Assembly (NCBI GenBank): GCA_003731685.1
Contig: RCNO01000002.1
Coordinates: 15,510-54,366, forward strand
Source of the DNA: Bacteroidetes/Chlorobi group bacterium MS-B_bin-24
GTDB taxonomy: Bacteria > Bacteroidota > Ignavibacteria > Kapaibacteriales > UBA2268
Direction: 5' to 3'
DNA: 38,857 nt
A program made the translations under genes and the position numbers. Position 1 is the first letter of the stretch; each line of letters opens with the position of its first letter. Positions 1 through 38,857 of the stretch are shown piece by piece. A model generated the notes under the pieces. That model did not search any database. It was not told the origin of the DNA and worked only from the letters and a program-made list of their open reading frames with translations.

Positions 1-410
1 CTCGATAACCAATTTGTTTTTCTTGAAGAAATTTTGTTTTGTTCGTCTTGCGGTGCTATTGTGCAGTATTTAAGCAAGGAGCATTGCAAGTCGGAAAAAC
101 CAAGCGAGTCGCAAATATTTTCCATCGACAATCCCGCTTTCAATAAACGCAACAAAGAACGGGCTTGTGTTCGAGAGATTTTCAGCAAAGCACAAATCTT
201 CGCTAAATTCTCTGCTTTCAATACAATAGGTTCTTTAAAATATTCTTCTATTTGGTCAATTTGGAAATCCTTCCCCGTTTCCTCGTAATATCTTTCGAAG
301 ATTTCATTTAACTTTGTTTCATTTTGAGCCAACAGAGAGTGGAAACAAAATGAATCTGCAACCAACACCAATATCACAAGGCAAATAGCTGCTCTTACGC
401 TAAAATTCAT
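1..410 (-). CDS. Exported helix-hairpin-helix-like protein, partial (runs off left edge)
   Basis: Manual translation of the minus strand from ATG at 408-410 gives MNFSVRAAICLVILVLVADSFCFHSLLAQNETKLNEIFERYYEETGKDFQIDQIEEYFKEPIVLKAENLAKICALLKISRTQARSLLRLLKAG..., open to base 1. It has a signal peptide and resembles the N-terminus of Bacteroidota exported HhH proteins (ENPINLN-type motif), divergent. Not in the supplied ORF list because it has no stop in the window. Confidence 0.7.
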   Translation of the reverse strand, partial: MNFSVRAAICLVILVLVADSFCFHSLLAQNETKLNEIFERYYEETGKDFQIDQIEEYFKEPIVLKAENLAKICALLKISRTQARSLLRLLKAGLSMENICDSLGFSDLQCSLLKYCTIAPQDEQNKISSRKTNWLS

Positions 411-1182
411 TGGTAAAACCGATGGTTTGCGATAACCCGAGATAATTATGATAGATAAAATGTAACGAGAATGAGAAGCCATCGAATTTGTAGCCAAGAG
501 ATAAGTTTAATGTCTGTGGCAATGTTGAAACAACAAAATTAAGGCAAAGATTTTCGTAAGGTAAAAGTTCTAAATTAAATGAATATGAAGTATAAAGGGA
601 AAATGCAATATTACAATCAAATCCTAAAGCACAAAAATTTTCAAACTTAAATAAACAACCAAAGCCAGCAATGTTGTTTTCAAGCGGGTTCAAGCCGAAA
701 AGGTTTTTATACTTAAAAGATGTGCTTAAAAATTCATAAGGAAAATATTCAATAAAAGCATCGATATTTGGATGAAATTTATATCCAAATGATGGTATAG
801 TAAAAAAATTTCCGCCGAAGGATAATGCAAAATTGAATTTTTCGAAAACATCTCTTTGAAAATTAAAATTGGCTTGAGAATAATAGAATTTTTTCGAACC
901 AAGATAAGCAATATTTAAAGAAGATTTAATTCCGAGAGGCATAGGCAAAATAACACCAGTGCCAACGGAGTTCAATTCTTTCACGAAGTAACGAGACGGA
1001 GATATTAATCCAATAAATGTGATTTTATCGATATTCTTTAAGTTTAATGGATTAGTAACCCAAGATGGCAAAATTCCGAATGCATCTGAACAATTTTTCT
1101 CCGGGATAGAAAAATATTGAGATTGTGAGAATACACAACAAACCGAAAATATCCACGCAGCCAAAATATAAACTACTTTCAT
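400..1182 (-). CDS. Predicted outer-membrane beta-barrel protein of unknown function
   Basis: 260 aa ORF with signal peptide and alternating aromatic/hydrophobic strands; last 11 bp overlap the start of the downstream HhH-like gene. Confidence 0.75.
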   Translation of the reverse strand: MKVVYILAAWIFSVCCVFSQSQYFSIPEKNCSDAFGILPSWVTNPLNLKNIDKITFIGLISPSRYFVKELNSVGTGVILPMPLGIKSSLNIAYLGSKKFYYSQANFNFQRDVFEKFNFALSFGGNFFTIPSFGYKFHPNIDAFIEYFPYEFLSTSFKYKNLFGLNPLENNIAGFGCLFKFENFCALGFDCNIAFSLYTSYSFNLELLPYENLCLNFVVSTLPQTLNLSLGYKFDGFSFSLHFIYHNYLGLSQTIGFTNEF

Positions 1183-1251
1183 ATTATCGATTTTGAATTT
1201 TTAAAATTACAAAAACTTGTTTAAATTGTATTTTTAATTTTGACAACTAAA

Positions 1252-2175
1252 ATGCGAAGGCTAATTTTTCTTTTGGGAATTTGCTTCTTTTCGATTTTAG
1301 GCTTTACACAAATTACCTGTCAGGAAATTAAGGCAACTGTTTCTGTTAATACCGATTTGCTTTCCTTCGAAGCGAAGCAGTATGTTTCTACCTTGAAAAA
1401 TGACCTGGAAAAATACATCAATAACCAAAAATTTATGGCTGAAGATTGGGAAGGAGAGCCAATACCAGTAGACATCAACATTGTTTTCACAGCTGGAGGA
1501 AACAATAAGTATGCTGCCAAAATGGTTTTGGTCGCCCGTCGCTATGTCGATAACCCACAAAACGACCTGCAAATGACCATCCCCACTTTAAAAATAACAG
1601 AAACCAACTGGAAGTTTGAATATTCCTATGGTGCAAATCTTACATATAATCCAACAAGATTCGATTACTTTATTTCGGTCGTCGATTTCTATATGCTGCT
1701 AATCATTGGCTTCGATAAGGATAGCTTCGAGGAATTAGGCGGAAATAAGGCTTTTGAGCAGGCGAAAAACATTTTGCAGTTGGGAGCTTCGCAACAAGCC
1801 GAAGGATTTGAAACCTTCGTCGAACCCGGCACATACGCAAAATACAACATTATTCGCGAGCTAACCGACCCGCGGTATTATGCTTTAAGAAAGCTTATTT
1901 TTGCTTTTTATGTCGATGGAATCGACAGTCTTGCTTTTAACAAAGAAAAGGGGCTCGCTAATCTTGCTCGAATTATCGAAGAGATAGCAAAATTCAAACG
2001 CGAGAAACTCGTCGAAGCCAGCATCCTTTTGCAGCTGTTTTTCGATACCCACTACCAAACATTAGCCACTCTCTTCAATGGTTATCCCGAAAGCTCTCTC
2101 TTCGATAATTTAATGTATCTTGACCCCGGACACAGTATGATTTATCAAGATTCTAAGGATGGAAAACTTAAATAG
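1252..2175 (+). CDS. porD: DUF4835 family protein (PorD-like, type IX secretion associated)
   Basis: Signal peptide followed by QEIKATVSVNTDLLS...FKNDLEKYINNQKFM-type DUF4835 N-terminus. ATG at 1252 preferred over the listed TTG at 1240 because the signal peptide starts there. Confidence 0.75.
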   Translation: MRRLIFLLGICFFSILGFTQITCQEIKATVSVNTDLLSFEAKQYVSTLKNDLEKYINNQKFMAEDWEGEPIPVDINIVFTAGGNNKYAAKMVLVARRYVDNPQNDLQMTIPTLKITETNWKFEYSYGANLTYNPTRFDYFISVVDFYMLLIIGFDKDSFEELGGNKAFEQAKNILQLGASQQAEGFETFVEPGTYAKYNIIRELTDPRYYALRKLIFAFYVDGIDSLAFNKEKGLANLARIIEEIAKFKREKLVEASILLQLFFDTHYQTLATLFNGYPESSLFDNLMYLDPGHSMIYQDSKDGKLK

Positions 2176-2184
2176 AGGTTGAAA

Positions 2185-4134
2185 ATGAAAAGGATGCTTT
2201 TTTTAATAATTTTCGTTCTATCGCCTTTTGTCGGTTCCGAAATATTTTCACAAACTTTAATTTGGCAACCCACGAATTATTCATTAACCGGCAATGTTAA
2301 CACTGTTCACATTGGACCCAACGGCTGGCTTTATGCCGGCTCCAACTCCGACGGTGTTTTTGTTTCTTCCGACAAAGGGAACTCTTGGATTCAAAAGAAC
2401 AACGGATTGAAAAACCTGCAGATTTTTGCTTTTTTGAACGTCAAGGATACTATTTTCCTTGGCTCTTTGGAAGGCGTCTACCGAAGCAGCGATTTCGGTA
2501 ATTCCTGGGAACCATCGAATAACGGATTAACTGATAAATATATCAACACTCTTGCAATCACAAAAGACCGCAAACTACTTTGTGGCACTCTTTACAGCGG
2601 TTTGTTCATTTCTACAGACTTTGGTAGGACTTGGAACCAAATGCAGAACGATTTTAAAAATAAAAGCGTCAACTGTATTCTGACCAAGAGCGATGGCTTC
2701 GTTTTTGTTGGCACTACCTCTGGTTTATATCGAGCAACTCAAATGTTTGACTTTTGGGGCAAAGTCGATGCCGATTTCAAAAACAACACAAACATAAATA
2801 CAATTGCTCTCGATTCTTCGGGAAATATTTATGCTGGCACAAATAACGGGAAAATTTTTAAATCTACAAATAACGGGGTGAATTGGACCCAAGTGTATGA
2901 ATCTACAAACAATTCAATTTATAAAATTATAGTATCCCCACAAAACATCATCTATGCTGCAACCTATGGCAAAGGTGTCCTTCGTTCAAAAACAGGTACC
3001 GACTGGGAAGAAGTCAACGATGGTTTATTCAATCAGCTTACAACTTCCATCGTGGCTTTACCCACCCGCGAATTTTTCGTCTCAACTTGGGGCAATGGTG
3101 TCTTCTATGGCAAAGAGTATGAAATCTCTACCTTTGTAGAAGGAGAATTTTGCACTAACAACGAAATCCCTGTGGACTACGTTGTTACTATGAACTTTAA
3201 TCCAGACAATTATTTCATTGCTCAACTTTCGGACAATAATGGAAAATTCACCAACCACGTCGAAATTGGACGAATTCAAAGCACAACCAGTGGAACGATA
3301 ATTTGTAAAATCCCAAGCAACACTCCAACTGGAATCCTTTATCGAATCCGTGTCGTTTCTACAAGTCCAGCAATATTTGGTGCCGACAACAGGAAAAACA
3401 TTCGCATTTACAAGAACCTTTCCCCCGTAATATCTGGTAAAGCCTCTGTTTGCCACAATGACGTCGAAACTTATTCAGGGAGCACCAAGCCCGGTGTTAT
3501 CTCTGTTTGGACTGTTACCAATGGAGAGGTCGTAAACATTGACACAACAAATAACACAATTACAATACAATGGAACCAAGTTGGAACAGGTAAAATCAAG
3601 CTTTTCCAAACATTACAGGGTGGAAAATGTTCAGATTCCACCATTATTTCGGTAACTGTAAATCCAAGACCCGAAAAGCCTGTAATTTATCGAAAAGGTT
3701 TCGTGCTTTATTCAAGCTCCAAGACTGGCAACAAATGGTTTTTGTTCGATAAGCCCATTCCGGGGGCTACTGCCGACTCTTTGCCGGTTACCGAAGCGGG
3801 TTTATACTATGTACAAGTTACAAATGAATTTGGGTGCAAGTCCGAAATGTCCGACCCATTCGATTTCTATTACAATAGCGTGGAATCTGAACAAGATGAA
3901 TTTAAAATTATTCCAAACCCGGCAAACTCTACAATTAAAATCAACTTGCCAGAGAATACAGTTGGAATTTCAATCTTCGACTTATTAGGAAATCAGCAAA
4001 TCACAATGCCTAACCTTACGGGAATCACAAGTCCAATCACTGTTGATATTTCGTCCCTTCCCAGCGGAACTTATCTTGTTGTCGTGCGAACTATTGCGGG
4101 TAATTTTTACAAGAAAATCATCGTAAGTCGATAA
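2185..4134 (+). CDS. Secreted BNR/Asp-box repeat protein with Ig-like region and T9SS C-terminal sorting domain
   Basis: Repeated Asp-box motifs (SSDKGNSW, SSDFGNSW, STDFGRTW, STNNGVNW); C-terminus IIPNPANSTIKINLPENT...LLGNQ...LPSGTYLVVVRTIAGNFYKKIIVSR is a type A T9SS sorting domain. ATG at 2185 preferred over TTG at 2179. Confidence 0.88.
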   Translation: MKRMLFLIIFVLSPFVGSEIFSQTLIWQPTNYSLTGNVNTVHIGPNGWLYAGSNSDGVFVSSDKGNSWIQKNNGLKNLQIFAFLNVKDTIFLGSLEGVYRSSDFGNSWEPSNNGLTDKYINTLAITKDRKLLCGTLYSGLFISTDFGRTWNQMQNDFKNKSVNCILTKSDGFVFVGTTSGLYRATQMFDFWGKVDADFKNNTNINTIALDSSGNIYAGTNNGKIFKSTNNGVNWTQVYESTNNSIYKIIVSPQNIIYAATYGKGVLRSKTGTDWEEVNDGLFNQLTTSIVALPTREFFVSTWGNGVFYGKEYEISTFVEGEFCTNNEIPVDYVVTMNFNPDNYFIAQLSDNNGKFTNHVEIGRIQSTTSGTIICKIPSNTPTGILYRIRVVSTSPAIFGADNRKNIRIYKNLSPVISGKASVCHNDVETYSGSTKPGVISVWTVTNGEVVNIDTTNNTITIQWNQVGTGKIKLFQTLQGGKCSDSTIISVTVNPRPEKPVIYRKGFVLYSSSKTGNKWFLFDKPIPGATADSLPVTEAGLYYVQVTNEFGCKSEMSDPFDFYYNSVESEQDEFKIIPNPANSTIKINLPENTVGISIFDLLGNQQITMPNLTGITSPITVDISSLPSGTYLVVVRTIAGNFYKKIIVSR

Positions 4135-4175
4135 ACTTTACCTAAAAAGCGAAAAATTTGTTTTCTAAATGCAAT

Positions 4176-4191
4176 ATTGCTTTAAAGCAAT
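4176..4191. repeat. 16-bp perfect palindrome ATTGCTTTAAAGCAAT
   Basis: Read directly; lies between the T9SS cargo gene and the nucleoside transporter gene. Function unknown. Confidence 0.6.
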
Positions 4192-4257
4192 GGATTTTAG
4201 TTATGTTTCTTTACATCTCTTCTTTTTTCTTACTTTTGAAATTTTATTAAACAAAAT

Positions 4258-5511
4258 ATGCCTATGTTTTGGATGAAAATATTAAGTTTGGCGGGAATAT
4301 TTGTAATTTTTGCGGTAACTTGGTTAATCTCCGAAAATAAGAGGAAATTTCCATTCCGAATAATCGCATGGGGTTTGATTTTGCAGTTTTCCTTTGCATT
4401 GCTTGTATTGTATGTTCCTTTTGGTGTGAACGCATTTCGGTGGATGGGCGACCGAGTTGCAGAATTCCTCGATTTCAGCAAAAAAGGTGCTGAATTTGTC
4501 TTTGGAAACGCCTCGAAACCTGAATACCAAAACACATTTGGCTACCAATTTGCAATTATTATTTCCTCGACAATTATTTTCTTCTCTGCCTTTGTTTCGA
4601 TTCTTTACCGCTACGGAATTATACAAAGAATTGTTTACGCTATGGCTTGGGTAATGAACAAAACAATGGGTACAAGCGGTATAGAATCGCTTTCCGCTGC
4701 GAGCAATGTTTTCTTGGGCCAAACCGAGGCACCACTGTTAGTGCGACACTATCTTGTAAATGCTACTCGTTCCGAGTTGTTTTCTATAATGTGTGGGGGG
4801 TTTGCCACTATCGCCGGTGGTGTTATGGCTGCTTACATACAAATGGGAATTTCACCCGTAATTCTTATTACTGCAAGTTTGATTTCCGCCCCCGGCAGTC
4901 TAATGCTTTCCAAAATAGTTATCGAGCCACTAAGTTCAGTTAAAGATATAAAAGAAGTCAAAAACATCACTGTTCCAGAAACCAAAAATATCCTCGATGC
5001 AATCACCCAAGGAGCCAGCGACGGAATGAAACTCGCCATCAACGTTGTGGCTATGCTAATTGCTTTTATTTCGCTTATTGCAATTTTAGATGCTGGACTT
5101 CAATTAGTTCACAACTGGCTCGAGCCAATTGGAATTTATTTCCCACAAAGTCTGAAGGAAATCTTCGGATACTTATTCCTTCCATTCGCATATATTGTTG
5201 GAGTTCCACCATCGGAAGCAAAAATATTTGCGAGTTTGCTCGGAACAAAAATCAGTATCAACGAATTCATAGCCTACGCAGACCTTGCCAATTTAATCCA
5301 CCAAGGCAAGATATCCCAACGAACTATTGATTTAGCAACTTTTGCCCTTTGCGGTTTTGCAAATCTCGGCTCAATTGCAATACAAATTGGGGGAATCGGG
5401 GCTCTGGTTCCAAACCGCCGCGATGAAGTAGTTCAACTCGGTTTCAAGGCGATGATTGTCGGCGCCTTAACAAACCTTTTAACAGCTACGATAGCAGGAA
5501 TTATAATTTAA
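4258..5511 (+). CDS. nupC: Concentrative nucleoside transporter (CNT/NupC family)
   Basis: 417 aa polytopic protein with GTSGIESLSAASNVFLGQTEAPLLVRHYL and CGFANLGSIAIQIGGIGALVPNRR, characteristic of CNT transporters. Confidence 0.9.
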   Translation: MPMFWMKILSLAGIFVIFAVTWLISENKRKFPFRIIAWGLILQFSFALLVLYVPFGVNAFRWMGDRVAEFLDFSKKGAEFVFGNASKPEYQNTFGYQFAIIISSTIIFFSAFVSILYRYGIIQRIVYAMAWVMNKTMGTSGIESLSAASNVFLGQTEAPLLVRHYLVNATRSELFSIMCGGFATIAGGVMAAYIQMGISPVILITASLISAPGSLMLSKIVIEPLSSVKDIKEVKNITVPETKNILDAITQGASDGMKLAINVVAMLIAFISLIAILDAGLQLVHNWLEPIGIYFPQSLKEIFGYLFLPFAYIVGVPPSEAKIFASLLGTKISINEFIAYADLANLIHQGKISQRTIDLATFALCGFANLGSIAIQIGGIGALVPNRRDEVVQLGFKAMIVGALTNLLTATIAGIII

Positions 5512-6071
5512 ATAAAGAAATGAATTCCGCCAAGTAGATTTAAATAAGTGGTATTCGACCCACTTGTAAATATTATTGTATATTTCAGACTTACACGAAG
5601 TTCCAAATTTGGAGCAATTTTGAATGCACCTCCAACAAGGGGAACAAACCCAAAATTAGTCTCACTATCGGAACTCTTATAGCCCAAATATTCTACAGAA
5701 ACAGAATTGAAAAACAAAAAGGTTTCGGCTCCTATGAATGGATAAAATCCACTGGCTGGAAATCGATATTGAATTCCAGCATTTAACGGAATAGTCGAAA
5801 AAGTAGCTTTTGCAACCTCATTGCTCCCTTTTGCCCCAAAAGACCAATACCCTAAGCTCCCGGTAATAGCCAAATCGGGCTGAATGAAATAAGAAAAAAC
5901 GCCGTTCAACCCAAAGCCCGTGTTTGCACCGTCGGAAAAATCACCTGTTGGAATTCCAAGCCCAATTTCTCCACCGATGGTCATTTTAGAAAAGCTTCGC
6001 CCCCTTTGGGCAAAAGCACTTTGAGAAAAAATAATAGAAACCAATCCAATTAGAACAATAAACTTTTTCAT
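5508..6071 (-). CDS. Outer-membrane beta-barrel (OmpA/OprF-like barrel) protein
   Basis: 187 aa with signal peptide, glycine/aromatic-rich alternating strands (GGEIGLGIPTGDFSDGANTGFGLNGVFSYF), C-terminal aromatic residue. Confidence 0.75.
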   Translation of the reverse strand: MKKFIVLIGLVSIIFSQSAFAQRGRSFSKMTIGGEIGLGIPTGDFSDGANTGFGLNGVFSYFIQPDLAITGSLGYWSFGAKGSNEVAKATFSTIPLNAGIQYRFPASGFYPFIGAETFLFFNSVSVEYLGYKSSDSETNFGFVPLVGGAFKIAPNLELRVSLKYTIIFTSGSNTTYLNLLGGIHFFI

Positions 6072-6257
6072 AAAACCTCCATTTTAAAAAAACTAAAAAA
6101 CAAATATAAAGAAAAACAAATTAAAAATTTAAAAACTTTAAATTCAATTTTAAAATTACCTTAAATAAATTTAAAAATCTATAATTTCACTTTAATTGTT
6201 TTGGCACTCTGATTTAATCAACATCAGCAAAATCTTGGATTTTGTTAAAATCAAATC

Positions 6258-6989
6258 TTATGTAAGCAAACCCACGCGGGCAAAGCTCGTAAAGTTTTTC
6301 CCTGCGATAATAAGATGGTCTAAGACTGGAATGTCGATTAATTTACCTGCCGAAACAAGCTTTTTCGTCATTTCAATGTCATCGGCAGAAGGTTGTGGAT
6401 TGCCGGAAGGGTGATTGTGGACAAGAATAATCGAAGCCGCTGCTTCGGTAATTGCATAACGGAAAACTTCACGCGGGTGCACAAGGCTTGCAGTCAAAGT
6501 TCCTTCGGTAACCAACTTTACTCGAATAATTCTGTTCGATGAATTCAAAAGAACAACATAAAACCGCTCCTGCTTTAAACCAAACAGTCGAGGTATGAAG
6601 TAGTTTGCAACATCATCTGGCGAATGGAAAATAGTAGATTCATCGAGGTTAAAAGATTGAATTCTACGAGAAATTTCGAAGACTGCCGAAAGAGTGACGG
6701 CTTTTGCAGTTCCAATCCCTTTAATGCTCTTCAATTCGCTTACATCTCGGGAGGCAAGTTCCGAAAGGCTTTGAAATCGTTCAAGGAGGCTCCGCGCCAA
6801 ATCCAATGCAGAGACACTTTTAGTTCCTGTCGAAATGACTATCGCAAGCAATTCAGAGTCGGACAAAGAACTTGGACCGTTGCTAAGAAGTCGTTCGCGG
6901 GGTCGTTCATCCTTTCTCCACTCTTTTATCGGCTTGTAAGTGCTAAATGAACTTATGTTGTAAATATTTTCAGGCTTGTCCCCTGCCAC
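6258..6989 (-). CDS. radC: RadC family protein (JAB/MPN domain)
   Basis: RPRERLLSNGPSSLSDSELLAIVISTGTKS and JAMM motif LVHNHPSGNPQPSADD. Confidence 0.95.
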   Translation of the reverse strand: MAGDKPENIYNISSFSTYKPIKEWRKDERPRERLLSNGPSSLSDSELLAIVISTGTKSVSALDLARSLLERFQSLSELASRDVSELKSIKGIGTAKAVTLSAVFEISRRIQSFNLDESTIFHSPDDVANYFIPRLFGLKQERFYVVLLNSSNRIIRVKLVTEGTLTASLVHPREVFRYAITEAAASIILVHNHPSGNPQPSADDIEMTKKLVSAGKLIDIPVLDHLIIAGKNFTSFARVGLLT

Positions 6990-8379
6990 GAATCACCAAA
7001 TATATTGTCCTTAAAATTATTTCCAAATCGAGTTTGAGCGACATATTTTCGATGTAATAAAAATCCTCTTTGAGCCTATTATTTATTGTTTCAATGCTCG
7101 CATCGAAATTAGGCGAATTAACTTGATTCCAACCCGTCAAACCCGGTCGAACCACCAAACGCCGTTTGAACAATGGTTGTATTTTGCTAAATTGTTCAAT
7201 AAAAACAGGCCTTTCGGGACGCGGACCTACAATGCTCATTTCGCCTTTCAAAACATTCCAAAACTGTGGTACTTCGTCGATGTGTGTTTTTCGCAAAAAA
7301 TATCCAACTCTGGTTACCCGAGGGTCGTTAAGTATTGTAATTTGCGGTCCCGATTTCTCGGCATCTACAACCATCGAACGGAATTTATAGCAAGTAAAGA
7401 TTTTCCCATTTTTCCCAACTCGCTCCTGTTTGTAGAAAATTGGTCCTTTCGAGTCGAGTTTAATCAAAATAGCGACCAATATCCACAACGGCAAACCAAC
7501 AACAAGTGTTATAATACTTACAACAATATCCATTAACCGCTTTAAAAAGGCTTCCCAAGGTCGTAAAAGTTGTGTGCTAATCTCAATCAATGGCATAGAA
7601 TATTGAGGCATAGTTTTAACCATACCTGTTAAAACATCATAAAGGTCTGGAACAATTTTGACAATGATTTGATTTTCTGCACATTTATTTGCGATGTCGA
7701 GAATTTGTTCGTGCTTGGGGTCTTTCATAGCTATAAACAATTCAGATGGGCGAAGAGTTTGGATTGCCTCGTCAAACTCTTCGATTTTGTAAATTGGAAC
7801 CGATATCCCATTGTTTTCTATGTGGTTATCCGCTAAAATCAAACCTTTGACAACATAGCCCCACGATAAATTTTGGTTCACTTTTTTCAAAAGTTCCAGT
7901 ACTTCGTTTTTTGTTCCAAGTATAACAACTGGAATTTGAATAATCTTTCGTTTACGAAGATGTTGCTGTAGCTTCCTTGCAGTAAATCGTCCCACAAGAA
8001 CAAAGAAAGTCAAGTCAATAAAATAAATAAGGAAAAGCAGTCGTGGTCTGGCAGAACTATCGAGAAACACGAAAAAGAATAAGATAAAATTGAAAAAGAA
8101 TGTCGTTTTGATAACAGCATAAAATTCTTCGAAAGGAGAACGAACCAACCAATTTCGATATAAACCATTGAAAAAGAAAAACACAAGCAAAGCTATTGTC
8201 AATACCGAGCCAGTAAAAAAAACATCCTTTGTCGAAGGATGAATATCCGACTGAAACAGCCCCGATTCAAATCGAATTAGATAATGAATGTAATAACTTA
8301 GGACAAATGCTAAAATGTCGAAAACCAATTCAAAAATAACAGGAGAGTTTTTGGAAAATTTATCAATCCATTGCTTCAT
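6970..8379 (-). CDS. Exopolysaccharide biosynthesis polyprenyl glycosylphosphotransferase (WbaP/WcaJ-like)
   Basis: N-terminal TM segments, CoA-binding-like middle region, C-terminal bacterial sugar transferase motifs ([11 protein letters not shown], KRxxPxxxE-like [31 protein letters not shown]). Confidence 0.93.
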
Positions 8380-9538
8380 TTTGTGTTTCCAAACCCCTCA
8401 ATGTCCAACTTGAATTTTGTTTTCCCAAAAAAGAGCGAAATATCCCAGCAATCGTTCCAGCAACAGAAAGAAGAATAAACAAAGGCACTCGGAAAAATTT
8501 ACTCGTCCTCCTCCCTTTCAATTCATTTACAAAACCAATCATCGCAGCTAACAAAAACAATCCCAAAAGCCCTGCAATTACTATCTTAATTTCAATGCTT
8601 GCAAAAATTAATAACAAAATTACAACAAGAATAGCAAAAACAGGACTAAACCATCGAAGAATCTTATGGGAAAACAGAAAGAAAGCAAACAAAGGTCTGG
8701 TAAATATTCGAAGGGAAGAAAAAATTGCCGACAACCCACCAGCCGAAAACCTCTTTTTTCGATGATATTCGTTTAAAATCGTGTTTCTGGGTCTTAAATC
8801 ATATGCTATGGCATTTTCGGCAAAAAACATCCTCTTTCCACGAATAAATATTGTCAGAACGTTAAAAAAATCGTCGCAAACTTTGGTATTTGGTATTTGA
8901 TTAATCAAACCGGCTCTTACAGCATAGCAAGGTCCATTGTTGTTAAATGTTCCGAAGATTCTGCTTTCCAACTTACGAATGATGTTGAAAAAACTTTGAG
9001 TATGGCGTTCTTCTGGATTAACATCACCCTGTTGTCCTTTAATAACAACCAGGTTCGAAGCGACACCACCCACTTCCCCATCATTGAAATGTGCCACCAT
9101 CTCTTTAATTGTTTGCTTTTCGGGGCGAACGTCAGCATCAATGAATAATATAATCTCGCTTTTAACAAGTGGAAGAAGATGATTAATGACCAAGTTTTTC
9201 CCAACTCGAGGTAAAATCAAAAAATCGACATTTTCGTATTTGCCTTTCAAATCTTCGAGATACTTGTTTGTGTTATCATTTGAACCATCGGAACCAAAAA
9301 TTATTCTAATTTTTTCTTTGGGATAATCGGAATTTAAAATTGATTCTACCAAAGGATAAATATTCTCCTCTTCGTTGTGCACAGGAACAAGTATCGTTAC
9401 ATCGGGTTGATAAGAATAAGATTTATTAACCTCGTTTTTGAAAAATGTGGAAAGCAAAAGCAATATAATCGGATAAATCAAAAAGGGATACACAGAAAGA
9501 GCAAAAAGTACTAAAACAAAAATTTTATAAGTTTCCAT
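8363..9538 (-). CDS. Family 2 glycosyltransferase, membrane-associated
   Basis: DVTILVPVHNEEENIYPLVESIL, IIFGSDGSNDNT, ILFIDADVRPEK and C-terminal TM helices. Confidence 0.93.
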   Translation of the reverse strand: METYKIFVLVLFALSVYPFLIYPIILLLLSTFFKNEVNKSYSYQPDVTILVPVHNEEENIYPLVESILNSDYPKEKIRIIFGSDGSNDNTNKYLEDLKGKYENVDFLILPRVGKNLVINHLLPLVKSEIILFIDADVRPEKQTIKEMVAHFNDGEVGGVASNLVVIKGQQGDVNPEERHTQSFFNIIRKLESRIFGTFNNNGPCYAVRAGLINQIPNTKVCDDFFNVLTIFIRGKRMFFAENAIAYDLRPRNTILNEYHRKKRFSAGGLSAIFSSLRIFTRPLFAFFLFSHKILRWFSPVFAILVVILLLIFASIEIKIVIAGLLGLFLLAAMIGFVNELKGRRTSKFFRVPLFILLSVAGTIAGIFRSFLGKQNSSWTLRGLETQNEAMD

Positions 9539-9544
9539 AAGGTT

Positions 9545-11191
9545 TTAGAAATCTTCAAATCTAAACACAAAACGAAAAACAAAATAGCCTTTTTGCCTTT
9601 GATATTTTCGATAATCGCACGAAAGTTGGAAATTGAAATTCCTTATAATTTCGAAGCCCCAAGAAAACTGTACTCGAAAAAGGTCGTTGCGAATTCCATC
9701 CAAAAAACTAACATAGTAACTATCGCTGGGGGTATGAACATATCTAAAATCTCCACCAACATTTCTAATAATTCGACCAGTGCTGTCAGTCTCGTTTTCA
9801 CCGTGTCGCTGGTAAGAAATACGCAAAATCGCAGGATAGCGACCAAACGCAAAATTCCTTACCAAAAACGCCACCTCGTCCGAATTTGGATAAAGATAAG
9901 TACCAAATAGTCTTCCGTCGTTTGTTCGATTATTGAAGCGATTGAAATGAGTGAACATATAAGGTTCGACTCGGGTATATTCCAAACCAAAATCAGTAGA
10001 AAATTCCGAAGAGTAAAGTATTCCGATATTCCAAGCAGTTTTGTTCGACCAGTAGTTTTTTCCAATCATCGAAAACATCAAGTCTTCGAGCATCCAAGTT
10101 CCAACAGCTTGAAAATTAGGCAAAAAGTTCCACTCGAAAGCAAAGCCCAACGATGCCTTGTCGCGGTCGCGCAACGAATGTTCAACCGATTTCAAAAATG
10201 TAAAAGGATTAAGATAGGCAATTTCTATTCCCCGACCCGAATAAACAATGCTCTGAAAATATGTCAAATTCCAAGTTCTGAATTGCAAAGTCGCAGAATG
10301 CAACACCATAAACTTTTGTGGAATATTTGCATCTGCTCCAAATTGAATTGAATCTTTCGGCTCGGCGACAAGTCCAAAATGCGAAAATGTATATTTAAAA
10401 TTTTTAAAACTTACACCAGCATAAAACTCATCCAACGGAGGGGCATTATCGGAAATTACAAGATTTTGGTAAACACCACTACCAAGAAAACGAGTCTCCC
10501 GCGACAATCCAGCGAAAAACCAATCCTTTTGGTATCGAATGTGAGATTCAACAAGGTCGAAGTCGCTATTCAACAGAGTAAACTTTATACTGTTTGCCAA
10601 AGTCTTATCTTCGTGGATTCCAAGTTCCCTTGAACCCGAGAAGATTGTGCCATTGGTTGCTTGGATATAGTAACCAAATATCGTATCGATTGTTCCGTAA
10701 ACGCGAAAACCCAAATTTCCGTATAAAGCATTTTCCGAAGTTCCATTATTGAGTTTATAAACTGTTCTTAAAGAACCAAGCGGTTTAACTGCAACAGAGT
10801 TCTTTTCATCAAGAAAATGATAAATATATTTATCCTTATTGGAAAAAAGATTAAGTGAAATAACTTGAACCGAATCCGATTTGCTTGGGATGAAAACAGC
10901 ATTTTCCTTTGGTTTCAACTCCAACTCAACAAGGAAATCTTCGAGCATTTTTTTGTCATTGCCATTTAATTCATTTGGATTTTCATAAACATTCAAAAGA
11001 ACTTGTTGAATCTCCTTTTTTGTGAAAGGTAAACGAAAAAAACTCTTTCCCGGTATCAAACCTTTGATATGAAGATGTTTTAAAAAAGGATAGACTGGAT
11101 GAGTCAATGGAACATTTTCCACCTGTCCAAACAAAGTTTGAGAAAACATCAGAGCCAAAATCACAACTAAGCTTAAAAGATATTTCGCCAT
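9545..11191 (-). CDS. Capsule assembly Wzi-like outer-membrane protein
   Basis: 548 aa, signal peptide, long beta-barrel pattern, HPVYPFLKHLHIKGLIPG N-terminus and genomic position beside a Wza-like export gene. Confidence 0.72.
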   Translation of the reverse strand: MAKYLLSLVVILALMFSQTLFGQVENVPLTHPVYPFLKHLHIKGLIPGKSFFRLPFTKKEIQQVLLNVYENPNELNGNDKKMLEDFLVELELKPKENAVFIPSKSDSVQVISLNLFSNKDKYIYHFLDEKNSVAVKPLGSLRTVYKLNNGTSENALYGNLGFRVYGTIDTIFGYYIQATNGTIFSGSRELGIHEDKTLANSIKFTLLNSDFDLVESHIRYQKDWFFAGLSRETRFLGSGVYQNLVISDNAPPLDEFYAGVSFKNFKYTFSHFGLVAEPKDSIQFGADANIPQKFMVLHSATLQFRTWNLTYFQSIVYSGRGIEIAYLNPFTFLKSVEHSLRDRDKASLGFAFEWNFLPNFQAVGTWMLEDLMFSMIGKNYWSNKTAWNIGILYSSEFSTDFGLEYTRVEPYMFTHFNRFNNRTNDGRLFGTYLYPNSDEVAFLVRNFAFGRYPAILRISYQRHGENETDSTGRIIRNVGGDFRYVHTPSDSYYVSFLDGIRNDLFRVQFSWGFEIIRNFNFQLSCDYRKYQRQKGYFVFRFVFRFEDF

Positions 11192-12912
11192 TAATTTCTT
11201 CGCGTTAAATTGATAATCAAATAGGTTAAGCTGATTAAAGTTGCAATCCCAGTTGCAATTAAGCTGTAATACTGAATTTCTGTGCCCGGTGGATTATCGG
11301 GAGCGGATGGCACAAAGATTTCGTCGCCATCGAGTACAGCGAACGACTTGGGGTCGAGCCAAGCCTTTTGAATCCCCCGAATAATTCGAACACGACTTTT
11401 CTTTGCAGTGCTCAAATATCCGCCAGCTTTTTCGATGTACCATTCGTAGTTTTTGCCTTCAACATATTCAACAAATCCGGGATTTTTCACCTGTCCCCAA
11501 ACAAACACTCTCTTCTTTGCAGATGGAATAATTACCATATCGCCATCGGAAAGCAAAATATTTTGCTGGGGATTATTCTGCTTCAACAATGCTTCGAAAT
11601 CACAGGAAACAAGATGGGATTTGGTCAATAAGTTCATTTTGGTTCGGGTTGTGTCCTCCATAGTCAAATTGCTCTGTTTCAGGAAGGCGTAAAAGTCGAG
11701 CATAAGGTCGTCCGAAAATTTTTTGGGAGGATAACTCCGCACGACATAGGATTGCGAAAGCAAAGGTTCCCCAACAATTCCACCGGCAAAATTAATCAAG
11801 TCCAAAATTCGTGTCTTCCCAAGTTCGATTTGATAAATACCGGGATTCCTCACGGTTCCGAAGATTCCTGCTACGCCCACAGTAGCTTTTGTAATCGGCG
11901 CCTTTTCGGGAACAATTATACTCGCATAAGGTTGCAATTCAAAATCATTTACAGGATATAAGTTTGAATCAATCGAAACTTTAACTTGTTCGGTTCCGTT
12001 CACAACAACAACATTGGACAGGTCTGCATTTTCATTAAAACCTTTGGCAAATTTTATAAAATCAGAAACTTTATCTCCTTTTTTGAAAAAATATTTTCCG
12101 GGCTGAACCAAAGCACCCGAAACGCTAACGAATTCAAATTCCTCGCGAGGGAAGGGCACATAAATTTCATCACCTTCGCGAATATATGGGTCAAAAATAA
12201 AAGTATTCCGAGATTTGCTCAACTCAAGGTCGGCTTTCCTCAGACCATAAATTTGATTGAAAACCGAAATGTTCCTTGTCGAATAAAACGATTCGCTTGG
12301 TATTCCGCGCGCCACAAGTTCTTCCTCCCTTCGGCGGTTTATTTTGCTTAGTAAAATTTCGTTTTCGAAAGCATTCATTGTAATTTCTTGGTTCGAGAAT
12401 TCCAAATTGGCTATGGCAACTGCATCGGAAACACGAAAACTCGCTGGCAACGAATAGATACCCGGCTTTCGCACATTCCCAAAAGCTTTAATTAACACAA
12501 TCCGAGGTTGAAATAAAGAAATCGAAACTTCAGCCGAAGGGTTTACTTTTTTAACTTGTTCGATAATTGCCTTCTTTGCCTCCAACAGTGTTTTCCCCTG
12601 AACATCGACGAAGCCATATCTCGACAAGGCTAATTTGCCATCGGCTGTAACTTTCGCATATTCCGTTGTAATTGTTGCTGGTGTTACCAAAATCGAGAAT
12701 ATATCGTTTGGACCAACATAATAGAAAGAGTCGGCAACAAAGGAACTCGTTGGAAATTTTTCGGTTTGCGAAAAAATTTGCTGTTGGAATGGGCTCTTTA
12801 ATTGTTCTTCCGAATAAATATCTTTCTGTAAAGTTGGTAATCCCGTGATTTGGGGAAACAGAAAAGACAAGTTTAAAACAAACAAAAAGAAAACTGCAAA
12901 AAAACCACGCAT
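11191..12912 (-). CDS. Polysaccharide export protein with multiple SLBB domains (Wza-like)
   Basis: YYVGPNDIFSILV...TADGKLALSRYGFVDVQGKTLLEAKKAI export domain, then repeated SLBB motifs (VSGALVQPGKYFFKKGDKVSDFI; VAGIFGTVRNPGIYQIELGKTRILDLI; VWGQVKNPGFVEYVEGKNYEWYI). Start set at ATG 12912 (MRGFFAVFFLF signal peptide) rather than 12951. Confidence 0.9.
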   Translation of the reverse strand: MRGFFAVFFLFVLNLSFLFPQITGLPTLQKDIYSEEQLKSPFQQQIFSQTEKFPTSSFVADSFYYVGPNDIFSILVTPATITTEYAKVTADGKLALSRYGFVDVQGKTLLEAKKAIIEQVKKVNPSAEVSISLFQPRIVLIKAFGNVRKPGIYSLPASFRVSDAVAIANLEFSNQEITMNAFENEILLSKINRRREEELVARGIPSESFYSTRNISVFNQIYGLRKADLELSKSRNTFIFDPYIREGDEIYVPFPREEFEFVSVSGALVQPGKYFFKKGDKVSDFIKFAKGFNENADLSNVVVVNGTEQVKVSIDSNLYPVNDFELQPYASIIVPEKAPITKATVGVAGIFGTVRNPGIYQIELGKTRILDLINFAGGIVGEPLLSQSYVVRSYPPKKFSDDLMLDFYAFLKQSNLTMEDTTRTKMNLLTKSHLVSCDFEALLKQNNPQQNILLSDGDMVIIPSAKKRVFVWGQVKNPGFVEYVEGKNYEWYIEKAGGYLSTAKKSRVRIIRGIQKAWLDPKSFAVLDGDEIFVPSAPDNPPGTEIQYYSLIATGIATLISLTYLIINLTRRN

Positions 12913-13058
12913 TTTTACACCAATTAAGAAAACAAAATTAAAAAATACCAATGAAGTAATTCAAATACCCAAAGGATTGTTTAATAACTTATGTTCGAAA
13001 AGGCATTAAGATTTGGTTTTAAAATTTTTCACAAACGGCAACCCGTTTTTCTTAAATC

Positions 13059-13094
13059 AAAAAAATATGGAGCCCAATCGCCGATTGGACTCCA
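13059..13094 (-). terminator. Rho-independent terminator downstream of the sigma/anti-sigma operon
   Basis: Minus strand reads TGGAGTCCAATC-GGC-GATTGGGCTCCA followed by TATTTTTTT: 12-bp stem with one U.G wobble, 3-nt loop and U-tract. Confidence 0.9.
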
Positions 13095-13145
13095 TCGAGG
13101 GAAAAGTTATATTTCAAATGCTTTTCTAATATGATTTAAACAAGA

Positions 13146-15677
13146 TTATCGAACAATCGAAATCTTGAAATTGTCAATTCCTTTGTTCGTTGCTACCCTG
13201 ACAAAGTAGACGCCGTTCGAAAGAGCATCAAGGCGAATTTGCACTGGCTTACCCGGCGATTTACTCTCGGAAACAAGGTTCCCATACAAATCATAAATCC
13301 TAACATTATCAATCACGGTTTCGGGTGCGGAATTTATAGTCAAATTATTCTCGGACTGCAAAATTGAAATTCCAAGATTATTGTTCGATTCTACAAGCGA
13401 AACTTCTTTCGACAGTAGAATTTCATTATAAAACTGATAGTTAGACTCATAATCGGCAGTTACAAAAATTTCGGCATCTTCGTAGCCAACTTTCGAAACA
13501 ACAATCCGAAGGTCTCCGGGAACAAGTTCTTCGAGGGCAAAATCTCCATATTTGTCGGTAACATAATAATCCAAAACATTTCCATCTTTATCAAGGGCGC
13601 AAACCAAAGCTTCGGAAATGGGGTTGTAACATTGTGGTTCACTGAGTAATTTTATTATTCCAGTATTTTCTTCAACCCGACCCGAGTAACTCACAAGCCC
13701 TTTCAAAGAAAGCCTGTCTTTATGTTTAATTTCGTAAACTACTTGAATCATAAACTCGCCAACTTCAATTTGAGTGGCTTCGCGCCATTTGAGAGTTGCA
13801 AAATCATTTGCCTTGTAGTATCCGGGAACATATCTTTTATCTTTTGGAACCGAAAGAAGGACATATTTTCCCAATGGCAGATTTTGGAAAAGGAAATGCC
13901 CATCCTTGTCTGTTTCGACTACCCTAACAGTTGCATTTGGCTTATTAAAATTATCTCCGGAAGGCTGAATCAGTATTGCAAAAACTCGGGATTCGATTGG
14001 ATTTCGGTCTTTGTCGACTACAACTCCAGCAAATCCATTTTGGTATTTCTGACGTTCTTTCAGATAAAAGTTGACATCATCTAAATCTTGGTTAAGTACA
14101 AGAATATCAGCATTATAAGGTGAAGTAGCAAGATAATAGTATTGGTCCAAATAACTTGACTTATCCAAAGGAATAGCGTGGGCGATATAAGATAAATTGT
14201 TTGGCAGGCTGATTTCATATTTCCCTCCGGAATCGGTCTTCGTCACAAATTGTGGAATATTGCCAATGTTCTCCCGTTTGTCAAGAGCAAAAATAACTTC
14301 AACAGGCAAAAATTCTACAATCGCTGGCACTGGTTTGTTATCGCCCGAAGAAACCACAACTCCCGAAACACTATAAAGAACTGGCACGGGCTTCCTCGTC
14401 AACAAGACTTTTATGGTTTGTTCGGGGGGTTGCTCACAACTCAATGGAACTTTTGTTGCACCATTCAGACTGCTTGCCTTAAAGTAAAATTGATGTTCAA
14501 AAAGTTCTCCAGAAAATTCAAAAACATAAATTCCCGAAGGAAGGTAAAACTCAAAATGTCCCTGCTGAATTGCAGTTCTGAAAGCTGCGTTGCCCGTATT
14601 CATCTTCTCGTCAAGTTTCCAAGCAATCGCTACTCCATTGGGCACGGGAGGTCCGTCGTCGAAATTTGCTTCACCAATCAAATGGACACAATTCTTATTT
14701 GCATTATTATTTTGCACATTAACAATAACCTTTTGGATATCGTAAACATTTGTATCGCAAAGCAGGTAAGCCATAATCGAAAATTCAAAAGTTCCGGGAT
14801 TGGTTGGTACCCAGTTAATAATTCCCATCCCTTCATCAATGTAAAGATTATCAATGTTCGTGTTTAAGATTTTGTATTTAACAATACAATAAACATTAGT
14901 TTCGGTAACAACCTTATAATTATAGGGCACACCAACAACTGCTTTTGTAGGCGGAGTACTGACTATCTTCACGAAAGCCTTATTGTTATTGGGAATACTG
15001 TCGAGCACCTGCAATTGATATCGCTGATACGCAGGTTCAATATTAGCGGCGCAAGCAACACCAACTTTGATTTCAACTTCATATTTCCCTGCCTTTTCGG
15101 GAATCCATTCGATAAAACCAGTCGAAGAAATTTTCATCCCTTCTGGAACTTCCCCAACAAGTTCAAATGTTAAGGGACATCTAATATTCGAAGAAGTTAG
15201 CACCTGATAAACATATTTCTTCCCAACATAGGCAAGCAATGGAGGATTCGAAATGATTTTCACGAAAAATTTCTGTTCATAATACAATTGCAAAGCGACT
15301 TTGTTGCTTGGCAAGCTTTGGGCATCGCCTTTAAATGCTGTTACATAAAATTCATACGTTCCTTTTGGCAAATTGTTGACAGTAAAGTCATACTTATAAA
15401 CATTCGGCTTAGAGGGAATAGAATCTACAAGTGTTGTGGTTACTTTGTTTTTGTCGAAAGTATTTTGATAAATCTTAAAACCATCGGGGAAAACATAATT
15501 CATATCATTTCCCTTGTCGATAAACCAGTAAAGGTCAACTTTGTAAGTACCATCAAGGTTTTGCTCGGAGGACGCAGTTAATTGGCGAGGTGGATTTGGA
15601 ACAACATTTTGGGCAAGAAGGGGAATTACACTGAAAAGAACTACAATTATTCCCAAAAACAAGTGCTGCTTTTTCAT
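13146..15677 (-). CDS. Secreted multidomain protein (Ig-like/cadherin-like repeats, carboxypeptidase-regulatory-like domains) with T9SS C-terminal sorting domain
   Basis: Two repeats of putative-Ig type (ISNPPLLAYVGKKYVYQV... / VSTPPTKAVVGVPYNYKV...), several CarboxypepD_reg-like segments (GVVVDKDRNPIESRVFAILI), C-terminus VIDNVRIYDLYGNLVSESKSPGKPVQIRLDALSNGVYFVRVATNKGIDNFKISIVR. Confidence 0.88.
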   Translation of the reverse strand: MKKQHLFLGIIVVLFSVIPLLAQNVVPNPPRQLTASSEQNLDGTYKVDLYWFIDKGNDMNYVFPDGFKIYQNTFDKNKVTTTLVDSIPSKPNVYKYDFTVNNLPKGTYEFYVTAFKGDAQSLPSNKVALQLYYEQKFFVKIISNPPLLAYVGKKYVYQVLTSSNIRCPLTFELVGEVPEGMKISSTGFIEWIPEKAGKYEVEIKVGVACAANIEPAYQRYQLQVLDSIPNNNKAFVKIVSTPPTKAVVGVPYNYKVVTETNVYCIVKYKILNTNIDNLYIDEGMGIINWVPTNPGTFEFSIMAYLLCDTNVYDIQKVIVNVQNNNANKNCVHLIGEANFDDGPPVPNGVAIAWKLDEKMNTGNAAFRTAIQQGHFEFYLPSGIYVFEFSGELFEHQFYFKASSLNGATKVPLSCEQPPEQTIKVLLTRKPVPVLYSVSGVVVSSGDNKPVPAIVEFLPVEVIFALDKRENIGNIPQFVTKTDSGGKYEISLPNNLSYIAHAIPLDKSSYLDQYYYLATSPYNADILVLNQDLDDVNFYLKERQKYQNGFAGVVVDKDRNPIESRVFAILIQPSGDNFNKPNATVRVVETDKDGHFLFQNLPLGKYVLLSVPKDKRYVPGYYKANDFATLKWREATQIEVGEFMIQVVYEIKHKDRLSLKGLVSYSGRVEENTGIIKLLSEPQCYNPISEALVCALDKDGNVLDYYVTDKYGDFALEELVPGDLRIVVSKVGYEDAEIFVTADYESNYQFYNEILLSKEVSLVESNNNLGISILQSENNLTINSAPETVIDNVRIYDLYGNLVSESKSPGKPVQIRLDALSNGVYFVRVATNKGIDNFKISIVR

Positions 15678-15705
15678 AAGTCCACCACATATAAATGAAA
15701 AAATA

Positions 15706-16470
15706 TTAGTATTTCATTCTAAATTTAAAATTCAGAATTAAAGAATCGGGTATTGCTGTTGTTTCCTCAATTTTCAATTTAATCTCCTTTTTCTCCCAAT
15801 ACTCAACTTCCTTAACAATGGGCTTGTCGTCGACCCAAACGGTATCCAAACGGGTTTTCTTTACAGAATCAATCACAGTGGTATCTCGGAATATTGTCTC
15901 GAAGCGGGAGTCGAAAATTTTCCCATAACCTGTTAACCAGATTTCACGATATGGTTTGTTCAAGGAACAATTAATTTCCAGACTATTTGGGAAACTGCAA
16001 GGGTCAACAAGTGTATCTTGTGAATCTTTTGGACCTCGCCGAAGCATTAATTTCACCCAACTCCTTGGATATTCATTCAACCTCAAAGATAATGGAATAC
16101 CCAACACAGGAAAGGAATCCAAATTAAAATTATATTCTCTAATACTTATTCGTCGGAATTTTTCATCGGAATGTTTACGATTTCTGTAAAGCATTACTCG
16201 GAACCAAATACGAGGAGGTTGCGTTAAAGTGTCGACATAAATTTGTGTCTTTCCAGTTAAGAAAAATTTTTCTTGGTTATTATAGTCAAAACTACTTTCT
16301 TCAACACCATTTTCGGAAAAGGAAAAGTATGATATTTCAGGGCGGATGAAAGCCTTTTCCCTATCTTTTGGTGTAATCTTAACGGGACCATCTAACTCCG
16401 TTGGCGGGGAGCAAGACCCAAAAATCAACGGTAAAGCAACCAACAAAGCAATGAGAATAAATTTCCTCAT
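15706..16470 (-). CDS. Predicted lipoprotein of unknown function
   Basis: MRKFILIALLVALPLIFGSCSPP lipobox; start set at 16470 rather than 16503. Confidence 0.78.
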   Translation of the reverse strand: MRKFILIALLVALPLIFGSCSPPTELDGPVKITPKDREKAFIRPEISYFSFSENGVEESSFDYNNQEKFFLTGKTQIYVDTLTQPPRIWFRVMLYRNRKHSDEKFRRISIREYNFNLDSFPVLGIPLSLRLNEYPRSWVKLMLRRGPKDSQDTLVDPCSFPNSLEINCSLNKPYREIWLTGYGKIFDSRFETIFRDTTVIDSVKKTRLDTVWVDDKPIVKEVEYWEKKEIKLKIEETTAIPDSLILNFKFRMKY

Positions 16471-16480
16471 TTTTATAACT

Positions 16481-17671
16481 CTAAAAAATAATTGATATTC
16501 CATAAGTAAGCCCTACTTTCCTTGTTAAATAATATACTTTTTGGTTCTGATAAAGCAACATCGTACCTTCGGCACCCAAGTAAAGTTCAAGATTTGAATA
16601 TGCAGGCCTGTAGCGCAGTCCACCAATCCCTTTGACCAAAGGTCCCCCAATCTGGGAACCACCCGCCAAAAATGTAACAAATGGTTGGAAATAATAAAAG
16701 CTATAAGGTAAAGTATAATCGACCCCTACAGCAGCCCAAAAGAGAGCAGGCTTCTGTTCATAAGCAAACTGTACACCATTAATTTCGTTGTTGTAGGATA
16801 GCCCAAATAACTCTTTCCCAAATTCCATACCAAATTTTATGTCGTCCCATTGTGTAAAATACAAACCCAAGCTGACATTGTTCAAAACAGAATTACTTGT
16901 AGCAATATTAGGATTTGGGAAAGATTTTCCAGCAATTCCCCGAAGATTTATACCAAAATCCCATCCCGAATGGACATTACTGCTTTCAGGATATTTCGCC
17001 AAAGGAACATTTTTGGTTCGACTTGTAGAAGATAAAACCAAATTTAAGCTTCTATCCCGATAAACATTGTCTTGTTTTGTTGTTTCCAAAAGCAAATTAT
17101 TTGAGGAATTATTATAAGTTGGACGCGGAAAGGTTTGTTCAATTTCTTCCAAATTTTTATTATTCGCTTGGGCAAATGATTTATCGGAACTCTGATTTTC
17201 TTTAACTATATAAACCGTTCGAGGACTACTCGAAATTTTGGGGACAGAACTACTTTCCACGCTCGAAATAATCATCGGGGGAGTCTGAACGATTGCCTTT
17301 GGAGATTGGGGATTTGTATTAGTTTCAGGTCTTAAAAAGAAATATGTTAAAAGAAAAGTAATGATTGCGGTCGAAAGCATAAGCACAGCTGTTCGCCCAA
17401 ACTTTGCAAAGAACAAAGGTTTCAAAGATGGACCTGCATCCTCGATTGTTTTAAATCTTAAAGCCCTTGCAATGTTTTGAACAGCAGAGGCGGGCGGAAT
17501 AATTGAGTTAAAGTCGCTACGAACCGAACGGGCAATGGCAAGATGCTCTTTAAGTAAACTCCTAAGCTCCTCGTTAACCGAAAGAGCAAGGAATAAGTTT
17601 GGCTCTTCAGTTGCTGGCAACTCACCATCGAGAAATTCAATTATTTTTTCCGAAAAATTTCCTGTATCCAT
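16481..17671 (-). CDS. Anti-sigma factor-like protein fused to C-terminal outer-membrane beta-barrel (Dma-like architecture)
   Basis: Residues ~1-75 resemble anti-sigma N-terminal helices (IIEFLDGELPATEEPNLFLALSVNEELRSLLKEHL); one TM helix ~94-113 (TAVLMLSTAIITFLLTYFFL); S/N/Q/P-rich linker ~114-235; ~236-396 alternating beta-strand pattern ending YGISIIF. Adjacent to and downstream of an ECF sigma gene. Confidence 0.78.
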   Translation of the reverse strand: MDTGNFSEKIIEFLDGELPATEEPNLFLALSVNEELRSLLKEHLAIARSVRSDFNSIIPPASAVQNIARALRFKTIEDAGPSLKPLFFAKFGRTAVLMLSTAIITFLLTYFFLRPETNTNPQSPKAIVQTPPMIISSVESSSVPKISSSPRTVYIVKENQSSDKSFAQANNKNLEEIEQTFPRPTYNNSSNNLLLETTKQDNVYRDRSLNLVLSSTSRTKNVPLAKYPESSNVHSGWDFGINLRGIAGKSFPNPNIATSNSVLNNVSLGLYFTQWDDIKFGMEFGKELFGLSYNNEINGVQFAYEQKPALFWAAVGVDYTLPYSFYYFQPFVTFLAGGSQIGGPLVKGIGGLRYRPAYSNLELYLGAEGTMLLYQNQKVYYLTRKVGLTYGISIIF

Positions 17672-17682
17672 TTATCTCCCCT

Positions 17683-18249
17683 CTACATTTTTGACAATTC
17701 CGAAATATATGGGGCAAGTATTTCGCGAAGTTTTTCTTTCGCCCGAAAAATTCTGATCTTAACCAGTGCAAGCGAAATATTCAATAATTCTGCTATTTCT
17801 TGGTAACTCATTCCTTCGTATTCACGAAGTATGAAAGCTTCGCGATAATCAGGCGGAAGTTGCTGCAAAGCAGTATGAATCAACCCAAGCAACTCGTCCT
17901 GTTCTTCTTGGTCCGATTTGTTCTCGAAATACATATAATCTTCTAATTGCGTTGTTGTTCTACTTTGTCGTGCAAAATTCAAACAAACATTCCGAGCTAT
18001 CCGAAGCAAATATGCTGGAAGATTTGTCATATCTTTCGGCTCATCAGCAGCTTTATAAAAATTCACAAATGTATCTTGAAACGCATCCATTGCATCCTCC
18101 CTATTCCCTAAAAATCGCTTACAATAAGCATAAATCCTTCCTGAATATCGCCTATATATCTCCAAAAAAGCGTATTCGCTTTCACGATTCTTTTTCGAAA
18201 GCAATTTGAATAATTCATTATCACTTAATTTCTCTATTTCATTTTGCAT
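17683..18249 (-). CDS. ECF-type RNA polymerase sigma factor
   Basis: Region 2 (YRRYSGRIYAYCKRFLGNREDAMDAFQDTFVNFYKA) and region 4 (LQQLPPDYREAFILREYEGMSYQEIAELLNISLALVKIRIFRAKEKLREIL). Confidence 0.95.
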   Translation of the reverse strand: MQNEIEKLSDNELFKLLSKKNRESEYAFLEIYRRYSGRIYAYCKRFLGNREDAMDAFQDTFVNFYKAADEPKDMTNLPAYLLRIARNVCLNFARQSRTTTQLEDYMYFENKSDQEEQDELLGLIHTALQQLPPDYREAFILREYEGMSYQEIAELLNISLALVKIRIFRAKEKLREILAPYISELSKM

Positions 18250-18356
18250 TCATTTCCAATAACACAAATGGATAAAAAAAGTTACACCATAAAAAAGACA
18301 CTTTTAAACCCAACTTTATTATATTGCAAATTTTATAAATTCAATTTACGCTTTAA

Positions 18357-19475
18357 ATGGGAGAAAAAATAAAGATAATTTCTGTTGTTGGGGCACGCCC
18401 CAACTTTATGAAAGTTGCACCTTTGCCCCGCATCTTTAAAAAAATGACAGACAAAATTACACATTTGATTTGTCATACTGGGCAACATTATGATTACGAA
18501 ATGTCCCAAGCATTTTTCGATAACTTGGGCTTGCCCGAACCTGACTTCTATCTTGGAGTTGGCTCTGGTTCCCATTCCGAACAAACAGGCAAAATAATGA
18601 TTGAATTCGAGAAGGTTTGCATTCAAGCCAAACCGGACCTTGTCATTGTTGTTGGTGATGTAAATTCTACAATTGCAGCAACCTTGACAGCAACAAAAAT
18701 GGGCATATTAACAGCCCACATCGAAGCGGGCTTGCGAAGTTTCGACCGCTCTATGCCCGAAGAAATTAATCGAATTGCAACAGATTCGATTTGCGATTTC
18801 CATTTCGTAACCGAACAAAGTGGAATGGATAATCTTATTCGCGAAGGACACAAGCCCGAAAATATCTTCTTCGTTGGCAACACAATGATTGATTCGCTCG
18901 TATACATCTTGGACAAAATCGAGCAAAGCACTATTCTTTCCAATCTTGGTCTACAGAACGAAGAATTTGCACTAATGACTTTGCATCGCCCCAGTAATGT
19001 CGACGACCCAAAACAATTATCAAATTTAATCGATGTAATTGAGTTTATTTGCAATTACATACGATTAGTTTTCCCAATCCATCCAAGAACTCGAAAGAAT
19101 ATCGAAGAATTTGGATTGAAAAACAAGATTGAAAACATAAAGAATTTGATAGTTACCGATCCATTGGGATATATTGATTTTGTGAAATTGATGAAAAACT
19201 CTCAATTTGTAATGACCGATTCTGGGGGAATTCAAGAAGAGACTACATTTTTGAAAATTCCTTGCATAACAATGAGAACTACAACCGAAAGACCTATAAC
19301 TTGTCAGATTGGAACAAATCGGCTTGTGCCACCCGAAAAGTCGAAATTAATCCAAGCAGTGCAAGATGTATTGTTTGGCTCGCCAAAGGAATCTCAAATC
19401 CCAAAATACTGGGATGGCAAGGCTGCCGAAAGAATCGCAGAGATTATTTTGAAAATTTTTAAAAAGGATAAATAA
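18357..19475 (+). CDS. wecB: UDP-N-acetylglucosamine 2-epimerase (non-hydrolyzing)
   Basis: VVGARPNFMKVAPLPRIF, HTGQHYDYEMSQAFFD, HIEAGLRSFDRSMPEEINRIATD, TDSGGIQEETTFLKIPCITMRTTTERP. Confidence 0.95.
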   Translation: MGEKIKIISVVGARPNFMKVAPLPRIFKKMTDKITHLICHTGQHYDYEMSQAFFDNLGLPEPDFYLGVGSGSHSEQTGKIMIEFEKVCIQAKPDLVIVVGDVNSTIAATLTATKMGILTAHIEAGLRSFDRSMPEEINRIATDSICDFHFVTEQSGMDNLIREGHKPENIFFVGNTMIDSLVYILDKIEQSTILSNLGLQNEEFALMTLHRPSNVDDPKQLSNLIDVIEFICNYIRLVFPIHPRTRKNIEEFGLKNKIENIKNLIVTDPLGYIDFVKLMKNSQFVMTDSGGIQEETTFLKIPCITMRTTTERPITCQIGTNRLVPPEKSKLIQAVQDVLFGSPKESQIPKYWDGKAAERIAEIILKIFKKDK

Positions 19476-19477
19476 AG

Positions 19478-20401
19478 ATGAAGATACTTGTAACTGGCGG
19501 AGCAGGATTTATCGCTTCTCACATCGTTGATGCATATATCCAAGCAGGACACAGGGTTACCGTTGTCGATAATCTTTCCACTGGACGGAAAGAAAATATC
19601 AACCCCAAAGCAGAATTTATCGAAATGGATATAACCGCCCCCAAAATTGACGAAATTATTTCCGATGCGAAATTCGACATAATCAATCATCACGCTGCAC
19701 AAATGAATGTTCGGGTTTCGGTCGAAGACCCTGTCTTCGACGCTCACACTAACATCATCGGTGGTCTACGACTTTACGAATCTGCGGCAAAAAATAAGGT
19801 GAAAAAAATCATTTTTGCTTCGTCGGGGGGAACTGTCTACGGAGAACTTAACTATTTCCCCGCCGACGAAAATCACCCTTTGAACCCAATTTCTCCCTAT
19901 GGTATTTCAAAACTCACAAATGAATATTACTTAAAGTACTACAAAGAGATTCATAATATAGACTTTGTTGCATTAAGGTATAGCAATGTTTATGGTCCAA
20001 GACAGAATCCTTTTGGGGAAGCAGGAGTTGTTGCAATTTTCACAAACAAAATGTTGAATGGTGAACAACCCGTAATCAACGGCGACGGCACCGCAACGCG
20101 CGATTACATCTACGTTGGCGATGTAGTCGAAGCAAATCTGATTGCTTTGGGCGAAAATGTCTCGGGCATTTTCAATATCGGCACAGGAATTGAGCGAGAT
20201 GTAAATACTGTTTTCTGGACACTTAAAAACATCATCGGTGCCGTTGTCCAAGAATTCCACGGGCCACCAAAGCCCGGAGAACTTCAGAGAAATTCCCTTT
20301 CCTACCAAAAATTCCATCAATTAACGGGATGGGAACCAAAAGTTTCTTTCGAAGAAGGGCTAAGATTAACTGTTGAATTTTTTAGAAAAAATTTTCAATA
20401 A
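19478..20401 (+). CDS. NAD-dependent epimerase/dehydratase (UDP-glucose 4-epimerase-like, extended SDR)
   Basis: MKILVTGGAGFIASHIVDAYI Rossmann motif, ASSGGTVYGE, YGISKLTNEYYLKYY catalytic YxxxK. Start 2 nt after wecB stop. Confidence 0.93.
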   Translation: MKILVTGGAGFIASHIVDAYIQAGHRVTVVDNLSTGRKENINPKAEFIEMDITAPKIDEIISDAKFDIINHHAAQMNVRVSVEDPVFDAHTNIIGGLRLYESAAKNKVKKIIFASSGGTVYGELNYFPADENHPLNPISPYGISKLTNEYYLKYYKEIHNIDFVALRYSNVYGPRQNPFGEAGVVAIFTNKMLNGEQPVINGDGTATRDYIYVGDVVEANLIALGENVSGIFNIGTGIERDVNTVFWTLKNIIGAVVQEFHGPPKPGELQRNSLSYQKFHQLTGWEPKVSFEEGLRLTVEFFRKNFQ

Positions 20402-20418
20402 ATCATCTGCACACCAAC

Positions 20419-20446
20419 GTAGGGGCGACCGGCTGGTCGCCCCTAC
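20419..20446. repeat. GTAGGGGCG-type palindrome: GTAGGGGCGACC-GGCT-GGTCGCCCCTAC
   Basis: Perfect 12-bp stem, 4-nt loop, read directly; first of a series in this intergenic region. Confidence 0.95.
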
Positions 20447-20586
20447 AAGATATTAAATTATTCGGTGGTTTGACCGATAACTCTCGTTCGCGACCATAAG
20501 GGAATTCATTCCGGAAAGACATCGGATGTTTTCGAAACATCCGATGTCTGAAAAATACTTGTAGGGGCGAACCTATGTGTTCGCCC
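20437..20586. repeat. 150-bp direct repeat, copy 1
   Basis: TCGCCCCTACAAGATATTAAATTATTCGGTGG...GTAGGGGCGAACCTATGTGTTCGCCC; matches 20712-20861 with one substitution (ATAAG vs ATAAC). Confidence 0.95.
20518..20548. repeat. Long palindrome GACATCGGATGTTT-TCG-AAACATCCGATGTC (copy 1)
   Basis: Perfect 14-bp stem with 3-nt loop, read directly. Confidence 0.95.
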
Positions 20587-20587
20587 C
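20564..20587. repeat. GGGGCGAAC-CTATGT-GTTCGCCCC palindrome (copy 1)
   Basis: Perfect 9-bp stem; its CTATGTGTT (20573-20581) can alternatively pair with AACACATAG at 20632-20640. Confidence 0.9.
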
Positions 20588-20693
20588 CTATTCCAGTGTG
20601 TTGTTCAAACCTTGCCCCTGCATTTGGGGGAAACACATAGATTTGCTCCTACGATGGTGATGATGATGGAATGGTTGGGAATTGTGTTTTTTT

Positions 20694-20721
20694 GTAGGGA
20701 CGAATAATTATTCGCCCCTAC
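20694..20721. repeat. GTAGGGACGAATAATTATTCGCCCCTAC palindrome
   Basis: 28-bp inverted repeat with one A/C mismatch; centre CGAATAATTATTCG is a perfect palindrome. Confidence 0.92.
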
Positions 20722-20861
20722 AAGATATTAAATTATTCGGTGGTTTGACCGATAACTCTCGTTCGCGACCATAACGGAATTCATTCCGGAAAGACATCGG
20801 ATGTTTTCGAAACATCCGATGTCTGAAAAATACTTGTAGGGGCGAACCTATGTGTTCGCCC
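20712..20861. repeat. 150-bp direct repeat, copy 2
   Basis: 149/150 identical to 20437-20586 at an offset of 275 bp. Confidence 0.95.
20793..20823. repeat. Long palindrome GACATCGGATGTTT-TCG-AAACATCCGATGTC (copy 2)
   Basis: Identical to copy 1 at 20518-20548. Confidence 0.95.
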
Positions 20862-20892
20862 TGTTCCAGCATTTTTGGAACAGACACATAGG
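20847..20892. repeat. Compound inverted repeat CCTATGTGT-tcgcc-CTGTTCCA-gcatttt-TGGAACAG-ACACATAGG
   Basis: Outer 9-bp and inner 8-bp stems both perfect; the outer left arm overlaps the GTAGGGGCGAAC...GTTCGCCC hairpin, so the two folds exclude each other. Confidence 0.88.
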
Positions 20893-20943
20893 GTTGCATT
20901 TCGTAGGCGATGATGCCGTGAAAAGAGTTGGGCATTATTTTTG

Positions 20944-20979
20944 TTTTGTAGGGGCAATTCAAGAAATGCCCCTACAAAA
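20944..20979. repeat. TTTTGTAGGGGCA-attcaagaaa-TGCCCCTACAAAA palindrome
   Basis: Perfect 13-bp stem, 10-nt loop. Confidence 0.93.
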
Positions 20980-21050
20980 AAAATTTATTGTTTTTAAATT
21001 TAAAATATAGGGTGGATAGTCTTGAGTAATCACCATTAATTTTTAAATTT

Positions 21051-21956
21051 TTACCTCTTTCTCTTTTTGGGATTCTTAATCACAGGGGGAGCCTCACGGT
21101 AGTCAATCAATGTATAGTCCATATGGATATAATGTCTTCCAACACTTTCAGTATCGTCGGTTTTGAAACTTAGTTTTTGCTCAACAGTTGTAAATAAATG
21201 GACAGGGACACTTCTAAGCTTTGAAATATCAATAAATCCATAAGCATTGATTACAGCAGAGACCTTCATCAAATTTTTCTGATGTTGCAATTTTAAGGAA
21301 CCTTGCCCAGTTCGGATAAATTCACTTCGGATGACTGTTTCGCCAAGCGTATCGAGTTCCCCTACCATTTTGAAGAGCATAGTATGATTTATTCGCGGAA
21401 CTGGGATGCCATTTTCGGGCAAATCTTCTGTTACTCGCACAAGCCAAGTCTCATTTTTCTTTTTGCAAGTTTCATTAATAGCAAAGAACAAGTGCGGTTG
21501 AAAAGGTCCGCCCGGGGCTCGACCGCTTTTGGAAGAATCATCCACCCAGAAATTCATTCGATTCCCAAGTGAATCTATTTCGATTTGGATCTTTCTATTT
21601 TTCCAATCTGTTTCAAAATACTCTACAAAATTAGTATCCTGAAAATCTCTCCCCTTGAACTCCAATAATTCAATGCTGAGTAAAAAAGTTCCGCTTTTAT
21701 TTGCCTTTTCACAAACAACTTGGTAAATTTCATTGCGTACTTTTAACAATGGCTTCCCAAAGTCAATCAAAATGCTGTCGTACGAATGAACAAGATAAAC
21801 CAAAGTATCGCCTGTTTTGAAATTATATTTAAAACAGTATATCATACTATCCTTTGTTTTATTCTGATTGGGAACTTGATTGGACAAAGCAGAAAAATGT
21901 AAGAAAATAACAGAAACTAAAAAATAAAGAATAGCGAACTTTTTACTCACTTCCAT
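21051..21956 (-). CDS. Exported protein of unknown function
   Basis: 301 aa ORF with N-terminal signal-like segment; start overlaps the 3' end of mnmA by 14 bp. Confidence 0.7.
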   Translation of the reverse strand: MEVSKKFAILYFLVSVIFLHFSALSNQVPNQNKTKDSMIYCFKYNFKTGDTLVYLVHSYDSILIDFGKPLLKVRNEIYQVVCEKANKSGTFLLSIELLEFKGRDFQDTNFVEYFETDWKNRKIQIEIDSLGNRMNFWVDDSSKSGRAPGGPFQPHLFFAINETCKKKNETWLVRVTEDLPENGIPVPRINHTMLFKMVGELDTLGETVIRSEFIRTGQGSLKLQHQKNLMKVSAVINAYGFIDISKLRSVPVHLFTTVEQKLSFKTDDTESVGRHYIHMDYTLIDYREAPPVIKNPKKRKR

Positions 21957-23046
21957 AAATTATCCCTCCAGCCACTAAATCTTCATTTTCGTAAACAACA
22001 ACTGATTGTCCCGGGGTTATAGCCCTTCTGGGATTAAGGAAGTCGACTTCCAAAGTTCCATCTTGCATAACTCGACAATGGGCTTTCTCGCCAGCATCCT
22101 TATATCGAATTTTCACTAAATACTCCTTCCCTTCATCAATAGCCTCGTATTTCATCAGATTTAAATTATTCGCAAATAACTTATTCGATTTTAATCCTTC
22201 ATCTATATCTACTTCAATTGTATTCGTTTCGGGAATTATTCTTTTCACATATAAAGGCTGATGGTAGCTTATTCCAAGACCTTTCCTTTGCCCAATTGTG
22301 TAATTCACATAGCCGGAATGCTTGCCAACCACCACTCCACGAAAAACGATATCCCCTTCGGAAATTAATTCCGTTCTTGCAGAATATTTTTTTAACACAT
22401 CCCGATAGTTATTTGATGGAATGAAACAAATTTCTTGACTTTCGGACTTATTAAAAACCTTCAGCCCGAAGTCCTGTGCAATTTTTCGCACTTCGCTTTT
22501 TAAAAACTCTCCCAGTGGGAAAATTGTTCTACGAAGCTGTTCCTGCGAAAGTCCCCAAAGGAAATAGGATTGGTCTTTTGTTTTGTCTTTTGCCATTTTA
22601 ATGTAGTATCGCCCCGAAGATTTATCAAAAGCTAACCTTGCGTAATGTCCAGTAGCATAATAATAGCAATCGTATTCGTCTGCTTTCTTCAAAATTTCGC
22701 CCCATTTGATAAGAGGATTACACAAAGAACACGGGTTCGGAGTTCGCCCACTTAAATACTCTTCGACAAAATTGCTAATAATCTTCTGACGAAAAACTTC
22801 CGAAAGGTCGATTATATGATGCTCTATTCCAAGTTGTTCGCAAACATCGCTTGCATCAATGATTGATTGATAGTTGCAGCAACCAGAAGTGCTATTTTGA
22901 ACTTTACAATCATCGGTAATTTTTATAGAAGTAACAGTAATTGCAATAACCTCATAACCTTGCGATTTTAAAATCGCAGCAGTTGTGGATGAATCAACAC
23001 CTCCCGATAATCCAACAAGAACACGCTTCTTATTTATTGTGGTCAT
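21943..23046 (-). CDS. mnmA: tRNA 2-thiouridine(34) synthase MnmA
   Basis: PP-loop VLVGLSGGVDSSTTAAILKSQGYEVIAITV, GRTPNPCSLCNPLIKWGEIL, ATGHYARL, KDQSYFLWGLSQEQL, GQRKGLGIS, second Cys in SQEICFIP. Confidence 0.96.
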   Translation of the reverse strand: MTTINKKRVLVGLSGGVDSSTTAAILKSQGYEVIAITVTSIKITDDCKVQNSTSGCCNYQSIIDASDVCEQLGIEHHIIDLSEVFRQKIISNFVEEYLSGRTPNPCSLCNPLIKWGEILKKADEYDCYYYATGHYARLAFDKSSGRYYIKMAKDKTKDQSYFLWGLSQEQLRRTIFPLGEFLKSEVRKIAQDFGLKVFNKSESQEICFIPSNNYRDVLKKYSARTELISEGDIVFRGVVVGKHSGYVNYTIGQRKGLGISYHQPLYVKRIIPETNTIEVDIDEGLKSNKLFANNLNLMKYEAIDEGKEYLVKIRYKDAGEKAHCRVMQDGTLEVDFLNPRRAITPGQSVVVYENEDLVAGGIIYGSE

Positions 23047-23159
23047 TTTATATTCAAAAATTTAATCTGTTTTAGACGATTTTAATTTTTAAAAAATTTA
23101 TTGAAACAATTTTATTTCAACTTCGTATATTTGAATGGATAAATTTTAAGGAGGGGAAA

Positions 23160-23909
23160 ATGAAATTAAGATTAACATCTATTCTGTTAACCATAGCCCT
23201 GATAATGTTTGGCTGCGCCTCGCCTAATAAATCGAGGGAAGATTATTTCGGCTACAATAATACACCCAAATTTGAGAAGAAAGAAAAACCGAAGCAAGAG
23301 GTAAAACCCTACGTTTATTCATACTCTGAAGATTCAAAATCCCGTTACTCCGATGAAGCAAGACAGCAGAATGTTTATATTTTCAACAACTATTATCCTT
23401 ACCCATACGACCCAAGATTCGTCGAGTTTTACGACCCATACTCATTCAATGTTTTTCTACAAATAGGAAATCCTTATTACGACCCATTTTGGGATTATCG
23501 CTATGTTGTTATGCCATACTCTCGTTCAAACTTTTACATTGTTTACCCATATCCATATTGGGATTATTATTGGTGGCGACATCGCCCGCATATAATTTAT
23601 GTTCCCGACGATGGCTGGAAAGAACCAAAAACACGCACGGTCCGGGACTTCGGTCCATCTCGCGGAAATTACAAATTTGACGACCAAGCAATTCCTACAA
23701 AGGAATCACGTAGCTCACAACGAGGCGGAGAATCTTCCACTAAATCAAATTCCAAGCCTTCTGAGACTCCAAAAAAGGCAGATGAGCCAGTTAAACTTAA
23801 ATTGCCCGAAAAAAACGAAACCCCACGCTCTGATTCTCCTAAAACAAAAGAAACGCCCAAGTCTGACTCTCCAACAAAACAGGAAAGAAGTTCAACAAGA
23901 CCGAGGTAA
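23160..23909 (+). CDS. Predicted lipoprotein, aromatic/proline-rich centre, low-complexity charged C-terminus
   Basis: Lipobox LIMFGCASPNKS; central NYYPYPYDPRFVEFYDPYSF...YPYPYWDYYWWRHRP; C-terminal SDSPK/ETPKSDSP repeats. Confidence 0.75.
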   Translation: MKLRLTSILLTIALIMFGCASPNKSREDYFGYNNTPKFEKKEKPKQEVKPYVYSYSEDSKSRYSDEARQQNVYIFNNYYPYPYDPRFVEFYDPYSFNVFLQIGNPYYDPFWDYRYVVMPYSRSNFYIVYPYPYWDYYWWRHRPHIIYVPDDGWKEPKTRTVRDFGPSRGNYKFDDQAIPTKESRSSQRGGESSTKSNSKPSETPKKADEPVKLKLPEKNETPRSDSPKTKETPKSDSPTKQERSSTRPR

Positions 23910-23912
23910 TAA

Positions 23913-25349
23913 ATGAGAAAATTTTTATTTCTGCTTGGCTTAACAATTTTCTCTTCGAATCTCCTTTTTTCGCAATTCATCGAAGATGCTCTTCGCTACA
24001 CAATTCCAAATTCAATGATTACGCCATATTCGGCAAGCTTCGGTGTTTCATTCTATGGTTTATCGGACGATGTATCGGGTTTGTTCTTCAACCCTGCTGG
24101 TCTACTCTACATTCCAAAAGGGGAATTATCCATTGGCTTGGGATTTACCCGAAACATCGCCGAGTCCGAATATTTATTCAACAAAATCGAGCGCATAAGT
24201 AATTCAAGTTATTTAACCCACGTTGGCTTTGCAACTCCAATACGAGAATTCGGGAACAAAGTGGTTGGTGGCATTGCCTATTTTCACGAGAATAACTTCC
24301 TCAATTACTTAGACTATTCCGCATTCAATCCCACAAGTTCCTTAATTAACTCTCTTGCTCAATATGGTCCAAAAGACACCAACACTAATATCCCCTACTT
24401 CTTATGGCTTGCAAACAATAAATTTTATACTCCAGTCAAAGATTCCGTTAAGCAAGATGTCTTCGTCAACGAAGACGGTGGATTACATAACATCACCGGT
24501 GGTTTCGCTGTTTCCATTGCCAAAAACGTATCCGTTGGCGTATCATTGACCGGAAAATTTGGGAAGTTCACTTACTATCGAGAATTTAAAGAATCTGATA
24601 TATTGAATAAATATAACTTCTTCGATTCGATAAATTATTCCAACATAGATTTTAATAATTTTACACTGAAAGAAAACCTTACGCAAAAGGTTTCTGGCAT
24701 TACAGGGTCCATTGGTGTAATCGGAACCTGGGAAAAGTTCTTCCGTTTTGGTGCAACAATAAAATTTCCCACCTATTACGAAGTCGAAGAAGAGTTTCGC
24801 AGAGATGCATATGCCCAATTCGACGATGGATGGAAACCCAATCCCTACGAACCGAAAGAAAATTCTTATAATTCATATAAAATCACAACACCTTTTGTCT
24901 ACGCTGCAGGCGTCTCCTTAAAAATTCTCGATTTTCTCTTTGCCGCTGGAGTGGAGTATTTCGATGTCACCCAATTGCGATTCTCCGATGCCCCGCCTGA
25001 AATCGACCGATTAAATTCTCGGATTGTTCGAGAATTAGTAGGACAAGTCAAATGGGGATTCGGTGTACAATATTCCCCGCCAATACTTCCTTTTGAATTT
25101 CGAGCAAGCTACTCTTCGATTACTTCGCCATACACAGCCGATATCCCAAATGCCACTACCAATATTTATTCTGTTGGTATGGCTGTTTATCTCGCTTCGA
25201 ATGTCAGATTGGAACCTACTTTTCAATATACAACAAATTCTATCCTAAGAACAAATTACACAACAGCAGAAACCGACCCAGCAAAAAATTATAAACTCAA
25301 CCTAAGCCCCATTAAAATTGCATTGCAACTTACTTACAGAGGCTTTTGA
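23913..25349 (+). CDS. Outer-membrane transport/porin protein (OmpP1/FadL/PorV-like)
   Basis: Signal peptide, SFGVSFYGLSDDVSGLFFNPAGLLYIPKGELSIGLGF N-terminal motif, long barrel pattern, C-terminal YRGF. Confidence 0.8.
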   Translation: MRKFLFLLGLTIFSSNLLFSQFIEDALRYTIPNSMITPYSASFGVSFYGLSDDVSGLFFNPAGLLYIPKGELSIGLGFTRNIAESEYLFNKIERISNSSYLTHVGFATPIREFGNKVVGGIAYFHENNFLNYLDYSAFNPTSSLINSLAQYGPKDTNTNIPYFLWLANNKFYTPVKDSVKQDVFVNEDGGLHNITGGFAVSIAKNVSVGVSLTGKFGKFTYYREFKESDILNKYNFFDSINYSNIDFNNFTLKENLTQKVSGITGSIGVIGTWEKFFRFGATIKFPTYYEVEEEFRRDAYAQFDDGWKPNPYEPKENSYNSYKITTPFVYAAGVSLKILDFLFAAGVEYFDVTQLRFSDAPPEIDRLNSRIVRELVGQVKWGFGVQYSPPILPFEFRASYSSITSPYTADIPNATTNIYSVGMAVYLASNVRLEPTFQYTTNSILRTNYTTAETDPAKNYKLNLSPIKIALQLTYRGF

Positions 25350-25385
25350 TAAAATTTAGTTAAAGAACTCGAAAAGTTTTCTCGA

Positions 25386-25426
25386 TGCCCACCTAAAAGA
25401 ATCAACAAGGTGGGCAATTGTTTTTT
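25386..25426 (+). terminator. Rho-independent terminator after the OmpP1/FadL-like gene
   Basis: TGCCCACCT-13 nt loop-AGGTGGGCA then ATTGTTTTTT; perfect 9-bp stem between convergent genes. Confidence 0.85.
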
Positions 25427-25475
25427 GAAGATTAAACTCAATGAATAAAGAAAAATATCTACTTACTTTTCAAAA

Positions 25476-28400
25476 TCAAAAGTTTTCAACCAGAGGGTAA
25501 ATATTGTCAATCTCACTTTGAATTTGTATAGTTTCTTTAAGCACACCAACAATTTTACAGAATGACTGAACATCTTCGAGCGATAATTCCCGATTTTTCC
25601 TATCTTTTAGCCATTTTTCACAAACTCTGTATCCACCGATGAAGTAATCGAAGACATCAGGCTCAATCCCTTCGAAATAATTTTCGCTGTTTATGTAAAT
25701 TCTCCCAGTGTTGGCATCATACTCGATTTTGTCAACTTTGCTATCACCCGTGCCTTGAAATTTAGCCCCGGGTCGAACCGAATCCTTCAAAAGATGCAAA
25801 TTTGCAAGTCGTTCACCTAACCTAGCAATTTTGTTAAAAACACTGTAATCTCTTGCAAAAGGAATCCTCGGAAAATCAATTTTCAAATATTCAGCATATT
25901 TAGTTCGATATGTATTTGAATATAGAATTGCATAAATGTAATACAAAATTTTCTCGGGCGAAGGTATCTCATTATAAAGTCCAGCGAGTTTCTCAAAAAT
26001 TTCACCTGAAATATTTGGCTTATGCACAATGGAATAATCAGCCCGTGGTTCAAAAATCAACCAAGAGCTTAGTTTAACACTCTTCTTTTTTGGTTTTTCC
26101 TGCTTGGTATAAAGGTAAAGTGGGAAAAGATAATTAATATCAAGTGAACTTATTGATGTAGCACCAGAGATAATTGTATTTGAAATAAAAGCAAATCTCC
26201 AAGTTTCAGGACTTCTTGATCTTCTGATTGTAATCAGCCCCAGATTTTCGCCCATTAACATATCTTGCATAACTTCTTTTCGTGTTCTTTCTACGACAGA
26301 ATCGTGATAAAACACCCATCTCTCATCAAATGGGCGATAAAGGAGCTTGACAATATGCTTTTGCCAATTTGGTTCTTGCATAACCTCTTTTCGTGACTCG
26401 GAAAGCTTGAACTTACTGGTATCATACAAATTGAATGTGTATTTGATTACTTCATCAGGAAGGTTTTTATCGACGAACTGCCGAATTCTGCGTTCCAAAA
26501 CATTCCTATCAAACGCAACAGCAAAATCATCTCGTGCAGTAACAATCCCAACACTATTTACTGGGAAAATATCTGTAATTTTCGAAAATTTCTCATAAAA
26601 ACTCAACAAATCCTCATCTCTGGGCTTAAATAGGTAATAATCAGGTTTGGGTTGAAGTTGTGTCCACTCTGTATTTGTTATGTTATGTGTTCTTAGCCAT
26701 TCATATTTCTCTTCTCTTGTTCCCCAGATTTCCGAATGAAGTATTTTTTTCTTTATTTTCTTCGGTCTCTGCTTGTTCGATTTAGTTTTAACAAATATCC
26801 CAATAGCAACACCTTGCTGAATATCGAAGACATTTTCATCAATTCCACCACCTGGTGTTCGTTCCTTTTTCCTGCTACTACCATGAAGGTCAAGAATATA
26901 AATTTCGTCAAAAGTTTTCAGCAAAGACTGCCTCATTCCGCGAAAAGTAGGGTTATCGAGATAACTATGGTTCGTTATAAAACCCAAAATACCTTCGCCC
27001 GCCTGCTCAATTTTCCATTGAGCAAAACGAATGAATTTTACATAGTCATCTTGTAACCACTTCGGATTCTTTTCTTTAAGTGGCTTGCCATCGACTTGAT
27101 AATATTCCTTAATCTCTTTCCTTATCCATTCACCAACATTAGCAGAATGCCCCGAATATGGAGGGTTTCCTATTATCACGAGAATTGGCTTTTCTTTTTT
27201 CACTTGGTTGGCTAAATGCGATTCTCTTGAAAGCGAGGCTATCCCCGGAAGAATGGTTTGTTCAAGTTCAGTCATTTCAAGCGTATTCGTTAGGTAAAGC
27301 TTAAACCTCTCGCCATCTTGTAATTTATATCCAAGTTCCTCAAGCAAGAAGGAAATTTTCAAGTGACCAATGGCATAGGGAGCCATCATAAGTTCAAAAG
27401 CAAAGAAATTCTCGAGAATATGTTCTTTTATAAATTTGCTCCTACCCCCTTCGCCATAAATTGCAGTGAACTCCTCAACTGCTACTTTTGCTGCTTCGGC
27501 AAGGAAAGTTAATGTCCCTGCTGCTGGGTCTAAAACTGTAACCTTTCGGTTTGCAATTCCACCTTCCAAAGCAAATTGATTCTTCAGGACCTCATCGACA
27601 GAACGAACAATATAGGACACAACAGGTTCGGGAGTGAAATAAACACCGCGTTTTTCACGTGTGCTTTGGTCATATTCACTTAGGAAGGTCTCGTAGAAGT
27701 GGACAATGGGGTCGCTTCCTTTATGCTGGTGAAAATACTCATCCAGAATTCTATACACGTCAGTTACAGCAAGTACATCTGAAATGTCATCAATTATCCA
27801 CTCCATTTGTTTAGGAAGATTCCCAAACGAAATGAACTTGAATAAATCTTTAAGTATACCAATTGTCTGAGGAATATTGCTATAAGCAAGATTTCTATTA
27901 AATCCATCATTAGAACGAGTCCTTGCCGCAAATAATCCATAGGTAATTGTCTGCGAAAAAAGGTCAGAAAATTCCAATTCCTTCAAATCCGAAATTAAGT
28001 ATTTATTGAAAGCATCATAAAATCCTCTTAAATCTTGGGAACGATTTTCTTTTAATTCATTTGCAACAATTTCTTTAAGGAACTTTGTTCTTTTTGCAAG
28101 TTCCCCAGCAAGAGTTTTAGCATCATAAACTTTTGGCAGAGAAAAAGAGAAAAATTTTTCTAATAATTGGAATAGCTCCTTTTCCTTTTGCTTTGGGGGT
28201 ACTGTTTTCAGGTTATTCAAAACAAAGGGACTACAAATTTGGACACTTTCGGTCAACTGCCCATTTCGGTAAAGTCGAAATTCAAGAAAATTGGTTAATA
28301 TTAAATTTGGAAAAGTTTGAAGGTATTTGATTAATTGTTCCGATTCTTCCACTTTGTCCAAATTTTTATTTGGTTCCTTTGCTTCGATGTAGCCTGTAAT

Positions 28401-28631
28401 ATGCTGTCTGCCGTCCCAAATCCGAAAATCAGGGTTTCCTGCTTCGGTTTTCTTTGGCAGTACAGTGATGTAAACACCAATTAAATTCTGAGCTTGGCAA
28501 TATTGCTCAAGAAGTTCTTTTAATGCAGGATAAAAGCTCTCTTCCCGTGCATCACCTTGCTCAAAAATTTCGGTAATCTTGTTTAGATAATCTTCAATGA
28601 TTCCAAACATTAACTTTTCATTAAATAGCAA
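25476..28631 (-). CDS. Single-polypeptide restriction-modification enzyme (PD-(D/E)XK nuclease-like + N6-adenine methyltransferase + ISP/IIG-type C-terminal specificity region)
   Basis: Nuclease-like NPDFRIWDGRQHITGYIEAKEPNK; methyltransferase motif I VLDPAAGTLTFLAEA and motif IV IIGNPPYSGHSAN; C-terminal LYRPFDERWVFYHDSVVERTRKEVMQDML typical of type ISP/IIG enzymes. Start may be an internal Met at 28610 (MFGIIEDYLN). Confidence 0.88.
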   Translation of the reverse strand: MLFNEKLMFGIIEDYLNKITEIFEQGDAREESFYPALKELLEQYCQAQNLIGVYITVLPKKTEAGNPDFRIWDGRQHITGYIEAKEPNKNLDKVEESEQLIKYLQTFPNLILTNFLEFRLYRNGQLTESVQICSPFVLNNLKTVPPKQKEKELFQLLEKFFSFSLPKVYDAKTLAGELAKRTKFLKEIVANELKENRSQDLRGFYDAFNKYLISDLKELEFSDLFSQTITYGLFAARTRSNDGFNRNLAYSNIPQTIGILKDLFKFISFGNLPKQMEWIIDDISDVLAVTDVYRILDEYFHQHKGSDPIVHFYETFLSEYDQSTREKRGVYFTPEPVVSYIVRSVDEVLKNQFALEGGIANRKVTVLDPAAGTLTFLAEAAKVAVEEFTAIYGEGGRSKFIKEHILENFFAFELMMAPYAIGHLKISFLLEELGYKLQDGERFKLYLTNTLEMTELEQTILPGIASLSRESHLANQVKKEKPILVIIGNPPYSGHSANVGEWIRKEIKEYYQVDGKPLKEKNPKWLQDDYVKFIRFAQWKIEQAGEGILGFITNHSYLDNPTFRGMRQSLLKTFDEIYILDLHGSSRKKERTPGGGIDENVFDIQQGVAIGIFVKTKSNKQRPKKIKKKILHSEIWGTREEKYEWLRTHNITNTEWTQLQPKPDYYLFKPRDEDLLSFYEKFSKITDIFPVNSVGIVTARDDFAVAFDRNVLERRIRQFVDKNLPDEVIKYTFNLYDTSKFKLSESRKEVMQEPNWQKHIVKLLYRPFDERWVFYHDSVVERTRKEVMQDMLMGENLGLITIRRSRSPETWRFAFISNTIISGATSISSLDINYLFPLYLYTKQEKPKKKSVKLSSWLIFEPRADYSIVHKPNISGEIFEKLAGLYNEIPSPEKILYYIYAILYSNTYRTKYAEYLKIDFPRIPFARDYSVFNKIARLGERLANLHLLKDSVRPGAKFQGTGDSKVDKIEYDANTGRIYINSENYFEGIEPDVFDYFIGGYRVCEKWLKDRKNRELSLEDVQSFCKIVGVLKETIQIQSEIDNIYPLVENF

Positions 28632-28651
28632 AAAACCAACATCGAATCGTT

Positions 28652-28671
28652 GATAAGCTCATTTGCTTATC
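28652..28671. repeat. Short inverted repeat GATAAGC-TCATTT-GCTTATC
   Basis: Perfect 7-bp stem between two minus-strand genes; possible weak terminator or attenuator, but no adjacent U-tract. Confidence 0.5.
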
Positions 28672-28699
28672 GAACGACCTTTCCAAAAAAGCTTTTCTT

Positions 28700-31600
28700 C
28701 TATTTTACCCAGAATACTTTCTTGCTACGAACAGTCGTTGGTCCTTCGACACGGACGAAATAGACACCATCGCTCAAAATATTATTGTAAATCCTAAATT
28801 CTTGTTGAGTTGGGCTGGAAAATTCGTACTCTGTCGAAAAGATAATATTCCCGAAAATGTCGGTCAAAGTTATCTTATGAATACCCAATTCAAGAGGTTC
28901 AAAAACTACATCGATAGAATTTTCGCTGGGATTGGTTGTTACCATAAAGATTGGACCTGGTTGAGGCTCGAACAACCGCAAGCCCCCACTCTTGCATACA
29001 TTTTTCAACGAAAAACTGCCATTTGTTTCTTTGAAAACAACAAACCCTTTCGCTGTCCGAGTATTACGGATTGCAACACTTGTTGAAGTATCGTTCCCAA
29101 GTTTGGCTCGGAAGTTCAAAAGGGCAATTGCCGAATCAGAATTTATTGGTTTGAGTGGCAAGTTGTTGATTACTATTTTGGTTCTGCCATCTTCGATAGT
29201 CCCTTCCGGCGTTGAACCAATAGGCTCCATCAATGTGTAGTTGAAAGAAATTTCGGTGGAAATACTCTGATGGAAATCAGTTACATTTTTAACATTTTTC
29301 AAATAAATTGGCAACAAAAACTCTTCGCCTGTATTAGCCTCGACATTGCCGACTGAAATTTCTGCAGTCGAAGGCAGAACTTCGAACGAGCCATCAATTT
29401 CTGTAAAATTGATAAACCCGTCGATAGCCGTAGTAGAATTAATATCAAGCGGAGTTTGTGTAACACTGCTATTTAAAACCTCGAATGAGATTTGCAACAG
29501 CACATTTGTCGTTGGCGTAATTGGGACATTGTCGAAAGAAATCGAGTTACTCCCCAAGTTAGTTGTAACATTTGGCGTAACAGAAACGAACTTTAGAAGC
29601 GATTGGTCGTAGTTTATTTTTGTTCGAACCTTAGTAGTCCCAGATTTATCCAGCATAATTCCATTTTTAATCAAAACCGGAATTGTAACAATTTCGCCTA
29701 TCAAACCCGAGTGCTTCTCGATTACAATATCGGCTCTGGAAGCAACAGGATTGCTAGTAACAAAGATAGAATCGTTGAAATCACAGGGTTGACCAGTTAG
29801 CCTCAAATAAGCTTTTAAAGCATCGGATGTTTGAGCCAAATATCGTATTGAAACGGAAATAGACGACATCGCTGGAATATTCCAAGGTAGATTGGGAGAG
29901 AGGATTGTCACTTGCGGGTCGGTAAATACCGCGTTGCTAATTGTCAATTGCCGATTCGACACATTTTTTATACTTATTACAGTATCTTTCGGAACACCAA
30001 CAACACCAAAAACCACAATAGGCTGGCGGTCAATTTGGGGACTTAGAACAACGCCGTGAAGTGTAACTGTTTGAACAGTTTGACAATAACTATCAATGAT
30101 CTTCAATTCACCATCGAAAGTTCCTTCGTTTGCACTATTCAATACAACCTTAACTGTTTGTGTTGATGAGGCAGGAACTGAAATTGGAACTGCGCTTTGA
30201 ATACTAAAAGGAGCAGATGTATTTAAATCCAGATTCAGAGCGACATTCCCAGTGTTTTGAACTTGAACATCAAGAACTTTTTCTTCGCCCGGACAAATAA
30301 CCCCAAAATCTAACTTATCGATGTTTGCTTTAAATGAACGGTCGGCACTGAAAACTTTCAACGGGATGGTGTAGCTCGGAGAATTTTTTGCATTACTCGT
30401 AATCACCAAATCTGCTGAAAGAAGACCTTTTGTAACCGGCGAACATTTTATCGTCAATGAATACTCACCCGATGGTGGTACCGAAACAGCACCGGGATTG
30501 GACGGAACAAAGGAGAATTCCGTTGCGTTGGCTCCCGTGAATTCAAACTTGGAAATTTCAAGATTCAAAGCCCCGGTGTTTCTAATTTTTATCGTGGTAT
30601 CGATAGAAGTTCGCTTGCAATCAATTGTATCAAATTCGATTGATTTAACTGTCGAAATTTCGGGGAAACCACTTCCCGAGCCAAAAATTTTCGACTCGAA
30701 TCTTCCTTTGTTAGTGTTGAAAACGATTTTACTACTCCTATCAGAAGCATCGGATGGGGTGAAAGATATGTCAAATTTCAAACAAGATTGAGGTTGAACA
30801 GTAATATTTGTCGTTCCTCCCAAAATCTTGAAATCGCCCTGGTCACCGCCAGAAATACTGATGGAAAATATCGTTAATGGCTCAACCCAGTTATTGCAGA
30901 AAATGGTCTGCTGGGGTAAATTCTTTGTTTGACCAACAACGCCAGAGCCACAATCAACATCAAGCGGATAAATCCATCCGGTTTGTACAGATAGTCGATT
31001 CCCATCGCAAGCAGAAGTAACAAAGTCAAAAGTAAAATTATGATAAGCAGAATCGGGAAACGGAGATATAGCAAGTTTTACATTTCTGCTCGAATCTTTT
31101 TCGAGTTTAAAAGGTGGCGGTGCTCCACCCCAATCAAGAACCGACACATTATTGAAAGGCGAAGTAACCCCGGGTGGGTTAACCATAATAAAGTTATTCC
31201 TTGCTTTGATTTTTACAGATACTTCGTAAGGCGTGGATTGATTTGTAAACGAAATGTTTCTTTCAACAACATCCAAAGCTGGTAAAAATGCTCCCGGCAC
31301 TTTATATGTAAAAGTATCGCTTACAGAAAAAGGCTTATAAACCAGTTCAACATTACCTCCGTCGCAATCAGAAGTAAACTTAATGCGACAAGGTGCAGGT
31401 GGCCCAATCGTCCCGATTGTATTCAATATATTTGAATAAAGGTTTCTAAGCTCTTCTTCGCTGGGAACAGTCTGATATGCTTGGCCATAAGGCGTTCCCG
31501 AACAAATATTATTTAATTCAGTCGGTACATCAAAGCCAAGAGTAATGGCATAAATTGTAACATCGTATTTCCTTGCAGAATCAAGAATTTGGGAAACCCA

Positions 31601-32254
31601 AACATTTACACGGCTCGGTGGCGGAGATGAGCGACCCTCGTGCTTCCCATCGGTTAAGAAAATTACGACAGGTTTGTATTTCGCATTCCTTGCAACAAGC
31701 AAAGCCCCGGGATTGCCAAGCCAATCGTAAAGGAAGCCGGCGTTGTAATCTGTGCCGCCTCTTGGAGCTAAAAGTGCTGTGTCCAGCCCCTTGTTGAGCC
31801 ACCATTTACTATTTGTAAAATTACGAACAAGAACATTTTCGTAATCGAACAAAGTAATTGCAGCTTCCCATCGGCTACTGTCGGCTGGCAAGGACTTGAT
31901 GGCATTCCGAGCAGCTTGGCGAACTACATCCATCTTTGTCTTTCCGGGGATTGTGCTCGGCTCCGACATAGACTGGGATATATCGATTGTCAAAATCAAG
32001 GAAAATTTAGTTTGCCCTACCGGAGGACACATAACACTTTGAATGGCGCGTGAAATTGAGTTTTCCAGCACGGTAAAATCGCTCGACGAAAAATCTCGAA
32101 CTTCTTTTCCATCTTTATCCCAAACCTTAAATTCCAAAAGTATCGTCGGATAGGTTACTGGAAAAACTTCGGTAATTTCCACTCTTTGGCTCAAAAGATA
32201 ATTTACCCAAAGAGGAATTAACACCAAAACAAGTAAAAATTTAATTTTATTCAT
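28700..32254 (-). CDS. Secreted VWA-domain protein with ASH/choice-of-anchor-D repeats, cohesin-like domains and T9SS C-terminal sorting domain
   Basis: MIDAS-type SLILTIDISQSMSEPS...; repeated IRNTGALNLEISKFEFTG... / VQNTGNVALNLDLN... segments; VGNVEANTGEEFLLPIYLKNV cohesin-like; C-terminal ITLTDIFGNIIFSTEYEFSS...LSDGVYFVRVEGPTTVRSKKVFWVK. Start at ATG 32254 preferred over 32266. Confidence 0.88.
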   Translation of the reverse strand: MNKIKFLLVLVLIPLWVNYLLSQRVEITEVFPVTYPTILLEFKVWDKDGKEVRDFSSSDFTVLENSISRAIQSVMCPPVGQTKFSLILTIDISQSMSEPSTIPGKTKMDVVRQAARNAIKSLPADSSRWEAAITLFDYENVLVRNFTNSKWWLNKGLDTALLAPRGGTDYNAGFLYDWLGNPGALLVARNAKYKPVVIFLTDGKHEGRSSPPPSRVNVWVSQILDSARKYDVTIYAITLGFDVPTELNNICSGTPYGQAYQTVPSEEELRNLYSNILNTIGTIGPPAPCRIKFTSDCDGGNVELVYKPFSVSDTFTYKVPGAFLPALDVVERNISFTNQSTPYEVSVKIKARNNFIMVNPPGVTSPFNNVSVLDWGGAPPPFKLEKDSSRNVKLAISPFPDSAYHNFTFDFVTSACDGNRLSVQTGWIYPLDVDCGSGVVGQTKNLPQQTIFCNNWVEPLTIFSISISGGDQGDFKILGGTTNITVQPQSCLKFDISFTPSDASDRSSKIVFNTNKGRFESKIFGSGSGFPEISTVKSIEFDTIDCKRTSIDTTIKIRNTGALNLEISKFEFTGANATEFSFVPSNPGAVSVPPSGEYSLTIKCSPVTKGLLSADLVITSNAKNSPSYTIPLKVFSADRSFKANIDKLDFGVICPGEEKVLDVQVQNTGNVALNLDLNTSAPFSIQSAVPISVPASSTQTVKVVLNSANEGTFDGELKIIDSYCQTVQTVTLHGVVLSPQIDRQPIVVFGVVGVPKDTVISIKNVSNRQLTISNAVFTDPQVTILSPNLPWNIPAMSSISVSIRYLAQTSDALKAYLRLTGQPCDFNDSIFVTSNPVASRADIVIEKHSGLIGEIVTIPVLIKNGIMLDKSGTTKVRTKINYDQSLLKFVSVTPNVTTNLGSNSISFDNVPITPTTNVLLQISFEVLNSSVTQTPLDINSTTAIDGFINFTEIDGSFEVLPSTAEISVGNVEANTGEEFLLPIYLKNVKNVTDFHQSISTEISFNYTLMEPIGSTPEGTIEDGRTKIVINNLPLKPINSDSAIALLNFRAKLGNDTSTSVAIRNTRTAKGFVVFKETNGSFSLKNVCKSGGLRLFEPQPGPIFMVTTNPSENSIDVVFEPLELGIHKITLTDIFGNIIFSTEYEFSSPTQQEFRIYNNILSDGVYFVRVEGPTTVRSKKVFWVK

Positions 32255-32287
32255 ATCTCCCTCCAATTATCCAAAACAATAACAAAT

Positions 32288-34318
32288 TTATTCAATAGGA
32301 GTTACAATTTCAATATTAACTGTTCGACAGTAGAAACGACCTTCGGGCAAATCATTGTTATAGAGCAAAATTGTTTCGCCAAGCCCGCGTGCATATCTCG
32401 GGTCGATTCCGAGCACTTTTGCTGTTTCTTGTGCGCGCCTCAAAGAAAGCTCCATATTTGTGCTTTCATTGCCAATTCTGTCGGTATAACCTTCTATCTT
32501 CACAAGAGAATTAGGCTTAATTTTCATCTTCGCAAGTTGTGCAATTTTCAAATTATCGCCCGTGATAGTTGATTGTCCAAAACCAAACAGAATCAAGCTA
32601 AACCGGTCGATTTGTTTGTCGGCAACTCGCTCAAAAATTTTCTTTTGTATTGTTTGGACTTCAACTGGCAATTCCTGTGTCCGCGATTCCCAGCGCTTAT
32701 TGTCTTTGTCCACAACAACAAGTTTATATTTCAAAGGCTCATCAAGTTTTGGGACATTCCTTTGCTCTAATGCAACATCCCATTCGATAACTTCGGGCAC
32801 ATCCCCTTGTCCTTCGAAAACTTTAACTATTCCTTGACTTTGCAAAGTAACTAATTGCCATTTGTCAACACCAATCTGGGTTTTAACTTTTGGCTTGAAT
32901 CTGAACTTCGGCGGGTTAACTTCGCGCAATGTATCTTCGACCACCAGTGGTTCGAGAATTTGGGGAATATTTGAATATATTTCTACACGACGATTTTCGG
33001 CAACACCATCGGGGTCGTTAGGATTCGATGGATTTTCGGGTAAATTCCTTGCCTCAATTTTAATTCTCTCGGGGTCAATCTTCCAAACATTAACAAAATA
33101 ATCCCGAACCGCCTCGGCTCTTCGCCGGGATAGTTCCAAATTGCCTTTTTCGGCTCCTTGGTCGCTATTGCATCCAACAATAGTCAGTTCGGCTTGTGGG
33201 TATTGCGATACCCTTTTGCCTATAATATTCAACATATTATGGTAGATATCGAGCGTATTATACCCATAAAGCTTGCGGACAGAAAAATCTTTGGCCTCGG
33301 AAGGACTTAGTAAATTGTACCGCTTTGGAATTTCTGCTGAATTTTCATCGAAAAACACATAGCCCAAGATTGGATGCGTTTGAGTAGATAGAAACTCCTC
33401 GATTTTCAAAACAGTTACTGGTAATTCGCGTCCGTTTTCGTCAAGACTCACTGCGTCGATCGATGCTTCAAGGTAGGGAGCCGATGGCGGGATGGGATAA
33501 TCAGGCAGCGGGGGCACTATTGGTGGAGCCACAGGCGGAGGTATTCGCTTGACTTTTCTCGGTGAATATACAAAGTTCACACCCGCAGAAAAATTAAACG
33601 CTTTCCACTCGCTATTCGATGTGATATTATTAAATCTCAACTTAATTGTTGCATTAGGAACCAAAAAGAATGTACTGCTTTGGTTCATTGGCAACCAATA
33701 GTTAGCACCAAAACCCAACCCAAAAGCCAACTTGTTTATATTGGGAATTTCTCCTTGGAAATGGTTCCTTACCCTTGTCCTTTCTATCGCAAATACCCCG
33801 TAGGATGGACTGACAATTTCTTCCTTTTGTTCATAATCGTACTTCAAAAGATAGTCGAAAGTGGGTCCCAAATAAATGCGAAATTGGGGCGTAAGCCTAT
33901 ATGATACAGCCAAGTCCCCTTCAAAAGCATTCAACGTCGCCTTCATCGAATGTTCGAATTCGCCCCAGACGCCTTCTTGGTGTGGAGTCGAAACATACTC
34001 CTTCTCGATTTTGGTCAATTTCGCACCCAAATTTGCATAGCCAGCGTTCAATTGCAAAGAAAAATCAGAATTAATGGGAACAGAAAAAAACGCTCCGAAA
34101 TTATAATTCAGCCCAAATCCCGTCTCGAATCGAGGACAGCAACTTGGAATGTTAGGAAAATCAATCCCCTTGAAATTCGCAGTGTGGAAGTTGAGTCCCC
34201 CCGAAAAGCCAACCCCAAGCGAAACCCTATTGGTAAATGGCTGGTCGAGGTACTCTGTTGTGAACAAGAATTGATGGGCAACCAAACAAATCAATACAAT
34301 GAGTAACAATTTTCTCAT
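32288..34318 (-). CDS. OmpA family protein with N-terminal beta-barrel, proline-rich linker and two OmpA-like domains
   Basis: Barrel N-terminus; linker RIPPPVAPPIVPPLPDYPIPPSAP; OmpA-like domain 1 (LTIVGCNSDQGAEKGNLELSRRRAEAVRDYFVNVW...AENRRVEIYS) and domain 2 (VKIEGYTDRIGNESTNMELSLRRAQETAKVLGI...RTVNIEI). Confidence 0.9.
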   Translation of the reverse strand: MRKLLLIVLICLVAHQFLFTTEYLDQPFTNRVSLGVGFSGGLNFHTANFKGIDFPNIPSCCPRFETGFGLNYNFGAFFSVPINSDFSLQLNAGYANLGAKLTKIEKEYVSTPHQEGVWGEFEHSMKATLNAFEGDLAVSYRLTPQFRIYLGPTFDYLLKYDYEQKEEIVSPSYGVFAIERTRVRNHFQGEIPNINKLAFGLGFGANYWLPMNQSSTFFLVPNATIKLRFNNITSNSEWKAFNFSAGVNFVYSPRKVKRIPPPVAPPIVPPLPDYPIPPSAPYLEASIDAVSLDENGRELPVTVLKIEEFLSTQTHPILGYVFFDENSAEIPKRYNLLSPSEAKDFSVRKLYGYNTLDIYHNMLNIIGKRVSQYPQAELTIVGCNSDQGAEKGNLELSRRRAEAVRDYFVNVWKIDPERIKIEARNLPENPSNPNDPDGVAENRRVEIYSNIPQILEPLVVEDTLREVNPPKFRFKPKVKTQIGVDKWQLVTLQSQGIVKVFEGQGDVPEVIEWDVALEQRNVPKLDEPLKYKLVVVDKDNKRWESRTQELPVEVQTIQKKIFERVADKQIDRFSLILFGFGQSTITGDNLKIAQLAKMKIKPNSLVKIEGYTDRIGNESTNMELSLRRAQETAKVLGIDPRYARGLGETILLYNNDLPEGRFYCRTVNIEIVTPIE

Positions 34319-34491
34319 ATATTGCTCCTAAAAAGCATTTACTTCTTTCTCAATTGCAAAATAACAAACTTCGTGTTTTGTTAAATAGAAAATTACAAAA
34401 ATCTTTATGAAAAAAGTAAAAAAACATTTAAATAAATTCAAAAATATTAATCAAAAAGTGTCGTCAATTTGTTTTTTAACTAAACAATAAA

Positions 34492-34845
34492 ATGTTTAAA
34501 GAAACATTGAAATTTTTAAAAGCACTCGCAGATACTCAAAGATTGAAAATTCTGGCTCTTTTAAGCCACGAAGAATTATGCGTTTGCGAGTTAAAAGAAA
34601 TCATAGGTTTTACAATGGCTACAATTTCGCAACACCTTGCAATACTCAAGGACGCTAACATACTTATCGACAGAAAAGAAAAAAAATGGATTTTCTATTC
34701 AATCAACTGGGAAGGTTTGGAGGAAGAGTTAAAAGAAATATTGAAAAAGGTCTTAGAAACGATTAGCAACGACAAAATTATATTGCAAGACATTGAAAAA
34801 TTAAAAAATTTGGATAAATCGCCCCGATGTTCCGTACCAAATTAA
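34492..34845 (+). CDS. arsR: ArsR/SmtB family metalloregulator
   Basis: LADTQRLKILALLSHEELCVCELKEIIGFTMATISQHLAILKDANILIDRKEKKWIFY; contains the ELCVCEL arsenic-sensing type motif. Confidence 0.93.
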   Translation: MFKETLKFLKALADTQRLKILALLSHEELCVCELKEIIGFTMATISQHLAILKDANILIDRKEKKWIFYSINWEGLEEELKEILKKVLETISNDKIILQDIEKLKNLDKSPRCSVPN

Positions 34846-34879
34846 ATCATTTACAGATATTTCAAAAGTAGAGGGTAAA

Positions 34880-36178
34880 ATGGAATGGAAAAAGGAACTC
34901 AAAAGGTTTTTGCTTTTTGCAACAATATTTCTTGTCTTTTATTTTCTACCAATAGGAACGCAAAGATTCGACAATGCGATATTTGAATCACTTGAGTTAA
35001 CGAAATGGTATGCACGCGAACATGTTTTGTTGTGTCTAATCCCTGCTTTTTTTATTTCGGGAGCAATCAGTGTATTCGTAAAACAGAAAACCGTTCTAAA
35101 ATATCTTGGAAGCAGAGCAAATCGCTTTTTGGCATACGGGGTAGCATCGGTTTCAGGTGGAATTCTGGCTGTTTGCTCTTGCACTGTGTTACCCTTGTTT
35201 GCTGGCATTTATCATCAGGGTGCTGGGATTGGTCCTGCAACTGCTTTCCTTTATTCTGGTCCAGCAATAAATGTATTGGCAATTGTATTGAGCGCAAAAG
35301 TTCTGGGCTTGGAAATTGGCTTCGCTCGCGGAATTTTTGCCGTTGTCTTTAGTATTGTAATTGGGTTATTAATGGAATTCATTTTCAAAAAGGATGATAT
35401 AATAAGATTGAATCAAATTCCCGAAGAAACAGAACAAAAAAATGATGGACGAAAACTTTGGCAGGATGTAATATTCTTCCTTTCTTTGGTTGGCATTCTT
35501 GTTTTCGCCAATTGGGGGAAACCAGTTGAAAATTCAGGAATTTGGTATAACATTTTCGTTTACAAATGGACAATAACAGCTTTGTTTTCTGTTTTGCTTG
35601 GCTTTGTATTAATTCTATGGTTCAAAGCCAATTGGAAAATCATATTAATAACTGCTTTGGTAATTATCATAACACAAATAATCTTCACTAATGTACTAAT
35701 CACTTTCACGGTTGGGGTTGCAGGTTTAACGATTGTTTTAGCAACAGGCAAAGAAGACTTGAAGAATTGGCTATACTACACTTGGGATTTCACAAAGCAA
35801 ATTGTCCCACTGCTCTTCATCGGGGTATTGATTGCTGGCTTTGCTTTTGGAAGGCCCTTGCACGAAGGAATAATCCCCAGCCAATGGGTTTCCACAATTG
35901 TAGGTGGAAATTCAATATTCTCAAATCTTTTTGCCTCGATTATGGGTGCTTTTATGTACTTTGCAACATTAACAGAAGTTCCAATTGTACAAGGACTTAT
36001 TGGAAGTGGTATGGGCAAGGGTCCGGCGTTGGCTCTTTTGCTTGCCGGTCCGGCGCTTTCGCTTCCAAATATGCTTGTTATCAGAAGCATCTTGGGAACA
36101 AAGAAAACCATAGTTTATGTTTCTCTTGTTGCAATTTTTTCGGCTTTAACTGGTTATATTTTTGGTATGTTAGAATAA
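34880..36178 (+). CDS. Permease of the DUF318/ArsP-like family (predicted metalloid or metal efflux)
   Basis: FFISGAISVFVKQKTVLKYLG, GILAVCSCTVLPLFAGIYHQGAGIGPATAFLYSGPAINVLAI, and duplicated C-terminal half (GSGMGKGPALALLLAGPALSLPNML). Confidence 0.88.
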   Translation: MEWKKELKRFLLFATIFLVFYFLPIGTQRFDNAIFESLELTKWYAREHVLLCLIPAFFISGAISVFVKQKTVLKYLGSRANRFLAYGVASVSGGILAVCSCTVLPLFAGIYHQGAGIGPATAFLYSGPAINVLAIVLSAKVLGLEIGFARGIFAVVFSIVIGLLMEFIFKKDDIIRLNQIPEETEQKNDGRKLWQDVIFFLSLVGILVFANWGKPVENSGIWYNIFVYKWTITALFSVLLGFVLILWFKANWKIILITALVIIITQIIFTNVLITFTVGVAGLTIVLATGKEDLKNWLYYTWDFTKQIVPLLFIGVLIAGFAFGRPLHEGIIPSQWVSTIVGGNSIFSNLFASIMGAFMYFATLTEVPIVQGLIGSGMGKGPALALLLAGPALSLPNMLVIRSILGTKKTIVYVSLVAIFSALTGYIFGMLE

Positions 36179-36190
36179 CGATGAATTGCA

Positions 36191-36634
36191 ATGAAAAAAG
36201 GCATTTTGTTTAGTTTACTTATTTTAGCCTTTTCACTTTGTGCTAATTTAACTTTTAGCATAGCGGAACAGAACAGGCTTAAAATCGAAGTGATTTATTT
36301 CCACGCTACAATACGATGTGAAAGTTGTTTACTCATCGAAAGACAAACACGAGAAACTATCGAGCAGGTTTATTCAACAAATTTGAAGGATGGAACACTT
36401 TCTTTCAGCTCGCTGGATTTCCAGGATGAGCAAAGTAGCGAACTTGCCGAACGATATGAAATCGATTCCCAAACCCTCATTGTTCAAATTTCCAACGGTA
36501 GCAAAGTTATAAAATGGAAGAAATTGGAAAAAATATGGGAATATATGAACAACTACGAAAAGTTTCGTAAATACATAGTTGAAGAAATAAACGAATATTT
36601 AAAGGAGGTACAAAATGGCGAAAGTAAAAATTAA
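36191..36634 (+). CDS. ArsF-like exported protein with thioredoxin-like CxxC
   Basis: Signal-like N-terminus followed by IEVIYFHATIRCESCLLIERQTRETI, resembling proteins annotated as ArsF family; in an ars-type operon. Confidence 0.7.
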   Translation: MKKGILFSLLILAFSLCANLTFSIAEQNRLKIEVIYFHATIRCESCLLIERQTRETIEQVYSTNLKDGTLSFSSLDFQDEQSSELAERYEIDSQTLIVQISNGSKVIKWKKLEKIWEYMNNYEKFRKYIVEEINEYLKEVQNGESKN

Positions 36635-36869
36635 AGTTCTTGGACCCGGGTGCCCCAAATGTCAAGCATTAGAACGACGGGTACGCGAAGTGGTCGAAAA
36701 AAACAATTTCGACGCCGAAGTAATCAAAGTTGAAAATCTTATGGATATAATGAAATATGGTGTGATGATTACCCCAGCACTTGTTATAAATGAAAAACTT
36801 TATGCGAGCGGAACACCACTGCCCAGCACCGACAAATTAACAGATTGGATTAAGCAGCATTTGGACTAA
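36615..36869 (+). CDS. Small thioredoxin/glutaredoxin-like protein (redox-active disulfide protein 2 type)
   Basis: 84 aa, KIKVLGPGCPKCQALERRVREVVEKNNFDAEVIKVENLMDIMKYGVMITPALVINEKL; overlaps previous gene by 20 bp. Confidence 0.9.
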   Translation: MAKVKIKVLGPGCPKCQALERRVREVVEKNNFDAEVIKVENLMDIMKYGVMITPALVINEKLYASGTPLPSTDKLTDWIKQHLD

Positions 36870-37099
36870 TTTTTGAAAATTCAAGCAATTATTACAATTA
36901 CAAGTTCCCAAACCAAGCCTTGTTAAGTTGGGGGGTGGAAAATTTTCTTTAAATGTTTAACTTATCTTAATTCTATGTTTGTAAAATCGTAATTATTTCG
37001 TTCAATATCATAATAGATAAATCTCTTAACAATTTCCATCTTTCTGTTAGTTAAATCTGGTAAATAATTAATAAATTTGCTTTTTTTTGAAGCCAAAAA

Positions 37100-38857
37100 A
37101 TGAGTTTTCCAAAACGCACTGCAACTTGTGGGGAGCTTCGCGAAAGCGACGAAGGGAAAGAAGTAATACTCAATGGCTGGGTTGCCAATATCCGCGATAT
37201 GGGCGGGCTGATTTTCATCGACCTTCGCGACCGATACGGCATTACTCAATTAGTAGTTGTCCCCGAGGAAAAACCTACGCTCGCCGAAAGAGTTAAAGAG
37301 CTTCGAGCTGAATTTGTCATCTGGGCAAAAGGGAAAGTCCGCCGAAGGGAAAACCCAAACCCCAAGATTCCAACTGGATTCATCGAAATCGAGCTCGATG
37401 ATTTCGGGATTTTGAATCGCTCCGAACTTCCCCCTTTCGAAGTCTCCGATATAGCCGAAATTTCGGAAGCGACAAGGCTCCGCTACCGATTTCTCGATTT
37501 GCGAAGACCTTCGGTTCAGAAAAGATTCATTGTCCGCAACGAAATTTACCAAGTAATCCACAAGTATTTTCACGAAAATAACTTTGTCGAAATCGAAACC
37601 CCATTCCTTACAAAATCCACTCCCGAAGGAGCCCGAGATTTCCTTGTACCTTCTCGTTTGCATAAGGGAAAATTTTATGCTCTGCCTCAATCGCCACAAC
37701 TATACAAACAAATTCTGATGATTTCGGGCTTCGACCGCTACGTCCAAATTGTTAAGTGCTTCCGCGACGAAGACTTGCGAAGCGACCGCCAACCTGAATT
37801 CACTCAAATCGACGTGGAGATGTCTTTTGTCGACAGAGAAGATGTTATTTCCATCACCGAAGGGCTATTTTCCCGCCTATGGAAAGAAATACTCGGAATT
37901 GAAATTCAACCACCATTTCGTCGCCTAACTTACCAAGAAGCAATGTCCCGATTTGGAAGCGATAAGCCCGATTTACGCTATGGCTTTGAACTTCGCACTT
38001 TAACAAACATTTTTGAACAAGCAGATTTTAAAATATTCCAAGAAACTATTTCCACAGGCGGAATAATTGCTGGATTCAATGCAAAAGGATGTGCTCATTA
38101 CTCACGGAAACAAATTGATGAACTTACCGAATTGACTAAAAAATTCGGTGGGAAAGGATTAGTTTGGTTCAAAAAAGCAGACGGAATAATATCTTCACCA
38201 ATAGCAAAATTCCTTTCCGAAGGAATTATCGACCATTTGCAAAAAGAGACAAATCTCGAGGATGGAGACCTATTGCTAATTGTGGCAGACCAATGGGAAA
38301 AGTGTTATTCAATTCTTGGTGCTCTACGCAAAGAAATTGCTTTGCGAACAGGAACTATTGAAAAAGTAAAGGATAAATTTTCGTTCCTTTGGGTTGTCGA
38401 TTTCCCACTTTTCGAATTCGATGAAGAAGAGAAGCGGTTGGTAGCCAAGCATCATCCTTTCACTGCACCAATGGACGAAGATTCGGAAATATTAGAAAGC
38501 GAACCGCTGAAAGCTCGGGCTAAATCCTACGACATAGTTGTTAATGGCGAAGAAATTGGAGGTGGAAGTATCCGAAACCACAAACCCGAAATTCAAGAGA
38601 AGATCTTCCGCTTGCTCAACTTAACCCAGGATGATATTCGGAATAAGTTCGGATTCCTTCTCGAAGCCTTGAAATTTGGTGCCCCACCCCACGGCGGTAT
38701 TGCAATTGGTTTAGATAGATTAGTAATGACTTTGACGGGGACAGACAATATTCGAGACGTAATTGCATTTCCTAAAACCACAAGTGGATTGTCTTTGATG
38801 GAAAACTGCCCATCGGCTGTTGATGAAGCCCAACTGAAAGAGCTTGGCATCAAACTG
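37100..38857 (+). CDS. aspS: Aspartate--tRNA ligase, bacterial type with GAD insert, 3' end just beyond window
   Basis: Manual translation from ATG 37100 ([45 protein letters not shown]...) stays open for 586 codons to the last base; motif 2 [23 protein letters not shown] and motif 3 [21 protein letters not shown]. Missing from the ORF track because it has no stop in the window. Confidence 0.96.

Follow-up and report, generated by a model that had tools for sequence, protein, structure and literature searches.

Transmembrane anti-sigma factors give up their sigma factors through regulated proteolysis, as has been established for RseA, in which the periplasmic domain is the site of both RseB binding and DegS cleavage. 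In TonB-dependent transducer/FecR systems, the barrel (a 22-strand receptor) and the anti-sigma factor are separate proteins. Dma proteins were described in Bacteroides thetaiotaomicron in connection with vesiculation; their loss raises vesicle production. Their layout comprises an N-terminal anti-sigma domain, a transmembrane (TM) helix, a disordered tether and a C-terminal barrel, with ECF21 sigma genes adjacent (PMC13088901). Further anti-sigma factors predicted to span the periplasm to an outer-membrane barrel occur in the M0N98_03760/03761 pair of Phocaeicola vulgatus and the EcfO pair of B. fragilis (PMC9308784). No signaling line from surface to transcription could be shorter than a single polypeptide seated in both membranes.

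Here, we examine a 396-residue protein encoded in a 38,857-nucleotide stretch (the whole of which is termed “the window”) from Bacteroidetes/Chlorobi group bacterium MS-B_bin-24. We consider it likely that this protein serves as an anti-sigma factor with an anchor in each of the two membranes, similar to Dma but separately assembled, and that it controls surface proteins. The architecture as such is already known; an apparent second origin, the expansion of the family and the link to the T9SS seem to be new.

Architecture and predicted structure

The protein is the product of one uninterrupted open reading frame at 16481..17671 on the minus strand, for which the original prediction had given coordinates, strand and length exactly. 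Also as predicted, an ECF sigma gene lies right upstream (17683..18249, minus strand), separated by a gap of 11 nt; the product of this gene, the predicted partner, matches Pfam Sigma70_r2 (1.6e-16) and Sigma70_r4_2 (3.5e-22). Taken alone, the 396-residue protein had no significant match in Pfam, NCBIfam or PDB sequences, and the reading of its domains thus rests on its relatives and on structure prediction. Architecture, fold and the ECF neighbor together point to a dual-membrane anti-sigma factor.

The AlphaFold2 model of the protein had a mean pLDDT of 61 and a pTM of 0.41; this modest overall confidence is attributable to the disorder of one third of the chain and to a shallow alignment (11 rows, each a homolog). 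Residues 1–70 (17462..17671, minus strand) form four helices (3–14, 20–32, 34–54 and 61–70) and are assigned as a cytosolic, RseA-like anti-sigma domain from this fold and from RseA_N/zf-HC2 matches in relatives. A long helix follows (residues 81–112; 17336..17431, minus strand), and it contains the single TM segment that had been proposed, with a hydropathy of 2.21 over 19 residues. Its predicted orientation is N-in: among 30 homologs, the net charge averaged +1.67 before the segment and –0.27 after it, and this topology was preferred in 24 of them. The expected linker of about 120 residues is present as residues 114–235 (~122 residues; 16967..17332, minus strand), which have no modeled structure (pLDDT ~30) and probably constitute a disordered periplasmic tether. 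In the 30 homologs, the tether is 110–187 residues long (median 126); by length, it could bridge the periplasm if extended.

The remainder of the chain, residues 238–396 (16484..16960, minus strand), was modeled as an eight-stranded barrel of the outer-membrane type, not as a soluble or non-barrel domain. Its strands (238–395) have pLDDT values mostly between 80 and 91, and the sequence ends in YGISIIF. The predicted C-terminal barrel with a terminal Phe is therefore upheld; its structured part begins near residue 238 and not at 236. A Foldseek search against the PDB returned Ail (2.5e-5), the N-terminal barrel of OprF (1.7e-4), OmpA (3.8e-4) and OprH (8.7e-4) as the top folds. The Pfam family PF13568 (OMP_b-brl_2) was discarded as a marker for the barrel, as it is too general (present in 99 of 100 genomes).

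The complete architecture is retained in 30 aligned homologs, with identities down to ~22%. In this alignment, the majority-residue fraction is 0.21 for the tether versus 0.49 and 0.44 for the conserved ends. Such conservation of the whole, with a variable tether between conserved ends, argues that the architecture did not arise by chance.

The N-terminal domain

A Pfam scan of 30 family members detected RseA_N in six (best 8.7e-5; the 396-residue protein was not among them) and zf-HC2 in eight (best 0.005). When the family profile was compared to all PDB chain sequences, the top match was E. coli RseA (1or7_C), a weak hit at E = 0.17; the third-ranked match was the anti-sigma factor DdvA (8rlz; E = 0.46), and both align to the N-terminus of the profile. 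The anti-sigma-like N-terminus of the original prediction is thus borne out by the Pfam matches in family members, by RseA as the top PDB match and by the adjoining ECF sigma gene. Singly, the matches are weak; combined with the sigma neighbor, they make a convincing sequence-based case that this is probably an anti-sigma domain.

Distribution of the family

The two halves are fused in 48 distinct full-length homologs. An ECF sigma gene is directly upstream in 47 of these, and 37 of the 48 end in Phe. These counts bear on the notion that the gene is an accidental, local fusion of two unrelated domains that has nothing to do with sigma regulation. The absence of a significant Pfam match for the protein alone would suit such an accident. 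However, the fusion recurs in the 48 homologs, which come from many families, as well as in two proteins outside the order (L057 and L058), and all but one of the 48 adjoin an ECF sigma gene. We regard an accident as exceedingly improbable.

The named relatives, from a search of genome contigs with a seven-row alignment, are MAGs of Kapabacteria/Ignavibacteria, assigned by NCBI to the phylum Bacteroidota, in keeping with the earlier guess of a deeper-branching lineage. Homologs were found in 57 of 60 genomes of the order. The genome in question carries a paralogue (C21:9018-10247; 30% identity) in which the order is again sigma, anti-sigma, lipoprotein, and another genome of the order, 7.9 Mb in size (G050), has at least 30 matches to the 396-residue protein. 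The latter count suggests that dual-membrane anti-sigma factors form a very large family, and with at least 30 in one genome of the order, the published view of few copies per genome would need widening.

In a profile search of 296 genomes of the phylum, complete matches occurred in the same order; elsewhere, mostly the N-terminal half was matched, and it sits on proteins like the 153-residue anti-sigma factor in L059. The complete fused form outside the order, in L057 and L058, belongs to another family of the same class. A mirror-tree analysis was set aside as evidence for the anti-sigma half: the sigma distances correlate with those of both halves (0.61 and 0.65), and correlations this similar do not single out either one.

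The operon and its surroundings

Downstream of the anti-sigma gene are genes for a 254-residue lipoprotein (15706..16470, minus strand; lipobox FGSC, with its Cys invariant in 11 orthologs) and for an 843-residue T9SS-sorted surface protein with CarboxypepD_reg-like domains (13146..15677, minus strand; TIGR04183, 4.2e-8; CarboxypepD_reg, 1.3e-18). The four-gene order of sigma, anti-sigma, lipoprotein and T9SS-tailed protein is conserved across families (L061-L070), and it persists down to anti-sigma identities of 24–29%. The lipoprotein and T9SS-protein genes, like the paralogue expansion described above and the promoter element described below, go beyond the original prediction.

No Pfam or NCBIfam family was matched by the lipoprotein, and there was no NigD_N match in the genome; with no confident fold match either, we do not claim a relation to NigD. 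The lipoprotein’s model (pLDDT 82) features two strands of ~38 residues that form a very long hairpin, and Foldseek returned no convincing PDB match for the fold (best E = 0.06). On one flank of the operon (6970-12951 of the window) are genes of the exopolysaccharide type, named by eye: an SLBB-like export protein, a sugar transferase and a glycosyltransferase. The other flank (18357-20401) holds a divergent gene resembling UDP-GlcNAc 2-epimerase, and the same neighbor is present in L061-L064.

A promoter element and a candidate regulon

A predicted autoregulatory ECF promoter, TGTAAC-N16-TGTTA, is located at 18260..18286 (minus strand), 37 nt before the ATG of the sigma gene. Of 47 sequences upstream of sigma genes, 18 carry the related pattern GTAAC-N17-GTTA, while the best dyad in shuffled sequences reached a count of six at most. 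The pattern falls mainly 35–42 nt ahead of the start codon, whether the genome is rich in AT or in GC. A conserved element ahead of a sigma factor’s own gene is a typical sign of ECF autoregulation, and by analogy the element found here may be read as such a signature.

A second exact copy of the element (32280..32306, minus strand) precedes the gene for a T9SS-tailed protein (28700-32266) whose product matches VWA and Por_Secre_tail. Matches in the window with two mismatches were dismissed as being at the level of chance (11 vs. 11.9 expected). In the whole genome, TGTAAC-N15-17-TGTTA occurs at 18 sites versus 12 for the reversed pattern; given this mild enrichment, many of the sites must be chance occurrences. 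Nonetheless, five of the 17 distinct sites of the strict motif are just ahead of T9SS-tail genes, versus none of 12 for the reversed pattern, in a genome with 104 T9SS tails. The binomial probability of this association is 1.5e-7 if the sites are taken to be uniformly placed, and 0.007 once a tenfold bias toward intergenic sequence is allowed for. Further sites ahead of T9SS genes qualify by eye, some of the genes being split by frameshifts. Such interruptions of large T9SS-protein genes in the MAG, which may be real or assembly errors, were seen in L160 and L162.

The candidate targets encode IgGFc-binding-domain, VWA, Ig-repeat and C25-peptidase proteins, and the motif also precedes the equivalent genes in congeners. 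Based on these sequence patterns, we favor, as a lead with a somewhat better than even chance of holding, the idea that genes for T9SS-exported surface proteins make up the regulon of the element.

Two related observations were made. In various genomes of the genus, large secreted proteins are repeatedly encoded downstream of TGTAAC-N16-TGTTA (L121, L126, L130, L131, L133, L143, L147, L152 and L156); two members of this family match IgGFc_binding, and the rest share a G[KRT][ED]F[WY] motif. A 1759-residue peptidase of the C25 family (gingipain/PorU-type) with ILEI and CHU_C-like domains (L158, G000:C9:60447-65726) also has a promoter-like element upstream.

Common descent with Dma or separate assembly?

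By its modeled architecture, the 396-residue protein qualifies as a Dma: all four features of the layout are predicted in it. The original prediction had left it at “related or convergent,” and we compared the two groups by profile. The Dma-type set comprised proxies rather than the Dma of B. theta itself, namely Bacteroidales proteins found via ECF and NigD neighbors, and it was widened by profile search to other Bacteroidia, such as probable Flavobacteria (an inferred lineage label). The latter (L099-L112) are fused anti-sigma factors of the Dma type with 470–620 residues and very long tethers, apparently a broad and little-described group.

For the anti-sigma halves, hhalign gave a probability of ~0.6% between the 396-residue family and the Dma-type proxies, versus 95.6–98.9% in within-group controls. 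The barrel halves gave 1.8% with the Bacteroidales set, 36.5% with the Flavobacteria-type set and 6.5% with the joint set (controls 97.5–97.8%). Among the genomes sampled, no Dma-type match was found in the window’s order or class, such matches being confined to “same phylum” genomes, and the two families never co-occur. In a tree of sigma factors, the partners of the two families form two separate clades, each of the two being supported at 100/100. The sigma factor of L059, which accompanies a short, barrel-less anti-sigma factor, falls on the Kapabacteria side on a long branch. It is the only one used as a barrel-less example; L056 was judged unsafe for that role, as the contig ends within its anti-sigma gene.

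Could the family nevertheless be a divergent, true member of Dma, inherited from a Bacteroidota ancestor, with both halves having drifted past recognition? The identical domain order, the operons of sigma gene, Dma gene and a third gene in both lineages, the placement of both within Bacteroidota and the 36.5% barrel comparison with the Flavobacteria-type Dma (over 44 columns) speak for such descent, and the last of these leaves room for a shared barrel ancestor. Against it are the anti-sigma halves, at ~0.6% when controls reach 96–99%, the distribution of the Dma-type matches, the occurrence of the Kapabacteria N-domain without a barrel in other Bacteroidota and the two sigma clades. We therefore consider common descent unlikely. 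Of the two options originally offered, “convergent” is favored by hhalign, distribution and sigma clades, and “related” less so; separate assembly of the Kapabacteria family and Dma appears to be the better reading of the sequences.

Proposed mechanism

Architecture, fusion, sigma linkage, operon, motif and the lack of detectable Dma-type homology were computed directly, and they can be accommodated in the following proposal. The RseA-like N-domain would keep the product of the neighboring ECF sigma gene at the inner membrane, with the TM helix serving as an anchor, the ~122-residue tether spanning the periplasm and the eight-stranded barrel inserted in the outer membrane. The trigger may be an outer-membrane event, such as failed barrel assembly, binding of a ligand or partner, or loss of a surface protein; candidate inputs to the barrel are thus its own assembly, a ligand, and the lipoprotein or T9SS protein of the operon. 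Release of the sigma factor would ensue, most likely via regulated proteolysis at two sites, the periplasm and the inner membrane. Once free, the sigma factor would direct transcription of the operon that encodes it (along with the anti-sigma factor, the lipoprotein and the T9SS-sorted protein) and could also drive other genes for T9SS-exported surface proteins via TGTAAC-N16-TGTTA promoters. In this scheme, the predicted steps are the binding of sigma, the placement of the barrel in the outer membrane, the signal, the proteolysis and the regulon.

The barrel might instead be a mere anchor or folding sentinel that reports on the outer-membrane assembly machinery: failed insertion would expose the tether to proteases, and no surface ligand would be sensed. 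Such a role fits the well-known logic of sigma-E/RseA and the RseA-like N-domain. The Phocaeicola protein of the same architecture, which controls a regulon for envelope stress, is, moreover, thought to respond to such stress (PMC9308784). Yet the predicted targets are T9SS cargo, not chaperones or assembly factors, and the many paralogues per genome suggest many distinct signals. We find the sentinel role rather doubtful, albeit deserving of serious attention.

Returning to a barrel that senses, we tentatively propose, as a possibility somewhat short of even, that Bacteroidota evolved dual-membrane anti-sigma factors on two or more occasions and that the Kapabacteria expansion is a family of receptors that read the outer surface and set the output of T9SS surface proteins, with the operon’s own T9SS protein perhaps being the sensed ligand. 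If the device was built twice from different parts, it is a general solution and not a peculiarity of Bacteroides; a true second origin would also provide a natural control when asking which features (tether, barrel or sigma binding) are important. The locus furnishes an entry point to the control of T9SS surface proteins in a lineage that has hardly been studied.

Comparison with known systems

The protein resembles RseA of the RseA/sigma-E system in its N-domain motif (LxDGEL...EL..LA.N.ELR...IR..), its single TM segment and its ECF sigma partner. The part of RseA that is bound by RseB and cut by DegS is replaced here by the tether and barrel; in a Pfam search, the RseA C-terminal domain matched neither the 396-residue protein nor family members. 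As in TonB-dependent transducer/FecR systems, an outer-membrane barrel would signal to an inner-membrane anti-sigma factor, but here in a single chain and with eight strands. The Phocaeicola and EcfO pairs share the placement of the sigma gene directly upstream of the anti-sigma gene; they are from Bacteroidales, have a role in envelope stress and are likened to the present protein by description, not by sequence. In Porphyromonas gingivalis, the ECF sigma factor SigP regulates genes for T9SS components, with a two-component system as the intermediary (PMC4800418). Our proposal differs in that control would be exerted on T9SS cargo and via an anti-sigma factor.

The closest likeness is to Dma. 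Both families have an anti-sigma domain, one TM segment, a long disordered tether, a barrel and a multi-gene operon, and both lie next to an ECF sigma gene, Dma3 being the exception in Bt. The present family differs in its RseA-like N-domain, in having a lipoprotein without a NigD match as the third gene of the operon, in its far higher number of copies per genome, and in a predicted T9SS regulon in place of the PUL/NigD regulon of Dma.
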